A stretch of DNA of 64,000 nt from Candidatus Promineifilum breve (GTDB lineage Bacteria > Chloroflexota > Anaerolineae > Promineifilales > Promineifilaceae), in contig NZ_LN890655.1 in NCBI RefSeq assembly GCF_900066015.1, positions 1-64,000 of the forward strand, given 5' to 3'. Below, one piece after another: positions 1 to 64,000 of the stretch; the first letter of the stretch is position 1, and every line of letters starts with the position of its first letter. The position numbers were made by a program, and so were the translations under genes. The notes beneath the pieces are model-generated. The model worked only from the letters and a program-made list of their open reading frames with translations, did not search any database and was not told where the DNA came from.

Positions 1-75
1 GGTCTGTGGTCTGTGGTCTGTGGTCAGCGGTCTTCATTCGTCATTCGTCATTCGTAATTCGTAATTCGTCATTCC
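1..75. repeat. Heptanucleotide repeat array upstream of HMG-CoA reductase
   Basis: The first 75 bases read in strict 7-base phase: GGTCTGT three times, GGTCAGC, GGTCTTC, then ATTCGTC/ATTCGTA five times. The unit changes gradually along the array while the phase is kept. It stops just before the ribosome binding site (AAGGAGA) of the next gene. Related arrays recur throughout the window. The class resembles the STRR heptamers known from cyanobacteria. Confidence 0.9.
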
Positions 76-87
76 AAGGAGACAATC

Positions 88-1632
<1,545 letters not shown>

Positions 1633-1690
1633 ATAGTGGGCAGTGGGTAGTGGGCTGATCACTGTCCACTGCCCACTGCCCACTACTCCC
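1633..1690. repeat. Inverted heptamer array, likely terminator hairpin
   Basis: Starts immediately after the reductase stop codon. AGTGGGC-type heptamers are followed after a short loop by their complements. The arms TAGTGGGCAGTGGG (1634-1647) and CCCACTGCCCACTA (1672-1685) are a perfect 14-bp inverted repeat. Position and fold suggest transcription termination. A TATAAT box at 1721-1726 may be the -10 element of the downstream hsd operon. Confidence 0.8.
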
Positions 1691-1781
1691 TTGTCAAGTC
1701 GTTTCGTAAGGGAGGGGGGTTATAATAACTCCAAATTCGCATGACCCTCGCGTCGTGCCGCGCTTGGGAGTACGTTCGTCA

Positions 1782-3803
1782 ATGGAGTCTACTCAGCTAA
1801 ATTGGATCGCCGGCTTCATCTGGAGTATTGCCGATGATGTCCTGCGCGACGTCTACACCCGCGGCAAGTATCGCGACATCATCTTGCCCATGACCGTCAT
1901 CCGCCGCCTGGATGCCGTATTGGAGCCGACCAAGGATGCCGTCCGATCGATGAAGACACAACTCGATACGGCCGGAGTCACCAACCAGGAAGCCGCGTTA
2001 CGCCACGCTGCGGGCCAGGCTTTCTACAATGCCTCGCCTTTTACGTTGAAGGACCTGAAATCACGCGCCAGGACTCACCAACTCAAGTCCGATTTCGAAG
2101 CCTATCTCGACGGTTTCTCATCCAACGTCCAGGATATCCTGCTCAAGTTCAAATTCCACAACCAGATCCAGACCCTGGTGGAGGCCGACATCCTCGGCAG
2201 CCTGATCGAGAAATTCCTAGACCCGGCCATCAACCTCAGCCCAGAGCCGGTGCGCGGGGCCAACGGCGACATCCGCGTCCCGGCGCTGGATAACCACGCG
2301 ATGGGCACGCTGTTCGAGGAGTTGATCCGCCGCTTCAACGAGGAAAACAACGAGGAGGCGGGCGAGCACTTCACGCCGCGCGACGTGGTGCGCCTGATGG
2401 CCGACCTCATCTTCCTGCCCATCGCCGACAAAATTCAATCGGGAACCTACCTGGTTTACGACGGCGCGTGCGGCACGGGCGGCATGTTGACCGTGGCTGA
2501 GGGGCGGCTGAGCGAATTGGCCGCCGCGCACGGTAATGACGTGTCTATCCACCTCTACGGCCAAGAGGTGAACCCGGAAACCTACGCCATTACCAAGGCC
2601 GATTTGCTGCTGAAGGGCGAGGGCGAGGAGGCCGAGAACTTCACCCTCGGCTCGACGCTGTCGCAGGATGGCTTCCCCGGCCGCGAATTCGACTTCATGC
2701 TCTCTAACCCGCCCTACGGCAAAAGCTGGAAGACTGACCTGGAGCGCATGGGCGGCAAGGCCGACTTGCGAGACCCACGCTTCATGATCAACCACAACGG
2801 CGACGGCGAGTTTAGCCTGCTCACCCGCTCGTCCGACGGCCAACTGATGTTCCTGGCCAACATGCTGTCGAAGATGAAGCAAGCCACGCCGCTGGGCAGC
2901 CGCATCGCCGAGGTGCATAATGGCTCGTCGCTCTTCACCGGCGACGCCGGGCAGGGGGAGAGCAATGTCCGGCAGTGGATCATCGAAAACGACTGGCTGG
3001 AGGCGATCATCGCCCTGCCGCTGAACATGTTCTACAACACCGGCATCGCCACCTACATCTGGGTGTTAGGCAACCGCAAGCCGGCCCACCGGCAGGGCAA
3101 GGTGCAGCTGATCGACGCCACCAGCTGGTATCGCTCGCTGCGCAAGAATTTGGGCAAGAAAAATTGCGAGCTGGCCCCGGAAGACATCGGCCGTATTGTC
3201 GAGACCTTCCTGGCCTTCGCGGAGACGGAACAGTCGAAGATTTTCCCCAATGCCGCCTTTGGCTACCACAAGGTCACGGTCGAGCGGCCGTTGCGGCTGC
3301 GGGACATCGACCCGGAACGAGCCTATACGACGAAGGAGATCAAGGGCCTGCTGGCTGAGGGGCGGCGCGCCGGCGGCAGCGACGACGAGGGGCTGCCGGT
3401 CATCCGCAAAATCCACAAGCCGGGCACGGCCGCCGACCCACTGCGCGGTCTGTTCTTGCTCCCCTCGCCTTCCGGGAGAGGGGCCGGGGGAGAGGGGCGC
3501 GTGGTCGAATACGAACCTGACCCCGATAAGCGCGACACGGAGCAAATCCCGCTGCTGGAGCCGATTACCGCGGATGCCGAAGACGGCGTCGAGGCTTTTA
3601 TCCGCCGCGAGGTGCTGCCCTACGCCCCCGACGCCTGGATCGACGCGTCCAAGACGAAGATCGGCTATGAGATCTCCTTCACCCGCCACTTCTACAAGCC
3701 CCCGCAACTGCGGACGCTGGAAGAAATCCGCGCCGATATTGAGGCACTGGAACGGGAGACGGAGGGGTTGTTGGATGAGATTTTAGTGGAGGTTGAGCAA
3801 TAA
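1782..3803 (+). CDS. hsdM: Type I restriction-modification DNA methyltransferase subunit HsdM
   Basis: Encodes 673 aa. HsdM is the N6-adenine methyltransferase subunit of a type I complex; with HsdS it modifies host DNA and with HsdR it restricts foreign DNA. An HsdM N-terminal helical region is followed by the SAM-binding motif YDGACGTGG (about residue 225) and the catalytic NPPYGKSW (about 309). ATG 1782 is preferred because MESTQLNW begins the family N-terminus; a GTG at 1755 is also open. An extra segment rich in Pro, Ser and Gly at about residues 557-575 comes from a palindromic DNA repeat (listed separately). The stop overlaps the next start by one base (TAATG), so the genes are translationally coupled. 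Confidence 0.93.
   Translation: MESTQLNWIAGFIWSIADDVLRDVYTRGKYRDIILPMTVIRRLDAVLEPTKDAVRSMKTQLDTAGVTNQEAALRHAAGQAFYNASPFTLKDLKSRARTHQLKSDFEAYLDGFSSNVQDILLKFKFHNQIQTLVEADILGSLIEKFLDPAINLSPEPVRGANGDIRVPALDNHAMGTLFEELIRRFNEENNEEAGEHFTPRDVVRLMADLIFLPIADKIQSGTYLVYDGACGTGGMLTVAEGRLSELAAAHGNDVSIHLYGQEVNPETYAITKADLLLKGEGEEAENFTLGSTLSQDGFPGREFDFMLSNPPYGKSWKTDLERMGGKADLRDPRFMINHNGDGEFSLLTRSSDGQLMFLANMLSKMKQATPLGSRIAEVHNGSSLFTGDAGQGESNVRQWIIENDWLEAIIALPLNMFYNTGIATYIWVLGNRKPAHRQGKVQLIDATSWYRSLRKNLGKKNCELAPEDIGRIVETFLAFAETEQSKIFPNAAFGYHKVTVERPLRLRDIDPERAYTTKEIKGLLAEGRRAGGSDDEGLPVIRKIHKPGTAADPLRGLFLLPSPSGRGAGGEGRVVEYEPDPDKRDTEQIPLLEPITADAEDGVEAFIRREVLPYAPDAWIDASKTKIGYEISFTRHFYKPPQLRTLEEIRADIEALERETEGLLDEILVEVEQ
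3457..3500. repeat. Palindromic C/G-rich repeat inserted in frame in hsdM
   Basis: A C-rich then G-rich stretch can pair, for example CCCCTC at 3461-3466 with GAGGGG at 3478-3483. It is translated as PSPSGRGAGGEG inside HsdM, a composition unlike the surrounding methyltransferase. Similar C-rich/G-rich palindromes lie between genes at 51582-51709. The reading frame is intact across it. Confidence 0.65.
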
Positions 3804-5650
3804 TGGGCGAGATAAGAGGCGACGGTCGCACGGTTCGTGACTTGCTGGATGATAAGAAATATGCCATCGACTACTACCAGCGTGATTACAAGTGGGAAAC
3901 CAAGCACATCATCGAACTGATTGAGGATCTGTCCGTCAAATTCCTTGAGGATTACAAACCTTCTCACCCTCGCACGGAAGTGGGGAAATATGGCCACTAC
4001 TTCCTGGGATCGATCATCATCAGCCGCAAGGAAAACACGAGTTACATTGTTGATGGTCAGCAGCGCCTGACTAGTCTGACGCTGTTGCTCATCTTCCTGC
4101 GCAATCTTCAGCAAGAACGTGAGGATCAGGTCAATGTTGATGGGTTAATTTATTCCGAAAAGTATGGGGTCAAGTCTTTCAACATCGCCGTGGATGAACA
4201 CGAACGCGAAGCAGCCATGAAGGCATTGTTCGAGCGGGAGTCTTACACGATCAACGGCGCTTCGGTCTCGGATTCCGTCCGCAACCTCATCGCTCGCTAC
4301 CAGGATATCGTAGAGAATTTCCCGGAGGAATTGTCAGACAAGGCCTTGCCTTATTTTATCGACTGGTTGTTAGAAAACGTCCATCTGGTCGAGATCACCG
4401 CCTTCTCGGATAATGATGCTTACACCATATTCGAAACAATGAACGATCGCGGTCTTTCTCTTAGCCCGACCGACATGCTCAAGGGTTATTTGTTGGCCTA
4501 TATCGACGATGACCGGCAAACGATCGAGGCCAATAATCTATGGAAAAAACATGTACAGGCGTTGGGTGAGTTCAGTAAGGATGCGCCGGCAGACAGTATC
4601 AAAGCCTGGTTGCGCAGTCAGTATGCCGAGAAGATAAGAGAGACCAAGAAAGGCGCACTCCCGGAAGATTTCGATCTGATCGCGACCGAGTTTCATCGGT
4701 GGGTGCGCGACAACCGCAAGTCCTTGGGGCTGCAAGCCAGCGATGACTTTGTCAATTTCATTAAACGGGACTTTGATTTCTACGCTCGCCAATATTTGGA
4801 TTTGCTGAAAGCTTCCCAGACCCTCGTGCCCGGCTTGGAGCGTGTTTATTACAACGCTCAACACGGTTTTACTTTGCAGTATATGTTGCTGCTGGCGCCG
4901 CTAAAACCGGGTGATAAATTGGAAACCATTCGCCGGAAAGTGGGCCTCGTAGCGCATTACCTCGATATTCTGCTCACGTGGCGGTTGTGGAACTACCGCA
5001 GCATCGTCTATTCCACCATGCGCAATGCGATTTTTGTCACGACAAAAGAAATTCGCGGCCTGGAATCGGACGAGTTGGCTGTCAGGCTGCACGAGAAGTT
5101 GGCGGCCGAGACGGAGACGTTTGCCTCAAATGAGCGGCTGGGGATGCACCAGCAAAACCGCTGGTACCTGCATCGCATCCTGGCCCGGATGACGGCCTAC
5201 ATCGAGGTCCAGTCCGGCGAACCGTCGCATTATCTGGAGTATGTCAACCCCGCCACAAAAAATCGTTATGAAGTGGAGCACATCTGGGCCGACAAACCGG
5301 ACCGACATGTGAAAGAATTTCCGAATCCGGCCGACTTTTACGAACAACGGAACCGGATTGGCGGCTTGTTGCTGTTGCCGCGCAAGTTCAACGCCAGCTA
5401 TGGCGATTTGTCCTATGAAAAGAAGCTAAAGAATTATTTCAGCCAGAATCTGCTGGCCCGCAGCCTGCACGCCCATTGCTACGATCACAACCCCGGCTTT
5501 TTACAGTTTATCCAACGGTCAGGGCTGCCGTTCCGAGCCTACGATCACTTCTGTAAGGCTGACATGGACGAGCGCCAGCTGCTTTACCGGTTGCTGGCTG
5601 AGCAGGTCTGGAATCCCGCTGACCTGTTGCCGGATGGCAACTCCGCATGA
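3803..5650 (+). CDS. DUF262/HNH (GmrSD-like) protein inside the type I RM operon
   Basis: Encodes 615 aa. The N-terminal DUF262 (ParB-like, GmrS-type) domain is shown by YYQRDYKW at about residue 24 and the signature VDGQQRLTSL at about 82-91. The C-terminal region has the DUF1524/GmrD-type HNH pattern: VEHIW at about 490, then an NRIGGLLLL segment and a downstream Asn/Lys-rich helix. GmrSD-family proteins are NTP-dependent nucleases that cut modified phage DNA. The gene overlaps hsdM by one base and hsdS by four (ATGA), so it is an operon member rather than a bystander. It may add restriction of modified DNA, or regulate the type I complex; the sequence does not decide. AT content is higher than in hsdM and hsdR, suggesting separate acquisition. 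Confidence 0.85.
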   Translation: MGEIRGDGRTVRDLLDDKKYAIDYYQRDYKWETKHIIELIEDLSVKFLEDYKPSHPRTEVGKYGHYFLGSIIISRKENTSYIVDGQQRLTSLTLLLIFLRNLQQEREDQVNVDGLIYSEKYGVKSFNIAVDEHEREAAMKALFERESYTINGASVSDSVRNLIARYQDIVENFPEELSDKALPYFIDWLLENVHLVEITAFSDNDAYTIFETMNDRGLSLSPTDMLKGYLLAYIDDDRQTIEANNLWKKHVQALGEFSKDAPADSIKAWLRSQYAEKIRETKKGALPEDFDLIATEFHRWVRDNRKSLGLQASDDFVNFIKRDFDFYARQYLDLLKASQTLVPGLERVYYNAQHGFTLQYMLLLAPLKPGDKLETIRRKVGLVAHYLDILLTWRLWNYRSIVYSTMRNAIFVTTKEIRGLESDELAVRLHEKLAAETETFASNERLGMHQQNRWYLHRILARMTAYIEVQSGEPSHYLEYVNPATKNRYEVEHIWADKPDRHVKEFPNPADFYEQRNRIGGLLLLPRKFNASYGDLSYEKKLKNYFSQNLLARSLHAHCYDHNPGFLQFIQRSGLPFRAYDHFCKADMDERQLLYRLLAEQVWNPADLLPDGNSA

Positions 5651-7092
5651 CGCCTCGCCTTAAATCCTACCCCACCTATAAGGACTCCGGCGTTCCCTGG
5701 CTGGGCGACGTTCCGGCGCATTGGAAAGTTCGCAAACAACGCCAAGTTGTCAAATTATTGGTCAGTAATGTCGATAAACACTCTTTTGAGAACGAAAAAG
5801 CCGTTCGGCTTTGCAACTATGTCGACGTTTATAAGCACGATCGGATCACCGAACGGTTGCACTTTATGAAGGCAACAGCCACCGAGGATGAAATTAATCG
5901 CTTCCGTCTAAGAGAAGGCGATGTGCTGGTTACAAAAGATTCAGAGAGTTGGAATGATATTGGTGTGCCCGCTTTAGTCGAATATACGGCTGACGATCTG
6001 GTCTGTGGTTATCACTTAGCCATCTTGCGCCCTCATACCGAGCAGATAATTGGCGTATATCTCCTTCGTGCGATCCAGAGTCAAGGAGTTGCTTCGCAAT
6101 ACTATATTTCGGCAAACGGGGTTACGCGATATGGCTTGACGCATCAGGGCATCAAGAACGTCCAAATTCCAATTCCACCCCTTCCCGAACAACACGCCAT
6201 CGCCCGCTACCTCGATCACATCGACGCCCGCATCAAACGCGCCATTCGCGCCAAGCGCAAGCTGATCGCCCTGCTGAACGAGCAGAAGCAGGCCATCATC
6301 CACCGCGCCGTCACCCGCGGCCTCGACCCGGATGTCCCGCTGCGGCCGTCGGGCGTGGAATGGCTGGGGGATATTCCGGCGCATTGGGAGGTACGACGAG
6401 TTAAGCAGGTGTCTCAGATTTTGCGGGGGAAGTTCACACATCGTCCGAGAAATGATCCATCATTTTATGATGGGCCATATCCGTTCATTCAAACTGGTGA
6501 AGTATCTCGCGCGGAAAAATCTATCCTTGGATACCGGCAAACATTGAATGAGCGTGGGTTTGCAGTAAGTAAGCTCTTCCCTGCAGGAACACTCGTCATG
6601 ACAATCGCTGCTAATATTGGGGACGTTGCAGTACTAGATTTTGATGCCTGTTTTCCTGACAGCATTGTCGGGCTTGTTCCCCTAAATATTATTGAACGTG
6701 ATTATCTATATTATGTTTTTCTTTCTATGAAACTTGAGTTGTTGCGAGAAGCCCCTGTTAACACGCAGGGCAACCTTAATATTGATCGTATAGGAGGCCA
6801 AAGCTTACCGCTACCGCCAATGCTTGAACAGAAATTAATAATGAAGAAAATTGAGGTGGATACGACTGAAGTAAGTGCCGCGATGCGTCGCACGAAACAA
6901 CAAATCGACCTCATCCGCGAATACCGCACCCGTCTCATCGCCGACGTGGTGACCGGCAAGCTGGACGTGCGGGCGGCGGCGGCCGGGCTGCCGGAGGAAT
7001 TGGAGGAGATCGAGCCGGACGCGACCGAGGCGGAAGAGATCGATCTCGACGCCGAGCCGGCTGAGTGGGAGGATGAGAGCGATGCCCCATAG
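5647..7092 (+). CDS. hsdS: Type I restriction enzyme specificity subunit HsdS
   Basis: Encodes 481 aa. HsdS recognises the bipartite DNA target for the complex. Two target-recognition domains are each introduced by a GVPWLGDVPAHW / GVEWLGDIPAHW motif (about residues 15 and 235). They are separated by a conserved helical spacer (PPLPEQHAIARYLDHID onward, about 178-215). The C-terminus is acidic. The two recognition domains (about 5760-6150 and 6400-6880) are clearly more AT-rich than the spacers, as expected for domains exchanged by recombination. The start lies in an ATGA overlap with the preceding gene. Confidence 0.93.
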   Translation: MTPRLKSYPTYKDSGVPWLGDVPAHWKVRKQRQVVKLLVSNVDKHSFENEKAVRLCNYVDVYKHDRITERLHFMKATATEDEINRFRLREGDVLVTKDSESWNDIGVPALVEYTADDLVCGYHLAILRPHTEQIIGVYLLRAIQSQGVASQYYISANGVTRYGLTHQGIKNVQIPIPPLPEQHAIARYLDHIDARIKRAIRAKRKLIALLNEQKQAIIHRAVTRGLDPDVPLRPSGVEWLGDIPAHWEVRRVKQVSQILRGKFTHRPRNDPSFYDGPYPFIQTGEVSRAEKSILGYRQTLNERGFAVSKLFPAGTLVMTIAANIGDVAVLDFDACFPDSIVGLVPLNIIERDYLYYVFLSMKLELLREAPVNTQGNLNIDRIGGQSLPLPPMLEQKLIMKKIEVDTTEVSAAMRRTKQQIDLIREYRTRLIADVVTGKLDVRAAAAGLPEELEEIEPDATEAEEIDLDAEPAEWEDESDAP

Positions 7093-10063
7093 CGACACCA
7101 GCGAAAAGGAACTGGAGCGAATTATCGTCGCGGCGATGATCGGGCGCGACACGGCCGAGGATGGCCGGCCGCCGGCGGCCGCCGGTGAGTCGTTGCCGGG
7201 TCTCGGCGGCTACGTTGAGGGCAACGCCGCCGAATACGACCGCGACCACGCCGTCGATCTGGGCAAGCTGCTGGCCTTCCTGCACGCCACCCAGCCGGCG
7301 ATCGTCGAGCAATTCGATCTGGAAAAGGATGGCCCCCGGCGCAAGACGTTCCTCAACCGCCTGCAAGGGGAGATCGCCAGGCGCGGCGTCATCGATGTAC
7401 TGCGCAAGGGGCTGAAGCATGGCCCGGCGGATGTCGATCTGTTCTACGGCGCGCCCACTCCCGGCAACGTCAAGGCCGAGCGCCTCTACCGTGAAAACGT
7501 CTTCAGCGTCACTCGCCAGTTGCAGTACAGCAAGGACGCCACGAAGCTGGCCCTCGATCTGTGCCTGTTCATCAACGGCCTGCCCGTCTTCACCTTCGAA
7601 CTGAAGAACCGACTGACCAAGCAGACCGTCGAGGACGCCGTGGAACAGTATCGCCGCGACCGCGACCCGCGCGAACTGCTATTCCAGTTCAAGCGCTGTG
7701 TGGCCCACTTCGCCGTCGATGACCAGGAGGTGCGCTTCTGCACCGAGCTAAAAGGCAAGGCGTCGTGGTTCCTGCCCTTTAACCGGGGCTACCAGGACGG
7801 CCGGGGCAACCCGCCCAACCCCGAAGGCCTTAAGACGGCCTACCTGTGGGAGCGCATCCTGAGCCGCGAGGGACTGACCGACATCCTGGAGAATTACGCC
7901 CAGGTCGTGGCCGAGAAGGACGACCGCAGCGGCAAGAAGCGCGAGAAGCAGATCTTCCCCCGCTATCACCAGTTGGACGTGGTGCGGGCCTTGCTGGCCG
8001 ACGCGGCGGCCAACGGCGCGGGCCGGCGGTATCTCATCCAGCACTCGGCCGGCAGCGGCAAGAGCAATTCCATCGCCTGGCTGGCCCACCAGCTTGTCGG
8101 GCTGGAGCAGGGCAGCCGGCGGGTCTTCGATTCGGTCGTCGTCGTCACCGACCGGCGCGTGCTCGACAAGCAGATCAAGGACACCATCAAGCAGTTCGCC
8201 CAGGTGTCATCGGTCGTCGGCCACGCCGAACGCTCCGGCGATCTGCGCCGTTTCATCTCCGAGGGCAAGAAGATCATCATCACCACGGTGCAGAAGTTCC
8301 CGTTCGTCGTCAACGAGATAGGCGATGATCATAGGGGCCGGACGTTCGCCATCCTGATCGATGAGGCTCACAGCAGCCAGAGCGGCCGCACGGCGGGCAC
8401 AATGAATGAGACGCTGGCCGACGTGGACGAGAACGACTACGAGGACGAGATCAACCGCGTCATGGAGTCGCGCAAGATGCTGCCCAACGCCGGCTACTTC
8501 GCCTTCACCGCCACGCCCAAGAACAAGACATTGGAGATCTTCGGCGAGTCGTTTGAGGAAGGCGGCGTCGTCAAGCGGCGGCCGTTCCACAGCTACACCA
8601 TGAAGCAGGCCATCCAGGAGGGGTTCATCCTCGACGTGTTGCAGAACTATACGCCGGTTGCCTGCTACTACCGCCTGATCAAGAAAGTTGCGGACGATCC
8701 CGAATTCGACATCAACAAAGCGCAAAAGAAGCTGCGCCGCTACGTGGAAGGGCATCAATATGCAATCCGCCAGAAGGCCGAGATCATGGTCGACCACTTC
8801 CACGAGCAGGTCATCGCCAAAAACAAAATCGGCGGGCAGGCGCGGGCGATGGTAGTAACGGGTGGCATCCGTCGCGCCATCGACTACTTCCACGCTATCC
8901 GCGCCTATCTGCAAGAACGCAAAAGCCCCTACCAGGCCATCGTCGCCTTCTCCGGTGAGCACGAGTACGGCGGCGCGAAGGTGTCGGAGGCGTCGCTCAA
9001 TGGTTTCTCCAGCAATCTGATCGCCGAAAAGATTCAGGAAGACCCCTACCGCTTCCTGGTGGTGGCCGACAAGTTCCAGACCGGCTATGACGAGCCGCTG
9101 TTGCACACGATGTACGTGGACAAAATTCTGTCCGGCATCAAGGCCGTGCAGACGCTGTCGCGGCTGAACCGGGCGCACCCCCAGAAGCATGACACCTTTA
9201 TCCTCGACTTCGCCAACGACGCCGACACCATCCAGGCCTCATTCGAACCATACTACCGCACGACCATCCTGAGCGAGGAAACTGATCCCAACAAGCTCCA
9301 TGACCTGAAGGCCGGCCTCGATGGCTACCAGGTCTACGACTGGGAACAGGTGGCCGGGCTGGTGAACCTGTACCTGGGCGGAGCCGATCGCGACAAGCTT
9401 GACCCCATCCTCGATAGTTGCGTCGCCGTCTACAACGATCTCGATGAGGATGGGCAGGTCGATTTTAAAAGCAAGGCCAAGGCCTTCGTGCGCACCTATA
9501 ACTTCCTGTCTTCGATCCTGCCCTATAGCAATGCTGACTGGGAGCGGCTGGCGACCTTCCTCAACTTCCTGATCCCCAAGCTGCCCGCCCCGCGCGAGGA
9601 CGACCTGTCGAAGGGCATTCTGGAGGCTATCGACATGGATAGCTACCGCGCCGAAGTGCGGTCGACGATCAACATCGCCCTGGCCGATGAGGATGCCGAG
9701 ATCGGGCCAGTGCCGGTGGAGGGGGGAGGGTATAAAGCGGAACAGGAGTTGGACCGGCTGTCCAGTATCCTTCAGACATTCAACGACATATTTGGCAGCA
9801 TTGAATGGCGCGACGTGGACAAAATAGGCAAGGTGATCAGCGAGGAGATACCTAACAAAGTGGCCGCCGATCAGGCGTATCAGAACGCAATGAAAAATTC
9901 GGACAAGCAAAATGCTCGCATTGAGCACGATTTCGCGCTTCAGCGGGTCATCTTGTCCCTGCTCGCGGACCATGCCGAGCTAAATCACCAATTTTCCGAT
10001 AATCCATCCTTCAAGAAATGGTTAGCGGACACCGTTTTTGCGGTCACGTATGAGACAAACTGA
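7082..10063 (+). CDS. hsdR: Type I restriction endonuclease subunit HsdR
   Basis: Encodes 993 aa from ATG 7082; an in-frame ATG at 7073 adds three residues. HsdR translocates and cleaves unmodified DNA. The N-terminal PD-(D/E)xK nuclease core is visible as LDLCLFINGLPVFTFELKN (FELKN at about residue 171). It is followed by an SF2 translocase with Walker A SAGSGKS (about 320), DEAH box LIDEAHSS (about 425) and FTATPKNKT, and a helical C-terminal domain. The start overlaps the 3' end of hsdS by 11 bases. All motifs are intact, so the system looks functional. Confidence 0.95.
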   Translation: MPHSDTSEKELERIIVAAMIGRDTAEDGRPPAAAGESLPGLGGYVEGNAAEYDRDHAVDLGKLLAFLHATQPAIVEQFDLEKDGPRRKTFLNRLQGEIARRGVIDVLRKGLKHGPADVDLFYGAPTPGNVKAERLYRENVFSVTRQLQYSKDATKLALDLCLFINGLPVFTFELKNRLTKQTVEDAVEQYRRDRDPRELLFQFKRCVAHFAVDDQEVRFCTELKGKASWFLPFNRGYQDGRGNPPNPEGLKTAYLWERILSREGLTDILENYAQVVAEKDDRSGKKREKQIFPRYHQLDVVRALLADAAANGAGRRYLIQHSAGSGKSNSIAWLAHQLVGLEQGSRRVFDSVVVVTDRRVLDKQIKDTIKQFAQVSSVVGHAERSGDLRRFISEGKKIIITTVQKFPFVVNEIGDDHRGRTFAILIDEAHSSQSGRTAGTMNETLADVDENDYEDEINRVMESRKMLPNAGYFAFTATPKNKTLEIFGESFEEGGVVKRRPFHSYTMKQAIQEGFILDVLQNYTPVACYYRLIKKVADDPEFDINKAQKKLRRYVEGHQYAIRQKAEIMVDHFHEQVIAKNKIGGQARAMVVTGGIRRAIDYFHAIRAYLQERKSPYQAIVAFSGEHEYGGAKVSEASLNGFSSNLIAEKIQEDPYRFLVVADKFQTGYDEPLLHTMYVDKILSGIKAVQTLSRLNRAHPQKHDTFILDFANDADTIQASFEPYYRTTILSEETDPNKLHDLKAGLDGYQVYDWEQVAGLVNLYLGGADRDKLDPILDSCVAVYNDLDEDGQVDFKSKAKAFVRTYNFLSSILPYSNADWERLATFLNFLIPKLPAPREDDLSKGILEAIDMDSYRAEVRSTINIALADEDAEIGPVPVEGGGYKAEQELDRLSSILQTFNDIFGSIEWRDVDKIGKVISEEIPNKVAADQAYQNAMKNSDKQNARIEHDFALQRVILSLLADHAELNHQFSDNPSFKKWLADTVFAVTYETN

Positions 10064-10159
10064 TGATACCCTCAGCGCACCTTATTTAATTCTATTTTCC
10101 CCAATTGTAAGTCCATCCTGGCTGCTGCCAATCGTACGCCCTCCCCCTCCCGCCAATAA

Positions 10160-10192
10160 ACAAACTGGCCGGCGCCCCTCACGCCGGCCAAA
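10160..10192 (-). terminator. Hairpin terminator after the Lys-rich mini-gene
   Basis: TGGCCGGCG (10166-10174) and CGCCGGCCA (10182-10190) form a perfect 9-bp stem with a 7-base loop. Read on the minus strand it is followed by AGTTTGTTTATT, a T-rich run. It sits just beyond the stop of the minus-strand gene at 10214 and could also stop transcripts from hsdR. Confidence 0.6.
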
Positions 10193-10213
10193 CCGCCTAT
10201 CGCGCGGCACTGC

Positions 10214-10327
10214 TTAACTCGAACCTTTCTTCTGTTCCTTCTGCTTCTTCTGCTCCTGCTTTTCCTTGATGCTCTTCTTCGGCTTGTTCTTGTCGGTTCC
10301 CTTCTTCTTGTCTCCACTCTTGGGCAT
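10214..10327 (-). CDS. Lysine-rich 37-residue mini-protein
   Basis: Starts MPKSGDKKKGTDKNKPKK and is mostly Lys, Gln, Glu and Ser, with no hydrophobic core. ATG 10327 is chosen because AAGGAG lies 7 bases upstream (AAGGAGAAATATC-ATG); longer upstream starts would add residues with no ribosome site. A TATAAT box lies at 10413-10418 on this strand and a hairpin terminator follows, so it looks like an autonomous small gene. The composition suggests a disordered nucleic-acid-binding peptide. Function unknown. Confidence 0.6.
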   Translation of the reverse strand: MPKSGDKKKGTDKNKPKKSIKEKQEQKKQKEQKKGSS

Positions 10328-10437
10328 GATATTTCTCCTTTCGACACTGAATTGATTGACCGCGGCGGGCCGTCCGGCGGTGGGAGGGGGGTCCGTCGCC
10401 CGCCACGACACTATTATAATGGCAGATCGGCAAATAG

Positions 10438-10518
10438 GAATGACGAATGACGAATGACAAATGACGAATTAAGAATCACTCTCTTCATTCGTCATTCGTC
10501 ATTCGTCATTCGTCATTT
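10438..10518. repeat. Opposed-arm heptamer array overlapping the decarboxylase 3' end
   Basis: Left arm of GAATGAC-type heptamers (10438-10470), a short loop, then a right arm of ATTCGTC heptamers (10487-10518). The arms are complementary and would form a long hairpin. The right arm encodes the last residues MTNDE and the TGA stop of the minus-strand decarboxylase gene. Confidence 0.85.
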
Positions 10519-11983
10519 CTTCCCACGCCGCCCGCACGTGCCGCTCCTCCGTCAGCGTGCCGCCAATCGACAGGCGCAGCGTGTAGCGGCCGTCGAGCAC
10601 CGTGTGGGTCAGATAGAGCTTGCCCGAGGCGTTCAGCCGTTCCAGCAGCGCCCGATTGGCCGCGTCGCCGCCCTGGCGCAGCCGGAAGCAGACCAGATTC
10701 AGCGGCGCAGGCGCGGCCAATTCAAAGCGCGGGTCGGCCGCCACCCACCCGGCGAACAGTTGCGCCAGCCGCACGTGCTCGCGCACCCGCGCCCGCAGCC
10801 CCTCCACGCCGAAGCTACGGATGACGAACCACAGCTTCAGTGCCCGGAAGCGGCGGCCGAGTTGCACGTGCCAGTCGCGATAGTCGATGACCGCCCCCGC
10901 CTCCGTGGCCGCGTTGCGCAGATAGTCGGGCAGGATGCTCAGGGCGTTGATCAGCGCCGCCCGGTCGGCCACCCAGAAGCAGTTGCAATCGAAGTTGGTG
11001 AACATCCACTTGTGGGGGTTAAAGGCGTAGCTGTCGGCCAACTCCAGCCCGTCGTGGATGTGGCGGAACTCGGGGCACAGGGCGGCCGTGCCCGCCAGCG
11101 CCGCGTCCACGTGGAGCCACAGGCCGAACTCGCGGCAAATCGCGCCGATTTCGGGCAGGGGGTCGATGGCTGTCGAGGAGGTCGTGCCCACCGAGGCCAC
11201 CACGAAGAACGGCCGCAGCCCCGCCGCCCGGTCGGCCTCGATCAGCCGCCGCAACTCATCCGGCCGCATGGCGAACTTCTCGTCCACGCCGACCGCCCGC
11301 AAATTATCCCGTCCCACCCCGGCGATCCCCGCCGCCTTGGCCACCGACGAATGGGCCTGGGTCGAAGTGTAGGCCCGCAGCCGTGGGTCATTGCCGACCG
11401 CCGACGGACCGCTCGTCTGCGAGCGCCGACCGCCGACCGCAGCAAGAGCGCCATCCTTCGTCGGCTGTCGGCTGTCCGTGGTCTGTGGTCCGCGGTCTGC
11501 CGTCCGCTCCCTTGCCGCCAGCATCGCCGCCAACACCGCGCTACTGGCCGTATCCTGAATGACCCCGCCGCCCGCGCCACTGGACAGGAACCGCTCCGGC
11601 AGCCCCAGCATCTCCACCAGCCAATCCAGCACGTGGGTCTCCAGTTCGGTCACCGCCGGGCTGGTCTGCCACAACATGCCCTGCACCCCCAGCCCGGCCG
11701 ACAGCAGTTCGCCCAGGATGGACGGGAACGAGGTGTTGGCCGGGAAGTAGGCGAAGAAGTTGGGCGATTGCCAATGGGTGATGCCGGGCAGGATGATGCG
11801 CTCCACGTCGGCCATCAGCGCGGCGAACGGCTCGCCCTGCTCCGGCGGCGCGCCCGGCAGCGCCGCCCGCACCGCGCCCGGCGCGACCTGCGACAGCACC
11901 GGGTACTGCTCGATCTGCTCATAATAGTCGGCGATCCAGTCGATGAGCGCCTTGCCGTGGGTGCGAAATTCGTCAGGGGTCAT
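10499..11983 (-). CDS. PLP-dependent aromatic-L-amino-acid decarboxylase family protein
   Basis: Encodes 494 aa. Group II PLP decarboxylases remove CO2 from aromatic amino acids (or related substrates) to give amines. Typical segments are HWQSPNFFAYFP (about 70-81), SSGAGGGVIQDTAS (about 134-147), TQAHSSVAKAA (about 208-218), DAALAGTA and the PLP-lysine motif NPHKWMFTNFDC. Residues about 161-199 interrupt the fold just after LAAMLAARER. They are encoded by an expanded heptamer array (listed separately) and are absent from typical relatives. The last residues MTNDE also come from a heptamer array. The likely partner is the methyltransferase gene 21 bp upstream on the same strand. Substrate cannot be assigned. 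Confidence 0.88.
   Translation of the reverse strand: MTPDEFRTHGKALIDWIADYYEQIEQYPVLSQVAPGAVRAALPGAPPEQGEPFAALMADVERIILPGITHWQSPNFFAYFPANTSFPSILGELLSAGLGVQGMLWQTSPAVTELETHVLDWLVEMLGLPERFLSSGAGGGVIQDTASSAVLAAMLAARERTADRGPQTTDSRQPTKDGALAAVGGRRSQTSGPSAVGNDPRLRAYTSTQAHSSVAKAAGIAGVGRDNLRAVGVDEKFAMRPDELRRLIEADRAAGLRPFFVVASVGTTSSTAIDPLPEIGAICREFGLWLHVDAALAGTAALCPEFRHIHDGLELADSYAFNPHKWMFTNFDCNCFWVADRAALINALSILPDYLRNAATEAGAVIDYRDWHVQLGRRFRALKLWFVIRSFGVEGLRARVREHVRLAQLFAGWVAADPRFELAAPAPLNLVCFRLRQGGDAANRALLERLNASGKLYLTHTVLDGRYTLRLSIGGTLTEERHVRAAWEEMTNDE
11392..11510. repeat. Heptamer array expanded in frame inside the decarboxylase
   Basis: Read on the plus strand, units such as GCCGACC, GTCGGCT, GTCCGTG, GTCTGTG, GTCCGCG and GTCTGCC follow each other at 7-base steps. 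They match the GGTCTGT units at the window start. The stretch encodes about 39 Gly/Arg/Thr/Ser-rich residues and keeps the frame open. Confidence 0.8.
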
Positions 11984-12004
11984 AGTGTGTCTTATCCAGG
12001 TCTG

Positions 12005-12820
12005 CTATTTGACGGCGACGGCATAAATGAAGCCTAGCTCGACCGCCGCAACGCCGTTGTCCACGATCCAGGCCTCATTGTGGGCGCGCACTCGGGCCAC
12101 CGCTTCCGCCTCCATCGCCAGCACCGTCCGGCGCAGGCCCGTGCCCATGACGACGCGCCACCAGTCGGCCGGCGCGCGCAGCGGCAGGTTGTAGGTCTCG
12201 CTGCTGATGGTGACCCCGGGGATGCCGGCGGCGCTCAGGATGTCGGCCACAATGGCCGGATCGCTGGTGCGGGCCGGCGCGTAATCCTGCGCCGTGCCGG
12301 GGGCAATCGTCGCGACAGCCGCGGTGAAAACGCTATCCAGCGGCGCGAACCATTCACGTCCGAGGGTCGTGACGGTCAGACGCCCGCCGGGCTGCACCAC
12401 GCGCCACAGTTCGGCCGCCTGGGCGACCATGTCCTGGGCGAAGAACAGGCCCAGCACGCACATGACCGCGTCGAATGAGTTGTCGGGGAAGTCGAGCCGG
12501 GCCATGTCGCCGGTCCGCCAGGACATATTTTCGAGGCCACGGGCGCGGGCCTTTTCCCCGGCCGTGGCGATCATTAGCGGCGACAGGTCGATGCCCGTGA
12601 CCTGCCCGCCCGGCCGGACATGGGCCGCGGCCCGCAGCGCCGCCGCGCCCGTGCCGCAGGCGACATCGAGGACGCGCTCGCCGGGTTGCAGCGCCAGCAG
12701 GTCAACGGTGCGCGCCGCCCCGTGCCCCAAAAAATCATCCAGCGCGGCCTCATAATCGGCCACGGCCGCGCGCGCCGCCTGTTGTTCACCCGACCACACC
12801 GGATTTTCATGTTCCGTCAT
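12005..12820 (-). CDS. Class I SAM-dependent methyltransferase (UbiE/MenG-like)
   Basis: Encodes 271 aa. Motif I VLDVACGTGAAAL, motif II GIDLSPLMI and the post-motif FDAVMCVLGLFF place it in the Methyltransf_11/25 group. It is probably a small-molecule methyltransferase; the substrate is unknown. It ends 21 bp upstream of the decarboxylase on the same strand, so the two may form an operon that makes and methylates an amine (inference). ATG 12820 has AAGGA four bases upstream; an in-frame ATG at 12832 with GAGG upstream is equally possible. Confidence 0.85.
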   Translation of the reverse strand: MTEHENPVWSGEQQAARAAVADYEAALDDFLGHGAARTVDLLALQPGERVLDVACGTGAAALRAAAHVRPGGQVTGIDLSPLMIATAGEKARARGLENMSWRTGDMARLDFPDNSFDAVMCVLGLFFAQDMVAQAAELWRVVQPGGRLTVTTLGREWFAPLDSVFTAAVATIAPGTAQDYAPARTSDPAIVADILSAAGIPGVTISSETYNLPLRAPADWWRVVMGTGLRRTVLAMEAEAVARVRAHNEAWIVDNGVAAVELGFIYAVAVK

Positions 12821-12907
12821 ATGTTCCTTCATCGACACCTCAAGGCGACCGCGCCTATCAAGACGCTCAACGCCCAACTGCTCTACTGACCTGCTGACCA
12901 GTGAAGA

Positions 12908-12965
12908 ACGATAGCGATAGCGATAGCGACAGCGACCTACTGCCCACTGCCCACTGTCCACTGCT
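12908..12965. repeat. Mixed hexamer/heptamer array upstream of the methyltransferase
   Basis: GATAGC hexamers (about three) are followed by CCACTGC/CCACTGT heptamers. It lies in the 5' region of the minus-strand methyltransferase gene. The gap 12821-13079 holds nothing else recognisable. Confidence 0.75.
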
Positions 12966-13079
12966 TTCCAAGTATAGCCGCACGTGCACAGATGCGTAAC
13001 AACGCCGGGAGTAAGAGAAAATTCAAGACGCCAAAGCGCAAACAAGCCCTTCCCGGCATAATTGCGATAGAATAGGCAT

Positions 13080-13253
13080 ATGGATTCGGGAAAAATGCCT
13101 AATGAGGATGACGTGGTTCTGAATGAATCACTGAACGAACAGGACGAGGTGGCTGATTACCTGGACTACTTGCTCATTCAGGCAATTAAGACCCGCGACG
13201 AAAAGCGTCTTTCACTGGCAGAAGTGAAGGCTGCATTGGAATTGGAAGGTTAA
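13080..13253 (+). CDS. Small antitoxin-like protein, 57 aa
   Basis: Begins MDSGKMPNEDD and ends SLAEVKAALELEG. The acidic composition and the C-terminal pattern (YLDYLLIQAI...LSLAEVKAAL) resemble the tails of small antitoxins that pair with RelE/ParE-type toxins, but no toxin gene is adjacent. It is more AT-rich than its neighbours, which hints at transfer. Its stop lies 10 bp before the flavoprotein start. Could instead be an unrelated conserved small protein. Confidence 0.5.
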   Translation: MDSGKMPNEDDVVLNESLNEQDEVADYLDYLLIQAIKTRDEKRLSLAEVKAALELEG

Positions 13254-13263
13254 TAAGAAGAGT

Positions 13264-15039
13264 ATGGCCGATAAATCATTGAATAAAAGCGCCAATCTGG
13301 ATGAAGCCGTCTGGGGCCACCGTTGGGGCTACCGCGACACCCGCTTCGTTATCAACCCCGACCGCTCCGTGCGCGTCACCGGCGACCGCTACGCCGTGTC
13401 GGGCTACGACATGCCCGGCTTCATCCCCTTCATCGAAGAAACGCTTGACATAAAGCTCGATCTTACTGATCTAAAGCCGGAGCGGGTAGACAAACCCGTG
13501 CCCCCGCCGCGCGTCAATGCCGGTTTCAGCGCCGCGCTGGCCGCTGCGCTGCCACCCGACCGCATCAGCGACGACCCGCGCCAGCGCCTGCTGCACAGCC
13601 ACGGCCAGACCACGGCCGATGAGGTCTACCAGGTGCTCTACGTCCACCTCGACCGGGCGGCCGATCTCGTCGTCTGGCCGCAGACGCAGGACGAGGTCGT
13701 GGCCCTGGTCGAACTGGCCGCCGCCCACGACGTTTGCCTCGTGCCCTATGGCGGCGGCACCAGCGTCAGCGCCGCCCTCAAGCTGCCCGCCGACGAGACG
13801 CGGCTCATTGTCTCGGTCGATATGCGCCGCATGGACGCCATCGAGTGGCTCGACCGCGAGAATTTGCGCGCCTGCGTCCAGGCCGGCATCACCGGCGCCC
13901 ATCTGGAAGAGCGGCTGGCCGAGCAAGGTTTCACCTGCGGTCACGAGCCGGACAGCGTCGAACTCTCCACCCTCGGCGGCTGGATCGCCACCAACGCCAG
14001 CGGCATGAAGAAGAACCGCTACGGCAACATCGAGGACATCGTCGAGAACGTGACGATGGTCACCCCGCGCGGCGTCATCGAGCACCTGACGAACATGCCC
14101 CGCGTGTCGATGGGCATGGAGCCGAGCCGCATGGCCTTCGGCAGCGAGGGCAATCTGGGTCTCATCACCCGCGCCGTCATCCGCATTCACAAGTTACCGG
14201 AGGTCAAGCGCTACGCCTCGTTCGTCTTCGCCGACTTCGCCACGGGCACGGCCTTCCTGTATGACCTCATGCGCGCCGGGGTGTTGCCGGCCAGCATCCG
14301 TCTGGTCGATAACGTCCAGTTCCGCTTCGGCCAGGCGCTGAAAGCCCGCCCCTCCGGCCGCGACAAGATGATGAGCCGCGTCCAGCAGACTGTTCTGGAG
14401 AGCGTCAAGCATTTCGACCTGCACCAGATGTCGGCGGCCACGGTCGTCATGGAGGGGTCGGCGGCCGAGGTAGAATTTCAGGCCGAGCAGATCAAGCGCA
14501 TCGCCGGGCAACATGGCGGCATGTCGGGCGGTTCCCACAACGGCCAGCGCGGCTACATGCTCACCTACGCCATCGCCTACATCCGCGACTTCCTGACCGA
14601 CTACCACATCATCGGCGAGACCTACGAGACGACCGTGCCCTGGAGCCGCATCCACGAGGTCATCGCCGCCGTCGAGCAGCGCTCCACCGAGATGCACCGC
14701 GCCTTCGGTCTGCCCGGCAAGTCCTACGTCTCGCCGCGCATCACCCAGCTTTACCACACCGGGGTGTGCATCTACTTCACCCACGGCTTCTCGGCCCGCG
14801 GCGTCGATCGCCCCGACCACATCTTCGCCCAGATCGAGCACGCCATGCGCGAGACGATCATGGCCCACGGCGGCTCCATCAGCCACCACCATGGCGTGGG
14901 CAAATTGCGCCGCGACTTCATGGATCAGGTCATCCCGCCCGCCGCGGCCGACATGCTGCGCGAGATCAAAGCCGTGGCCGACCCGACCAACGTCTTCGGC
15001 ATCGCCAATAATATCTTCGCCGAAGAAATTACGAATTAG
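13264..15039 (+). CDS. Alkylglycerone-phosphate synthase-like FAD-binding oxidase
   Basis: Encodes 591 aa. The family replaces the acyl chain of acyl-DHAP with an alkyl ether, the first step of ether-lipid synthesis; close relatives are FAD oxidases of 2-hydroxy acids. Seen: a family N-terminus with WGYRDTRF, a PCMH FAD-binding domain with VVWPQTQDEV and PYGGGTSVS (about residues 135-170), GGWIATNASGMKKNRYGNIED (about 240-259) and SHHHGVGKLRRDFM near the C-terminus. The NASGMKKNRYGNIED and HHHGVGK motifs favour the alkylglycerone-phosphate synthase subgroup over D-lactate dehydrogenases. The final residues ITN and the TAG stop are supplied by the following heptamer array. Confidence 0.8.
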   Translation: MADKSLNKSANLDEAVWGHRWGYRDTRFVINPDRSVRVTGDRYAVSGYDMPGFIPFIEETLDIKLDLTDLKPERVDKPVPPPRVNAGFSAALAAALPPDRISDDPRQRLLHSHGQTTADEVYQVLYVHLDRAADLVVWPQTQDEVVALVELAAAHDVCLVPYGGGTSVSAALKLPADETRLIVSVDMRRMDAIEWLDRENLRACVQAGITGAHLEERLAEQGFTCGHEPDSVELSTLGGWIATNASGMKKNRYGNIEDIVENVTMVTPRGVIEHLTNMPRVSMGMEPSRMAFGSEGNLGLITRAVIRIHKLPEVKRYASFVFADFATGTAFLYDLMRAGVLPASIRLVDNVQFRFGQALKARPSGRDKMMSRVQQTVLESVKHFDLHQMSAATVVMEGSAAEVEFQAEQIKRIAGQHGGMSGGSHNGQRGYMLTYAIAYIRDFLTDYHIIGETYETTVPWSRIHEVIAAVEQRSTEMHRAFGLPGKSYVSPRITQLYHTGVCIYFTHGFSARGVDRPDHIFAQIEHAMRETIMAHGGSISHHHGVGKLRRDFMDQVIPPAAADMLREIKAVADPTNVFGIANNIFAEEITN

Positions 15040-15116
15040 GAATTACGAATTAGGAATTAGGAATGAAGAGTTGTAGCTCTTAATTCCTAATTCCTAATTC
15101 CTAATTCCTAATTCTC
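15027..15116. repeat. Opposed-arm AATTAGG/CCTAATT heptamer array
   Basis: AATTACG/AATTAGG heptamers (left, from 15027) are followed after GAAGAGTTGTAGCTC by TAATTCC heptamers (right, to 15116). The arms are complementary and would form a hairpin of more than 25 bp between the flavoprotein and the adaptor gene. The first heptamer supplies the flavoprotein stop codon. Confidence 0.88.
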
Positions 15117-15125
15117 CGGAGCCAT

Positions 15126-17804
15126 ATGACTCTTCGCCGCGCTCTCCTCGCCCTGGTCGTCATCGCCGCGCTGCTGGCCGGGGGCGTGTATACCTACGTC
15201 AACTACTTCGCCGTCGACGAGACGGCCGCGCCGGACGCCCAGGCGACAGCCGCGGCGACGGTGGCCGCCGAGCGTGTCGCTGCGTTGGGCGGCGTCCCGG
15301 CCGAGGGGCGCATCCTGCCCCTGCGCCAGGCCACCCTGGCTTTCACCGCCTCAGGCGCGATCGCCGAAATCGTCGCCGCCGAGGGCGCCCCGGTTGCCGC
15401 CGGCGACCCCATCCTGCGCCTGGACGACGCCGAGCAGCAAGCCGCCCTGCGCGGGGCGACGGCCGGCCTGGCCCGCGCCCACGCCAACCGGGATGCCGCC
15501 GCCGCCGCCGTGGATGCCGCCCGGACGGCCGTGGCCGAGGCCGAACTGGGCGTGCGCGTGGCCGCCGCCGAACTGGCCCTGGCCGCCGCCGCCCCCCGGC
15601 CGGAGGAGATCGCCCTGGCCGAGAGCGGCCTGGCCCTGGCCGAAGCCCGGCTGGCCGCGGCCGGCGCGGCCCAGGCCCAGGTGCTGGAGGGTGGGGGAAC
15701 GGCCGCCGTGCGCGCCGCCGAAGCCGAACTGGCCGCGGCCGAGGCCGCCGCCCTGCCCGCCCGCCTGCGCCTGGAAGAACTGCGCGCCGCCGCCGACCCC
15801 GATGCCGACGATCTAGCTGAGGCCGAGCGCGCCCAGGCCGCCGCCCAATCGGCCATCGAGGCCGCCCGCATCGCTCTGGCCGAAGTCGAGGCCGGGGCCA
15901 CCGCCGCCCAGCGCGCCGCCGTGGCCGGGGGTGTGGGGGCCGCCGCCGCCGCGCGCGACGCGGCCCAGGCCGAACTGGATCTGGCGCTGGCCGGCGGTTC
16001 GGCCGAAGCGGTGACCGTCGCCCAGGCCGGAGCCGATGGCGCGTCGGCCGCCCTGGCCGAGGCAAAGGCCCGTCTGACCGCCGCCGAAGCCGCCGCCGCC
16101 CAGGCCGAGGCGGCCGTGATGGGCGCGGAGGCAGCCGTCACGGCCGCCCAATCGGCCCTCGCTGACCGCACGCTGGCCGCCCCCTTCGCCGGGGTGGTGG
16201 CCGACCTGCCCTTGGCCGTGGGCGAGGTCGTGGCCGCCGGCGCGCCGGCCGCCGTCGTGGCCGACCTGTCCGGCTGGCTGATCGAGACGACCGACCTGCG
16301 CGAGGCCGATGCCGTGCGCGTCACCGTTGGCGCGCCGGCTGTAGCCCGCGCCGACGCTCTGCCCGGCGATCAACTGACCGGCGCGGTGACGGCCGTCGGC
16401 GGCGTGGCCGGCGATGACCAGGGCGACACCGTCTACCCGGTCACCATCCGCCTCGATCCCACCGACGCCCCCTTGCGCTGGGGCATGACCGTTTTCACCA
16501 CCATCGACCCCGAGGGGGAAGCCGAAGCGATCGCCGCCGCCACCCCCGATGAGATCGTGGCCGAGGGCATCGTCTTGCCCGCCACGGCCGCCGAACTGGC
16601 CTTTGCCACCGGTGGCGTCGTGGCCGAGGTCGTGGCCGCCGAGGGGCAGGCTGTGGCCGCCGGGGAGCCGCTGGTACGATTGGATGACAGTGCCGTGGCC
16701 GCCGCGCTGGCCGGGGCCGAAGCCGACTTGGCCGCGGCCGAGGCGGCGCTGGCGGCAGCCAAAGCCGGGGCCGCGCTGGCCGCCGCCGGGCAACAGACGG
16801 CCACGGCCGGGCTGGCCGCCGCCGAGGCCCGGCTGGCCCAGACCCAGGCCGGGGCGCGGGCCGAAGAGCGGCTGGCCGCCGAGCGACAAGTGGCCGCGGC
16901 CGAGGCCGGCTTGAGCCGGGCAGCGGCCGAGCGCGACGCGGCCCTCGACGTCAGTGGGGCGGCCGTCGGCGCGGCCGAAGCCCAGGTGGCCGCCACCCTC
17001 TCGCGCCTGACCGCCCTGCAACAGGCCTACGATACCATCCTGACCACCTGCGTCACCCTGCCCGACGGCGAGGAGATTTGCCCGCTGCTGGGCGCGCCGG
17101 AGGAGAACGCCCGCGCCCAGGTGGCCGCGGCCGAGGCCGCCTATGCCGCCGCCCAGTTGGCGCTGGAGGAGGCCCGCGCCGGAGCCACCGCCGGGGAAAC
17201 CCGCGCCGCCGACGCTGCCGTGGCCGTGGCCGCCGCCCAGCGCGACGCCGCCGCGGCCCAACTGGCCCTGCTGGAGGCCGGGGCGCGGCCGGAGCAGATC
17301 GAACTGGCGGCGATTGGCGTGGAGCGGGCGCGACTGGGGCAGGAGCGGGCTGCCGTGGCCGCGACCGAGGCCGCCGCCGCCGTGGCCCAGGCCGAGGCCG
17401 GCGTGGCAGCCGCCGCCGCCGGGGTCGATGCCGCCCGCGCCGCGCGGGATCGTCACGTCCTGGTGGCCCCCTTTGCCGGGGTGGCGACGAGCATCGACGT
17501 GGAGGCCGGCGAGCTGGTCGCTCCCGGCGTGGCCGTCGTCCGTCTGGCCTCGCCCGGCTGGGTCGTGGAGACGAGCGACCTGGTGGAACTGGACGCGCCG
17601 TTTGTCAGCGAGGGGCAGACGGCCGAAGTGACGCTCGACGCGCTGCCCGGCGAGACGTTGCGCGGTACGGTGATCGACATCGGCCGCGCCCCGGAGACGG
17701 CTCGCGGCGACGTGGTCTATCGCGTCCGGGTGGCCCTCGACGACACGGAATTGCCGCTGCGCTGGGGAATGACGGCCGTGGTCAGAATGACGAATGACGA
17801 ATGA
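15126..17804 (+). CDS. Double HlyD/RND-type periplasmic adaptor protein, Ala-rich
   Basis: Encodes 892 aa. One N-terminal membrane segment (ALLALVVIAALLAGGVYTYV) is followed by two complete adaptor modules in a single chain. Each has a lipoyl half-motif (AEIVAAEGAPVAAGDPILRL and AEVVAAEGQAVAAGEPLVRL), a long Ala/Glu coiled-coil hairpin, the second half (APFAGVV / APFAGVA), then a beta-barrel domain ending LPLRWGMT. The junction is near residue 470. Adaptors normally link an inner-membrane pump to an outer component and are about 350-450 aa, so this is a tandem duplication. No pump gene is adjacent. The last residues MTNDE and the stop come from the following heptamer array. Confidence 0.85.
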   Translation: MTLRRALLALVVIAALLAGGVYTYVNYFAVDETAAPDAQATAAATVAAERVAALGGVPAEGRILPLRQATLAFTASGAIAEIVAAEGAPVAAGDPILRLDDAEQQAALRGATAGLARAHANRDAAAAAVDAARTAVAEAELGVRVAAAELALAAAAPRPEEIALAESGLALAEARLAAAGAAQAQVLEGGGTAAVRAAEAELAAAEAAALPARLRLEELRAAADPDADDLAEAERAQAAAQSAIEAARIALAEVEAGATAAQRAAVAGGVGAAAAARDAAQAELDLALAGGSAEAVTVAQAGADGASAALAEAKARLTAAEAAAAQAEAAVMGAEAAVTAAQSALADRTLAAPFAGVVADLPLAVGEVVAAGAPAAVVADLSGWLIETTDLREADAVRVTVGAPAVARADALPGDQLTGAVTAVGGVAGDDQGDTVYPVTIRLDPTDAPLRWGMTVFTTIDPEGEAEAIAAATPDEIVAEGIVLPATAAELAFATGGVVAEVVAAEGQAVAAGEPLVRLDDSAVAAALAGAEADLAAAEAALAAAKAGAALAAAGQQTATAGLAAAEARLAQTQAGARAEERLAAERQVAAAEAGLSRAAAERDAALDVSGAAVGAAEAQVAATLSRLTALQQAYDTILTTCVTLPDGEEICPLLGAPEENARAQVAAAEAAYAAAQLALEEARAGATAGETRAADAAVAVAAAQRDAAAAQLALLEAGARPEQIELAAIGVERARLGQERAAVAATEAAAAVAQAEAGVAAAAAGVDAARAARDRHVLVAPFAGVATSIDVEAGELVAPGVAVVRLASPGWVVETSDLVELDAPFVSEGQTAEVTLDALPGETLRGTVIDIGRAPETARGDVVYRVRVALDDTELPLRWGMTAVVRMTNDE

Positions 17805-17830
17805 CGAATGACGAATGGCGAATGACGAGC
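17786..17830. repeat. ATGACGA heptamer array at the adaptor 3' end
   Basis: Six or so AATGACG/AATGGCG units run through the last codons, the stop and the downstream gap. In the gene frame they read M-T-N-D-E-stop, the same ending as the decarboxylase on the other strand at 10499. Confidence 0.85.
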
Positions 17831-17945
17831 GAAGAAAGAGAATCTACCGATGACACAGATTGAAGAAACGTGTCGGCTGTCGGCGATTGGCCGCCCGCTT
17901 TCGGTTGTACGCATGCATCTTTAATCCGCAATAAGGAGACCCACC

Positions 17946-18182
17946 ATGATCAACCTCTACGATACCCACAAACAACACATCGGCGCCATCACCGAGGCCC
18001 AATTGCAATTCCTGCAAGACAGCATGGAAGAGGAGTCGCTGGAGGATCAGGATTACTATCTCGAACCGGCCACCCTCGATTATCTAGAGGCCCGCGGCGC
18101 TGACGGCGAACTCCTGGCCCTCCTGCGCGGGGCATTGGGCGAGCACGATGGCCTGACCGTGCGCTGGAACCGCAGCGAGTGA
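17946..18182 (+). CDS. Hypothetical acidic protein, 78 aa
   Basis: Starts MINLYDTHKQHIGAITEAQL and contains ...EEESLEDQDYYLEP. It is acidic, without a membrane segment or cysteine. A strong ribosome site (AAGGAG) lies upstream of ATG. It looks like a small globular helical protein of unknown function. It sits just before the sensor kinase gene, separated by two heptamer arrays, so joint transcription is uncertain. Confidence 0.7.
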   Translation: MINLYDTHKQHIGAITEAQLQFLQDSMEEESLEDQDYYLEPATLDYLEARGADGELLALLRGALGEHDGLTVRWNRSE

Positions 18183-18276
18183 CGAGTTACGAGCGGCGAG
18201 CGACGAGCCAAAAAACCGAACCCCAAGAGGGCGCAGAGTCGGCATTCGTAATTCGTAATTCGTAATTCGTAATTCC
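18178..18276. repeat. Two heptamer arrays before the sensor kinase
   Basis: GAGTGAC, GAGTTAC, GAGCGGC, GAGCGAC, GAGCCAA at 18178-18212, then ATTCGTA units at 18243-18276 up to the kinase start. The first array overlaps the stop codon of the preceding small gene. Confidence 0.8.
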
Positions 18277-18277
18277 C

Positions 18278-20329
18278 ATGTCCCGATCTCTTGCCAACAC
18301 CGGCCTGGCGACCCGCCTGGTTATCGCCCTGGTGGTGCTGATCATCCTGACCACACTCAGCGCCGGGGTGCCGGCCTTCCTGTTGGCCCGCCGCCAGTTG
18401 GAGACGCAAGCCTGGGCGCAGGTGGACGCCACGCGCCGGGCCACTGAATCCCTCTACGACGCCGCCCTCAGCCGCGTGGTTGACCTGACGGCGCTATTGG
18501 CCGAACGTCCCACGCTGCGCCGCCTCATGGCCGACAACGACCCGGCCGCCCTGCAATCCTACCTGCTGGCCTTCCGCGAGCAGAGTGATCTCGATTTCAT
18601 CCAGATTTGCGCTGAGTCCGGGGCCTTTGTAGCCGTGGGCGCGCCGGTCGATCTGTGCGCCGCCGTCGATGACGCCCTCGATGCGGGTGTGGTTTTCATC
18701 GAGGAAAGGCCGGCGCTGTTGGCCCGCCGGGTCATTCGCGGTGACGGCGGGCCGGAGGAATTGGGCGTCGTGGTGGCCGGGGTGCGCCTCGACGGTGAAT
18801 TCCTGGCCCAGTTGAGCGCCAACACCGGCGTCGATCAGTCGATCCTGGCCGAGGAAGGCGGCGCGATCGTCTCCACGCTGCCCGCTGGGCCAATCACCGC
18901 CGAACTCGTGCCAGAGGGCTGGGTCATCCGGGCCGGAGGGATGCCCTTCTTCGCCGCTCAGTTCCCTCTGCCCGGCCAGGGCAGTCGCCTCTACGCCGAG
19001 GTGGCCGTGCCTGTCGCCACGCTGATCGAGACCGAGCGTGTCGCGTTAACCATCCTCGTCGCCGGCAGCGCTCTGGTGGCCCTGGCCGGCGGTATCATCG
19101 GCGCGTGGTTCATTCGCCGCCTGACCGCCCCGCTGAGCGTCCTAACCCACACCGCCGAGCAGATCAGCGCCGGGCAACTGAGCGCCACCATCCCCCGCTT
19201 CGGCCAGCCGCCGGAGGTGGCGACGCTGTCGGCGGCGCTGGAGCGCAGCCAGGCCACGATGCTGGAAGCCCTCGTCGAGCGCTCCCAGGCCCGCGATTGG
19301 CTCATTGCCCTCATCCAGTCCGTCGTCGAAGGCGTCATCACCTTCGACACCCGCGGCCGGGTCACCTTTATGAGCCAGGGCGCGGAAATTATGACCGGCT
19401 GGACGCGTGATGAGGCCATCGGCCGGGCCATCAACGACCTGTTGCCCCCGGCCGACCCGCGCGAAGGCGAGACTTTCCTCGACCGCCTGCCCCCCGCCGG
19501 CGAAAAGCGCGAGATCGAGACCCTCACCCGCGCCGGCAAGAGTCTGGTGCTGGCCGCCACCGGCGCGCGCCTGGCCCCGCCCGGCAGCGACACGGTGCAG
19601 GTGGCCCTGGTGCTGCGCGACGTGACTGAGGAGCAGGCGCTGCGCAATCTGCGCTCCTTCTTCTTGGCTAATATCTCCCACGAGTTTCGCACGCCGTTGA
19701 GCACGCTCAATGCCTCGCTGGAGTTGCTGCTGGAAGAGGCCGACGACCTGTCGGCCGACGACATCCGCGAACTGCTGAAGCCGACCCATCTCAGCCTGCT
19801 CAGCCTGCAAACGTTGATCGATAACCTGTTGGAGAGCAGCAGCATCGAATCGGGCATGTTCGCCCTGCGGCGGCGGCCGGTGGCCCTCGACGCGATCATC
19901 GGCGACGCGCTGACCATCGTTCGGCCGCTGATTGAACGGCGGCGGCAGACCGTGGCCGTCACTGAGCCGGGCAGTCTGGCCCCCCCGGAAGTCGACCGCG
20001 CCCGACTGACTCAGGCGCTGGTCAATCTCCTATCGAACGCTTCCAAATATAGCCCCATCGGCAGCCCCATCGATTTGCAGGTGGAACAGCGGCCCGGCGG
20101 GCTACGGCTGGCCGTGGCCGACCGCGGGCCGGGCATTTCGGCCAATGACCGGGATAATCTCTTTCGCCGCTTCCGTCGCCTGCATGCCGAGGGGGATGAG
20201 CAGTATGGCATCGGTCTGGGGCTATATCTCACCAAGCGCATCGCCGAAGCCCACGGCGGCACGGTGGGCGTGGACAACCGGCCGGGCGGCGGCGCGGTGT
20301 TCTGGCTGGAGTTGCCAACCGGCCAGTGA
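18278..20329 (+). CDS. PhoR-like sensor histidine kinase with HAMP and PAS
   Basis: Encodes 683 aa. Order: TM1 (about 10-35), an extracytoplasmic sensor domain (about 40-245), TM2 (about 250-272), HAMP, PAS (about 345-450), HisKA with the phospho-acceptor in ISHEFRTPLS (about residue 468), and HATPase_c with N box NLLSNASKYSP, DRGPGIS and GIGLGLYLTK. It phosphorylates a partner regulator, most likely the product of the next gene. The position ahead of the pst genes suggests a phosphate-sensing role like PhoR, although the large external domain means another signal is possible. Confidence 0.9.
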   Translation: MSRSLANTGLATRLVIALVVLIILTTLSAGVPAFLLARRQLETQAWAQVDATRRATESLYDAALSRVVDLTALLAERPTLRRLMADNDPAALQSYLLAFREQSDLDFIQICAESGAFVAVGAPVDLCAAVDDALDAGVVFIEERPALLARRVIRGDGGPEELGVVVAGVRLDGEFLAQLSANTGVDQSILAEEGGAIVSTLPAGPITAELVPEGWVIRAGGMPFFAAQFPLPGQGSRLYAEVAVPVATLIETERVALTILVAGSALVALAGGIIGAWFIRRLTAPLSVLTHTAEQISAGQLSATIPRFGQPPEVATLSAALERSQATMLEALVERSQARDWLIALIQSVVEGVITFDTRGRVTFMSQGAEIMTGWTRDEAIGRAINDLLPPADPREGETFLDRLPPAGEKREIETLTRAGKSLVLAATGARLAPPGSDTVQVALVLRDVTEEQALRNLRSFFLANISHEFRTPLSTLNASLELLLEEADDLSADDIRELLKPTHLSLLSLQTLIDNLLESSSIESGMFALRRRPVALDAIIGDALTIVRPLIERRRQTVAVTEPGSLAPPEVDRARLTQALVNLLSNASKYSPIGSPIDLQVEQRPGGLRLAVADRGPGISANDRDNLFRRFRRLHAEGDEQYGIGLGLYLTKRIAEAHGGTVGVDNRPGGGAVFWLELPTGQ

Positions 20330-20347
20330 CGCACGACCGACGCGCTC

Positions 20348-20383
20348 TTCATTCGTAATTCGTAATTCGTAATTCGTAATTAC
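20348..20383. repeat. ATTCGTA heptamer array between kinase and regulator
   Basis: Four to five ATTCGTA units end at a TACAAT box 17 bases before the regulator start. The array separates the two-component pair, and the box may provide the regulator with its own -10 element. Confidence 0.8.
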
Positions 20384-20399
20384 TATACAATGGTACGTT

Positions 20400-21074
20400 A
20401 TGAAAGTGCTCCTCGTTGAAGATGATCTGGCCCTGTCCGACGTCGTCTCTTTTACTCTGCGGCGCGCGGGGTATGAGGTGACGGTGGCCTACGATGGGCT
20501 GGCCGCCCTGGAAGCGTTCGAGGCCACCGCGCCCGATTTGCTGCTGCTCGATCTGAATCTGCCGCGACTGGATGGGCTGGGCGTCTGCCGCCGGGTGCGA
20601 GCCGTCAGCGAGGCCCCGATCATCATCCTGAGCGTGCGCGGCGAGGACGAGGCCGTGGTGCGCGGCCTGGAGATGGGCGCCGACGACTACATGGTCAAGC
20701 CCTTCAGTCCGACCCAACTGGTGGCCCGCATCCGCGCCGTCACGCGCCGGGCCGGTGTGCAGGCCACGCCGGGCACGCTGGAGGCCGGTGGCCTTTCGCT
20801 TGACCGCTCGCGCGGCGAGGCCCGGCGCGGCGACCTGCCCCCCGTGCGGCTGACGACACTGGAAATGAAGCTGCTGGAAGCCCTCATGCGCGATCCCGGC
20901 CGGGTGCTGTCGGCCGACGCGCTCATCGCCGCCGTCTGGGGGCCGGAAGGCGGCGACCGCACCATGCTCAAACAACTGGTCTACCGCCTGCGGGCCAAGA
21001 TCGAGGACGACGCCACGCCGGCGGCCTTCATCGAAACCGTGCCGGGCATTGGTTATGCCTTTGGCGGCGGGTAG
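20400..21074 (+). CDS. OmpR/PhoB-family response regulator
   Basis: Encodes 224 aa. The receiver domain has acidic pocket EDD (about residues 8-10), phospho-accepting Asp in LLLLDLNLP (about 53), and Lys in DDYMVKPFS (about 102). The C-terminal winged helix has the typical [20 protein letters not shown] and VYRLRAKIE segments. It is the partner of the kinase upstream and a likely activator of the pst cluster through the direct repeats at 21213-21230 (inference). Confidence 0.92.
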
Positions 21075-21215
21075 GGGCAGGGGGCAGTGGGCGATCCGAC
21101 CGCCCACTGCCCCTGATTACTGATCTACTCGCCCAAAACCCGCCACCCGCCACCCGCCACCCGCCACTCGCTACCTGCTACCTGCTACCCGCTGCCCACT
21201 GCCCACTGTCCCCTG
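21064..21215. repeat. Long mixed heptamer array upstream of the Usp-pst cluster
   Basis: A first inverted block (GGGCAGTGGGCG and CGCCCACTGCCC) is followed by CGCCACC units that drift through CGCCACT, CGCTACC, TGCTACC and CGCTGCC to CACTGCC and CACTGTC. All are in 7-base phase from about 21129 to the end. The gradual change shows how units diverge within an array. Confidence 0.88.
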
Positions 21216-21230
21216 TTACCGCTTTGTTAC
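21213..21230 (+). promoter_or_regulatory. Possible Pho-box: 11-bp direct repeats
   Basis: CTGTTAC (21213-21219) and TTGTTAC (21224-21230) are direct repeats spaced 11 bp start to start, the spacing of PhoB/PhoP boxes. A third GTTAC lies at 21249-21253, 23 bases on. A TATCCT at 21264-21269 could be a -10 element 21 bp before the next start. The first repeat merges with the end of the heptamer array. Confidence 0.4.
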
Positions 21231-21289
21231 CGCCCGGCGACCGCCGCCGTTACCGGCGGCTGCTATCCTTCTGCTTATCAGGCGGCGCT

Positions 21290-22243
21290 ATGACCTTATA
21301 TTTTGATTTGAACGCATTGGCCGATTCGGCCGACCACAATCTGGCCGACAGCGATCTCTTGCGGCGCGTCGATCGACGGCTGGCGACTTATTACCTGGCC
21401 GTGCCGCTGGCCGGCGAGGACAACCGCGTCACCGTGGCGACGGCCTATCCCGACAACGTGGCCGCCCTGCGGGTGCTGGAGCGGCTGCTACAGGCCGCCG
21501 TCGTGCCCGTCAGCACCACCGAGGACGAAATGCAACAGGCCATCGCCCGCATCTACCCGGAGATCGCGCCGGGGGCGGGGGCGATCATGGTCTGGAGCGA
21601 CGACCCGGCCTGGACGGAGACGGTGACGGAGACGGCCAAAGCGTTCGGTCGGGTGGCCGGGCGACCGGTGGTCATCCTCGATTCGTCGGCCACGCTCGAT
21701 GAAGTGCTGGCCCGCGCGGGCTACGACTTCTCGCTGCTGGCCGCGCGGGTGTCGGATGAGGCGTCGCTGGCCCGGCTGGTGCGCCAATCGCCCGTGTCGC
21801 TGCTGCTGGTACGTGGCGAGTACGCCCCGGTCGACCGGGTGCTGGTGGCCTTGCGCGGCTTCGGCTCCGACCGCGAGACGCTCGATCGGGTTTTCCCGAT
21901 GGTGGCCCGCGACGGCGCCGATGCTACCGTGCTGCCGCTGTCGCGCTCCGGGGCCAGCCGGCTCAACGACCTGCTGGATGACCGCGCCCCGGCCCGTCGC
22001 CATTTGAATACCTTTATGCAAGACCTGGAGTGCCATCAGGCGCGGGTCGAGGTGCGCCTGAGCCAGGGCGACCCGGCTACGCAGATCGTCAACGAACTGG
22101 CCGCCGGCGAGTATGCCATGCTGGTCATGGCCGCCGAAGCGCAGGGCGCGTTCGTGTGGCAAGTGCTGTCGCGCATCGAGTGCGAGGGCGTATGGCCGGG
22201 GCGACCTGTACTGGTAGTGAAACCTCCGGTGCGGCTGGAGTAA
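21290..22243 (+). CDS. MshEN-UspA fusion protein
   Basis: Encodes 317 aa. The N-terminal 85 or so residues ([13 protein letters not shown]...[17 protein letters not shown]...) resemble the MshEN/T2SE N-terminal domain, known in some proteins to bind cyclic di-GMP. The rest resembles universal stress protein domains ([40 protein letters not shown]). ATG 21290 is chosen over an upstream start because the earlier codons lie in the regulatory region. The location directly before pstS suggests a link to the phosphate response. The domain reading is moderately sure; the role is unknown. Confidence 0.65.
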
Positions 22244-22270
22244 TTAGGAATTACGAATTAGGAATTAGGA
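22242..22270. repeat. AATTAGG heptamer array before pstS
   Basis: AATTAGG, AATTACG, AATTAGG, AATTAGG in phase, beginning at the stop codon of the UspA-like gene and ending 15 bases before pstS. Confidence 0.85.
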
Positions 22271-22284
22271 GAAGAGTCGATTCC

Positions 22285-23298
22285 ATGTCACGTTTAATGA
22301 AACTATTCACAATGATTGCTTTGGTCATGCTGGCGGCCCTGCTGGTGGCCTGTGGCGGCGCGGCCGAACCGGCGGCGCAGAACGGAGCCGAAGAGGCCGC
22401 CGCTCAGACGGGCGCCGAAACTGAGGCCGAGGAGCGCACCATTGCCGTCTCCGGCGCGTTCGCCCTGTTCCCGATGATGACGGTCTGGGCCGAGCAATAC
22501 ACGGCACTGCACCCCAATATCACCTTCGATGTGCAGGGCGGCGGCGCGGGCAAGGGCATGACCGACGTGTTGGCCGGGGCGGTCGACATCGCCATGGTGT
22601 CACGCGAACTGAAGCCGGAAGAGATCGACCAGGGCGCGTTTGGCGTGCCCGTCACCATCGATGCCGTGGTCGCCACGGTCAACGCCGACAACCCCTATCT
22701 CGACCAGATTCTGGCCCACGGCCTGACGCCCGAAGCGGCGGCGGCCATCTGGATGAGCCGGACGACGACCACCTGGGGCCAACTGCTGGGCACGGACGCC
22801 ACGGAGGCTATCACCGTCTACACCCGCTCCGACGCCGCCGGGGCGGCCGAGGTGTGGGCCAAGTACATGGGTGGCTCGGTGCAGGAAGACCTGATGGGCA
22901 CGGCCGTCAACGGCGACCCTGGTCTGGCCGAGGCTGTCCGCCAGGACGCGCTGGGCATCGGCTTCAACAATATCGGCTTTGCCTATAACCTGGAGACCGG
23001 CGGCCAACTGGATGGCCTGCGGGTCGTCCCGCTCGACCTGAACGGCGACGGAACCATCAGCGCGGACGAGGATTTCTACGCCACCAAGGACGCGATGACC
23101 GCGGCCATCGCAGCCCGGCTCTACCCGTTCCCGCCCGCTCGCGAGCTATATCTGGTGACCAAAGGCGAGCCGGATGCAGCCATCGTTGACCTGTACCGCT
23201 GGATTCTGACCGATGGGCAAGCCCTGGTGGGCGACGCCGGCTTCGTGACCCTCAGCCCCGACCGGCTGACCGAGGCCCAGGCACTCATCGGCGAATAG
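22285..23298 (+). CDS. pstS: Phosphate ABC transporter substrate-binding lipoprotein PstS
   Basis: Encodes 337 aa. A lipoprotein signal peptide ends at the lipobox LLVAC (Cys at about residue 22), so the protein is membrane-anchored outside the cytoplasm. The mature part has the PBP-like fold of phosphate-binding proteins ([53 protein letters not shown]). It delivers phosphate to PstCA. A 15-bp hairpin follows before pstC. Confidence 0.9.
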
Positions 23299-23355
23299 CG
23301 AAGCCAAAGGGAGTAATGGTTACTACACATTCGCAGCCGTAAGGGAAGTGAACCA

Positions 23356-23396
23356 AAGCTCGAATGGCCGGTTAATCAAATCGGCCATTCGAGCTT
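23356..23396 (+). terminator. Intercistronic hairpin between pstS and pstC
   Basis: AAGCTCGAATGGCCG (23356-23370) and CGGCCATTCGAGCTT (23382-23396) are a perfect 15-bp inverted repeat with an 11-base loop and no T-run. Such a hairpin would partly stop or protect transcripts, so that the binding protein is made in excess over the permease. Confidence 0.6.
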
Positions 23397-23425
23397 ACCC
23401 GCGTGTGCGCCCGTCCGTGACACGC

Positions 23426-24481
23426 ATGGAGAAACTGATGGAAATATCAAGGCCGGATAAACTGAACCTCAACCCGCCCGATAGCGCGGCGGCTTTTCCG
23501 GGTAAACCCGTCCCCACGCGAGAAAAGGCCGGCCCCGTCGCCCCTCGCGGCCGTGGGGCGGCCCGCGCGCTGAAGAACAACGTGGCTCGTCGCGTGCTGT
23601 TTACCGCCGCCGTGCTGCTCATTCTGTTGCTGGTGCTCATTGGCGTGGTCCTGGTGCGCGAGGCGCTGCCCATCCTGCGCGTGACTTCGCTCATCGACAT
23701 TTTGACCTCGCAGAACTGGCATCCGACACAAATGGCGTTCGGCCTGTTGCCGTTCATCGCCGGCAGCTTCATCGTCACCGTCTTTGCCATGCTGCTGGGC
23801 GTGGCCCCGGCCGTGCTCAGCGGCATCTACCTGGCCGAATATACCTCGGCCCGGCGGCGGACGATGGTCAAGCCCGTGGTCGACTTGCTGGCGGGCATTC
23901 CGTCGGTGGTTTATGGTCTGTGGGGTGTGCTGTTCGTCGTCCCGCTCATACGCGAGGTGATCGCCCCGACGTTGGATAGCGCCCTAGGCGCGCGCTTCCC
24001 TCTGTTCGCCGCCACCAACCCCAGCGGCTACAGCGTGCTGGCCGGGGCCATCGTGCTGGCGATCATGGTCTTCCCGCTCATCGTGGCCGTCACCGACGAA
24101 GTGCTGCGCAACATCCCGGCCCAATTGCGGGAGTCGGCGCTGGCGTTGGGGGCCACGCGCTGGGAGACGACCTGGCTGGTGGTGCGTCGCGCCGGTCTGC
24201 CGGGCATCGCCGCGTCCATCGTGCTGGCCTTCTCGCGCGCCTTTGGCGAGACGCTGGCCATTATGATGGTCATCGGCAACACGCCTCAAATCCCGCGCTC
24301 CATCTTCGACGCGGCCTATCCGCTGCCGGCGCTCATCGCCAATGCCTATAGCGAGATGATGTCCGTGCCGCTCTACCAGTCGGCGCTGATGCTGGCGGCG
24401 CTTGTCTTGCTGGTCATCGTTTTGATGTTCAATATCGTGGCGCGGCGAGTCATTTGCCGCCTGGGAGCGGGGTGCGCGTAA
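23426..24481 (+). CDS. pstC: Phosphate ABC transporter permease PstC
   Basis: Encodes 351 aa with a hydrophilic N-terminus of about 50 residues followed by six or so membrane segments. The binding-protein-dependent permease loop is visible in [19 protein letters not shown]. Together with PstA it forms the channel. ATG 23426 is preferred over 23348, because the earlier start would translate through the 15-bp hairpin; ATG 23438 is also possible. Its stop shares a base with the pstA start (TAATG). Confidence 0.9.
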
Positions 24482-25335
24482 TGAAACACAACCAGAGACG
24501 CAAATTAATCGATAAATCAATGCGCTGGGTGCTGCGTTCGGCCATCGGCGGCGCGGCGGCCGTGCTCTTGCTCATTTTGGGCGTCATCACCTGGCGCGGG
24601 CTGCCCGGCCTAAGCTGGGAGATGATCAGCCAACCGCCGGAGGGCAGCTTCTATCTGGGCGGCGGCGGCGGCGTGCTCAACGCCATTCTCGGCTCGCTGC
24701 TGCTGGCGACCGGGGCCACCATTCTGGCGAGTATCATCGCTGTGCCGGTGGTGCTCTACATCCACACCTACGCCGGGCGCAGCCGCCTGGCGAACTGGTT
24801 GCGGCTGGCCCTGGACGTGATGTGGGGCATCCCCAGCATCGTCTATGGCGCGTTCGGCTTTTCGCTGATGCTGATGATGGGTGTGCGCGCCTCGCTGCTG
24901 GCCGGCATCGTCACCGTGGCCTTCGTGGCTCTGCCCATCCTGGCCCGCACCTTTGACGAAGTGCTGATGCTGGTGCCCAAGGAGTTGCGCGAATCGACCC
25001 TATCGCTGGGCACGACGCGGCTGGAGATGTTGGGCATGTTGCTGCGCCAGACGATGCCCGGCCTGCTGACGGCCATTTTGCTGGCCTTCGGCCGGGCCAT
25101 CGGCGACGGGGCCGCGCCCATGTTCACCGCCGGCTATACCGACCGGCTGCCGGGCGGCCTGGGCCAGCCGGTGGCGACGCTGCCGCTGTCGATCTTCTTC
25201 CAACTCAGCGCGCCCTTCCAAAGCGTGCAGACCCGCGCCTATGCCTCGGCGCTCATCCTGACTTTCATCATTTTGACCATCAGCTTCCTGGCGCAATATA
25301 CGTCGCGCAAGCTGGGGCGGAATGTCATCCGTTAA
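24481..25335 (+). CDS. pstA: Phosphate ABC transporter permease PstA
   Basis: Encodes 284 aa with about six membrane segments. The coupling loop [19 protein letters not shown] marks the BPD_transp_1 family, and [18 protein letters not shown] is typical of PstA. It overlaps the pstC stop by one base, so it is translationally coupled, and is followed 14 bp later by pstB. Confidence 0.92.
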
Positions 25336-25349
25336 AGAGAAGAACTATC

Positions 25350-26102
25350 ATGCAACAATCACTCGCCGCGCGAAACCTGAACGTGTGGTATGGGCAGCAA
25401 CATGCCCTGAAGAACATCAACATCGACCTGCCCATCCGCGAGATCACGGCCATCATTGGCCCGTCGGGCTGTGGCAAATCGACCTTTCTGAAGAGCCTCA
25501 ACCGGCTACTGGAACTCAACGAGGCCGTCCGCGTGGAAGGCGAAGTGCTGCTGGACGGCGAAAACATCTACGGGCCGGGCGTGGACGTTACGGACGTGCG
25601 CACCCGGATCGGGATGCTGGCCCAGAAGCCCTTCCCGCTGCCCATGTCGATCTATGACAACGTGGCCTACGGTATGCGCGTCCATGGGATGCAAAACGGC
25701 CGCATGGCCGAGGGCGTGGAGAAGGCTTTGCAGGCCGTGGGACTTTGGAGCGAAGTGGCCGAACGGCTAAAGGCGCCGGCCACCGGACTATCGGGCGGCC
25801 AGCAGCAGCGGCTATGCCTGGCGCGGGCCATCGCCGTGGAGCCGGAAATCCTGCTGTGCGACGAATCGACGGCCTCGCTCGACCCCATCGCCGCGCAAGG
25901 CATCGAGTCGCTGTTGTTGGAGTTGCGCGGCCGCTATACGCTGGTCATCGTCACCCACAACATCGCCCAGGCGCGGCGTCTGGCCGACTACGTGATGTTC
26001 ATGTGGCTGGGCGAACTAGTGGAGCATGGCCCGGCGCAGACTTTCTTCAATGAGCCGAAAGAGACGCTGACGCAGGAGTATCTGGCGCGGCGAATTGGGT
26101 AG
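25350..26102 (+). CDS. pstB: Phosphate ABC transporter ATP-binding protein PstB
   Basis: Encodes 250 aa. Walker [10 protein letters not shown] (about residue 35), ABC signature [14 protein letters not shown] (about 148), Walker [14 protein letters not shown] and H-loop VIVTHN are all intact. It powers phosphate uptake with PstC and PstA. PhoU, usually next, is absent; a hairpin terminator follows instead. Confidence 0.93.
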
Positions 26103-26137
26103 GCGCGGTGGGGGACGCCGACCGTGGATGACCAACC

Positions 26138-26168
26138 ACAGGCAAGTGATACTATTTCACTTGCCTGT
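26138..26168. terminator. Hairpin terminator after pstB
   Basis: ACAGGCAAGTGA (26138-26149) and TCACTTGCCTGT (26157-26168) form a perfect 12-bp stem with a 7-base loop. It lies between pstB and the convergent minus-strand gene ending at 26185, so it could stop both. Confidence 0.7.
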
Positions 26169-26184
26169 CGTCGATCATTTGAAT

Positions 26185-26460
26185 CTAAGGCTGGATGTCC
26201 AGTTGTTCTTGCAGGCGAGGCAAAAGCTCGCCGAGATGGTGAGACAGGTGTTCCAGGGCGATGGTCAAATCGGCTGCGGTATCGCGGGCCTGATCGCGGT
26301 CGCTATGGTAGGCATTGTTGCGCAGCACCGTCAATAGCTCCAGCACATTCTCAGCCTCTTCCTCGATTTCGGAAAAGTGCATCGCCAGAAGGCTATTATC
26401 CTCTTCAAAGCCCACGGTACTCACCACGGCCGGCCAAATGGTTTCGGTAATAGTCGTCAT
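26185..26460 (-). CDS. Hypothetical helical protein, 91 aa
   Basis: Begins MTTITETIWPAVVSTVGFEE. It is acidic and mostly helical, with no membrane segment and no recognised motif. Its ATG overlaps the stop of the upstream 70-residue gene in an ATGA arrangement, so the two are co-translated. It lies next to pstB, where phoU would usually be, but is far too short and shows no PhoU repeat. Function unknown. Confidence 0.7.
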   Translation of the reverse strand: MTTITETIWPAVVSTVGFEEDNSLLAMHFSEIEEEAENVLELLTVLRNNAYHSDRDQARDTAADLTIALEHLSHHLGELLPRLQEQLDIQP

Positions 26461-26669
26461 GATCGTCTTTTCCCTCGTTTCCGCTGACGTGAAAGGCGTT
26501 GTTCTAGGCGGTCGAGCCGTTCAGAAAAGGCCTTTAACTCCTTTTGCCAGTGCAGAATCAAAGTGTCGTCCGGCTCGGCCTTAATGCGTTCTTCGGCGAT
26601 CTTTTGAAGATGTCCGGCAATCTGCAATCGCAAACCTTGAATGGCGCGTCGCGTCGGTCGATTACCCAT
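26457..26669 (-). CDS. Hypothetical basic coiled-coil protein, 70 aa
   Basis: Starts MGNRPTRRAIQGLRLQIAGH and ends in an Arg/Lys-rich tail (SRQRKRGKRRS). The centre is amphipathic helix. A TATACT box at 26680-26685 on this strand could be its -10 element, giving a very short leader. It is first in a two-gene operon with the 91-residue protein, and the basic tail suggests nucleic-acid or partner binding. Function unknown. Confidence 0.7.
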   Translation of the reverse strand: MGNRPTRRAIQGLRLQIAGHLQKIAEERIKAEPDDTLILHWQKELKAFSERLDRLEQRLSRQRKRGKRRS

Positions 26670-26788
26670 AGCAGAGCATAGTATACTACACCGGATTATG
26701 TTCTAACAGCGTAAATCCGCGAAAACCTGGGTCATACGCGTTCTATCATAAGGCCAGGTGACTGGGTTAACTGTTTTCAGCCAACGCA

Positions 26789-29611
26789 TTAGCGACTAAG
26801 AAACGGCAAAAACGCTGAATGGGTGGCTCCCGCCGGCGGTGTCGCCGTGGCCGGGGGCGGTGTGGGACTGGGCGGCGGCGTCACGGTGACGCCCGGCCCT
26901 ACGTGGCTGAAGCGGCAGATGATGGCCTCGCCGGCGTCCAGATCGATATTCACCTGACGGGCCGGCAGGCTGATGGCGCTGCCGCCGTCGCTATCCCCTT
27001 CGCAGGTGATGCCCAATAGCGTCCAGCCAGCCTGCGGCCGCGCGCCGACCAGGTAGCTGCCGGGCGTCAGATCGATGAAGGCGCGACTCGGCCGCGACGG
27101 TGCGCGCAGGTTAAAGCCGCCCAACGAGCCGTTGTAGCGGAATTGTGTCTCGTCGGTCGGGGCTGTCTCGTGGATGATGGTGATGGCCCCGGTCTGGGTC
27201 GGGCGGGCGGCGCTGTAGACGCAGCGGATGACCTCATCCTCGTCCAGGTCAATGATGGCCGTGGCCTCGTCCGGCAGCAAGGTCGTGCCATTATCGGCGT
27301 CGCCCTCGCAGGCGATGCCGCTCAACAGCCAACCGGCCGGTGTTAGCTGGCGCACGGTATAGCCGCCCGGCGTCAATTGGGCGAAGGCGCGCGTGGGATT
27401 GGCGGGCGACGAGAGCGTGAAATCGCCCAATGCGCCGTTGAAAGGAAACTCGGTGTCGTCAGCGGGAGTGGGGGCATGTTCGATCAGGATCGTCCCACGG
27501 CCCGAAGTGGCCGGGACGTGGCCGAAAACGCAGGTGATGGCCTCGCCTTCGTCCAGGTCGATCAGCGCCGTAGCCTCTTCGGGCAACAGGACGCTGCCAC
27601 TGTCGAGGTCACCGGCGCAACTCAGTTGGCTGAGTGCCCAGGCGGGATGGATAATTTCGTGTAGTCTTATAAGTTCTGGGGATGGGGCGAAAGTTAGTGC
27701 CGGCTGAAGGCCCGGCCACAGCGCAAACACCCCCAGATCGCCGCTATAGACGAAGGACGCGCCGGCCGCGGCTGCCGCCGGGGTCACTTCGTGGCGAATG
27801 GTCAGAGATGTGGCGGCATTAGGGGCCAGGGTGAAGCTACAACCGATGGCTTCATCGGTATCCAGATCGACTACAGCCAGCCCGGCGGCCAGGTTGGTGG
27901 TCGTGCCCGCGTCGGCGTCGCCGGCACAGGCGATGGCCGCCACGCGCCAACCGGCGGGCGGCGCGGCGTGAACCGCATAGACGCCGGCGGCCAGCCGCCC
28001 ACTGCGCATGTCGGTCTGACCAACCGGGCGCAGCTCGAACGTGCCCAGCCCGCCGTCGAAGGCCACGGTCGGGTCGGCTCCCGCCGGGCCACGCACACTC
28101 ACGCCGATAGTGTCGCGGTTGGCGCGGCTGGTGAAGACGCAACTGATGCTTTCGCCCGCGTCCAGGTCGACCGTCACGCCACGGGCGTCTACGTCAACGA
28201 GACTACCATTGTCGGCATCCCCGCTGCAACTGATCGCGGTCACTTTCCAGCCTGGCTCCTGACTCTGGGATACTCGGATGGGGCCGGGAGTAGCCTCGAA
28301 TACGGCGCGCGGCCGTTCGCCGGCCACCAGGGTAAAATCGCCCAGATCGCCGCTATAGCCAAAGCGTGTGCCGTCGCTCAAATTGGGGACGTGACGAATG
28401 GTGAGGCGCGGCTGGAACTCATACGCGCCGACGTCGCAGTGGGCCGCGCCGCTGCCATCGCCCGCGGGTCGGGGTTCGCCGCGGCGATCAGTGCTGAGCA
28501 ATTCCCCGGCGGCCAGGCATGAACCAAATGGTCCGGCATCAATGGCATTACTGCCGTAGGCCGGGCGGCCGTCGGCGTCGAGACCGGTCGCCGGCTGCGC
28601 CGCCACGCCGCAGCTACTGTCGTCGCTCAGGATTCCCACACCCGTAATTGGTCCCGCGCATAGGCCGGAGCCGCGCAAAATGCTGGTACCGAGATTGGTT
28701 TGACCGCCGGCATGGGTCGCGATCGCCGCGCCGGCCGGGGCGACGTTATCGAGCCACGTGGTATAGTCGCTCCCGACCGAGCCGCCGTCATTGAACAGGC
28801 CGCCGCCATGGGAAGCAGCTCGATTGGCGCTCAGCACGACGTTGGCCATAGTCAACGCGCCGCCCTGGACATAGACGCCGCCGCCCACCGTGGCGGCCTG
28901 ATTGGCGGCGAGGGTGACGGCGCGCACAGTGGCCGTAGCCGCCGGGTCGAGATAGAAGCCGCCACCCGCGCCGGCCTCATTGCTTTCCACGCTGGAGCGG
29001 GCCATCGTCAACGTCCCGCCGCTGACGTAGACCGCTCCACCCACGCCCGCTGAATTGGCCGCCAGACGCGAATCCTCAATGGTCAGGCTGGCCCCATCGG
29101 CGAAGACGGCTCCACCCTGGTCAGCGGTGTTGTTCTGGAGGACAACACCGCGCAATGTCAGCGCGCTGCCGGGCTGCCCTTGCAATGCGCCGCCGCGCCG
29201 CCCGGCTCCACCCTGAAGCGTCAGCCCTTCCACGGTCAGCGCCCCGCCGCCGGTGACGATCAACAGCGTATCGCCGCCGTCGCCGTCGAGGCGGGTTGTC
29301 GTCGCCGCGTCGCCGCGAATGACAATCGCCATATCGATGACCAGCCCGGCTTCGTGGTAGTCGCCGGGGGTTAGCTGGATGGTGTCGCCGGGCTGGGCGG
29401 CCAGCAGCGCGCGGGCCAGCGTGGCGCAGGGCGCGGCCGAATCGAGGCACAGGTTGGCCCCGCCGTCGCTGCCGGTTGGCGATACGTAGCGCGTGGTCGC
29501 CGCCGGTTCGGCCGACAGCCGGGCGGCGAGCAGCGCAACGCCGGCCAGCAGCAGGAAGAAGAGTGCGGGTAGCAGGCGAAGCGGGGAAATACGATGGCGG
29601 CGCGGTGTCAT
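26789..29611 (-). CDS. Large surface protein: parallel beta-helix plus five tandem repeat domains
   Basis: Encodes 940 aa. A signal peptide (LLPALFFLLLAGVALLAARL) is followed by a Pbl/choice-of-anchor-Q type right-handed beta-helix (about 45-400; YVSPTGSDG, CATLARALLAAQPGDTI, many GGA turns). Then come five domains of about 95 residues with the repeating pattern GDLG.F.L, PGW.v..i.C.GDAD.G and DLD.GE.I.C.F. Each repeat keeps two Cys that may form a disulphide. The chain ends in a Pro/Thr linker and the tail AFLPFLSR. ATG 29611 starts the signal peptide; longer upstream frames lack one. Probably secreted or cell-wall displayed; ligand unknown. Confidence 0.82.
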   Translation of the reverse strand: MTPRRHRISPLRLLPALFFLLLAGVALLAARLSAEPAATTRYVSPTGSDGGANLCLDSAAPCATLARALLAAQPGDTIQLTPGDYHEAGLVIDMAIVIRGDAATTTRLDGDGGDTLLIVTGGGALTVEGLTLQGGAGRRGGALQGQPGSALTLRGVVLQNNTADQGGAVFADGASLTIEDSRLAANSAGVGGAVYVSGGTLTMARSSVESNEAGAGGGFYLDPAATATVRAVTLAANQAATVGGGVYVQGGALTMANVVLSANRAASHGGGLFNDGGSVGSDYTTWLDNVAPAGAAIATHAGGQTNLGTSILRGSGLCAGPITGVGILSDDSSCGVAAQPATGLDADGRPAYGSNAIDAGPFGSCLAAGELLSTDRRGEPRPAGDGSGAAHCDVGAYEFQPRLTIRHVPNLSDGTRFGYSGDLGDFTLVAGERPRAVFEATPGPIRVSQSQEPGWKVTAISCSGDADNGSLVDVDARGVTVDLDAGESISCVFTSRANRDTIGVSVRGPAGADPTVAFDGGLGTFELRPVGQTDMRSGRLAAGVYAVHAAPPAGWRVAAIACAGDADAGTTTNLAAGLAVVDLDTDEAIGCSFTLAPNAATSLTIRHEVTPAAAAAGASFVYSGDLGVFALWPGLQPALTFAPSPELIRLHEIIHPAWALSQLSCAGDLDSGSVLLPEEATALIDLDEGEAITCVFGHVPATSGRGTILIEHAPTPADDTEFPFNGALGDFTLSSPANPTRAFAQLTPGGYTVRQLTPAGWLLSGIACEGDADNGTTLLPDEATAIIDLDEDEVIRCVYSAARPTQTGAITIIHETAPTDETQFRYNGSLGGFNLRAPSRPSRAFIDLTPGSYLVGARPQAGWTLLGITCEGDSDGGSAISLPARQVNIDLDAGEAIICRFSHVGPGVTVTPPPSPTPPPATATPPAGATHSAFLPFLSR

Positions 29612-29663
29612 GCGCCTACCAGTGTAGGGGCGGAACCTTACGACGAGAATGAACGGCGGTTGG

Positions 29664-30278
29664 TCATTCCGGCTCGATGCGTAGCCACTCATGGCGCAAC
29701 ACGCGCGTGGCCGCGTCGAAGCAGTAGTAATGCCCGCCGTCGCGACCCGGCTGGAGGTGGTGGAAGGCGATTGGCTCGCCCAGGAGATGCAGTAGGTAGA
29801 GTGTCCCCACCGCTCCGTGGGCGACAATGGCGATGTCGGCTTCGCTTGCAGAAACCGAGCTTTTTCTTGAAAGCTCGGTTTCTACCACAGCCTCAACCGC
29901 CCGCACGATCCGCGCCTGCGCCTGGTGGGCCGTCTCCCAACCGCGCACACTCTCCTCCGGCCGCTCGAACAACAGGCGGGCGGCGACGGCATGTTCCGCC
30001 TCGGGCAAATAGCCGGTTGACGAGCGGTCGATCTCGCCCAACGCCGGCCGCACCTGTGGTTGTAGGCCCAAATGCGCGGCGAGGATTCCCGCGCCATCGA
30101 GCGCCTTTTGCTCATCGCTGCAATAGATTGCGCCGAGGCCATTCACCCAGGGGCGGGCCAGCATGGCTGTCATCCGCTGGCGGCCGCGCGGCGACAGCGG
30201 CCAGCGCGGCACGGGCACGGCTGGGTCTTTTATCACGTCCGGGTGGGAGATATAGTACACGTCGGGCATCTTGGTCAT
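29664..30278 (-). CDS. Divergent histidine-phosphatase-fold (phosphoglycerate mutase-like) protein
   Basis: Encodes 204 aa. The fold is suggested by VYYISHPDV near the N-terminus, a YCSDEQKALDGA segment, a Glu in LGEIDRSSTGYL and IVAHGAVGTLYLLHLL near the C-terminus. The canonical RHG motif is SHP here and the second-site Arg is replaced, so phosphatase activity may be altered or lost. Residues around 136-148 (ETELSRKSSVS) come from a palindromic repeat inserted in frame. It may share a transcript with the two genes upstream on this strand. Confidence 0.7.
   Translation of the reverse strand: MTKMPDVYYISHPDVIKDPAVPVPRWPLSPRGRQRMTAMLARPWVNGLGAIYCSDEQKALDGAGILAAHLGLQPQVRPALGEIDRSSTGYLPEAEHAVAARLLFERPEESVRGWETAHQAQARIVRAVEAVVETELSRKSSVSASEADIAIVAHGAVGTLYLLHLLGEPIAFHHLQPGRDGGHYYCFDAATRVLRHEWLRIEPE
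29850..29883. repeat. AGAAACCGAG palindrome inserted in a coding frame
   Basis: AGAAACCGAGCTTT (29850-29863) and AAAGCTCGGTTTCT (29870-29883) are a perfect 14-bp inverted repeat with a 6-base loop. The same element occurs between genes at 35405-35438 and in an eroded form at 37253-37301. Here it is translated. Confidence 0.88.
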
Positions 30279-30296
30279 CTCCGGGCCACGCGCAGT

Positions 30297-30569
30297 TTAA
30301 TTGAGAAATCCTAATGGCAAAAACGCGCCCAGCAGAATGAGCAGCACGCCAAACCCGCCCATCCCCAGCCAGCGCGGCGCGGCGGCCAGCGTGGCGAACA
30401 ATGCCTTGAGCGCCTCTAGGAGCTTGGTGATGCCGTCGAGGGGATTTGAGCCGACCCCTTCCAGACGCGAGCGCTGCGCCAACTCCAGCAACGCCCCGGC
30501 CGCGGCCAGCAACAGGAACAAGATGCCCAGCGCGATGAGCGTCAGACGGATGAGGAGTTCAACAGTCAT
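30297..30569 (-). CDS. Small two-TM membrane protein, 90 aa
   Basis: Starts MTVELLIRLTLIALGILFLL. Two hydrophobic segments (about 5-30 and 68-88) flank a short polar stretch. ATG 30569 has GGAGG seven bases upstream. It lies between the kinase-fold gene and the phosphatase-fold gene with short gaps, so all may be co-transcribed. Function unknown. Confidence 0.7.
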   Translation of the reverse strand: MTVELLIRLTLIALGILFLLLAAAGALLELAQRSRLEGVGSNPLDGITKLLEALKALFATLAAAPRWLGMGGFGVLLILLGAFLPLGFLN

Positions 30570-30600
30570 GGGAGCCTCCACAATGTGATGACCTGCTGCC

Positions 30601-31602
30601 CTACCACGCCACCTCATAATCCAGAAACGGCACGCCGCCGGCAATGCGGGCGCGGCGGCCGATCATAAAGCGGCGCGGCCAGTCATGGGGGATGGATTCG
30701 GCGCCGTCGGGGCCAATGCCGTAGCTGCGCATGATGACCGCGTACAGGTCGATCTCGCGCATCTTCATAAAGTCGGGAATCGGTGCGGCCCAGGCCGGAT
30801 CGAGCCTGTTTTCGGCGGCATAGCCACGCAGGAAATGGGGCAGGAAATCGGCGGCGACGGCCGCCGGGTCAGCGGTATTGGCGACCTTGTAGAACAGCAC
30901 CATGGCGATGTCGTTGGCAAACCAGTTGTAGGCCCGGTCGTCAAAGTCGAAGAGGGTGATCTGCCCCGCGTCATCGACAAAGAAGTTGGCCTCGTGGGCG
31001 TCGAAATGGATCAGGCCGTAGCTATCACGGTCGCGGGGCAGGCGGCTCACCCGGTCGACCAGGGCCAGGTAGGTTGCCAGCGCCGCCGGGTCACTGTTCG
31101 CCAGGGCGCGCTCAATCTCGGCCGTGCCCTCCTCCGGCCAGGTGCGGTGTCGCCAGTTAGGGTCGCCCGGCTCGTAGCTTTTGGTCAGGGCGTGCATCCG
31201 GCCGATGAGACGGCCGTAGGTCTCCATGAGCGGCGGCGACCAGCCGACTTGCCGGGCCGGCCGGCCGGGAGCGTGGGTGAAGGCCGTCGCCAGGAATTGG
31301 CCGCCCGCGCCGTCGTCGATCGCCTCGATCCACTCGCCCCGCGCCGACGCCACGGCCCGCGCCACACTGACCCCACCGGCGGCCAGATAATTGATCCAAT
31401 CCACCTCGCCGTGGATCAGTTCCGCTGTGCGGCGGTAGGTATGGGTGATGCGCAGGATGAAGCGCTCGCCGCCGCGGGTGAAGTGGTAGATGAAGCTCTC
31501 AAAGCCGCCACCCTCATCAACGTCGCCGGGAGCAATGTCGTAGCGGCGCAGGGCCTCGGCCAGGATGTCGGGCGTGTAGCGGTCGCGGATGAGTTGATCC
31601 AT
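30601..31602 (-). CDS. Phosphotransferase family protein (APH / homoserine kinase-like)
   Basis: Encodes 333 aa. The kinase-like fold is shown by the nucleotide-binding N-lobe (ESFIYHFTRGGERFILRI), catalytic loop YGLIHFDAHEANFF (about residue 200) and metal-binding FDFDDRAYNWFANDIA (about 220). Members phosphorylate amino alcohols, homoserine, sugars or aminoglycosides; the substrate is not evident. ATG 31602 is the first with the family N-terminus (MDQLIRDRYT); longer frames run into a repeat array. Confidence 0.8.
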   Translation of the reverse strand: MDQLIRDRYTPDILAEALRRYDIAPGDVDEGGGFESFIYHFTRGGERFILRITHTYRRTAELIHGEVDWINYLAAGGVSVARAVASARGEWIEAIDDGAGGQFLATAFTHAPGRPARQVGWSPPLMETYGRLIGRMHALTKSYEPGDPNWRHRTWPEEGTAEIERALANSDPAALATYLALVDRVSRLPRDRDSYGLIHFDAHEANFFVDDAGQITLFDFDDRAYNWFANDIAMVLFYKVANTADPAAVAADFLPHFLRGYAAENRLDPAWAAPIPDFMKMREIDLYAVIMRSYGIGPDGAESIPHDWPRRFMIGRRARIAGGVPFLDYEVAW

Positions 31603-31646
31603 AGGTGGAATTATACACGACCGCCGACGGGCGTAAGAGAAAAGGG

Positions 31647-31745
31647 GGTGGCGAGTGGCGGGTGGCAAGTAGCGGGTGGCAAGTAGCGGGTGGCAAGTAG
31701 CAAGTCCCATTAAACCCGCCACCCGCCACCCGCCACTTGCTACAC
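31647..31745. repeat. Opposed-arm GGTGGCA/CCCGCCAC heptamer array
   Basis: GGTGGCG, AGTGGCG, GGTGGCA, AGTAGCG and similar units (left) are followed after CCCATTAAA by CCGCCAC, CCGCCAC, CTTGCTAC (right). It lies between the minus-strand kinase-fold gene start and the terminase-like gene end and would fold into a long hairpin. Confidence 0.85.
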
Positions 31746-31783
31746 TTTGCGCCTTTGCGTCTTTGCGTTAATTCTTGCGGCGG

Positions 31784-33328
31784 TCATTCCAACGGATCGG
31801 CCGCTGCTACGACCCGGCTGAGCGACGTGCCAAGATGCAGCCGGCCGGCGGCGCGGCGGCGTTCGATCTCGGCCACCAGCGCCGCCGACAGCAAGCGGTC
31901 GTCGTGGATGGGGCGCGGGCCGAGGGGCGTGTCGGCGCGGGCGGCGGGCACGCCCCAGCGCAAATCGTGGTCGAAGCGCCCGCCCGGCCCCAGCGAATAG
32001 GCGCACGCCTCGGCCTGGCGGCGGAACCACCAGCCATCGGACAGCGGTTCGTCTTCATCCCCCGTCCAGTAGCGGAAACGGCCGGTGTCGATGAGGGCCA
32101 GGAAGTCGCTGCCCAGGCGAGCTTTGACGCTGGCCCCGCCCCATAGGAAGGGGGTCACGCGCTCGCGCCCCAGGGCGGCGGCCAGCCAATCGGCCAGCCC
32201 CTGCCCCACGCCGGCGGCATCGATCAGGACGTGGGCCGCGTTCCAGCGGCGCAGATAGGCGGCCAGCAGATCGGCCAGGCGCGCCCGGCCCGGCGCGGCC
32301 TGGAAGTGGCGCGAACCCTGATCGACGAAGACGTCAACCGCCTCATAGATCGGGCCGCCGCCGGCTTCGATCGGGGCGGCAACGCGGAAGATGGTCGCCA
32401 CGGTGAAATCACGGTCGGGGTTGTCCAGCGGCGCGCCCGGATCGGCGGCGGCGGCGTCCTGCCCGGCGGGATCGATGGTCGCCACGTACAGTTCACCGGG
32501 GATAGGCGCGGTCACGCGCGGGTGGTCGCCGCGCATGAGCGCCAGCCGCCAGGGCGGAAAGAGGCCGCCCGCGCCGTCGATCGGCTCCAGGAAATACTCC
32601 GCGGCCACGATGGGGTGGCGACGGCCATAGCGGCGCACCTGCTCGGCCAGGAAGGCGGCATAGGCCGGGTTGGCGGCGGCGACAAGCTCCGGCCCGACCA
32701 GGAAGACGCGCCGCGCCCCGTCGGCCGCCTCGGCTGCCTCCAGCTCCCCTTTCTTCGTCCATAGAAAATCGGTCGTGGTGCGGGCTGTGCCCAGATAGAC
32801 GGCCGTGGCGTTGTGGGCGGCGCGCATGGGGGTGAAGACGGCCTCGACGTGGGCCGGGTCGTGATCCTGGGCTTCGTCGAGGATGAGCAGGTGGTCGGCC
32901 GTCTCGCCGCGGCTGGCCGCGCCGGGGTGGCTGCTGATGAATACGACCGACGCCCGGCCGAGGCTGTAACGGCGTGGCCGGCCGCCGCGTCGCCAACGGC
33001 CGCGCGTCCAGGGCGTATCGAGCCGCTGCTCCAGCCGCAACATGCCGCGCCCCAGCCCGTCGCCCACCGCGCCGTAGACGATTTGCCCGCCGCGCCGCTG
33101 GAAGAGCGTCAGCAGGTAGACCAGCAGATGGGCCACGGCCTCGTTCTTGCCCGACTGGCGGGGAAACACCAACAGGTATTCGCGCCCGCGCCGGTGAAGA
33201 ATGGCGTCGATGATGACTCGCAATGGTTCGACCTGGTAGGGGTAGAGCGGCAGGCCGATGACGTGGCGCGAGAAGCGCTCAATATCGGCCAACACGGCCG
33301 CGGCGGCTGGGGTTCGTGGGTCGGACAT
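31784..33328 (-). CDS. Terminase large-subunit-like protein (isolated)
   Basis: Encodes 514 aa. The ATPase half has Walker A FPRQSGKNE (about residue 55) and Walker B LLILDEAQD (about 150). The RNase-H-like nuclease half has acidic positions in VATIDPAGQD (about 275), VLIDAAGVGQG (about 365) and DDRLLSAAL (near the C-terminus). Phage terminases package DNA into capsids, but no portal, capsid, tail or integrase gene is near. Its ATG overlaps the stop of the upstream gene by one base. A domesticated or gene-transfer-agent-type enzyme, or a prophage remnant, are all possible. Confidence 0.8.
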   Translation of the reverse strand: MSDPRTPAAAAVLADIERFSRHVIGLPLYPYQVEPLRVIIDAILHRRGREYLLVFPRQSGKNEAVAHLLVYLLTLFQRRGGQIVYGAVGDGLGRGMLRLEQRLDTPWTRGRWRRGGRPRRYSLGRASVVFISSHPGAASRGETADHLLILDEAQDHDPAHVEAVFTPMRAAHNATAVYLGTARTTTDFLWTKKGELEAAEAADGARRVFLVGPELVAAANPAYAAFLAEQVRRYGRRHPIVAAEYFLEPIDGAGGLFPPWRLALMRGDHPRVTAPIPGELYVATIDPAGQDAAAADPGAPLDNPDRDFTVATIFRVAAPIEAGGGPIYEAVDVFVDQGSRHFQAAPGRARLADLLAAYLRRWNAAHVLIDAAGVGQGLADWLAAALGRERVTPFLWGGASVKARLGSDFLALIDTGRFRYWTGDEDEPLSDGWWFRRQAEACAYSLGPGGRFDHDLRWGVPAARADTPLGPRPIHDDRLLSAALVAEIERRRAAGRLHLGTSLSRVVAAADPLE

Positions 33329-33918
33329 TACAGTTCCACGGGCAGGCCGGACGACATCTCGGCCAGAGCGGCGGCCAGCCACTGCTGGGCCTCGGCCGTG
33401 TTGGTCGTTTGGTGATTGAGCAATTGGGCCACGGTGCGCGCGCCGCTGAAGACCAGCCCGGCCACGCGGCGCAATTCATCGGGCGGCAACTGCCCGGCAT
33501 TCTCATCCAGATAGGCCAGCAGCCGGCGCAGGACCACGCGCACCAACACTACCTCCGGCCGCAGGTTGGCCTCCAGCCCGGCATCGTCCAGCGCGTCTTG
33601 TTCGTCGGCCGTCGGCGCGGGAAAGTAGAAGTTGGGCGATGAAAGGTTGGCGGCTGCACTGCGCGTTTTCTCCGGCGGCAATGCCAACGGTAGCGGCAGT
33701 TGAACGGCTTCGGCTGGGGCAAGCTCAGCCGCGCCGGTCGCCTCTGCCGGCCGTGCCCGCCTTTCGACCGGTGGCAGGTCCAGCGGCAACGGCAATTGCA
33801 CTGGCTGGCCCTGGTTAGGGTCGCGATGGCGCGCGCAAGCGGGCGGGTTCGTGCCCAGGGCGGCCCGGTTGCGGCAGGGACGGCCGCGACGGGTGAGAAA
33901 AGAGCATGGTGTTGACAT
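33328..33918 (-). CDS. Zinc-knuckle-like protein, possible small terminase partner
   Basis: Encodes 196 aa. The N-terminus MSTPCSFLTRRGRPC, then NRAALG, then CARHRD gives a C-x(9)-C-...-C-x2-H pattern like the small zinc-binding motif often found next to terminases. A Pro/Leu-rich repeated linker (QLPLPL appears three times) follows, then a helical C-terminus (LEANLRPEVVLVRVVLRRLLAYL). The stop overlaps the terminase-like start by one base, so the two are co-translated. The role as a small terminase subunit is inferred from context. Confidence 0.65.
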   Translation of the reverse strand: MSTPCSFLTRRGRPCRNRAALGTNPPACARHRDPNQGQPVQLPLPLDLPPVERRARPAEATGAAELAPAEAVQLPLPLALPPEKTRSAAANLSSPNFYFPAPTADEQDALDDAGLEANLRPEVVLVRVVLRRLLAYLDENAGQLPPDELRRVAGLVFSGARTVAQLLNHQTTNTAEAQQWLAAALAEMSSGLPVEL

Positions 33919-34088
33919 AAGATAACGTGCCCCAATTAGGTGACTTCTGCCCGTCGAGCGTATCATCCGGCCGGCGTGTGAGGCTATTCAATTTTTGACA
34001 GGGGGCATCACGATTCGCCAACAACCCGGCCTGCGACTGCTACGTATAGTACAATGAAGGGCGGACACATTCCCTAAGGAGGTTTGTC

Positions 34089-35366
34089 ATGCGCAGAAAT
34101 ATTCTGTTATCCGTTCTGTTGATCGGTTTCCTTCTCCTGGCGGCGCTCTTCTGGCCCAGCCCACGGGCCTCGGCCGCCGACATCCGCACCGGCGACCACG
34201 TCATCGTCGCCGCCGACGAGATCATCGACGACGATCTCGTCATCAGCGCCAATCTCATCGAAATCAACGGCACGATCACCGGCGACCTGATCGCCACCGG
34301 CAGCCAGATCGTGGTGCGTGGCGCGGTTGGCGGCAGCGCCGCCCTGGCCGCCCAGTCCATCGACGTCGCCGGCCAAATTGACGGCAGCCTCTACGCCGCG
34401 GGCTACGCCATGCGCCTGCTCGACGGCGCGGCCGTGGGGCGCAACCTGTTTTTCGGCGGCTTCAGTCTGCTTACTCACCCGCAAAGCACCGTGGAGCGCG
34501 CCGCCCACGTCACCGGGTCACAGATGACCCACAACGGGACGATCGGCGGCGACCTGAACGTCAGCCTGGGTGGGCTGGATGTGAACGGCGTGGTTGGCGG
34601 CAACCTGACTGGCCGGACAGGCCCCTCGGGCACGGCCGCGCCGCAGATGCCCTTCGCCATGCCCGGCTTACCGGCCGTCACCATGCTGGCCCCCGGGCTG
34701 CGCGTCGCGCCGGAGGCCCAGATCGGCGGCGAGATAGTGGCCCGCGAAGTGGTGCCCACACCGGCGCCGACGACGGGCTTCCTGGGGCTGCCCATCTGGC
34801 TGCTCAACCGCATCGGCGAGACCATCGGCCTGCTATTGACGGCGCTGGTCATTATCGCCATGGCCCCGCGCTTCATCCCCGCCGTCAGCGACGCGCTGCG
34901 CCGCCAACCGCTGCCCAGCCTGGGCTGGGGGTTGCTCGTCTATCTGGTGCTCTTCCCCATTGGTCTGATCGGTGGCCTGATCCTGGTCGTCCTGTTGGCA
35001 ATCGCCGTCAACCTGGTCACCTTCGGCCGCTACACGGCGGCCATTCTGGGTTTGTCGGCCAGCTTCTGGGTCTTCGCCTTGTTCCTCTTCTTGTTCTTCG
35101 TCTACATGGTGGCCTGGCTGGTGGTAGGCCATCTGATCGGGCGGGGGCTGTTGTCGCGGCTGGGCGGGTCGACGCCGGGCCGGGGGATGCAATTCCTCTA
35201 CGTATTCGTGGGCGTCATTCTTTTCCAGCTCCTGCGGGCCGTGCCCATTCTAAGCTTTTTCCTGGCCTTTATTGTGGGCACGCTGGCGCTGGGCGCGCTG
35301 TTCGTGGCCTGGCTGGAGCGGCGGCGAGCGATTGCGGCCGGCAAGACGACGCTACCATCAGTATAA
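34089..35366 (+). CDS. Bactofilin-like domain protein with C-terminal membrane segments
   Basis: Encodes 425 aa. A signal peptide (LLIGFLLLAALFWP...ASA) is followed by a beta-solenoid of short repeats (DLVISANLIEINGTITGDL, GAVGGSAALAAQSIDVAGQI, GTIGGDLNVSLGGLDVNGVV) typical of polymer-forming cytoskeletal/bactofilin folds. Four hydrophobic segments follow (about 240-410). Bactofilins are usually cytoplasmic, so an exported solenoid tethered to the membrane is unusual. A strong TAAGGAGG lies 6 bases before ATG, and a TACAAT at 34050-34055 is a possible -10. Confidence 0.75.
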   Translation: MRRNILLSVLLIGFLLLAALFWPSPRASAADIRTGDHVIVAADEIIDDDLVISANLIEINGTITGDLIATGSQIVVRGAVGGSAALAAQSIDVAGQIDGSLYAAGYAMRLLDGAAVGRNLFFGGFSLLTHPQSTVERAAHVTGSQMTHNGTIGGDLNVSLGGLDVNGVVGGNLTGRTGPSGTAAPQMPFAMPGLPAVTMLAPGLRVAPEAQIGGEIVAREVVPTPAPTTGFLGLPIWLLNRIGETIGLLLTALVIIAMAPRFIPAVSDALRRQPLPSLGWGLLVYLVLFPIGLIGGLILVVLLAIAVNLVTFGRYTAAILGLSASFWVFALFLFLFFVYMVAWLVVGHLIGRGLLSRLGGSTPGRGMQFLYVFVGVILFQLLRAVPILSFFLAFIVGTLALGALFVAWLERRRAIAAGKTTLPSV

Positions 35367-35404
35367 AACATGAATTAACTGTTTACACCCGATGATTAAC
35401 AAAT

Positions 35405-35438
35405 AGAAACCGAGTTTCGGCCGAGAAACTCGGTTTCT
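35405..35438. repeat. AGAAACCGAG palindrome, intergenic copy
   Basis: AGAAACCGAGTTTC (35405-35418) and GAAACTCGGTTTCT (35425-35438) form a perfect 14-bp stem with a 6-base loop between the bactofilin-like gene and the next membrane protein gene. It may act as a terminator or attenuator. Confidence 0.85.
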
Positions 35439-35455
35439 ACTGATGAGGAGCGAGC

Positions 35456-35947
35456 ATGAAACGAGAAAATATCGTGTGGGGCATCTTCCTTATCCTGCTG
35501 GGGATAGGGTTTCTGGTCTATCAGCTCAACCCCGGTTTGTTCGGCGGCTTTCGCTGGCCGTTGATCCTGGTGGCTCTGGGGGCAATCTTCACGCTTGGCT
35601 CGCTGATTGGCCGCGTGGGGGGGATGATGATCCCCGGCCTCACTTTATTGGGGCTGGGCGGCATCTTCTATTACCAAGACAGCACCGGCAATTGGGAGAG
35701 TTGGGCCTATGTCTGGGCGCTGCTGCCCGCGCTGGCCGGCCTGGGCATGGTGATTGGCGGCCTCTATGACCGCGAATTGCGCCAGGCGCGCGGGGTGGGG
35801 CTGATGATGTTCCTCGGTGGGCTGGCGGCCTTTGCCATCTTCGGCGGCTTCTTCGGCCTGGGGCCGGGTATCCTGCGCTACTGGCCGGTGCTGGTGATCC
35901 TGGCCGGGTTGTGGTTGCTCCTGCAAGCCTTGCGGACGAAAAAGTAA
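35456..35947 (+). CDS. LiaI/LiaF-like membrane protein
   Basis: Encodes 163 aa with about six short hydrophobic helices and a pattern of paired Gly-rich segments (WGIFLILLGIGFLVYQL, WPLILVALGAIFTLGSL, YWPVLVILAGLWLLLQAL). This resembles the DUF5668/LiaF transmembrane module used in envelope-stress sensing. The next gene, convergent, has the same module joined to a toast-rack domain. RBS GATGAGGAG precedes ATG. Confidence 0.75.
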   Translation: MKRENIVWGIFLILLGIGFLVYQLNPGLFGGFRWPLILVALGAIFTLGSLIGRVGGMMIPGLTLLGLGGIFYYQDSTGNWESWAYVWALLPALAGLGMVIGGLYDRELRQARGVGLMMFLGGLAAFAIFGGFFGLGPGILRYWPVLVILAGLWLLLQALRTKK

Positions 35948-35948
35948 A

Positions 35949-35985
35949 GGGGACGGCCGACCACGTTGATTGGTCGGCCGTCCCC
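35949..35985. terminator. Bidirectional terminator hairpin between convergent genes
   Basis: GGGGACGGCCGACCA (35949-35963) and TGGTCGGCCGTCCCC (35971-35985) are a perfect 15-bp stem with a 7-base loop. It begins just after the stop of the plus-strand gene and lies 40 bp from the end of the convergent minus-strand gene. Confidence 0.75.
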
Positions 35986-36024
35986 CTGCTTCGCACCGTG
36001 TCGAGTGTCGAAAGTCTATCGCCC

Positions 36025-37101
36025 TCACTCCGTGGTGATGGTGACCGGGGCGTTGCCGCCATCGATCACGAACAGCACCCGGTCGGCCGCCTGGTCGTAG
36101 CCGTCGGTCTGATAGACACCCTCATCGTCATCGTCGCTGATGTTGACGAGATCGAAGCGCTCGTCCAGACGAATCCCGTTCTCGCGCCCGTCATAAACCA
36201 CCCGCGCCGCCACACCGGCCGGCAAAAACAGGCTGATGGGCGCGTTGCCGCCATCGACGTTGACCTCGCGCGTGCCGCCGGCGGGCAGGGCCAGGCTGAT
36301 GCCGGCATTGCCGCCGTCGATTGTCACGTCATAGTCGCCATCGGGCAGCGTGGCGCTCAGCGCGGCATTCCCGCCGTCGATGGTCAGGCCGCTCAGCAGC
36401 AGCTCGCTCAGTTCGGCGCTGGTGATCCCGTTGCCGGCGTCGATGGTCAGGTCGATAGGCACGGCCGGGTTGAGGGCGAACGTCCAGGGTTGGCCGCCGT
36501 CGCTGCTGAACCAATCGGCCGGGTTAAACGAGAAGCCGCCCGCCCGTTCGCCAACCTCGTAGCGGACATGGCTGCCATCGCGTTCCAATACAGTATCCAG
36601 ACCGAGGGTGGTGAAGATGACCCCGCTGATGAGGTCGTCGCCCTCGGCCGCGGCTATCTCGGTTGGCGCATTGGCCAGGTCGAGGCGGATGTCGGCCGAC
36701 TCCACGCCTTCGAGCGGTACACGAAAGGTTTCCTCACTCGATACGCGGCTGGTCGCCGGCCCCGGCGCGCTACCCGAACCGCGCAGTAGCAGAAAGGCGA
36801 ACACGGTCACGGCCGCCAGGCCGAGAAAGCCGCTGAGCGCCGTCCCCAGCGGCGGCCGAATTTGCACAACCAGCACATTCAGGCCGATGAAGATAAGCGC
36901 CAGCGGCCAGAAGCGCCAGACGCCCTCCCAATCCAACCCACCAATAACGCCTATATTATCGAGCAGAAAGAACACACCGGCGGCGATGAGCACCACAGGC
37001 GCGAAGAGCGAACGGCTGCCGCGTCGCGCCGCCGGCGCACCCTTCGGTTCCTGTTTCGCCTCGCCCGGCTCTTCCTCAAGTTTCGATTCATATTCGGTCA
37101 T
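36025..37101 (-). CDS. LiaF-like protein: TM module plus toast-rack domain
   Basis: Encodes 358 aa. A charged cytoplasmic N-terminus precedes about four membrane helices (about 30-110; VVLIAAGVFFLLDNIGVIG, FWPLALIFIGLNVLVV). It is followed by an external beta-solenoid-like DUF2154/toast-rack region with repeats of GGNA.IS..LP (about 245-310). The family takes part in sensing envelope stress, but no LiaRS-type kinase pair is adjacent. Confidence 0.75.
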   Translation of the reverse strand: MTEYESKLEEEPGEAKQEPKGAPAARRGSRSLFAPVVLIAAGVFFLLDNIGVIGGLDWEGVWRFWPLALIFIGLNVLVVQIRPPLGTALSGFLGLAAVTVFAFLLLRGSGSAPGPATSRVSSEETFRVPLEGVESADIRLDLANAPTEIAAAEGDDLISGVIFTTLGLDTVLERDGSHVRYEVGERAGGFSFNPADWFSSDGGQPWTFALNPAVPIDLTIDAGNGITSAELSELLLSGLTIDGGNAALSATLPDGDYDVTIDGGNAGISLALPAGGTREVNVDGGNAPISLFLPAGVAARVVYDGRENGIRLDERFDLVNISDDDDEGVYQTDGYDQAADRVLFVIDGGNAPVTITTE

Positions 37102-37148
37102 GGGTCACCTCTACGCAAAATATTGCCAACTGAAGCGCGCTCTTCACA

Positions 37149-37188
37149 AGCCACACGCCACCCGCTACCCGCCACTCGCTACCCCCTA
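37149..37188. repeat. CCACCCG heptamer array upstream of the EF-G gene
   Basis: CCACACG, CCACCCG, CTACCCG, CCACTCG, CTACCCC in 7-base phase, between the toast-rack protein start and the EF-G gene. Confidence 0.8.
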
Positions 37189-37252
37189 TACGTGTTGCCC
37201 CTCTGGTCAGTTTCGACTAAAATCAGGCGTTGACCTTTAGACATATTACTCA

Positions 37253-37301
37253 AGAAACCGGGTTTCGGCGTAGCGGCTGTGCTCGCCGAGGCCGGTTTTC
37301 T
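37253..37301. repeat. Eroded AGAAACCGG palindromic element
   Basis: AGAAACCGG (37253-37261) and CCGGTTTTCT (37292-37301) bracket a GC-rich centre containing GGCGTAGCGGC. The core GTTTCG.CGTAGCGGC is shared with the hairpin at 46362-46397 read on the minus strand, linking the two families. Confidence 0.6.
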
Positions 37302-37336
37302 AGTAAAACCAAAACCCCTTAGAGGTTTACCAACTC

Positions 37337-39415
37337 ATGAAGGAATATCAGACCGGACAGATCCGCAATATCGCCCTCGTCTCGCACAATGGCGCCGGAA
37401 AAACGACGCTGGTCGAGCGCATCCTCTTCAAGACCGGGGCGATCACTCGCATGGGCAATGTGCTCAATGGCACGGCCCATATGGACTTCGAGGAAGAGGA
37501 AGTGGCCCGCAATAGCTCCATCGCCACGGCCATTGCCCCCGTCGAATGGAAAGGCGTCAAGCTGAATCTGCTGGACACCCCCGGCTTCCTGGACTTCGTC
37601 GGCGAGGTGAACAGCGCCATGAAAGTGGTCGACAGCGCCGCCGTGCTGGTCGAGGCCGTCTCCGGCGTCGAGGTCGGCACCGAGGCTGTCTGGGCCGTCA
37701 CCGACGCCTACAAGCGCCCGCGCATCATCATCGTCAACAAGATGGATCGCGAGAACGTGCGCGTGCGGCGGGTCATGGAGAGCATCAAAAACAATCTCCA
37801 CGGCCATTTCGTGAACCTGCAATTGCCCATCGGCGAGGGGCCGGGCTTCAAGGGCGTGGTCGATCTGCTGCACATGGAGGCCCGGCTGGGCGAGAAGGGC
37901 GACAAGGCCCCCATTCCGGCCGATATGCTGGCCGCGGCCGATGACGCGCGCGCCGACCTGGTGGAGGCCGCGGCCGAGGGCGACGACGAACTGCTGGAGA
38001 AATTCCTGGAAGGCGTCGAACTGAGCGGCGCGGAAGTGGCGCGCGGCTTGAAGGAAGCCACCTCCAGCGGCGTCATCGTGCCCATCCTCTACTGCGCCGG
38101 TGAGAGCGGCATTGGCGTCGATGCCTTGCTCGATGCCCTGGTAGAGATCATGCCCGCGCCCAACGAGACCGGCGGCTTCGAGGCCACCGACCCCAAGGGC
38201 GAGACGGTTCGCCGGGACGTCAGCGACACCTCGCCGCTGGCCGTCTTCGTCTTCAAGAGCCGCGAAGACAACTTCGGCAAGACGAGCTATCTGCGCGTCT
38301 TCGGCGGCACGTTGGCCTCCGATTCGCGTATCTGGGATAGCGTCCACGGGGCCGAGGTGCGCGTGGGCACGCTGCAAGTCTCCAGCGGCAAAGAGACCAG
38401 CCCGGTGACCAAGCTCCATGCCGGCGACATCGGCACGGTCGTTAAGCTGGGCGAGGTGACCACCAACGACACCCTGGGCGACCGCGGCAAGATGCTGACC
38501 CTGGCCCCCATCGTCCAACCCAATCCGCTGGCTTCGGTGGCCGTCCATCCGGTGACGCAGGCCGACACGGCCAAGTTGAGCCAATCGTTGAACCGGCTGG
38601 TGGCCGAAGACACGACCCTGCGCTGGTCGACGGAGCCATCGACCCACGAGACGATCCTGGCCGGCATGGGCATGGCCCATCTCGACATCGCCATCCACAA
38701 GGCGCTGTCGAAGTTCGGCGTCCATCTGCGCACGACGACGCCCAAGGTTCCCTACCGTGAGACGATCACCAAGACGGCCGACGCCGACTACACCCACAAA
38801 AAGCAGACCGGCGGCGCGGGCCAATACGCCCGTGTGGCCCTGCGCGTGGAGCCGGTGGAGGAATCGCGCGGCTTCGAGTTCGCCTCGGAGGTCTTCGGCG
38901 GCGCGGTGTCCGGCCCGTTCGTGGCCGCCACGGAGAAGGGTTGCCGCCAGGCGCTGGAAGGCGGCGTGGTGGCCGGCTACCCGGTGGTCGGCGTGCGCGT
39001 TGTCATCACCGACGGCAAGATGCACCCCGTCGACTCCAAGGAAATCGCCTTCCAGACGGCCGGCCGCGAGGGCTTCAAGCAGGCCGTGCTGAAGGCCGCG
39101 CCGATGCTGCTGGAGCCGATCTACGAGGTGACCGTCACCGTCCCGGCCGACAACATGGGCGACATCCTGGGCGACATGAACTCCCGCCGCGCCCGCGTGC
39201 TGGGCATGGACCAGGAAGGCAACAAGAGCATCGTCCGCGCCGAAGTGCCGCTGGCCGAGATGCAGAACTACGCCGCCGACCTGCGCTCGATGACCCAGGG
39301 TCGCGGCGTGTTCGGGATGAAGTTCATGCAATACGGCCGCGTGCCCAGCCATTTGCAGGAAGAACTGGTGACCAAGCTGCGCAAGGAACGCGAGGCGCAC
39401 GAGAACGACGAGTAA
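37337..39415 (+). CDS. Elongation factor G paralogue (EF-G2-like GTPase)
   Basis: Encodes 692 aa, normal EF-G length. Domains: GTPase with P-loop SHNGAGKTT (about 16-24), switch II LDTPGFLDF and NKMD; then domain II, III, IV (YTHKKQTGGAGQYARV, about 480) and V. The P-loop differs from the AHIDAGKTT of housekeeping EF-G, as in EF-G2-type paralogues, so this may not be the main translocase. No str-operon genes (rpsL, rpsG, tuf) are adjacent, which agrees. It could act in translocation, ribosome recycling or stress. The C-terminal HENDE abuts a heptamer array. Confidence 0.88.
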   Translation: MKEYQTGQIRNIALVSHNGAGKTTLVERILFKTGAITRMGNVLNGTAHMDFEEEEVARNSSIATAIAPVEWKGVKLNLLDTPGFLDFVGEVNSAMKVVDSAAVLVEAVSGVEVGTEAVWAVTDAYKRPRIIIVNKMDRENVRVRRVMESIKNNLHGHFVNLQLPIGEGPGFKGVVDLLHMEARLGEKGDKAPIPADMLAAADDARADLVEAAAEGDDELLEKFLEGVELSGAEVARGLKEATSSGVIVPILYCAGESGIGVDALLDALVEIMPAPNETGGFEATDPKGETVRRDVSDTSPLAVFVFKSREDNFGKTSYLRVFGGTLASDSRIWDSVHGAEVRVGTLQVSSGKETSPVTKLHAGDIGTVVKLGEVTTNDTLGDRGKMLTLAPIVQPNPLASVAVHPVTQADTAKLSQSLNRLVAEDTTLRWSTEPSTHETILAGMGMAHLDIAIHKALSKFGVHLRTTTPKVPYRETITKTADADYTHKKQTGGAGQYARVALRVEPVEESRGFEFASEVFGGAVSGPFVAATEKGCRQALEGGVVAGYPVVGVRVVITDGKMHPVDSKEIAFQTAGREGFKQAVLKAAPMLLEPIYEVTVTVPADNMGDILGDMNSRRARVLGMDQEGNKSIVRAEVPLAEMQNYAADLRSMTQGRGVFGMKFMQYGRVPSHLQEELVTKLRKEREAHENDE

Positions 39416-39486
39416 ATGACGAATGACGAATGACGAATAAAGAACTCTCTCTTCATTCGTCATTTGTCATTCGTCATTCGTAATTC
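39414..39486. repeat. Opposed-arm heptamer array between convergent genes
   Basis: AATGACG units (from 39414) face ATTCGTC/ATTTGTC units (to 39486) across a short loop. The hairpin would terminate both the EF-G paralogue gene and the convergent patatin gene. The right arm supplies the last codons (NYE) and the stop of the patatin gene. Confidence 0.88.
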
Positions 39487-40679
39487 AACAGGTTTGTGGC
39501 GATGCGGTCGCTCTCGGCGGTCGGGCCATCGTCCAGCGCTTCCAGTCCGCCGGTGTGGCGGGCGAAGTAATCCCGCGTGGCCGCGGCGGCGGCGTTCACC
39601 AGCGCGTCGCGCCGGGCATCGCTCATGCCGAACTCAATCGTGCCATAGGTCTTGGCCGGCAGCCGCACCACGCGCCGCGTGTTTTCGTCAATCACGGCCT
39701 TGTCGCGGGCTGACGTCAACGTATCCACCAACCCGCGCAGCCGTTGCGCCGTGCGCAATGACCCCAGGCGGGACGACAGCGGCGACCCCGCGGCCGGCGG
39801 CGGGGCGTCCTTCACCGGCAGGCTCTCATCGATGAGAAAGCCCAGCACGGCCGTCGACGTTTCCGACCCCATCACGCTCGTCACCCCCGGCTCGCGCGAG
39901 ACGAACAACTCAATCGGGAAATTGGACAGCATCCCGCCATCGACCATCACGTTGCCGGTCAGGGGAATCTGCACCGGCCGCCCGTCGCGCGTGGCGTGGA
40001 GCATCCCCCACTCCTCGCGCCAGACGACTTCCTGCCACAGCAGCGGAAAGCTCATCGACATGCGCGCCCCCCAGACGGCCGGCAGGCGCGGCGTCGTGCG
40101 ATGATTCAGGATGTGGAGCCGGTTCATCGTCGTGTCGCTGGTCGTCAGCGAGAGTTCCACGCCCGTCGCCTCGTATAGCTCGGCGAAGGTAGCCTGGCCG
40201 AAGTTGCGCCGGCGTCCGCGAAACTGGCCCTCGTTCAGTTTGCGCTCCAGCCAGGACACAAACGCGTCGGCCGAATAGAAGCCGCCATAATCGAAGAAGG
40301 ACAGCAGTTGCCGCCCGGTCGCGTTGCCGGCCAGCGTTCCCAACAGCCGTTTCTCCAGCCGCCCCTCGGCCCATTCCGGCAGCCCCGACAGATCCATCGC
40401 CCGGAAAAATTCGGCCAGGGCGCTCTCGGCCGGCTCCGGCGGGGCGGGGGGAGTGCCCAGAAAAGTGGTGAACACCGGCTCGTCACCGGCGCGCTCGCTC
40501 AACGTGGCTTGCATCTCGGCCGCCGTGTAGCCGGCGGCCAGCGACACGGCGGTGATGGCCCCGGCCGACGAGCCGATGATGCGCCCGATGGTATGCCCCG
40601 CCGCCTCGAATTCCCGCATCGCCCCGACAAAGGCCATGCCTTTGGCCCCGCCGCCTTCCAAAACGAGATCGTATTGCAT
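39474..40679 (-). CDS. Patatin-like phospholipase
   Basis: Encodes 401 aa. Patatin-fold lipases hydrolyse membrane phospholipids with a Ser-Asp dyad. Seen: the oxyanion loop EGGGAKG (residues 8-14), nucleophile in GSSAG (Ser38) and the dyad Asp in VMVDGGML (Asp247). No signal peptide or membrane helix is visible, so it acts inside the cell. It is the third gene of an operon after a subtilisin-like and a caspase-fold protease, 32 bp downstream of the latter. Patatin-like effectors in CBASS and related defence systems destroy the inner membrane; a similar role here is an inference. The last residues and stop come from a heptamer array. Confidence 0.9.
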   Translation of the reverse strand: MQYDLVLEGGGAKGMAFVGAMREFEAAGHTIGRIIGSSAGAITAVSLAAGYTAAEMQATLSERAGDEPVFTTFLGTPPAPPEPAESALAEFFRAMDLSGLPEWAEGRLEKRLLGTLAGNATGRQLLSFFDYGGFYSADAFVSWLERKLNEGQFRGRRRNFGQATFAELYEATGVELSLTTSDTTMNRLHILNHRTTPRLPAVWGARMSMSFPLLWQEVVWREEWGMLHATRDGRPVQIPLTGNVMVDGGMLSNFPIELFVSREPGVTSVMGSETSTAVLGFLIDESLPVKDAPPPAAGSPLSSRLGSLRTAQRLRGLVDTLTSARDKAVIDENTRRVVRLPAKTYGTIEFGMSDARRDALVNAAAAATRDYFARHTGGLEALDDGPTAESDRIATNLLNYE

Positions 40680-40711
40680 GGTGCGTCCTCCGGTTATGGT
40701 TCTGGACTTGT

Positions 40712-42133
40712 TCAGGTCTGGTGAATGCGCGCCGCCGGGTCGCCGATGATGACGTAGCCGCGGGCGTCATTGTTGGCCGTCCAGTTGAAGATCAAATCAT
40801 CCTCGTCAAACGGCTCGCCGTAATGGCGGGCCTCGATCAGATTGTTGAGCAGAACGGCCAGGTGGGCATAGCGCCGGCTGAATTCGTCGAAGGCGTAGCC
40901 GACCCGCCCCCCGGCCATTAGCCGCGCCAATGCCTGCTCGAAGACCGCCGTCTGCGCCCCCGCGCCGCGCCACTCATAGGAACAGTTCCACACCCGCTCG
41001 ACGTGGCTGACGACGGCCGCCGCGCCGCCCGGCCGCCCCAGCATCCGCCGCGGCAGGTCAGCCACGAAGGGCGCAGCGGCGATCTGTACCGGGCGATTGC
41101 CAAAGGTCAGGTGGGCGAATTCGTCGCGCAGCGGTGTGCCGCCGCCGTAGCAGGCGTAGAAGAAGGCGATCTGGCCGGTCAGGTCGGCCGATTCGGCCAG
41201 GTCCTCGCCGCTCATCAGACAATCGGCGGGAATTGGCCCGCGCCCGGCCCACTCGTTCGGCCCCGGCCAATCGCTGGTCACCAGCGCCCCTTGCCGCCGC
41301 CGCTGGTCGGGATGATCGCGCGGCAGAACGTTGCCGTGCCCGGCGCAGAACAGCACCGCCGGCGCGTCCGGCCCTCCAAGCAGGTCACTCAGGGCGGCCT
41401 TGGTCGCTGCCGGGCCGCGCGTCGTCGCCACTTCCCAGCCGGCGGCGCGCGTGGGCAACGCCGCGGCCAGCGCGTCGATCAGCGTGGTCGTGGTATGGTT
41501 GGTGGCCGGGTCGTCGCCGTTGATGGCCCCGAAGAAGGCCAGGCGGCGCGGGCGGGGCGCTGTCGCCGTCTCCGACCGGGCCACGGACGCGGCGTAATCG
41601 GCATAGGCCGCCACGCTGTCGAAGTGGATGCGCCCCACGGCGTAGGCCACGTCCAGCTCGGTCTGGAAGCGAAAGCTGATCTCTTCGGGCGATCCGACGA
41701 GGAGCAAATAATAAGGAACCATCTCCGGCCGGATGGGGCCGGGCGATGTGCCCTGGCGCTCCAACCAGTCGGCCGTTGATTCGCCGCGCTGCACGCCGTT
41801 CGGCCCGTTGAACAGGTGGAACAGATCGCCGGCTTGCTCCCGGCGCAGGTCGAGCAGCGGGGCCAGCGCCGCCTCGATAGCCGGGTCGGCGTCGGCAGCG
41901 AAGACGACGCCCCAGCCGGCCGTGGCCGGTTCGGACAGATCGAGCGGATCGCCGAGGCCCTCCAACGCGCCGCTCTCCCACGCCAGCAGGCTCTCCAGAT
42001 TGTCGGCCGGCGGCTCGCGCAGCACATAGCGCGCCAACTGGTTGCGGCTCATCGGCGGCAGGGCGTAGCCGCCGGTCGCGCCGTCGATGCCGTTAAAATA
42101 GAGAAGCGTGGAATCGGCGTTTTTGCCCGCCAT
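40712..42133 (-). CDS. Caspase-fold cysteine protease (C25/CHAT-like)
   Basis: Encodes 473 aa. The clan CD pattern is present: a strand ending in VLFCAGHGN (His266) and a later strand ending in AFFYACYGGG (Cys328), spaced as in gingipain/CHAT-type domains. VPYYLLLVGSPEEI and DVAYAVGRI (about 139-169), and GYVIIGDPAARI at the C-terminus, resemble C25 peptidases. Gingipains are secreted, but no signal peptide is seen here, so it should be cytoplasmic. It lies 11 bp downstream of the subtilisin-like gene and 32 bp upstream of the patatin gene, so all three likely act together. Confidence 0.78.
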   Translation of the reverse strand: MAGKNADSTLLYFNGIDGATGGYALPPMSRNQLARYVLREPPADNLESLLAWESGALEGLGDPLDLSEPATAGWGVVFAADADPAIEAALAPLLDLRREQAGDLFHLFNGPNGVQRGESTADWLERQGTSPGPIRPEMVPYYLLLVGSPEEISFRFQTELDVAYAVGRIHFDSVAAYADYAASVARSETATAPRPRRLAFFGAINGDDPATNHTTTTLIDALAAALPTRAAGWEVATTRGPAATKAALSDLLGGPDAPAVLFCAGHGNVLPRDHPDQRRRQGALVTSDWPGPNEWAGRGPIPADCLMSGEDLAESADLTGQIAFFYACYGGGTPLRDEFAHLTFGNRPVQIAAAPFVADLPRRMLGRPGGAAAVVSHVERVWNCSYEWRGAGAQTAVFEQALARLMAGGRVGYAFDEFSRRYAHLAVLLNNLIEARHYGEPFDEDDLIFNWTANNDARGYVIIGDPAARIHQT

Positions 42134-42144
42134 CCGAAACCCTC

Positions 42145-43266
42145 TCAGCCGATGGGCTGGGCTTCCAGCAGCAATCTCTTTTGAATCGCCCGCCGCGTGG
42201 CGTCCAGCGCCGACAGCGCGTCGAGCCGCACAAAGCTCAGATTGGTGTGCTGGACGTTGTCGTCCTCGTCGTCGCCGTCGATGATCGGCACGCCGCCGCG
42301 AATGAGCCAGGCCAGCAGGTCGCCCACCTCCGGCAGTTCGCCGGTCAGGCGGCGGTGGAATTCCTGCATCAACAGGATGACCCCCACTGTGACCGGCGTG
42401 GCCTGGCTGGTGCCGTGCTGCACCGATTCCCCGTTCGGGCCGTTGATGCCCGAGGAGGTGACCGGCGCGCCGGGGGCGAAGATGTCGGTCTGTGTCAGGC
42501 GGTTGATGCTCTTGTGCAACCGTTGCGAGAAGGGGGTGATTTGCCCGGGGCGGCTGGAATGGGCCGTCGCCCCGCTGCCATAGGCGAAGCCGCCCTCGGC
42601 CGCGTCATAGACCGCGCCGACACTGATGCACTCGCGCAGGATGGCCGGGTAGCTCATCCCCTGTGCGCTGTTGTGCTGGAAGAAGCCGTTGCCGGCGGCG
42701 ATGACCACCGCCACCCGCTGCGCCCGCAGTTCCACAATGAGGCCGCGCACGGCATCGGCGGCGTAATCGGTGTCGCTGATATAGTTGCCGCTATCCCCCA
42801 ACGACATGCACACCGCCGACACGCCATGCGCCGGGCCGTTGTCGCGCACCCAGGTCAGCGCGTCACGTATCCAGGCGAAGCTGCCGCCGCCGGTGTTGCC
42901 CAGCACCTTGATCGGTACGATATTGGCTCCGGGGGCGATGCCCTTATGATCGCCGTTGGCGACGATGATGCCGCCGACGTTGGTGCCGTGGCCGTTGCCG
43001 TCGCCGGCGTCGTTGGGGTTGCCGCCATTGTCGGGCGTGAAGTTGGCCTGGGCCACAACGCGCCCGGCGAAATCGACGTGGCCTGTGTTCAGGCCGGTAT
43101 CGAGCACGGCCACCGTCTGGCCCGCGCCGCTGACGTTGAACGCCGCCCGCGCCTGGCTGACCCACAGGAAGCTATCGACTTCCGGCAGATGGGGAAACAA
43201 AGGTCGGTCGAATTGCCGCGGCCGTTCGACCGGATCGATCTCGGATGGCATCTGTGCATTGGACAT
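42145..43266 (-). CDS. Subtilisin-like (S8) serine protease, intracellular
   Basis: Encodes 373 aa. The catalytic triad is intact: Asp56 in AVLDTGLN, His93 in GNGHGTNVGG and Ser287 in QHGTSQATP, with oxyanion Asn193 in AAGNG. There is no signal peptide. The first 45 residues (...VDSFLWVSQARAAFNV) may be a short N-terminal extension rather than a full I9 propeptide. It is first in the protease-caspase-patatin operon, behind a consensus promoter. It might activate the downstream proteins by cleavage (inference). Plasmid or phage genes are not nearby. Confidence 0.92.
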   Translation of the reverse strand: MSNAQMPSEIDPVERPRQFDRPLFPHLPEVDSFLWVSQARAAFNVSGAGQTVAVLDTGLNTGHVDFAGRVVAQANFTPDNGGNPNDAGDGNGHGTNVGGIIVANGDHKGIAPGANIVPIKVLGNTGGGSFAWIRDALTWVRDNGPAHGVSAVCMSLGDSGNYISDTDYAADAVRGLIVELRAQRVAVVIAAGNGFFQHNSAQGMSYPAILRECISVGAVYDAAEGGFAYGSGATAHSSRPGQITPFSQRLHKSINRLTQTDIFAPGAPVTSSGINGPNGESVQHGTSQATPVTVGVILLMQEFHRRLTGELPEVGDLLAWLIRGGVPIIDGDDEDDNVQHTNLSFVRLDALSALDATRRAIQKRLLLEAQPIG

Positions 43267-43357
43267 GGCCTAATTCTCCTATCGGATGAATGTTGCGCCG
43301 CTCGTCGGCCCGCGCCCTCCCGCGCCGCGGCCGTTAGCCGAGAAGAAACTGGCTTAC

Positions 43358-43385
43358 ATTATAAGGAGCGGCCTGAGCGTGTCAA
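43358..43385 (-). promoter_or_regulatory. Full-consensus sigma70-type promoter of the S8-caspase-patatin operon
   Basis: On the minus strand TTGACA (43385-43380) and TATAAT (43363-43358) are separated by 16 bp, both exact consensus. The predicted start is about 43351, giving a leader of about 85 bases before the ATG at 43266. Confidence 0.75.
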
Positions 43386-43427
43386 TAGGCCAGCCTGCGC
43401 CCGCCTCGCTGCCCTCTGTACCTGGTC

Positions 43428-43457
43428 TCGACAGAGAGGGGTGATCTGGTGTATAAT
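43428..43457 (+). promoter_or_regulatory. Sigma70-type promoter of the rocD leader
   Basis: TCGACA (43428-43433) and TATAAT (43452-43457) are separated by 18 bp on the plus strand. It lies back to back with the operon promoter on the other strand, about 43 bp apart, so one regulator could control both. Confidence 0.6.
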
Positions 43458-43463
43458 GGTCTA

Positions 43464-43558
43464 AATGTCATACGCATAAACCTTTCACAAGACGACCTTC
43501 CTGCGTATCTTTCGTAGGTCCGAGCAAAGCCTGATTTCTCTGAAGTCGGGCTTTTTTT
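43464..43558 (+). ncRNA. Structured leader with intrinsic terminator upstream of rocD (attenuator or small RNA)
   Basis: AAAGCCTGATTTC (43526-43538) pairs with GAAGTCGGGCTTT (43542-43554) through 13 bp including two G-U pairs, and is followed by a T-run: a clear intrinsic terminator about 95 bases from the promoter and 140 bases before rocD. Upstream, TGCG at 43502-43505 can pair either with the ATACGCA at 43470-43476 (as TGCGTAT) or within GACC..TGCG / CGTAGGTC (43494-43520). Such alternative folds are typical of attenuators. No known riboswitch is recognised. Confidence 0.5.
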
Positions 43559-43698
43559 GTCTAACCGGGAGGTCGCTTACAAACGCCGGACACAGCTTAA
43601 GACATTTCTACGCCGTGTCATTTTCGTCTCTTTCAATTCTTTATGTCTGTCGAGCGGGCCGGTTACCACGACGCGACCGCCACAGGAGAAACCAATCC

Positions 43699-44898
43699 AT
43701 GAACAGCCAACAATACATCGCTCTCGACGAATCTTACGTCGCCCATACCTATAACCCCATCGAGGTCGTCATCGAACGGGGCGAGGGCGCATGGGTCTAC
43801 GACGTTGAGGGTAAACGTTATTTCGATTGCTTGTCGGCCTATTCGGCCGTCAACCAGGGCCATTGTCACCCGCGCATCCTCGAAGCGGCCGTTTCCCAGA
43901 TGCACCGCGTTACCCTCACCTCGCGCGCGTTCTTCAATGACCAGATGGGGCTGTTCCTGAAGCAACTGTGCGAGTTGACCGGCTACGAGATGGCCCTGCC
44001 CATGAACACCGGCGCCGAAGCCGTCGAGACGGCCATCAAGGCCGCGCGCATGTGGGGCTACCGCATGAAGGGCGTGGCCCACGACCAGGCCGAGATCATC
44101 GTCTGCGAGGGCAACTTCGCCGGCCGCACCACCACCCTGATCAGTTTCTCCAGCGAAGAGCAATACAAGGAAGACTTTGGCCCTCTGACCCCCGGCTTCA
44201 AGACCATCCCCTACGGCGACCACGAAGCCCTGGCCGAGGCCATCACCCCCAACACCGTGGCCTTCCTCGTCGAGCCGATTCAGGGCGAGGGCGGCGTCAT
44301 CGTCCCCCCGGCCGGCTATCTGAAGCACGTGGCCGAGATTTGCGCCGCCAACAACGTCCTGTTCATCGCCGACGAGATTCAGACCGGCCTGGGCCGCACC
44401 GGCGCGCTGCTGTGCTGCGACCACGAAGGCGTGCGCCCCGACATGGTGACCCTGGGCAAGGCGCTCAGCGGCGGCGTCTATCCCGTCTCGGCGGTGCTGG
44501 CCGACCGGCGCGTGTTGGGCCTCTTCCGCCCCGGCGATCACGGCAGCACCTTCGGCGGCAACCCGTTGGCCTCGGCCATCGCCCGCGCCGCGCTCGACGT
44601 GCTGGTCGATGAGGGGCTGGTCGACCGTTCGCGCGAGATCGGCGCCTATTTCATGGGCCGCCTCAAGCGCATCGAGAGCGACCACATTGAGGAAGTGCGC
44701 GGCAAGGGTCTGCTCATCGGGGTCGAGATGAGCAGTCTGGCCCGGCCCTATTGCGATTCATTGCGCGACGCGGGCATCCTGTGCAAGGATACCCACGGCA
44801 CGATCGTGCGCTTTGCCCCGCCGTTGGTCATCTCCAAGGAGGAGATCGATTGGGCGATGGAGCGTATCGAGCCTATTCTCTCCAACGGGCACCAATGA
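43699..44898 (+). CDS. rocD: Ornithine aminotransferase
   Basis: Encodes 399 aa. It transfers the delta-amino group of ornithine to 2-oxoglutarate, giving glutamate semialdehyde, and links arginine and proline metabolism. Class III fold signatures: [22 protein letters not shown] (about 105-120), [21 protein letters not shown] and the PLP lysine in [16 protein letters not shown]. These match ornithine rather than acetylornithine aminotransferases. ATG 43699 has AGGAGA upstream. Its TGA overlaps the start of the next aminotransferase (ATGA). Confidence 0.93.
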
Positions 44899-46148
44899 GA
44901 TACTCTGAATTTGGTCAGAAGTTCGCCCGCGAATGCGGCATTTTGCAGTTGATGGATGACCTGGGTAACGCGCTGGCCGCCGGCGGCGATGATCTGATCA
45001 TGCTCGGCGGCGGCAACCCCAGCCGCATCCCGGAGGTCGAGGTGTGTTTGCGCGAGCGCATGACCTCCGGGCTGACCCAGGGCGATGCCTTTGAACGGCT
45101 GGTGGGCAACTACGCCGCGCCCGCCGGGGATATCGCCTTCCGGCAGGCCGTGGCCCAACTGCTCAGCGCTGAGTTCGGCTGGCCTATCACCGCCGCCAAC
45201 ATCGCCCTGACCAACGGCAGCCAGACGGCCTTCTTCTACTTATTCAATATGTTTGCCGGCGAATATGCCGGCGGCGCGCGCAAGAAAATCCTGCTGCCGC
45301 TGGCCCCGGAGTACATTGGCTACGCCGACGCCGGCATCATCGATGACCTGTTCATCGCCTACCGGCCGGAGATCGAGCACCTGGACAACCGCCTCTTCAA
45401 ATACCGGGTAGACTTCGATGCCCTGCGCGTCACCGACGAGGTCGGCGCGATCTGCGTCTCCCGGCCGACCAACCCCACCGGCAACGTCCTGACCGACGAG
45501 GAGATCGCCCACCTCCACCGGCTGGCGGTAGAGGCCGACATCCCCCTGATCATCGACAACGCCTATGGGCTGCCCTTTCCCGGCATCGTCTATAGCGAGG
45601 CGCGGCCGGTGTGGGATGAGCATGTCGTCCTCTGCCTCAGCCTGTCCAAACTGGGGCTGCCGGGGGCGCGCACGGGCATCGTCGTCGCCAACGAGCGCAT
45701 CGCCGCGGCCATGGCCGGGGCCAACGCCATCCTCAGCCTGGCCCCCGGCAACTTCGGCGCGTTCATGGCCCTGGAACTGATGCGCAGCGGCGACGTCCTG
45801 CGCCTCAGCCGCGAGGTCATCCGGCCCCATTACCGGCGCAAGGTCGAAGCCGCCCTCGATGCCATCCACACCGAGATGGCCGGGCTGAACTACTACGTCC
45901 ATAAGCCGGAGGGCGCTTTCTTTCTCTGGTTGTGGTTCGAGGGGTTGCCGATTACCTCGGCCGAACTATACGAGCGGCTCAAGCGGCGTGGCGTCCTGGT
46001 TGTGCCCGGCCACTACTTCTTCCCCGGCCTGCCCGGCGAATGGCGCCACCGGAACGAGTGCCTCCGCATGAGCTATGCCGGCGACGAGGCCGTCGTCCGG
46101 CGCGGCATCCAGATCATTGCCGATGAAGTGCGCGCCTGCCGGGGATAA
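44895..46148 (+). CDS. avtA: Class I/II aminotransferase, AvtA-like (valine-pyruvate)
   Basis: Encodes 417 aa. The N-terminus [21 protein letters not shown] matches valine-pyruvate aminotransferases of the AvtA type, which exchange amino groups between valine and pyruvate. PLP contacts: [35 protein letters not shown] and Lys in [13 protein letters not shown]. The start overlaps the rocD stop by four bases, so it is translationally coupled and shares the attenuated promoter. An opposed-arm repeat follows the stop. Confidence 0.85.
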
Positions 46149-46151
46149 GAT

Positions 46152-46238
46152 ATTAAACATGGATGGGATACAGATTTAACGGATGGAACGGAACAACTCC
46201 GAACACAATCCGTCTAATCCGTTCCATCCGTGTTTAAT
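46152..46238. repeat. Complex inverted repeat after avtA
   Basis: ATTAAACATGGATGG (46152-46166) faces CCATCCGTGTTTAAT (46224-46238) with one G-U pair. Inside, CGGATGGAACGGA (46180-46192) faces TCCGTTCCATCCG (46218-46230) exactly. The second arms overlap, so two folds compete. Probable transcription terminator of the rocD-avtA operon. The rest of 46239-46361 shows only a short GTACTATAGTAC palindrome. Confidence 0.75.
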
Positions 46239-46361
46239 TTCCCCAGATTATTCACGATAACTTCATAGTCATCGCCGAGGTACTATAGTACTATAAAAAG
46301 CGTAGCGCATGAGGCGCGGGCCGATTGCCTTACAGGTGGTATCAGGGAGAAGGAGCAAATT

Positions 46362-46397
46362 GGAGACACGGGGCCGCTACGGCGAAACCGTGTCTCC
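46362..46397. repeat. GGAGACACGG palindromic element
   Basis: GGAGACACGG (46362-46371) and CCGTGTCTCC (46388-46397) are a perfect 10-bp inverted repeat with centre GGCCGCTACGGCGAAA. It sits 15 bp beyond the end of the minus-strand regulator gene and could be its terminator. Its core is shared with the element at 37253. Confidence 0.75.
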
Positions 46398-46411
46398 CCC
46401 CTGAGCCGGCC

Positions 46412-47482
46412 CTAATCTTCCCCACCGACCAAAAATTGATCGAGCAATTCGCACACCGCCGCCACGGCATCCTGGCGGATGGTATAGCGCTTGCCCTCCG
46501 CGTCCAGCGTCACGATGACCAGCCGCGCCAGCCGCAGCGCGTCAAGATGGTGGATGACTGTCGGCGGACGCAGCCGCAAGCGGCGGGCCAGTTCGGCCGG
46601 GGTCAGCGGCTCGCCGGTCAGATAGCGCAGGATGCGCAGCCGGGTCGGGTCGGCCAGCGCCTTGAGCGCCTGATACAGCGCATCGGGTACGAGGTCGCCG
46701 GGGATGAGCGATTGGTCGGCCGGGCGGGCGCCATAGAGGAACAACATCCGTTCCTGACCGCAATCGGCCATCAGCGCCAACGGCGTGCCCCAATAAGACG
46801 GGATCAGCGTCAGCGTCTTGGCCTCCCAATCCTTCATAATGCGCACACCCTGCGACAATTCTTCCAGCAAGGCATCCCAGCGCGTGATCGCCTGGGCCAT
46901 CTGCTGGCCGCGGCCGAGAGCCATCTCCAGCGCGGGGCGAATACGCCCCTCTTCCTCGGCGAAAAACACCTCGTTGTAGCACTCATAGGCCGAGAGCAAC
47001 CCATCGGCCGTGCCGACCGGGTCAGTCCACAGATCGAGGAAGTCGGCCGCCGCCTTACGCACCGTGGCTGTGGGTTGCTTGCGCCAATCGCCGGTCTGCA
47101 TTTCCGTCACCATGACTTTCTGGTCGACCTCGTTCCATGACCCACGCGCGGCCACGTCGCGCCACATCTCCACGATCGGCGGGGGTACATTCGGTAGTTG
47201 GGTCAGTAGCCGTTCCATGCCGGATTGCTGGCGCAATGCCGCTAACAAGACGGCCACGTCCTTGGGCCGGGGCAGGGTGTAGACCCACGCCAACGGCCAG
47301 ACCAGCGGAACCACGCGCTGGAGCAGTTCGCGCTCCGGCCCCGGCAGCCGCGAGCGCACGCCCGCCGCCCACGATCCGCGCAGGCCCATATGCTCAGGCT
47401 CGTGGAGCACCCAGAGGCTGATGAAGAAGTCGTAGGCTGTGCCGATGTCCCATTCGATGCGCTGCTTGCTCAATCGGTTCAT
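46412..47482 (-). CDS. ArsR-type winged-helix transcriptional regulator
   Basis: Encodes 356 aa. The large N-terminal region (DUF5937-like, helical) precedes a C-terminal winged helix: ALADPTRLRILRYL, PAELARRL, TVIHHLDALRLARLV (about 265-320). It is transcribed from the same strand just downstream of an MFS exporter gene, so it is probably autoregulated through the triple operator at 49013-49064 (inference). ATG 47482 (MNRLSKQRIEWDIG) is preferred; an ATG at 47506 is also open. Confidence 0.82.
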   Translation of the reverse strand: MNRLSKQRIEWDIGTAYDFFISLWVLHEPEHMGLRGSWAAGVRSRLPGPERELLQRVVPLVWPLAWVYTLPRPKDVAVLLAALRQQSGMERLLTQLPNVPPPIVEMWRDVAARGSWNEVDQKVMVTEMQTGDWRKQPTATVRKAAADFLDLWTDPVGTADGLLSAYECYNEVFFAEEEGRIRPALEMALGRGQQMAQAITRWDALLEELSQGVRIMKDWEAKTLTLIPSYWGTPLALMADCGQERMLFLYGARPADQSLIPGDLVPDALYQALKALADPTRLRILRYLTGEPLTPAELARRLRLRPPTVIHHLDALRLARLVIVTLDAEGKRYTIRQDAVAAVCELLDQFLVGGED

Positions 47483-47493
47483 AAGACCTGATC

Positions 47494-47540
47494 GATGGGC
47501 GTTCAAAGTTTAGACCCGGCACAGGAGTTAAACGCCCATC
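47494..47540. other. Inverted repeat between exporter and regulator genes
   Basis: GATGGGCGTT (47494-47503) and AACGCCCATC (47531-47540) are a perfect 10-bp inverted repeat, and AGACCCG (47512-47518) can pair with CGGGTCT (47556-47562). Could be an intercistronic hairpin tuning regulator expression or an additional operator. Confidence 0.5.
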
Positions 47541-47561
47541 CGTCAGGTTTCTGCACGGGTC

Positions 47562-48929
47562 TCATGGGGCGGCTTCCGCGGCGGTCGCCGCCGGAACCAC
47601 GGGCGTGGCGTCGAAGTCGGGCAAAATGGTCTCGACGTTTCGCACGGCCGGGATCGAGTAGCCGATCAGGCCGACGGCGATGCCCAATAGTCCACTGAAT
47701 AATACCATCAAACTCATCCCCGCGCCTGCCCCCGTGCCCACCAGGGGGCCGAAAAGCGCCGCGAAAACGCCGCCGGAATTCATGACCGGCTCGAAGACAC
47801 GGTCGGCCAGCGGCCCGGCGAACAGCACCGCCACCGGAAAGCTGATCTGGGCGATCATCCGCCGCGTGGCGAACACCCGGCCCTGCACCGCCGGCGGCAC
47901 TTTCGATTGCCAGATGGCCTGATTGGAGCCATTGATGATGGGGATGAAGAACTGCGACAGAAAGCTACCGATGGCCCAACCGGGTACGGCGCGCGACAGG
48001 CCGATGACCACCGGCCCCAGGATGCTCTCGGCCGACATGCCCAACAGCACCCCCTTTACCTTGCGCTTTGGCCCGCCCCACGTACTCATGAGCAGCCCGC
48101 CGGCCACGCCCCCGAAGGCCGCGATGGATTCCACTACTGCCAGCGACCCGGCGTTGTTGGCCGTCCGGGCCAGGATCATCGGTGTAGCGATGATCGCCCC
48201 AAAGGCCGAGATGAAGTTGAGCGCCGTGAAGGCGAATTGCAATCCCAGCAGGCTCGGCCGCTGCCTGATGTAGCGAAAACCGTACAGCGAATCCTGCCAT
48301 AGGCTGGGCCGTTGGCCGCCGGCCGGGATTTCCTCCGGCTCGGGTTGGGGCATACGGACGATTGCCACGCCCACAATCGCCACCACAAAGGTGACCACGT
48401 CGATGAGCATGATGCCCACCAGCCCGATCGGCCCCAACAGCGCCCCGGCAAAGGCCGGGGCCAGAATATTCGACGCTGCCCCGGCAAAGTCGAGCATCCC
48501 CGCCGCGCGGCTGAATTGCGCCTTGGGGATCATCAACGACACGGCCGCCGAAAACGCCGGGAATTGCAGCGAGTTGAACGCCCCGGTGATGATGTTGCCC
48601 AGATAGATCTGCCACAATTCCAGATCGCCCGACGTCGCCAGGATGACCAGCCAGGCCAGCGTGACGAACCCCGCCGCCAGGTCGGTCAGGATGATGACCA
48701 GCTTGCGGTTCGAGCGATCCACCAGCGCCCCGGCCAGCGGACTGAGGATGATGCTGGGGGCGACGAAGCAGAAGATGGCGATGGTGAGGGCCGTGGCTTG
48801 CCCCGTCTTTTGGAAGATGTAGAACGACAGGGCGAAGTTGGTCATCCCCGTGCCCAGCATCGACACCAGTTGGCCGAACCAGATGACCGTGAAACCGCGC
48901 ATCCCCGACAGACGATTGTTTTCGTTCAA
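47562..48929 (-). CDS. MFS exporter (EntS/MFS_3-like)
   Basis: Encodes 455 aa with about 12 membrane helices in two halves and a long cytoplasmic centre (around EEIPAGGQRPSLWQDSLYGF). The N-terminus (FTVIWFGQLVSMLGTGMTNFAL) and ALVDRSNRKLVI loop match the MFS_3 group of siderophore and macrolide-type exporters. The substrate is unknown. The operator array upstream and the regulator gene downstream suggest drug- or metal-inducible efflux. Confidence 0.85.
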   Translation of the reverse strand: MNENNRLSGMRGFTVIWFGQLVSMLGTGMTNFALSFYIFQKTGQATALTIAIFCFVAPSIILSPLAGALVDRSNRKLVIILTDLAAGFVTLAWLVILATSGDLELWQIYLGNIITGAFNSLQFPAFSAAVSLMIPKAQFSRAAGMLDFAGAASNILAPAFAGALLGPIGLVGIMLIDVVTFVVAIVGVAIVRMPQPEPEEIPAGGQRPSLWQDSLYGFRYIRQRPSLLGLQFAFTALNFISAFGAIIATPMILARTANNAGSLAVVESIAAFGGVAGGLLMSTWGGPKRKVKGVLLGMSAESILGPVVIGLSRAVPGWAIGSFLSQFFIPIINGSNQAIWQSKVPPAVQGRVFATRRMIAQISFPVAVLFAGPLADRVFEPVMNSGGVFAALFGPLVGTGAGAGMSLMVLFSGLLGIAVGLIGYSIPAVRNVETILPDFDATPVVPAATAAEAAP

Positions 48930-49012
48930 ATAGATTCTCCTGGAGTTACTAAATTATCTCTGCCTGAATGTCGATTGGCAACATGGGCCTCTCCTTGCCT
49001 GTCGACGAGAAT

Positions 49013-49064
49013 AGATGTTCATCTAATATGTTAGATGATTATCTAACATGAAAGATGATAATCT
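49013..49064 (-). promoter_or_regulatory. Triple operator with 20-bp spacing upstream of the MFS exporter
   Basis: Three imperfect palindromes: AGATGTTCATCT (49013-49024), TTAGATGATTATCTAA (49031-49046) and AGATGATAATCT (49053-49064). Their centres are exactly 20 bp apart, two helical turns, placing sites on one DNA face. They lie 84 bp upstream of the exporter start. The likely binder is the ArsR-type regulator of the same operon (inference). Confidence 0.65.
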
Positions 49065-49103
49065 ACTCACGTACCCATGTCAAGAGGGGAAAATTAGAAC
49101 GGG

Positions 49104-49865
49104 TTAGTCTAGGCGACCGAAATAGAGATGCGTATCATAGCGGAAGGCAACCTGCCCATCGCGCTGGTGGGCGTCAAAGGCCGCGCGCAACGCGTCGTGC
49201 ATCGGCTCGTAGCGCGCATCGCCCGGCAGTGGGGCGTAGGAGGCCGAGAGGAAGCCGCCCCATAGCGTCGCGAAATCGATGTAACGAGCGTGGCTGAAGG
49301 CGCGAAAGGTGTGGCCATTCGTGAATAGAGCCGTCAGATCGCCGGCGTGGCTGCGATGATTCACGGCATGGTAGCCCAGGCCATGCGCCGCCAGCACCCC
49401 CTCATAGGCGGCCATCAGCGGGTCGCCCTCGTAGGCCCGTGCGTTCCACACCAAGGCCACGATGCCGCCCGGTCGCAGGATGCGCCCGAACTCCACCCGG
49501 CTGGCCGGGCCGTCAAACCAGTGGAACGCCTGCCCGGCCGCCACCAGATCGACGCTGTGGGCGGCCAGGGTCGTCGCCTCGGCCTGCCCATTGACGCTGA
49601 CAAAGCCGGCGTAATCGGCCAGTTCCCGTTCGGCCGCGCGCCGCATCGCCTCGTTGGGCTCCACGGCGAAAACGGGGTTGCCGTTGTCCAGGAACAGCCG
49701 CGTCAGGATGCCCGTGCCCGAACCGACGTCGGCCACAAACCATTGCGGAGTGAGGCCGCACTCGTCCCGCAGGCAGGCCACTACGTCCGCCGGATAGCCC
49801 GGCCGGTAGCGGGCATAGTTGTCGGCCCGCGCCGAAAATCGTTGGGTGGGATCCATGTCGCTCAT
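49104..49865 (-). CDS. Class I SAM-dependent methyltransferase
   Basis: Encodes 253 aa. The N-terminus RFSARADNYARYRPGYP and motif I VADVGSGTGILTRLFL, then VFAVEPNEAMR and ILRPGGIVALVWN, match the Methyltransf_11 group. Substrate unknown. Its start overlaps the stop of the VOC gene (ATGA). ATG 49865 and an in-frame ATG at 49856 are both possible. Confidence 0.85.
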   Translation of the reverse strand: MSDMDPTQRFSARADNYARYRPGYPADVVACLRDECGLTPQWFVADVGSGTGILTRLFLDNGNPVFAVEPNEAMRRAAERELADYAGFVSVNGQAEATTLAAHSVDLVAAGQAFHWFDGPASRVEFGRILRPGGIVALVWNARAYEGDPLMAAYEGVLAAHGLGYHAVNHRSHAGDLTALFTNGHTFRAFSHARYIDFATLWGGFLSASYAPLPGDARYEPMHDALRAAFDAHQRDGQVAFRYDTHLYFGRLD

Positions 49866-50224
49866 AGGGCTTGAATAAACTCCAGACGGTTGCCGAACGG
49901 GTCGCGGCACTCGAAGCGGTCGTGGCCGGGGATGGGGATGCTTTCCAGCGCCATAACGCCGGCCGCCGCCAGCCGCTCGCGCCACTGCGCCAGGTCGTCC
50001 ACCTGATAGGCGATGTGGGCCTTCGTCCGGGCGCGGTCAACGCCCTCCTCGGTGCCGACGTGGAGTTGCCGGTCGCCCACCTGCACCCAGAAGCCGCCGC
50101 GCACTTTCAGCGAATCCGGCTTCTCGATTTCCGCCAGGCCCAGCACGTCACAATAGAACGCGCGCGCCGCCGCCTCGTCAAGCGGGGCGATGGTGATTTG
50201 TACGTGGTGAATGCCGTTAATCAT
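49862..50224 (-). CDS. VOC (glyoxalase/bleomycin-resistance fold) protein
   Basis: Encodes 120 aa, a single VOC module pair. Seen: HHVQITIAPLDEAAARAFYCDVLGL at the start, the TKAHIAYQVDDL segment and FECRDPFGNRLEFIQ with a metal-ligand Glu. VOC proteins are metal-dependent isomerases, dioxygenases or drug-binding proteins; the role here is open. Co-translated with the downstream methyltransferase. Confidence 0.88.
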   Translation of the reverse strand: MINGIHHVQITIAPLDEAAARAFYCDVLGLAEIEKPDSLKVRGGFWVQVGDRQLHVGTEEGVDRARTKAHIAYQVDDLAQWRERLAAAGVMALESIPIPGHDRFECRDPFGNRLEFIQAL

Positions 50225-50301
50225 GGCCGCATATGTTACTCAATCTGCCCTCGTGCGCCACGTTTGCCATTCGACGGTTTGATCAATACAATTCCGCCGC
50301 A

Positions 50302-51582
50302 ATGGAACCCCTGCCCGTCGACATCTTCCAGCTTCAGCGGCGCGACCCGGCGGCCTGGTCGGCCCTGCTGGCCCGCGTGCCGGAGACGGAAGACATCATC
50401 GTGACCGCCGTCACCTCCGAGCCGCTGTATGTGACGACGCCGGCCCCGCCGCGCCGGGCCACGGCCGATTGCGCCCATCGTTTGCGCCGCTACATCCTGA
50501 CTCTCGACGGCTGTTCCGACCCCATTAGCTTCATCGCCAAGCAGACCAATACGACCGAGGCCCTTTTCTATCAGCTCTTCGGCGATCCGCCGGGCACGGC
50601 CATTCCCGCCTGCCATTACGCCCATCTCGACGGCGACAGCAGTTGGGTCGTCATCGATGACGTGCCCGATCACTACCCATCCGCCGGTTGGATGCCCGAT
50701 CAGGTCGATGCCGTCATCGCCACGCTGGCCCGCGCCCATGCCGCGCGCTGGAACCAGGACGCGGCCGATCTGAATCACGGCTGGGGCGTGGCCGAACCGA
50801 TCATCCCCCATTTCCTGCGCCGTCCGGGTGGGGCCTATACCTGGCATGAGTTGCGCCGCAGCGAGGCCACGCTGTTCGACGAAGGCCCCGCCGCCGCTCT
50901 CTCGCGCCACGCCGTGCAAAACGCCGGCCGGCTGGCGCCCCTTTTGTTGCGGGCGGCCAATGGGCTGGTGGTCATGCGCGATCTGGGCGGCTGGCCGGGC
51001 GTGCTGGGCGAGAGCCATCTGGCGGCGGCGGCCGAGTTGCTTGACGATCCGGTGCCCATGCTGGCCCCGCTGCTCGACCTGCCCACCACGCTGCTCCACG
51101 GCGCGCCCCATCCCGGCCATTGGCGGTCGACGCTCTTCGATGAGCATTACCTGGTGGATTGGAGCGAGAGCCAGATTGGGCCGGGCGTGCTCGATTTGGT
51201 GGCCTTCCTGGAAGGCTTTCCGCTTCTCCATGACGAAGCGGCCGACCTTCACCACCTGCGCCTGCGCGAGATGACCCCCTTGCTGGAGGAAACGCTCGTC
51301 GATACCTACCTGCTCACGTTGTCGGCCGAGTTGGGGCCCCGCTCTCCCTCGCGGGCTTTTCGGGCCGCGCTGCCGGCGGCGCGCTGCCTCCACGTGCTGC
51401 TGACCTGGTTCCCCTATTTCGCCGCCTGGGCCGCCGATATGCCCGACCGTTACACCTGGCAGCGCGTCAACCGGCTGGACGAGAGCGAACTCCACCATTA
51501 CCACAACGCCCCGGCAGCCGGTCTGCGGCGCTATCTGGCCGGCGTCTTCGACCGTTTCCTGCGCGCCAGTCATAGCCTGTAG
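50302..51582 (+). CDS. APH/ecdysteroid-kinase-like phosphotransferase family protein
   Basis: Encodes 426 aa. The protein-kinase-like fold is indicated by FIAKQTNTTEALFYQLF in the N-lobe, SSWVVIDDVPDH at the hinge, LHGAPHPGHWRSTLF in place of the usual HGD..N catalytic loop, and LVDWSESQIGPGVLDL as the metal loop. The catalytic loop lacks the usual Asp, so activity is uncertain. ATG 50302 is chosen; an upstream start at 50233 would add 23 residues and overlap the divergent promoter region. Confidence 0.7.
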   Translation: MEPLPVDIFQLQRRDPAAWSALLARVPETEDIIVTAVTSEPLYVTTPAPPRRATADCAHRLRRYILTLDGCSDPISFIAKQTNTTEALFYQLFGDPPGTAIPACHYAHLDGDSSWVVIDDVPDHYPSAGWMPDQVDAVIATLARAHAARWNQDAADLNHGWGVAEPIIPHFLRRPGGAYTWHELRRSEATLFDEGPAAALSRHAVQNAGRLAPLLLRAANGLVVMRDLGGWPGVLGESHLAAAAELLDDPVPMLAPLLDLPTTLLHGAPHPGHWRSTLFDEHYLVDWSESQIGPGVLDLVAFLEGFPLLHDEAADLHHLRLREMTPLLEETLVDTYLLTLSAELGPRSPSRAFRAALPAARCLHVLLTWFPYFAAWAADMPDRYTWQRVNRLDESELHHYHNAPAAGLRRYLAGVFDRFLRASHSL

Positions 51583-51709
51583 CAACCTTTCTTCCTCCCC
51601 TCCCGCCGGGAGGGGTTGGGGGAGGGCAACTTAACTCGAAGCCGCGCAACCCTTCTTCCTCCCCTCCCGCCGGGAGGGGCTGGGGGAGGGTATCATAACT
51701 CGAAGCCGC
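51582..51709. repeat. Two 64-bp tandem copies of a C/G-rich palindrome
   Basis: CTTCCTCCCCTCCCGCCGGG starts at 51591 and again at 51655, a period of 64 bp. Each copy contains CCCCTCCCGCCGGGAGGGG, a self-complementary core, and ends AACTCGAAGCCGCGCAAC. The core resembles the repeat found in frame inside hsdM at 3457. Confidence 0.85.
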
Positions 51710-51746
51710 GCAACTCTGGCGGCACGATTGCGTATAGACACCTGAA

Positions 51747-52250
51747 ATGGAAAATATTGGTTATGCTCTGGGCGGTGGCCTGGTCATCCTGGCCTTCATC
51801 ATTGGCCTCTTTGGCGTTTTCCTGCCGATTCTCCCCGGCCTCATCATCATCTGGCTGGCCGCGCTCTTCTACGCCGCGTTCGTCGTCGGCTTTGATGTCT
51901 TTTCGCCCTGGGTGTTCGTCCTCATCACACTCATCGGCCTCGTCGCCGGCACGGCCAACTTCTGGCTGTCCGCCCTGGGGGCCAAGACGACCGGCGCGTC
52001 GTGGCGCACGCTCATTGTCGGCTTCATCGGGGCCATCGCCGGCACCTTTTTCATCCCCATCCCGTTGCTGGGGACGATTCTGGGCTACGCTGGAGGATTG
52101 ATATTGGCCGAGTACGTCCGGCTGAGGGAATGGCGGCCGGCACTGAAGGCCGCCGTGGGCGGGGTGGTCGGCTGGGGCGTCAGCACGGGCGTGGAACTGA
52201 TCGGCGCGCTATTGATGATCTTGCTGGTCGTCACCCAGGTGCCGCGCTAA
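51747..52250 (+). CDS. DUF456-family membrane protein
   Basis: Encodes 167 aa with about four to five hydrophobic helices. The motif GVFLPILPGLIIIWLAALFYA and the Gly-rich GFIGAIAGTFFIPIPLLGTILGY are typical of DUF456. Small relatives are inner-membrane proteins of unknown role. Followed 27 bp later by another small membrane protein gene. Confidence 0.85.
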   Translation: MENIGYALGGGLVILAFIIGLFGVFLPILPGLIIIWLAALFYAAFVVGFDVFSPWVFVLITLIGLVAGTANFWLSALGAKTTGASWRTLIVGFIGAIAGTFFIPIPLLGTILGYAGGLILAEYVRLREWRPALKAAVGGVVGWGVSTGVELIGALLMILLVVTQVPR

Positions 52251-52277
52251 GCATAAGCTGGTGACTTAGGAATTAGA

Positions 52278-52667
52278 ATGGAACAATTTTTGCAGGATTT
52301 TGTGCTGGTCTTGCTCAGTGTGATGTCCGTGGCCCTCATCATCGCTATCATCCTGCTGGCTATTATCATCGTTCAAGTGCGGCGCATCCACGTGCCGCCC
52401 GACGCCGGTTTTGCCGAGACGCTGCTCTATACGCCCTTCCTCGTCGTCTTGTTTCTGGACGTGCTCGACCTGGCCCTCGACTTTCTCTCCGCGCCCATCG
52501 CCTGGATCGTTCTCGACCGGCTGGGGCTGAAGGGGTTACGCGGCTTTGCCACGGTTGAATCGTTTATCCCTTTTACGCAGCCGATTCCGACCATGACACT
52601 GGCCTGGATCGGCGTGCGCCTCTTCGGCCGCGACCGCTTCATCGAACGCGACTATATCGATCAATAG
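52278..52667 (+). CDS. Hypothetical membrane protein, 129 aa
   Basis: Starts MEQFLQDFVLVLLSVMSVAL. Two to three hydrophobic segments are visible, with a positively charged loop (VRRIHVPPDAG). Its stop overlaps the convergent sensor-kinase gene by 7 bases. Probably co-transcribed with the DUF456 gene. Function unknown. Confidence 0.75.
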   Translation: MEQFLQDFVLVLLSVMSVALIIAIILLAIIIVQVRRIHVPPDAGFAETLLYTPFLVVLFLDVLDLALDFLSAPIAWIVLDRLGLKGLRGFATVESFIPFTQPIPTMTLAWIGVRLFGRDRFIERDYIDQ

Positions 52668-55600
52668 ACGCGGTCTGGTTCCGCGCCGCGAATGGGTAGC
52701 GCCAGATAGAATGCGCTGCCCGTCCCCGGCGCGCTCTCGCACCACACCCGGCCGCCGTGGTGGTCAGCCACCGACTTGACGATCGCCAACCCCAGCCCGG
52801 CCCCGCCGGCGCGATCACCGGCCCGGTAGCCCGTGCCCGCGCCCTGGCCGCGATAAAACTTCTCGAAGAGGTGCGCCTGTTCGGCGGCGTCGATGCCCGG
52901 CCCGTGGTCGGCCACGCGGATGACGATCTCATCGCCGTCCTGCGTGGCCTCCAGCATCAGCGGGCCGCTTTGCGGGGCATACTTCAGGCCGTTGGTCACC
53001 AGATTGGTGATGGCCCGGCGCAGCAGCATCGGGTCGGCCACCACAAGCGGCAGATCGGCCGGCGCGGCCACCATCAGCCGCACGCCCGCCACGTGAGCCG
53101 GCGAGGCGTACTCCTGGGCCACCTCGGCCAGCACCTCGGCCACCTGCACCCGGTCGAATTGCAGATTAAGCCCGGCCTCAATCCGCGCCAGATCGAGCAG
53201 GTCATTCACCAGCCGCTTCATGCGCTCGATGCCGGCCATGATCTTCTCGGCGTATTCACCGGCCAGCGCGTCGTCATCGACCACCGGCAACATGGCGGCG
53301 TAGTTGTGCATGTAGGTCAGCGGACTGAGTAGGTCGTGGGAGATGCCGGCCACAAAATCCGACTTCATCCGCTCGACCTCGCGGATGTCGCTCACGTCTT
53401 GCAGCACGGCTACGCGCCCCATCGTGCGCCCCTTGCTGCTGTAGACGGTGGAGATGCCGGCCAGATAAGACCGCCCGCCAACTTCCAACTCGACCTTGCC
53501 ATCGCCCGGATTACCCGCCCCCGATTGGCTTAGGCTCAGACGACCGGCCAGCGCACCGCTCGGCTCGGCCGCGGCCAGCGCGTCGATCACCGGCCGGCCG
53601 GTGACGGCCGTGGCCCGCAGACCAAACGCCCGCTCCACGGCCGGATTGACCAGCAGCACCCGGTCGGTCGGATCGGTGACGATGACGCCATTGGTCGTGC
53701 TGGCGAGAATGGCCGCCAGACGTCGCCGCCCGCCCTCGGCCGCGGCGAAGAGATGGGCGTTTTGCACCAGCACCGTCGCCTGCCCGGCCAGCGTGCGCAG
53801 CAGCCCCCGCTCGTCGCTGTCGAAGTAATGCGGCTGCCGGTAGGCCAAATAGAGCACGCCTTCGAAGACGCCGCCCGGCCGCAGCGGCAACGCGAACAAC
53901 GCCGCTGCCGGCCCCGCGTCCACGGCCAGCCCGGCGGCGATCTCATCCGCCGAGCCGTAGGCCAGCTCATCGACGGAACGCAGGCGCAACAGCAGCGGGC
54001 GGTCGAGGGCGCTCAGGCTGCCGGCCGCCGGGCCTTCGGCGAAGATGAGCGGCGCGGGCGCGTTGGGATTGCGCACCACGGCCCGCGCCCCGGCCGCGCC
54101 CGTGCCGCGCAGCACGCCCTGCAACACGGCGGTCATGCCCTCATCGATGTGGACGGTGGCGGCCACGTCGTTGCTCACGCTGAGCAGCAGCGACAATTCA
54201 TCCAGCCGCTGACGCAGGGCGCGCTGCATCTGCGAGAAGGCCAGCGTCAATTGCCCGACCTCATCTTCGCGCTCCGAGCGTACCGGCCGCTCCAGCCCGC
54301 CGCCGCCGGCGATGGCCCGCGATGCCCGGCTCATCTCGGCCAACGGCCGGCTGATGTCCCGCCCCAGCGCTGCCACCAGGCCATAGAACAGGCTGCTGAC
54401 GGCCAGCAGCAACAGCGCCAACGGCCCAATAATCGCCAGCGCGCGCCGCAAAATAGCCGCGTGGGGCACAATCGCCACGACCTTCCAGCCGCTGCCCGGC
54501 ACGGCCGAGTAGGCCACCAATTGCCGCGCGCCGGTTGCCGGATCAAGCGCGATGTAAATATCGCCGCCCGCGGCCGACAGCCGCCCTGACCGCTGTTCGC
54601 TCGCTGGCGCGCTCCACTGGCCCACGGCGCTGCCGGGCAACAGCACGCGCCCGGCCGCATCGACGATCAACCCCTGTCCGCCGGTCTCCGAGGCGGGCAC
54701 GGCGGCCAGCGCCTCGCCTAACACGACTGGGTCAACCCCCGCCAGCAGCGCCGCGCCACTGGGGCCGCCCGCGCCGGTCGGCACAACCACCCGGATCGCC
54801 GGCGTCCCGCCGGCCATCTCCGCACTACCCCAGCGCGCGCTACCACTGTTAAACGCTGCGGCGACGAGTTGGCGTTCGGCCGCGCTCAATTCACCCGCCA
54901 AATCGCCGCCCGCGCCGGTCACCACCGCGCCTGTTTCATCAACCAACCGGATGCTCTGGAAACCTGTGTCGGCCTGCCAACGGCCCAGCGCCGCCGACTT
55001 GGCCGCCGGATCAGCCGCGGCCAGCGCCGGATCAGCGCCATAGCGGGCCAACGCCGCCGACAGATCACTCTGTCGGGTCGCCACGCCGGCCGCCCCGGCC
55101 GAGACGGCCAGCCTCATCTGCTCGGCCAGCGCCCGTTCCGCGCCGCGCGCGGCGAAGTAAAAGGCCACTCCGGCGCTGAGCAATACCACGACGGCGGCGA
55201 ACGTCAGGAACGCGGCCACCAACTGCCGCTGCAAACTGCGTTGGAGCGGGGACGGCAACAGGCCGCGGTCCGGCCGCCACTGCGGGGCGATCCACAGCAC
55301 GGCCGAGGTGATGCCGCCGCCCACCAGACCCTCGCCGAGGGCCGGCAACACGCTCCACAGGCCGAAGAACAAGGCCAGATCGAATGCGCCATAAAAACCG
55401 GCGGTGGGCATGGCCCCGGCCAGGATCGCCAGAGCAGTAAACAGGGGTAATATCAGTCGTCCGAGCGCCCCGGCCACCGGCGGCCGGCGCAGCCCGGCGA
55501 AGAACCGCCCGGCGTAGTTCTGACGCATCAACAGGGCGGATGCGCCGGCGGCCAGCGCGACGGCGACCAGATCGACCGGCGCGCCTGTCTGGCCCAGCGC

Positions 55601-55966
55601 CCGGCCGAGTCCGGCCAGCAGCCCGATGACCAGCGCCGCCGGTACATTCAGGGCCACCCCGGCCAGCAAGTAGGGGGCGGCCGACAGCAGCGCCAGGGCG
55701 GTGGTGGTCGGGTGGGCGCGGAGCAACGGGTTGGCCCACGGCAGGTAGACCGGGAATAATTGGCTTAATAGAAACGACGCAACGGCTAGAGCGACGAATA
55801 GCGCCCACTGCCCACGGTTCATGTCGCGGAAGACGCGTCGCGGGTTGCCGCTGACGAACGCCCACGCCAGCAACCCCGCCGCCAGGCCCAGCAGCCCCAC
55901 CGCCAATGGCTCACCGGACAGACTAAGCCCCGGACTGCCGACCGTTCCCCAGAAATCATTGGGCAT
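52661..55966 (-). CDS. Large membrane sensor histidine kinase (TM, sensor, HAMP, GAF, PAS)
   Basis: Encodes 1101 aa. Order: six to seven N-terminal membrane helices (about 20-230, MASE-like), TM helix (about 250), an external Ala-rich cache-like domain (about 280-500), TM helix, HAMP (about 535-590), GAF (about 600-745), PAS (about 755-880), HisKA with ISHDLLSPLTYMHNYAAML, and HATPase with NLVTNGLKYAP, DHGPGID and GLGLAIVKSVADHH. No response regulator gene is adjacent, so its partner is elsewhere. The many input domains suggest integration of membrane and cytoplasmic signals. Confidence 0.88.
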   Translation of the reverse strand: MPNDFWGTVGSPGLSLSGEPLAVGLLGLAAGLLAWAFVSGNPRRVFRDMNRGQWALFVALAVASFLLSQLFPVYLPWANPLLRAHPTTTALALLSAAPYLLAGVALNVPAALVIGLLAGLGRALGQTGAPVDLVAVALAAGASALLMRQNYAGRFFAGLRRPPVAGALGRLILPLFTALAILAGAMPTAGFYGAFDLALFFGLWSVLPALGEGLVGGGITSAVLWIAPQWRPDRGLLPSPLQRSLQRQLVAAFLTFAAVVVLLSAGVAFYFAARGAERALAEQMRLAVSAGAAGVATRQSDLSAALARYGADPALAAADPAAKSAALGRWQADTGFQSIRLVDETGAVVTGAGGDLAGELSAAERQLVAAAFNSGSARWGSAEMAGGTPAIRVVVPTGAGGPSGAALLAGVDPVVLGEALAAVPASETGGQGLIVDAAGRVLLPGSAVGQWSAPASEQRSGRLSAAGGDIYIALDPATGARQLVAYSAVPGSGWKVVAIVPHAAILRRALAIIGPLALLLLAVSSLFYGLVAALGRDISRPLAEMSRASRAIAGGGGLERPVRSEREDEVGQLTLAFSQMQRALRQRLDELSLLLSVSNDVAATVHIDEGMTAVLQGVLRGTGAAGARAVVRNPNAPAPLIFAEGPAAGSLSALDRPLLLRLRSVDELAYGSADEIAAGLAVDAGPAAALFALPLRPGGVFEGVLYLAYRQPHYFDSDERGLLRTLAGQATVLVQNAHLFAAAEGGRRRLAAILASTTNGVIVTDPTDRVLLVNPAVERAFGLRATAVTGRPVIDALAAAEPSGALAGRLSLSQSGAGNPGDGKVELEVGGRSYLAGISTVYSSKGRTMGRVAVLQDVSDIREVERMKSDFVAGISHDLLSPLTYMHNYAAMLPVVDDDALAGEYAEKIMAGIERMKRLVNDLLDLARIEAGLNLQFDRVQVAEVLAEVAQEYASPAHVAGVRLMVAAPADLPLVVADPMLLRRAITNLVTNGLKYAPQSGPLMLEATQDGDEIVIRVADHGPGIDAAEQAHLFEKFYRGQGAGTGYRAGDRAGGAGLGLAIVKSVADHHGGRVWCESAPGTGSAFYLALPIRGAEPDRVY

Positions 55967-56097
55967 CGTTACACATTTTACCTGATTGTGCCGGGGGCAT
56001 TACCCTAACCGCCTCTTACGCCAGACCCATCCAAAATTAGTATAACAGTCGCCCCCTAATTTGTCATTTGCCGGGGATGTCACTATGATTGCGTCCT

Positions 56098-56589
56098 ATG
56101 GATACACGCCGCCGGACCTACGCCATTCTGGTTGGCATTATCCTTCTCACTGTCCCCTGTTACTTGTCCGGCATCGTCCTCTTGGCGCGCGCCCCCAATC
56201 GGGGAGGGGCCACACCCACGCCGACCGAGGCTGTGACGGCCTCGCCCACGCCGACGGATGAGCCGACCCGGCCGCCGCCGGCCGTTGTCTCGCTGACGCC
56301 GCCCGGTTCGCCCACGCCCGAAGCGACGGTCACGGCGTCGGTCACCCCCACGCCCACCGACACGGCGACGGCCACAGCGACGACCACGGCCACCACCACG
56401 GCCACGCCGACCAACACGGCCACGGCCACGCCGACGCCAACCGACACGGCCACGGCCACGCCGACGCCGACCGATACGGCCACACTCACCATTACGCCGA
56501 CCGAGACGCCGACGGACACCGTGACGCCGACCCTCGAAGTGACCGACGACGACCTGACCGGGACGCCGACCCTGACGCCAACTCCCTGA
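56098..56589 (+). CDS. Membrane-anchored Thr/Pro-rich low-complexity protein
   Basis: Encodes 163 aa. A short basic start ([17 protein letters not shown]) gives an uncleaved membrane anchor or signal. The rest is almost wholly Thr, Pro, Ala and Asp in repeats such as [10 protein letters not shown]. Such tails are typical linkers or stalks, probably O-glycosylated, but here the linker has no domain at its end. The coding DNA is a microsatellite-like CCACGGCCACGCCGACGCC run, so length may vary between strains. Confidence 0.65.
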
Positions 56590-56615
56590 ACCTGATTGCC
56601 AAAAAGTGGTCGCCT

Positions 56616-57746
56616 ATGGATACATTCGCTCGCCTGAAACAATTCACCGAAGCCCCCGGCCCCACGGGCGACGAGCGGGGCATCGCCGCCGCCGTCGCCG
56701 AAGTCTGGCGGCCGCTGGTCGATGAGATCGTCGCCGACCGCGTGGGCAGCCTGTTGGGCATCAAGCGCGGCGCGGGCGAGGCCGGCGCCACGCGCCCCGC
56801 CATCCTGCTGGCCGCCCACCAGGACGAACTGGGCCTCATGGTCTCGCGCATCGTCGAGCACAACGGCTACGGCTTCCTGCGCGTCACCGAGTTGGGCGGG
56901 GTCGATCGCCGCCACCTGTTGGGCCAGACGGCCGTCGTCCACGGTAAGCGTCAACTGACCGGCGTGCTGGGCGGCCTGCCCGATCACCTGCTGCCGGAGA
57001 AAGAGCGCGGCCAGGCGTATAGCTGGGACACCCTGGTTCTCGACCTGGGCCTGCCCATCGAGCAGGTGCGCCAACTGGTGTCGGTCGGCGATTTCGTCAC
57101 CTTTCGCCAGCCGTTGCGCCAGCTGCTCAACGATCGCGCCGCCGGCAAGGCGCTCGATAACCGCGCCTCGGTGACGGCGGTGACCATCTGCCTGGAGCAG
57201 TTGCAGCAGCGCCGCCACACCTGGGACGTCATCGCCGTGGCGACGGCGCAGGAAGAGGAGACCTTCCTGGGAGCCTACACCAGCGCCCACGCCCGGCGGC
57301 CCGACGCGGCCGTGGCTATCGACGTCACCCACGCCAAGGGACCGGGCACGAGCGATAGCGAACTGGCCGAACTGGGCGGCGGGCCGGTGCTGGGCATCGG
57401 CGCCAACGTCCACCCCGGCCTGTTCCGGGCGTTGCAGGACGCGGCCAAGGCCCTGGAGATGACCGTCGGCGTCGAATCCCACGCCTACGGCAGCGGCACC
57501 GACGCCTACGCCATCCAGGTGGCCCGCGAGGGCATCCCCACCGGTCTGGTATCGATCCCCCTGCGCTACATGCACACCATGGTCGAGACGGCTGACATGG
57601 CCGACATCGAGCGCGTCGGCCGCCTGCTGGCCGAGATGATCGCCCGGCTGGATGACAGCTTCCTGACCGGCATTGTGGACGAGTTAATGAAGCCCGATAA
57701 GCCGGCCAAAAACGGCGAAAACGGCAAGAAGGACGATAGGGCATGA
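56616..57746 (+). CDS. M42-family aminopeptidase/endoglucanase-like metallopeptidase 1
   Basis: Encodes 376 aa. The co-catalytic metal site is visible: His and Asp in LLAAHQDELG (about 70), Asp in KALDNRAS (about 187), Glu pair in AQEEET (about 212), Asp in AIDVTH (about 235) and His in YMHTMVE (about 320). M42 enzymes release N-terminal residues from peptides in the cytoplasm. It has an extra Lys/Asn-rich C-terminal tail. Its stop overlaps the start of the next M42 gene (ATGA). Confidence 0.88.
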   Translation: MDTFARLKQFTEAPGPTGDERGIAAAVAEVWRPLVDEIVADRVGSLLGIKRGAGEAGATRPAILLAAHQDELGLMVSRIVEHNGYGFLRVTELGGVDRRHLLGQTAVVHGKRQLTGVLGGLPDHLLPEKERGQAYSWDTLVLDLGLPIEQVRQLVSVGDFVTFRQPLRQLLNDRAAGKALDNRASVTAVTICLEQLQQRRHTWDVIAVATAQEEETFLGAYTSAHARRPDAAVAIDVTHAKGPGTSDSELAELGGGPVLGIGANVHPGLFRALQDAAKALEMTVGVESHAYGSGTDAYAIQVAREGIPTGLVSIPLRYMHTMVETADMADIERVGRLLAEMIARLDDSFLTGIVDELMKPDKPAKNGENGKKDDRA

Positions 57747-58786
57747 ACGACCTGTTACGGCAATTAACGGAGGCCGTCGGCGTTGCCGGGGCCGAGAAAG
57801 AGGTGCGGCTGCTCATCCGCGACCTCATCGCCGACCACGTGGACGAGTGGCGCGTCGATACGATGGGCAACCTGCTGGCGACCAAGCGCGGCACGGGCCA
57901 ATATGACCTGCGCGTCCTGGTCGATGCCCACATGGATGAGGTCGGCCTGCTCATCACCGACATCGACAGCGGCGGTATGCTCAAGTTCACCAACGCCGGC
58001 GGCTTCGACGACCGCGCCTTGCTGGGCAAGGTGGTGCAGGTCGGGCCGCAGAAGATCACCGGCGTCATCGGCGCGCGGGCCATCCATCTGCTCAAGCGCA
58101 ACGAATATTCCAAGGTCGTCAAGATGGACGCCATGCGCATCGACATCGGGGCCAAGAACAAGGACGCTGCCGGAGCCAAGGTTAAGATCGGCGACTACGC
58201 CGCGTTCGTTACCAACTATGAGGAATTGGACGGCAGCCGGACGGCCATCGGCAAGGCGTTCGATAACCGCGCCGGCTGCGCCGCGCTGGTCGAACTGCTG
58301 CGCGGCGAACCGTTCCCGTTCGATCTGGTGGCGGCGTTCACTGTCCAGGAAGAGGTCGGCCTGCGCGGGGCGCGGGTGGCGTCCTATGCCGTCAAGCCCG
58401 ATGCCGCGCTGGTGCTGGAGTGTACCCCCGCCTACGACCTGCCCAATGACAAGGACGTCAGCCCCAACGTGGCGATGGGCCGGGGCGTGTCCGTCTACGT
58501 CATGGACGCGCGCACTATCCAGGACCCCAAGTTGGTGGCCCACCTGATGGCGACGGCCGACGCCAAGGCCATCCCCTATCAGGTGCGCCAGCCCGGCGGC
58601 GGCGGCACGAATACCGGGGCCATCCAGCGCGCCGGGGCGGGCCTGCCCACGGCCACGCTGGCCGTACCCGGCCGCTATGCCCACACGCCGACGATGATGA
58701 TCAACCTGGACGATTACGAGAATTTGGTGCGCCTGGCCGATGCCGCCCTGCGCGGCCTGACCCCCGACATCATTCGCCGCGCCTGA
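57743..58786 (+). CDS. M42-family metallopeptidase 2
   Basis: Encodes 347 aa. Metal-site motifs: VDAHMDEVG (about 64), KAFDNRAGC (about 176), TVQEEVG (about 206), VLECTP (Glu replacing the Asp of the neighbours) and RYAHTP (about 312). The one replaced ligand suggests different metal use or specificity. Middle of three consecutive M42 genes, coupled to the first and 30 bp from the third. Confidence 0.9.
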   Translation: MNDLLRQLTEAVGVAGAEKEVRLLIRDLIADHVDEWRVDTMGNLLATKRGTGQYDLRVLVDAHMDEVGLLITDIDSGGMLKFTNAGGFDDRALLGKVVQVGPQKITGVIGARAIHLLKRNEYSKVVKMDAMRIDIGAKNKDAAGAKVKIGDYAAFVTNYEELDGSRTAIGKAFDNRAGCAALVELLRGEPFPFDLVAAFTVQEEVGLRGARVASYAVKPDAALVLECTPAYDLPNDKDVSPNVAMGRGVSVYVMDARTIQDPKLVAHLMATADAKAIPYQVRQPGGGGTNTGAIQRAGAGLPTATLAVPGRYAHTPTMMINLDDYENLVRLADAALRGLTPDIIRRA

Positions 58787-58816
58787 GCGGCCGTTTTTGG
58801 AGAGATAAGAGACCAC

Positions 58817-59821
58817 ATGAACGACCTGATTCGCTCGCTCGTCGAAGCCTATGGCCCATCCGGTTTTGAAGACCGGGTGCGCGATCTGATCCGCCCCCTG
58901 GTTGAGCCGCACGCCGACGAGGTGACCGTCGATGCGCTGGGCAACCTGATCGTCCACCGCCGCCCCGCCACCGACGCCGCCAACCCGCTCAAGGTGATGA
59001 TCGCCGCCCACATGGACGAGATCGGCGTCATGGTGACCCACGTGACCGAAAAGGGCTTCCTGCGCTTCACCAATATCGGCGGCGTCGGTTCCCACACGCT
59101 GCTCGGCGGCCGGGTGCGCTTCGCCAACGGCACGGTGGGCGTCATCGGCTGCGACCGGCTCGACGACGCCAACACGATTCATCCGCTCAATAAGCACTTC
59201 ATCGACGTGGGGGCCACCGGCCGCGACGATTGCCCGGTGCGCGTGGGCGATGCCGCCCATTTCGACCGCCCCTTTGAGGCGCGCGGCCAACACTTAACCG
59301 CCAAGAGCATGGATGATCGCATCGGTTGCGCCATCGCCATCGAGGCCCTGCGGCGGTTATCCGCCGGCTCCCACGATCTCTATTTCGTCTTCAGTGTGCA
59401 GGAAGAGGTGGGCACGCGCGGCGCGGAGGCGGCGGCCAACGGCATTATGCCCGACGTCAGCATCGCCCTGGACGTGACGCGTACCGGCGACGTGCCCGAA
59501 TCGCGGCCGATGGACGTGCGCCTGGGTGCGGGGCCGGCCATCAAGGTCAAGGACAGCGGCATGATCGCCCATCCCGGCCTGGTGCGCCTGATGCGCCGCC
59601 GCGCCGAGGAAGCGGGCATCCCCTACCAGTTGGAAGTGCTGGAGGGCGGCACCACCGACGCCCGGCCGATGCAATTGGCCGGGGCGGGCAGCGCCGCCGG
59701 CTGCATCTCCATCCCCACGCGCTACATCCATTCGCCCAGCGAGACGTTGGACGCCGGCGACGTGGCCCAATGCGTCGATCTGTTGGTGGCGATCCTGTCG
59801 GGGGAAATGGACTTAGCTTAA
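58817..59821 (+). CDS. M42-family metallopeptidase 3
   Basis: Encodes 334 aa. Metal-site motifs: AAHMDEIG (about 68), KSMDDRIGC (about 165), SVQEEVG (about 195), ALDVTRTGD (about 220) and RYIHSP (about 295). ATG has GGAGAGATAAGAG upstream. Together the three enzymes may form hetero-oligomeric shells with complementary specificity, as in archaeal TET peptidases (inference). The last codons overlap the convergent rluD gene by 9 bases. Confidence 0.9.
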   Translation: MNDLIRSLVEAYGPSGFEDRVRDLIRPLVEPHADEVTVDALGNLIVHRRPATDAANPLKVMIAAHMDEIGVMVTHVTEKGFLRFTNIGGVGSHTLLGGRVRFANGTVGVIGCDRLDDANTIHPLNKHFIDVGATGRDDCPVRVGDAAHFDRPFEARGQHLTAKSMDDRIGCAIAIEALRRLSAGSHDLYFVFSVQEEVGTRGAEAAANGIMPDVSIALDVTRTGDVPESRPMDVRLGAGPAIKVKDSGMIAHPGLVRLMRRRAEEAGIPYQLEVLEGGTTDARPMQLAGAGSAAGCISIPTRYIHSPSETLDAGDVAQCVDLLVAILSGEMDLA

Positions 59822-60745
59822 CAGCGCCAGGGCAGCCAGGGCCGCGGCCAGATCGTCGGGCAATTCGGCCGTCACGCGCACTTCCGCGCCGTCGGAGGGG
59901 CGGTGGAACGTCAATTCGGTGGCGTGCAGGAAGTGGCGCTTCAGCCCCAGCTTGTCCTTGCGCCGCCCATACAGGCTATCGGCCACGACCGGATAGCCGA
60001 TGTAGGCCATGTGGACGCGAATCTGGTGCTTGCGGCCGGTGTGGGGGCGGCATTCCACAAAGGTATACTCCGGGTAATAGGTCAGCGCCCGGTAGGCGGT
60101 CTGGGCCGGGCGGGCGTCGCCGCTCTGGCTCGTGACGACGGCCATCTTCTGCCGGTGGCGCGGGTCGCGGCCGATGGGCGCGTCGATCGTCGCTTCCGGC
60201 GGCTGCAATGAGCCGTTGACCAGCGCCAGATAGACCTTCGCCACCGTTCGCTGCTTGAACTGGTTTTGCAACTGCCACAGCGCCTGATCGTGCTTGGCGG
60301 CGACGATGAGGCCGGACGTGTCCTTGTCCAGCCGGTGGACGATGCCCGGCCGCCGCTCGCCGCCCACGCCTTCCAGATCGGGGCAATGGGCCAGCAGGGC
60401 GTTCACCAGCGTGCCGCCGGCGTGGCCCAGCGACGGGTGGACGACCATGCCCGCCGGCTTGTTGACGACGATGAGATCGCTGTCCTCGTAGCGTATGTCG
60501 AGCGGGATGTCCTCGGCGGCGATCTCCGGCTCGACCACTTCGGGAATAGCGGCCCGCAGCGTCTCGCCGCCCACGATGCGGTAGCTGGGCTTGGCCCGCT
60601 CGCCGTCGATCATCACGTGCCCTTCGCGAATGAGCTTCTGCCATTGCATGCGCGAAAGCTCGGGCAGCGTGTCGGTGAGGGCCTTATCCAGCCGCTCGCC
60701 CACCGCGTCCAGCGTCACTTCGATTTCCCGGTTGTAGAGAGACAT
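59813..60745 (-). CDS. rluD: Ribosomal large-subunit pseudouridine synthase RluD-like
   Basis: Encodes 310 aa. An S4 domain (RLDKALTDTLPELSRMQWQKLI) is followed by the catalytic domain with Asp in HRLDKDTSGLIVAAK (about 138), VNKPAGMVVHPSLGH and RPHTGRKHQIRVHM. It modifies uridines in 23S rRNA helix 69 or similar sites. Start MSLYNREI at 60745; upstream codons are in the lspA-rluD gap. It follows lspA by 13 bp, a common arrangement. Confidence 0.93.
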   Translation of the reverse strand: MSLYNREIEVTLDAVGERLDKALTDTLPELSRMQWQKLIREGHVMIDGERAKPSYRIVGGETLRAAIPEVVEPEIAAEDIPLDIRYEDSDLIVVNKPAGMVVHPSLGHAGGTLVNALLAHCPDLEGVGGERRPGIVHRLDKDTSGLIVAAKHDQALWQLQNQFKQRTVAKVYLALVNGSLQPPEATIDAPIGRDPRHRQKMAVVTSQSGDARPAQTAYRALTYYPEYTFVECRPHTGRKHQIRVHMAYIGYPVVADSLYGRRKDKLGLKRHFLHATELTFHRPSDGAEVRVTAELPDDLAAALAALALLS

Positions 60746-60758
60746 AGTGATTAGGAGA

Positions 60759-61376
60759 TTACTCCTGAGGCTCGGCCGGGCGCAGCGCGCCGGGTTGGGC
60801 GGCCCGCAGCCGGCGCTCATCGCGCAGCAGCACGAGGCCGAACAGGATGACGCCGCCGACGAGGGCCATATCGGCCACGTTGAAGATGTACCACGGCCCG
60901 ACATCGATGAAGTCGGTGACGTGACCTTGCCGCAGGCGGTCGGTCAGATTGCCCAGCGCGCCGCCCAACTGCAACCCCAGGGCCAGCCGCAGCAGCCATT
61001 GGCGGCCGGGCAGCGTCACGTTGAAGTAGACGATGGCCGAGGCCACGACGACGGCCAGGATGGCGAAAAACCAGCCGCTGCCCTGGAACAGGCCGAAGAC
61101 CGCGCCGGTGTTGGCCGTGTGGGTGATGCGAAAAATGTTCGCCAGGGCCGGAATCGGCGCCCAGTAGCTGTAGAGCGGGATGCGCGTCTCGACCAGGTTC
61201 TTGGTCACCTGATCGATCAGTAAGACCGTGCCGGTGACGAGGAAAGGGAAAAGGATTTCCCCCAGCCGCGGCTTGGGCAGTGGGGGGGTGGCCGCGACCG
61301 CCGGCGTTACGGGGGTGATGGCGGGCGGCAACTGCTGCTCGTCCGCGTCGCCCACGATGTTTTCAGGATCGATCAT
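60759..61376 (-). CDS. lspA: Lipoprotein signal peptidase (signal peptidase II)
   Basis: Encodes 205 aa with four membrane helices. It cleaves lipoprotein signal peptides after lipidation, fitting lipoproteins such as PstS here. Signatures: DQVTKNLV, HTANTGAVFGLF and the catalytic Asp pair in GNLTDRL and FNVADMAL. The N-terminus has an extra Pro/Ala-rich cytoplasmic segment of about 35 residues compared with typical LspA. Confidence 0.93.
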   Translation of the reverse strand: MIDPENIVGDADEQQLPPAITPVTPAVAATPPLPKPRLGEILFPFLVTGTVLLIDQVTKNLVETRIPLYSYWAPIPALANIFRITHTANTGAVFGLFQGSGWFFAILAVVVASAIVYFNVTLPGRQWLLRLALGLQLGGALGNLTDRLRQGHVTDFIDVGPWYIFNVADMALVGGVILFGLVLLRDERRLRAAQPGALRPAEPQE

Positions 61377-61417
61377 GCTGCCATTGTACCAACCGCGCCC
61401 CGGCCAGGCCAAGAAGA

Positions 61418-62086
61418 TTAAGGATGAGTTGGCCGCGTCGCCACGAGTACCGTCACCGCGCTGTGGCCGTCCTCGACATCCCACACTTCCACGTCGAAAT
61501 CAGCCGCCGCGAGCCGCTCCGTCCAGTAGTCCCGCGTCTTGTCCGCGCCGTTTTGGCCCGTGTCGCGCTGTCCCGTAATGGCGTAGAGCCTTTCAATAGC
61601 GCGCACCAGGACGCCCCCGCCCATCAATCCGGCCTGCGGCACGATGACCAGCCGGCCACCCGGCCGCAGCACGCGCCGGATGGCGGCCAGCGTCGCCGGC
61701 TCCAGAATGTACGGCGCGGGAAACGCGGCGATTACGGCGTCGAAGGCCGCGGCGGCGAAGGGCAACGCCTGGCCGCGGCCGCGCACCAGCCGCGCCGGGA
61801 AGCCCCGACCACCCACCCGTCGCGCCGCCAGCCGCCCCATCTGCGGCGACAGGTCAAGGCCGATCGCCGGTCGCCCCTCGTCGGCCAGCCGCGCCAGCAA
61901 GTGCCCCGGCCCGTGGCCCAATTCCAGCACGCTGGCCCCGTTCACGAAAGGCAAGGCCGCCGCGCCCCAGTCTTGCCAGCGGCCGAGCGACACGGCCGCG
62001 CTAACAGCGTCATAAGCCCAGGCCAATTGATGATAGAGCAGGTGGAAAAAGCGCAAGAGAAGGTTGCGCCGCAGAGATGTCAACAT
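61418..62086 (-). CDS. Class I SAM-dependent methyltransferase
   Basis: Encodes 222 aa. Motif I VLELGHGPGHLLARL, then GLDLSPQMGRLAARR and VLRPGGRLVIVPQ mark a UbiE-type methyltransferase. The N-terminal helix LLLRFFHLLYHQLAWAYD may be membrane-associated. It lies 12 bp downstream of the amylase gene and 41 bp upstream of lspA, in an apparent operon. Substrate unknown. Confidence 0.85.
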   Translation of the reverse strand: MLTSLRRNLLLRFFHLLYHQLAWAYDAVSAAVSLGRWQDWGAAALPFVNGASVLELGHGPGHLLARLADEGRPAIGLDLSPQMGRLAARRVGGRGFPARLVRGRGQALPFAAAAFDAVIAAFPAPYILEPATLAAIRRVLRPGGRLVIVPQAGLMGGGVLVRAIERLYAITGQRDTGQNGADKTRDYWTERLAAADFDVEVWDVEDGHSAVTVLVATRPTHP

Positions 62087-62098
62087 CGACCGGCAGCC

Positions 62099-63973
62099 TC
62101 ACGACACAGCTTGCAGCATGATCGCCCCTTGCGGCAGGGACGGCAAGGCCAACGCGCCATGCTCCACAACGAATTCAGCCCCCGACGCCCAATCCACAAA
62201 GCGCGCCTCATCGGCCACGCCGCCGTGGGCCACGTCGAGGACGCCGGCCGGTCTGGGGTTCTCGCCCCGGTGGGCGACGACGATGATCCGTTCGTCCACA
62301 CTCTCGCGTTGGTAGGCAATCGTGTCCGGTTCAACCGCCAGCAATTGGAAGCCGCCGCGTTGCAATGCCGGCGACCGGCGGCGCAATTGGATCAGGTCGC
62401 GATGAAAGCGGTGGAGCGGCCGGTTCCAGCGCGTCTCGTCCCACACCATGCAGCCGCGCGCGGCCAGCGCCGGCAGGTCGGTCAGCCCGATCTCGTCGCC
62501 GTAGTAGAGGCCGGGCACGCCGGGGAAGGTCATCAGGATGGTGACGGCCAGACGGTGCAGAGCGTCGTTTTCGCCCAGCGTGGTGCGAATGCGCGGCGTG
62601 TCGTGGCTATCGAGGAGATTGTACTGTTGCCGGGCGATGGCCCAGGGCACGACGGCCAACCGGCTGCGCCACGTCTCGGCCAGGGCGGCCGTCGGCCAAT
62701 GCGGCGCGCTCAGCAGGCCGGTGAAGCCATGCGCCCCCTGACGGTAGCCGCTCAGCCAATACAGCAGGGGCTGGGTGAAGCCGCCGTAATTCATCACCCC
62801 GTCCCACTGGTCGCTCTGGAGCTGGGCCGTGGCGTCGAAGAAATGCTCACCGAGCAGATAGCTGTCGCCGTTGGTTTCCTTGACGGCCCGGCGAATGCCC
62901 CGGCTAACGTCCAGGCCGACCTGGGTTGCGCCTTGCCGGCCGAGCATATTGGCCACGTCCACGCGCCAGCCGTCGGCCGAGAAGGGGGGCCGCAGCCAGC
63001 GCCGGAACACGGCCTCCGGCCCATCGTAGACGCGCCGCCGTAGCTCCTGACTCCGATAGTTTAGCTTCGGCAATGTCCACACGCCGAGCCATGTCGCATA
63101 GTCATCAGGGTGGCGGCGAAAGGTGAAGAATTCGGCCTCGGCCGCCGTTTGGTTGGTCAAGGCGTCCTGGAACCATGGATGCCAATAGCCGCAATGGTTG
63201 GGCACGATGTCGAGGATGTAGCGCATCCCGCGCGCGCTCAAGGCCCGGCGCAGGGCAATGAGGGCCTCGTCGCCGCCGAAGTGGGGATCGACGCGGTCGT
63301 AGTCGGCCACGTCGTACTTGTGATTGGAGAGGGCGTGGAAGACAGGGTTCAGGTAGAGCGCGTTGACGCCTAAATCGGCCAGGTAGTCCAGCCGCGCCTC
63401 GATACCGGCCAAGTCGCCGCCATAGAAGACGAGGGGGAAGGGATGGTCAGGATCGGGCGGCGCTTCCCAGGGGTAGGTTTTCGGCCGTTGGCCGCGATAC
63501 TCGTAATCAGACGGCTGGGGGTCGTTACCCGGATCGCCGTTGGCAAAGCGGTCGGGGAATATCTGATAGAAAACGGCCGATTCCAGCCAATCCGGCGCGT
63601 GATAATCGGCAATGATGCGAAAGTCCGTGGCGTCGAGCGGCACGTGGGCCGTTGCCCCGGCCGCCGAGTAGTGCCACAGGCCATCGGCGGCGTCGATGAT
63701 GAAGCGGTAATGGGTGATCGGTTCGTCGATCACCAGGTCGGCCTCCCACCATTGCGCCGCCGGCGTGGTTGCCGTGTGGCTCATCAGCGTGAAGGCTTGC
63801 TCCCCATCGGGAAACGCGCGCAGGACGACCCGCCGCACCCCGGCCGCCGGCGACACCCGCAAGCGCAGGCGCACCGTCTCGCCCAGCCGTGGATAGAGCG
63901 CGGAGACGTACTTCTGCGAACCGTCGTGATGAATCGTGGACAACCAGTCAGGCAAGTTCAACAGAGCGTTCAT
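62099..63973 (-). CDS. GH13 alpha-amylase family (neopullulanase / maltodextrin glucosidase-like)
   Basis: Encodes 624 aa. An N-terminal beta-sandwich (CBM34-like, about 1-120) is followed by the TIM-barrel: IFPDRFANGD, DIVPNH (about 260), nucleophile Asp in GWRVDVANM (about 337), acid Glu in LLGEHFF (about 376) and Asp in LDSHDTPR (about 450). No signal peptide, so it acts on maltodextrins or glycogen fragments in the cytoplasm. Complete start codon at 63973 near the window edge. Confidence 0.9.
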   Translation of the reverse strand: MNALLNLPDWLSTIHHDGSQKYVSALYPRLGETVRLRLRVSPAAGVRRVVLRAFPDGEQAFTLMSHTATTPAAQWWEADLVIDEPITHYRFIIDAADGLWHYSAAGATAHVPLDATDFRIIADYHAPDWLESAVFYQIFPDRFANGDPGNDPQPSDYEYRGQRPKTYPWEAPPDPDHPFPLVFYGGDLAGIEARLDYLADLGVNALYLNPVFHALSNHKYDVADYDRVDPHFGGDEALIALRRALSARGMRYILDIVPNHCGYWHPWFQDALTNQTAAEAEFFTFRRHPDDYATWLGVWTLPKLNYRSQELRRRVYDGPEAVFRRWLRPPFSADGWRVDVANMLGRQGATQVGLDVSRGIRRAVKETNGDSYLLGEHFFDATAQLQSDQWDGVMNYGGFTQPLLYWLSGYRQGAHGFTGLLSAPHWPTAALAETWRSRLAVVPWAIARQQYNLLDSHDTPRIRTTLGENDALHRLAVTILMTFPGVPGLYYGDEIGLTDLPALAARGCMVWDETRWNRPLHRFHRDLIQLRRRSPALQRGGFQLLAVEPDTIAYQRESVDERIIVVAHRGENPRPAGVLDVAHGGVADEARFVDWASGAEFVVEHGALALPSLPQGAIMLQAVS

Positions 63974-64000
63974 TCACTTCCCACAGCCTACGAACGTGGA

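Follow-up and report, generated by a model that had tools for sequence, protein, structure and literature searches.

The GGGAATC repeats of Xanthomonas and the GGGGA(T/C)T repeats of Nostoc are built of 7-nt units, are mostly intergenic, form convergent plus/minus pairs that lie close together, and are rare between divergent open reading frames; sense-strand arrays lie within 50 bp downstream of stop codons, with some overlapping the stop itself (PMC4692102). The portion of the report on marine Beggiatoaceae that we draw on describes TAACTGA direct repeats, which contain stops in all three forward frames and are found mostly as lone direct arrays ahead of start codons, with only one inverted case; 13 sets overlap the stop of the upstream gene, an overlap regarded there as following inevitably from the repeat sequence (PMC4679880). 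Repetitive extragenic palindromes (REPs) are short palindromes positioned mostly between tandem or convergent genes, with many near or overlapping coding regions (PMC3733652).

The window analyzed here is a 64-kb stretch of a 5.03 Mb genome in three contigs, and four of its genes terminate inside heptamer arrays. The HlyD double adaptor (15126-17804, plus strand; 892 aa with two HlyD-type modules) ends in VVRMTNDE with its stop at 17802-17804, and the first 20 nt of a (GAATGAC)6.3 array at 17785-17828 (plus strand) constitute its last codons and TGA; the array is followed by the loop-like sequence GAAGAAAGAGA and is an apparent left half-element. A PLP-dependent decarboxylase (10499-11983, minus strand) ends in AAWEEMTNDE and TGA, the last 19 nt being encoded by the right arm (array 10485-10517) of a full palindromic element at 10438-10517 composed of (GAATGAC)n, a short loop, and (TCATTCG)n. 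These two MTNDE endings had been singled out in the initial annotation, and both do arise from (GAATGAC)n. The patatin-like phospholipase (39474-40679, minus strand) was correctly described there as ending NYE-stop from an array: it ends in LLNYE and TGA, with its last 13 nt encoded by the right arm (array 39453-39486) of a full element at 39415-39486 between convergent genes; the element's left arm takes in the final A of the TAA that ends the EF-G-like gene 37337-39415. The FAD-linked oxidase (13264-15039, plus strand) ends in AEEITN and TAG within the left arm (array 15027-15064) of a full element at 15027-15114, built of (AATTACG/AATTAGG)n, the loop GAAGAGTTGTAGCTCTT, and (CCTAATT)n, that fills the gap between the oxidase stop and the adaptor start. 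The initial annotation derived this ending from ATTACGA and ATTAGGA units together; the ending is indeed within the array, but an ATTACGA array has TAA in reverse and no forward stop, so an ATTAGGA unit, arrays of which have TAG in all forward frames and TAA in reverse, is required to provide the TAG.

Several single arrays are also present in the window. An (AATTAGG)n half-element at 22242-22270 (plus strand) completes with its first two bases the TAA of gene 21290-22243, and there are two lone right arms of (CGTAATT)n on the minus strand, one at 18244-18275 that ends 2 nt before the start of a histidine kinase gene (18278-20329), and one at 20351-20381 that is located 21 nt past the stop of the same gene and is preceded by the half loop GCGCTCTTC. 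A (TCATTCG)n array at 34-74 (minus strand) lies 13 nt before a start codon and is fused to (GGTCTGT)n at 1-32. Other heptamer families also make hairpins here: one at 1635-1684, from a mostly stop-free family, consists of (AGTGGGC/AGTGGGT)n, a loop, and (CACTGCC)n and begins 2 nt past the TAG at 1630-1632; another at 31646-31736, of the GGGTGGC/AAGTAGC family with its (ACCCGCC)n partner, is situated between the minus-strand genes 30601-31602 and 31784-33328. Along the array at 21138-21216 the unit changes, from ACCCGCC through ACCTGCT to ACTGCCC/ACTGTCC, in what looks like the passage of one family into another.

Repeats with other periods were noted as well. A 64-bp unit in about two copies at 51582-51714 contains the palindromic CCCTCCCGCCGGGAGGG and starts exactly on the last base of gene 50302-51582, forming another palindromic repeat at a gene 3' end. 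The genome is 65% GC, and an AT-rich 20-bp tandem repeat (ATAGATGATAATCTAACATG, 2.8 copies) at 49011-49065 lies between the minus-strand genes 47562-48902 and 49104-49865. Octamer arrays of CTTTGCGT or ACGCAAAG are found in the gap at 31745-31768 and past the stops of patatin-like homologues in congeners (L192, L193), and period-8 arrays may follow a rule similar to that of period-7 placement.

Beyond the window we surveyed three 400-kb stretches, A (C1:1,000,001-1,400,000), B (C1:1,780,001-2,180,000), and C (C2:1-400,000), for a total, window included, of 1.264 Mb or about 25% of the genome. Genes were called using a home-made caller with a simple codon model, and genome-wide totals are from pattern searches. 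At a score of at least 14 the surveyed DNA contains 198 non-coding and 37 coding period-7 arrays, with non-coding DNA accounting for 16% of the sequence; neighboring periods reach at most 41 non-coding arrays, and the 134 of period 14 are a harmonic of period 7. This dominance of period 7 in non-coding DNA indicates that the arrays are not due to chance. Arrays of the AATGACG/AATTACG/AATTAGG type (AAT arrays) represent 90 of 269, and GAATGACGAATGACGAATGACG has 63 matches genome-wide with none for the reversed control. Several arrays fall within called genes, with wrong start calls as a possible cause.

In the same 1.264 Mb, 33 genes stop at least 4 nt within heptamer arrays of several families. 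AAT units provide the endings MTNDE, MTNYE, ITN, NYE, and NDE, TGACCAC units write MTTDH or TTDH, and GGGTGGC-like units write VAGGE, VAGSG, and VTGGG. The proposal that arrays write the last residues and stops of unrelated genes thus holds, both across these 33 gene ends and for the four window proteins, which have no Pfam relationship to each other (Pyridoxal_deC; duplicated HlyD_D23/HlyD_3; FAD_binding_4 plus FAD-oxidase_C; Patatin). Array takeover of stops explains why proteins share odd endings like MTNDE, which might otherwise be read as sorting tags or as a sign of homology. We rejected the generalization that an MTN ending is always array-derived at C:174272, in whose paralogue C:128513 AWEIMTN precedes a different array.

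Many AAT arrays are arms of one palindrome. Among 26 inverted pairs of neighboring AAT arrays the purine arm comes first in all 26, and the opposite order does not occur; the elements are 67-117 bp in length with arms of about 31 nt, and the best copies have GAAGAGCGCGCTCTTC as a short loop or self-complementary core. Single arrays often retain half of the loop, as at 17785-17828 and 20351-20381, and many of them, including 17785-17828, therefore look like half-elements. The element ends are AATT...AATT, and by inspection no common flanking tag is present in the 26 pairs. The two arms match at the level of subfamily (p<0.001), but within the AATTA subfamily the matching of C and G units between arms is no better than in shuffled pairs (p=0.76); nothing thus points to selection for perfect or exact pairing of the arms, a possibility that we rejected.

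We favor the interpretation, at a probability of roughly 0.7, that AAT-type arrays belong, as arms, to a short repetitive extragenic palindrome residing at gene 3' ends, and that the stop codon is a permissive by-product and not the reason for the arrays. The element consists of about four purine-strand heptamers (AATGACG/AATTACG/AATTAGG), a small self-complementary core, and the complementary heptamers, and it lies directly against gene 3' ends, its purine strand being the sense strand, a rule that other heptamer families in the genome obey too. Presumably these elements move or spread as units. When one lands at or just before a native stop, translation ends instead at whichever stop the arm offers first in frame, so that the last few residues are rewritten (as MTNDE, ITN, NYE, or MTTDH) and the protein keeps its length; units with stops in all frames permit such overlap, and stop-free units mostly have to remain outside of coding sequences. 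Elements may survive at 3' ends because this is the least harmful location, or because a hairpin there is tolerated or even slightly beneficial in marking the end of the transcript or stabilizing the mRNA.

Placement relative to stop codons follows a strict orientation rule. For AAT arrays located no more than 8 nt from a stop (at distances of -28 to +8 nt) the purine strand is the sense strand in 39 of 39 cases, and AAT arrays at 3' ends in the opposite orientation are all at least 21 nt from the stop. For arrays of other families at up to 8 nt from a stop, the purine strand is the sense strand in 62 of 66 cases, and 23 of these 66 arrays have no stop codon in any frame. In gaps with room to spare (slack of 122, 171, 231, and 355 nt) the pair lies within 4 nt of a gene 3' end or overlaps it, and divergent gaps are depleted in arrays (p=0.003 for all arrays; p=0.03 for AAT arrays). 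In a rough survey of the AAT heptamer in other phyla, using crude gene calls, the 3'-end orientation bias appears weaker, a result on which we base no claim. Because the 23 stop-free arrays follow the same rule, adjoining gene 3' ends at the same orientation and distance as stop-bearing ones, placement is independent of stop content, and the idea that stop content explains array position is not supported. With the stop codon excluded as the cause of placement, since stop-free families behave alike, the question of why bacterial heptamer repeats hug stops on one strand becomes a testable one.

These data bear directly on the suggestion that ATGACGA-type arrays are a universal stop cassette, maintained since termination in any frame rescues genes with truncated 3' ends. 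The arithmetic behind the suggestion is right, as a pure array of ATGACGA gives TGA in each of the three sense-strand frames and no stop on the other strand, and the overlapping AATGACG arrays are all in the stop-bearing orientation. Intrusion into the coding sequence at 3' ends is also commoner among stop-bearing arrays, 33 of 82 of which reach at least 4 nt into it, than among stop-free ones, of which about 2 of 25 run into it (p=0.003, indicative only, since related arrays were pooled and the counting categories were set once the data had been seen), the two stop-free read-through cases being counted as arrays wholly within a gene near its end. Stops therefore matter permissively, in that stop-bearing arrays intrude further into coding ends than stop-free arrays do. 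We nonetheless regard the cassette as very improbable. Apart from the shared placement and orientation of stop-free heptamers, reverse-strand AATTACG/AATTAGG arrays have TAA in all frames and never adjoin a stop, and an all-frame stop on a given strand is nothing special, being expected in 31% of all heptamers and about 18% at 65% GC.

The cassette also predicts truncation, and the orthologue comparison gives no indication of this. The tails of array-ended proteins were used to look for orthologues in genomes of the genus and in some of the family, with several tails joined per query, and the array-type endings tabulated in the sampled 1.264 Mb were compared in length with array-free orthologues. 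The median difference in C-terminal length from array-free congener orthologues is 0 aa (IQR -1.5 to 0, n=55), with outliers in which the congener tail is longer, by up to 27 aa, and the Pfam domains of the array-ended window proteins are complete to their ends. The decarboxylase AAWEEMTNDE corresponds to AAWAMIREP, AAWEQIRDGGYERQ, and QAWQLIRETSGQ in its orthologues, the HlyD adaptor RWGMTAVVRMTNDE to RWGMTAVVNIER and RWGMTAEVSAD, the oxidase NNIFAEEITN to NNVFAE and NNVFAPETNGH, and the patatin ESDRIATNLLNYE to ESDRIALEMLRLE; the patatin ending is the closest to those of its orthologues (LLNYE compared with MLRLE/MLALE). The initial annotation would have counted identical C-terminal residues in array-free orthologues as refuting its reading; taken literally this refutation does not arise, as the residues usually differ, but the lengths do not. 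As judged from these comparisons, the arrays rewrite only the last few poorly conserved residues without altering protein length, and we rejected the proposed capping after truncation.

Two features of individual orthologues are of separate note. The adaptor orthologues in G004:C111 and G005:C283 each match as two halves with an in-frame stop in the first-half match (TGA and TAG, respectively), which suggests either split genes in these genomes and a fusion in the window genome, or assembly errors. At the end of the A:248770 orthologue in G004 (L167), the C-terminal peptide LTNDELRVTSDE resembles an eroded heptamer array read as coding sequence.

At one locus the arrival of an element is visible. 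The spacer between B:5404-6516 and its downstream neighbor B:6634-7269, the latter confirmed by homology, is 117 bp, compared with about 5-14 bp in congeners (L172, L178, L181, and L182). The array provides the stop of B:5404-6516 (FSN-TAA) where congeners end in FSQ or LSR, and the protein length is unchanged; comparison with the congeners thus reveals one clean insertion at this 3' end. The tight congener spacer is filled by a complete two-armed element, which argues against the arrays having simply arisen and grown in place by slippage from chance seeds at gene ends, with no moving element. Slippage would account for the dominance of period 7, for the variable number and the mixing of units, and for arrays that grade as 21138-21216 does, but less so for the fixed purine-first pairing (26:0), the recurring core, and the presence of near-identical elements at dozens of unrelated loci, and as the sole explanation we consider it unlikely.

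Some gene 3' ends appear to have been occupied by arrays more than once. A period-7 array is present at 18 of 73 orthologous 3' ends in congeners, compared with 7 of 85 other gene ends at the same loci (p=0.008), although the sample is small, the controls are neighboring gene ends, and contamination of metagenome-assembled genomes (MAGs) is possible; the other 55 of the 73 sites are without any array. By inspection, the unit differs from that of the window genome at 12 of the 18 re-occupied sites, one of these differing only by AAT subfamily, and is the same at six. The clearest example is C:121927, with four unit types in four species: the protein ends in RVTGGG (GGGTGGC) in the window genome, RVTSDE (AGTGACG) in G003, RVTN (AATTACG/AATTAGG) in G002, and RVTNDE (AATGACG) in G004. 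In G008, from another genus, the A:248770 site contains GGGGACT/GGGGATT units, the type reported for Nostoc (PMC4692102). Hairpins of TCGGATT-like units (L158, G013) and GCGTAGT units (L132, G014) were also seen past orthologue stops in other genera. It is possible, but we suggest this only tentatively, that gene 3' ends are sequence-independent docking sites, at which the site and orientation persist and the heptamer is swapped between species, with C-termini continually rewritten and length kept; some process linked to the ends of transcripts or of coding sequences would then place, or strongly retain, purine-sense heptamer palindromes there. Re-occupation of orthologous congener gene ends, often by different heptamers, is possibly new, and is the most interesting lead to emerge from this analysis.

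Re-occupation by other heptamer hairpins is also consistent with a functional 3' UTR hairpin, a stem following the stop that ends transcription or protects the mRNA 3' end, with overwriting of the stop being incidental. The arrays are always 3' of genes and depleted from divergent gaps, and the stems are predicted to be stable (median MFE of -38.9 kcal/mol for RNA hairpins of paired elements). We view this explanation as less likely than not, as the elements have no T-run, the C and G units of the two arms lack compensatory matching, and the array is missing from 55 of the 73 orthologous congener sites. Moreover, the stem begins so near the stop that part of it would be hidden beneath the ribosome during termination. 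In the region 10001-23000 there are eight U-tract terminator-like matches, none on an AAT array, and we rejected an intrinsic terminator with a GC-rich stem and T-run; a known structured RNA was rejected likewise, as a search of the elements against Rfam matched no family. For the palindrome that we favor, mobilization by a RAYT enzyme was rejected too: three Y1_Tnp loci were found, none flanked by AAT arrays, one having a short array of GTGGGCA units at a distance of about 1 kb from its match.

AAT arrays are present in all eight genomes of the genus that were searched, are patchy in the family, and occur almost nowhere else in the class, and the AAT heptamer is also found in Nostoc, Anabaena, Planktothrix, Bacteroidota, Verrucomicrobiota, Acidobacteriota, and Promineifilum records. 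To judge from these records, the bacterium of the window is probably a Promineifilum-like member of the Chloroflexota. Samples of 200 kb from G003, G013, and G019 contain no period-7 arrays at a score of at least 12, yet a pattern search finds AAT arrays elsewhere in G003 (59 forward and 42 reverse), so the arrays of G003 are either patchy, collapsed in assembly, or in part due to contamination.

Comparison with the described systems places these elements among familiar company. AAT arrays share with the Xanthomonas and Nostoc repeats the 7-nt period, intergenic enrichment, convergent pairs, sense-strand location near stops, and depletion between divergent genes, and they differ in unit sequence, in the recurrence of a short palindromic core, in abutting genes within a few nucleotides, and in their Chloroflexota host. 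AAT units hold at most GG, with G-runs of three or more only in some other families (GGGTGGC, CTAGGGG), and in the absence of G-tracts G-quadruplexes are not expected; the AAT family works like the Xanthomonas and Nostoc repeats but is not to be filed as a G-quadruplex member. TAACTGA differs as a unit and is not among the array units in the 1.264 Mb; its all-frame forward stops have a counterpart in ATGACGA (TGA) and ATTAGGA (TAG) but not in ATTACGA, and the portion of the Beggiatoaceae report drawn on here does not include an orthologue length test (PMC4679880). Relative to REPs, the AAT elements have no GTAG/CGTC tag, have arms built of heptamers, and were found with no flanking RAYT. The kind of element is thus already known, and to it we add an example from the Chloroflexota, a test against orthologues, a control with stop-free arrays, and the lead provided by re-occupied sites.

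What the first reader, a model, noticed from the sequence alone, without database searches (positions are those of the whole stretch)
29850..29883. Perfect palindromic element inserted in frame in a phosphatase-fold gene
A 14-bp-arm AGAAACCGAG palindrome, present between genes at 35405 and eroded at 37253, is translated here as ETELSRKSSVS between two core segments of the fold. This parallels Rickettsia palindromic elements, mobile repeats that insert in frame into proteins, but in a different lineage with a different sequence.
Basis: partly seen in the sequence, partly recalled or inferred. Interest (0 to 1): 0.65.

Follow-up and report, generated by a model that had tools for sequence, protein, structure and literature searches.

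The report
Mobile hairpin repeat inside protein genes
A 34-base mirror-image DNA repeat, present in more than a hundred copies in this bacterium and linked in a relative to a known type of DNA-copying enzyme, has landed inside a phosphatase gene and several other genes without breaking their reading frame; this is a new example of a known phenomenon.

Summary
Window 29850-29883 is a perfect palindrome (14-bp arms, 6-base loop) read as ETELSRKSSVS in a histidine-phosphatase-fold gene (29664-30278, minus).

It is one of at least 100 genomic copies: 44 exact-arm copies (control 0); 124 for a loose pattern (control 4). Copies occur in all 8 genomes of the genus searched. Stem positions covary. Close pairs are nearly always inverted with the same ends facing (15 of 18).

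In genome G002 (same genus) an intact REP-associated tyrosine transposase (RAYT) gene is bracketed by this very palindrome; in G014 (another genus) a decayed relative is too. So this is a RAYT-linked REP/REPIN-like family, not a Rickettsia palindromic element. Its own host has no close RAYT.

About 14 of 114 copies lie inside called genes. The cleanest insertion is in an alpha-glucosidase gene: all 23 other loci shown lack the palindrome, and the six same-genus ones are exactly 36 bp shorter. An older copy in aroB is shared, decayed but in frame, by three species.

In-frame REPs and REP dimers are published, so the kind is known; the family and its dated empty sites appear new.

The parts
29850..29883 (.). 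Perfect palindromic element, 14-bp arms, 6-base loop TTCTTG; read in frame as ETELSRKSSVS on the minus strand
29664..30278 (-). Host gene: histidine-phosphatase-superfamily (branch 1) protein, 204 aa; element between the segment ARIVRAVEAVV and the segment ADIAIVAHG
   Evidence: ORF; Pfam PF00300, E 2.7e-14; orthologues have 8 fewer residues here
35404..35439 (.). Second perfect copy (15-bp arms), intergenic, 16 bp before the ATG at 35456
37253..37301 (.). Eroded copy resembling the long (47-bp) variant with an inner hairpin, intergenic, upstream of the EF-G-like ORF at 37337
   Evidence: other long variants

Best explanation
The element is one copy of a REP-type repeat family (short palindromic hairpins recognised and spread by RAYT single-strand DNA transposases). 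Inferred mechanism: the hairpin forms on single-stranded DNA; a RAYT bound to it cuts and joins single strands and places copies, often as inverted doublets, mostly between genes. At the one clean site a copy added 36 bp (34-bp palindrome plus 2), that is 12 codons, and most reading frames through it are free of stops; so a copy that lands in a tolerant loop or linker can be kept and is then simply translated. Shown here: copy number, covarying stem, doublet geometry, RAYT genes bracketed by the same palindrome in two related genomes, empty sites in orthologues, decay of an old in-frame copy. Inferred: that this RAYT moved the copies in the present host (which now lacks a close RAYT), that single-stranded DNA is the intermediate, and that the inserted peptide is merely tolerated.
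For: Copy number and controls. Stem: pair 13-20 of the 32-mer is T-A in 82 and C-G in 19 of 101 copies with no mismatch, 15.4 non-pairs expected when shuffled; pair 8-25 is A-T 83, G-C 16, G-T 2 (this pair was partly constrained by my search patterns, pair 13-20 was not). Doublets: of 18 neighbours within 100 bp, 15 are in the same inverted arrangement, 0 in the opposite inverted one. RAYT: G002 ORF 615-1184 (NCBIfam NF047646 REP-associated tyrosine transposase, E 1.1e-14 but 54.5 bits against a cut-off of 80) lies between copies at 575-608 and 1198-1233/1281-1316; the G014 remnant (64% identical over 42 residues) lies between two copies and contains a third. 16 of 35 distinct RAYT-homologue loci have palindromes with arms of 13 bp or more on both sides against 0 of 86 control loci (three duplicate loci removed by hand; Fisher 1e-10). 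Empty sites: alpha-glucosidase, 23 of 23 non-own loci shown lack the palindrome, and all 6 same-genus ones are exactly 12 codons shorter. Depletion in genes: 14 of 114 inside called ORFs while 83% of the fetched sequence is called coding.
Against: The present genome has no close RAYT: best hit 28-31% identical at C1:556454, flanked by a different palindrome. The REP hallmark foot GTAG is absent: base -3 is G in only 7 of 109 copies, although TA often precedes the first G of the core. 19 of 35 RAYT-homologue loci do not have such palindromes on both sides, some because the contig ends. At the phosphatase itself the length difference is 8 codons, not 12, and no orthologue closer than 48% was found except a broken contig covering residues 7-56 only.
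Confidence: 0.82

Rival explanations
1. The palindromes are functional RNA or DNA signals (terminators, mRNA-stability hairpins or operator sites) kept by selection at each site; the few in genes are accidental overlaps.
For: 91 of 114 copies are intergenic; the stem is kept paired by compensatory changes.
Against: The terminator scan finds only short sub-hairpins at the two window copies, on a noisy background. Of 100 copies not inside genes the neighbours are 61 co-directional, 21 divergent, 14 convergent and 4 at locus edges, so no concentration between convergent genes. Rfam finds nothing. It does not explain in-gene copies with empty orthologous sites or the RAYT bracket.
Confidence: 0.08
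2. A miniature element (MITE) of a DDE transposase with TA target duplication.
For: Ends are often TA...TA (A at -1 in 106 of 109; T at -2 in 64; T at +1 in 61, A at +2 in 73 of 109).
Against: 34 bp leaves no room for two transposase ends plus spacer, and flank symmetry is as well read as an extended palindrome. The net insertion at the clean site is 36 bp, not the 34 that TA duplication of a 32-bp core would give. A RAYT, not a DDE transposase, is bracketed by the repeat. I did not search DDE families.
Confidence: 0.05
3. The residues at 29850-29883 are ordinary protein sequence that happens to resemble the repeat.
For: Net length difference is 8 codons rather than 11-12; the loop differs in length among homologues.
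Against: 34 bp of perfect palindrome with the family's exact arms; the four closest orthologues have nothing like it.
Confidence: 0.02

Closest known systems
REP/REPIN repeats with RAYT (TnpA-REP) transposases (PMC2817692, PMC3116915: passages; PMC6006769: passages and the section on REP-like sequences)
   Same: 20-40 bp palindromic repeat in high copy, mostly between genes, with inverted doublets; RAYT gene bracketed by cognate repeats; each RAYT lineage with its own repeat; REPs inside RAYT genes in frame also known
   Different: No GTAG/GTGG foot; near-perfect palindrome, 15-3/4-15 with each arm itself nearly 6-3-6 in the RAYT-bracketing form; no close RAYT in this host
TIRtrons / TIRYTs (Di Nocera et al. 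2013, PMC3733652; passages read)
   Same: RAYT-like gene flanked by inverted repeats that lack GTAG, some self-complementary, that form a dispersed repeat family with dimers
   Different: Described there as moderately abundant; in-frame TIR copies not seen in the passages I read
In-frame REPs in genes (same paper, PMC3733652)
   Same: REPs, single or dimeric, translated inside genes including known enzymes
   Different: Here empty sites in same-genus orthologues and a shared decayed copy give direction and relative age
Rickettsia palindromic elements (mentioned in PMC3733652; details otherwise recalled)
   Same: Palindromic, dispersed, in frame in proteins
   Different: CGTC-tagged, and CGTC repeats lack a dedicated transposase, according to PMC3733652; sequence unrelated; here a RAYT is associated
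Small dispersed repeats of cyanobacteria (Elhai et al. 2008; recalled, only cited in papers listed)
   Same: Very small mobile hairpin repeats, also in genes (recalled)
   Different: Paper not held, not compared

Membership tests
RAYT-linked REP/REPIN | Short palindromic repeat, high copy, mostly extragenic | tested here: met
RAYT-linked REP/REPIN | Cognate RAYT gene bracketed by copies | tested here: met
   G002 intact and G014 decayed RAYT; but no close RAYT in the window's own genome
RAYT-linked REP/REPIN | GTAG/GTGG tetranucleotide at the 5' foot | tested here: not met
   -3 base G in 7 of 109; only TA+G shared. Footless structures are described for some RAYT subclasses and for TIRtrons, so it is filed as a RAYT-linked repeat, not as a canonical GTAG REP
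RAYT-linked REP/REPIN | Inverted doublets | tested here: met
   15 of 18 close pairs in one inverted arrangement
RAYT-linked REP/REPIN | Cutting and joining of the hairpin by the RAYT | not testable with these tools
   needs biochemistry
TIRtron (TIRYT plus self-complementary TIR) | RAYT-like gene flanked by non-GTAG self-complementary repeats that are also dispersed | tested here: met
   G002, 38 copies by the pattern
Rickettsia palindromic element | CGTC tag at one end | tested here: not met
   flank frequencies show no CGTC; tag named in PMC3733652
Rickettsia palindromic element | Insertion in frame in proteins | tested here: met
Rickettsia palindromic element | Rickettsiales host | not tested
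DDE-transposase MITE | Terminal inverted repeats matching a DDE element, target duplication | tested here: inconclusive
   TA...TA ends common but net insertion 36 bp at the clean site; DDE genes not searched

The most novel reading that the evidence does not exclude
A RAYT-linked repeat family without the GTAG foot has an architecture that suits life inside genes: it added 36 bp (12 codons) at the one clean dated site, relatives' repeats are often 33 bp (11 codons), and the commonest form is stop-free in five of six frames (read from the sequence). Copies thus pass through proteins as neutral passengers, and some become lasting protein segments that outlive their palindrome (aroB in three species), a traceable route from mobile DNA to protein sequence, in a host that has lost the transposase.
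Probability: 0.35. Interest if true: 0.55.

Novelty: new member of a known kind. Interest (0 to 1): 0.42.

Why it matters
It gives a dated series for how small mobile hairpins enter proteins: a fresh, perfect copy with empty sites in six same-genus orthologues, an older copy shared by three species and decaying in frame, a doublet translated whole in a restriction enzyme, and a transposase candidate in a sister genome. It also extends RAYT-linked repeats without the GTAG foot to this lineage, where many RAYT loci each carry their own long near-perfect palindrome.

Tried and rejected
Pfam Y1_Tnp as a bait for the transposase found three IS200-like/RAYT genes in the own genome, none near copies of this palindrome; the RAYT bracketed by the palindrome scores only E 0.032 in Pfam and was found because it sits next to another Y1 gene in G002. 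Protein search of the named genome collection gave two relatives of the phosphatase only, one of them (Comamonadaceae, 48%) useful. The best same-genus phosphatase hit (G007) is a broken contig: similarity stops after residue 56. The AlphaFold model of the phosphatase (two-sequence alignment) had mean pLDDT 40 and is not used. Solved-structure alignments for the alpha-glucosidase and dehydroquinate synthase were too distant for insertion length; same-family orthologues replaced them. Frame preference: of 13 in-gene copies whose phase I read, 8 are in the ETE..SVS frame, 4 in the RNR..GF frame, 1 in the third; the common flanks TA...TAG would make stops in the other two frames, but the numbers are too small for a claim. 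Terminator role: weakened. Literature: searches showed no description of this family; that covers only the open PMC library and those search terms.

Counts and limits: the 114 copies analysed are those in fetched stretches (two overlap, and about ten of the 124 hits were never listed by the tool and so not examined). Gene calls are from my own codon-usage script trained on the window, not from an annotation. Many relatives are fragmented assemblies.

Full report
OBSERVATION. At 29850-29883 the window holds AGAAACCGAGCTTT-TTCTTG-AAAGCTCGGTTTCT, a perfect palindrome with 14-bp arms. The minus-strand ORF 29664-30278 (204 aa, His_Phos_1 E 2.7e-14) reads through it as ETELSRKSSVS, residues 133-143. 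A second perfect copy lies between genes at 35404-35439 and an eroded, longer one at 37253-37301.

COPY NUMBER. In the window's own genome (5.03 Mb, three contigs) the exact-arm pattern has 44 places, reversed control 0. A loose pattern has 124 places, control 4. A stricter two-variant pattern has 106 in this genome and occurs in 19 of 59 genomes searched: all 8 of the genus (1 to 106 copies), 9 of 27 others of the family, 2 of 24 outside the family. I fetched stretches around the listed places and analysed 114 hits, two of which overlap. Contig C2 (1.0 Mb) carries 59 and C1 (4.0 Mb) 55, a strong enrichment on C2 (p 6e-14).

ANATOMY. Of the 114, 101 have the same 32-bp core length. The stem is held by paired changes: position 13-20 is T-A in 82 and C-G in 19, never mismatched, against 15.4 non-pairs expected on shuffling. 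Position 8-25 also varies in pairs, but part of the collection was found with patterns that constrain it. The loop is asymmetric, which gives each copy a direction. The base before the core is A in 106 of 109 short copies, and the commonest ends are TA ... TAG. Eighteen neighbouring pairs lie within 100 bp; 15 of them are inverted with the same ends facing and none is inverted the other way, the geometry of REP doublets. Four listed copies are a longer 47-bp form with an inner hairpin.

TRANSPOSASE LINK. The genome's three Pfam Y1_Tnp genes have no copy nearby. In G002, same genus and 38 copies, a 1.9-kb stretch holds an ORF (615-1184, minus, 189 aa) that matches NCBIfam 'REP-associated tyrosine transposase' at E 1.1e-14, below that model's cut-off, with an HYH motif visible in its sequence. 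It is bracketed by this very palindrome: one copy just past its stop and two before its start. In G014, another genus of the family, a decayed relative (64% identical over 42 residues, middle missing) is bracketed by two copies and contains a third. Other homologues in relatives are bracketed by palindromes of the same build but other sequence, typically 15-3-15 with each arm itself nearly a 6-3-6 hairpin. Counting palindromes with arms of 13 bp or more (one mismatch allowed): 16 of 35 distinct homologue loci have them on both sides, 6 on one, 13 on none; of 86 control loci (other genes from the same set of genomes) 0 have both, 11 one, 75 none (three loci fetched twice were removed by hand; Fisher 1e-10). 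The window's genome has only a distant homologue (28-31% identity) with a different palindrome, so the family there is orphaned as far as this search can see.

IN GENES. With a codon-usage caller, 83% of the fetched sequence is coding, yet 14 of 114 copies lie inside called genes, 12 of them well inside; 9 more overlap a gene end. Hosts include an alpha-glucosidase, a fused shikimate kinase / dehydroquinate synthase (aroKB), a radical-SAM protein, an amidase-domain protein, membrane proteins with weak to moderate PMT-family matches, and the phosphatase. A type ISP restriction enzyme carries a whole doublet in frame inside its specificity domain. Two adjacent paralogous membrane proteins, 33% identical, carry copies at the same aligned position that differ only by paired changes; independent insertion and gene conversion are both possible.

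EMPTY SITES. For the alpha-glucosidase I examined 24 loci, one being the own gene: none of the other 23 has the palindrome, and the six same-genus ones (G002 to G007, 75-82% identical in the scripted alignments, 74-83% in the genome search) are all exactly 12 codons, 36 bp, shorter. For aroB I gave 30 loci; of the 28 non-own ones that span the site, G006 has a decayed but still alignable version in the same frame and G005 part of one (with an undetermined base), while G003, G004 and the rest lack it: an old insertion that has outlived its palindrome. For the phosphatase, the four closest orthologues (three from the family, one Comamonadaceae, 43-48%) are 8 residues shorter at the site. Since the palindrome alone is 11 codons, either a few codons were lost with the insertion or the ancestral loop was shorter. 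This is the weakest of the three cases.

MECHANISM. Best reading: a RAYT-linked REP-type repeat, spread through single-stranded hairpins, whose copies are mostly tolerated between genes and occasionally in tolerant positions of proteins. The association, geometry, empty sites and decay are shown; the catalytic step, the single-stranded intermediate and neutrality are inferred. Location in a loop is inferred from alignment; the structure model of the phosphatase was too poor to use.

RELATION TO WHAT IS KNOWN. Nunvar et al. (PMC2817692, passages) define RAYTs bracketed by inverted REPs. Bertels and Rainey (PMC3116915, passages) describe inverted doublets. Di Nocera et al. (PMC3733652, passages) report REPs inside genes, head-to-head dimers, GTAG repeats in several phyla including Chloroflexi, and TIRtrons with non-GTAG repeats, some self-complementary. 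Quentin et al. (PMC6006769, section on REP-like sequences and passages) report atypical footless structures and REPs inserted in frame in RAYT genes. The present family fits the RAYT-linked class but fails the GTAG test, so it is best filed near TIRtrons. It is not a Rickettsia palindromic element: no CGTC tag, unrelated sequence, RAYT link. The literature searches showed no description of this family; they cover only the open library.

VERDICT. Real, well explained, a new member of a known kind with unusually good evidence of insertion and decay.

Noticed in passing
L187:1431-2033, L192:1265-1846, L167 (other genomes): RAYT homologues of another subclade carry a 33-bp palindrome inside the gene; in L187 it is translated in frame as QICLFSEKRQI. 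REPs inside RAYT genes are published for one subclass (PMC6006769).
   Followed up: partly
L116:963-3143 (own genome C2:174813-174955): Type ISP restriction-modification gene with a whole inverted doublet of the element and its repetitive spacer translated in frame inside the specificity domain.
   Followed up: partly
L090:457-4780 (own genome C1:2047726 and 2049911): Two adjacent paralogous membrane proteins (33% identical) carry the element at the same aligned position, the copies differing only by paired changes.
   Followed up: partly
own genome contigs C1 and C2: Copies are about four times denser on the 1.0-Mb contig C2 than on C1 (59 vs 55); whether C2 is a separate replicon is unknown.
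   Followed up: no
L016:900-2120: An IS200-like transposase gene of the own genome is surrounded by arrays of several other short palindromes, so the genome hosts several such repeat families.
   Followed up: no
window 21081-21113, 26138-26168, 35949-35985: Three further perfect palindromes unrelated in sequence; the last lies between the convergent genes ending at 35947 and 36025 and has a T-rich tail on the minus strand, as a terminator would.
   Followed up: no
window 30230-30260 (minus strand): The N-terminal motif of the phosphatase-fold gene and its close orthologues is S/T-H-P-D/N-V; the usual RHG motif (recalled) is not kept, so its activity is uncertain.
   Followed up: no
L020 (G007 contig C537): Phosphatase orthologue at 74% identity ends abruptly after residue 56 in unrelated sequence that looks like an assembly artefact.
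   Followed up: no
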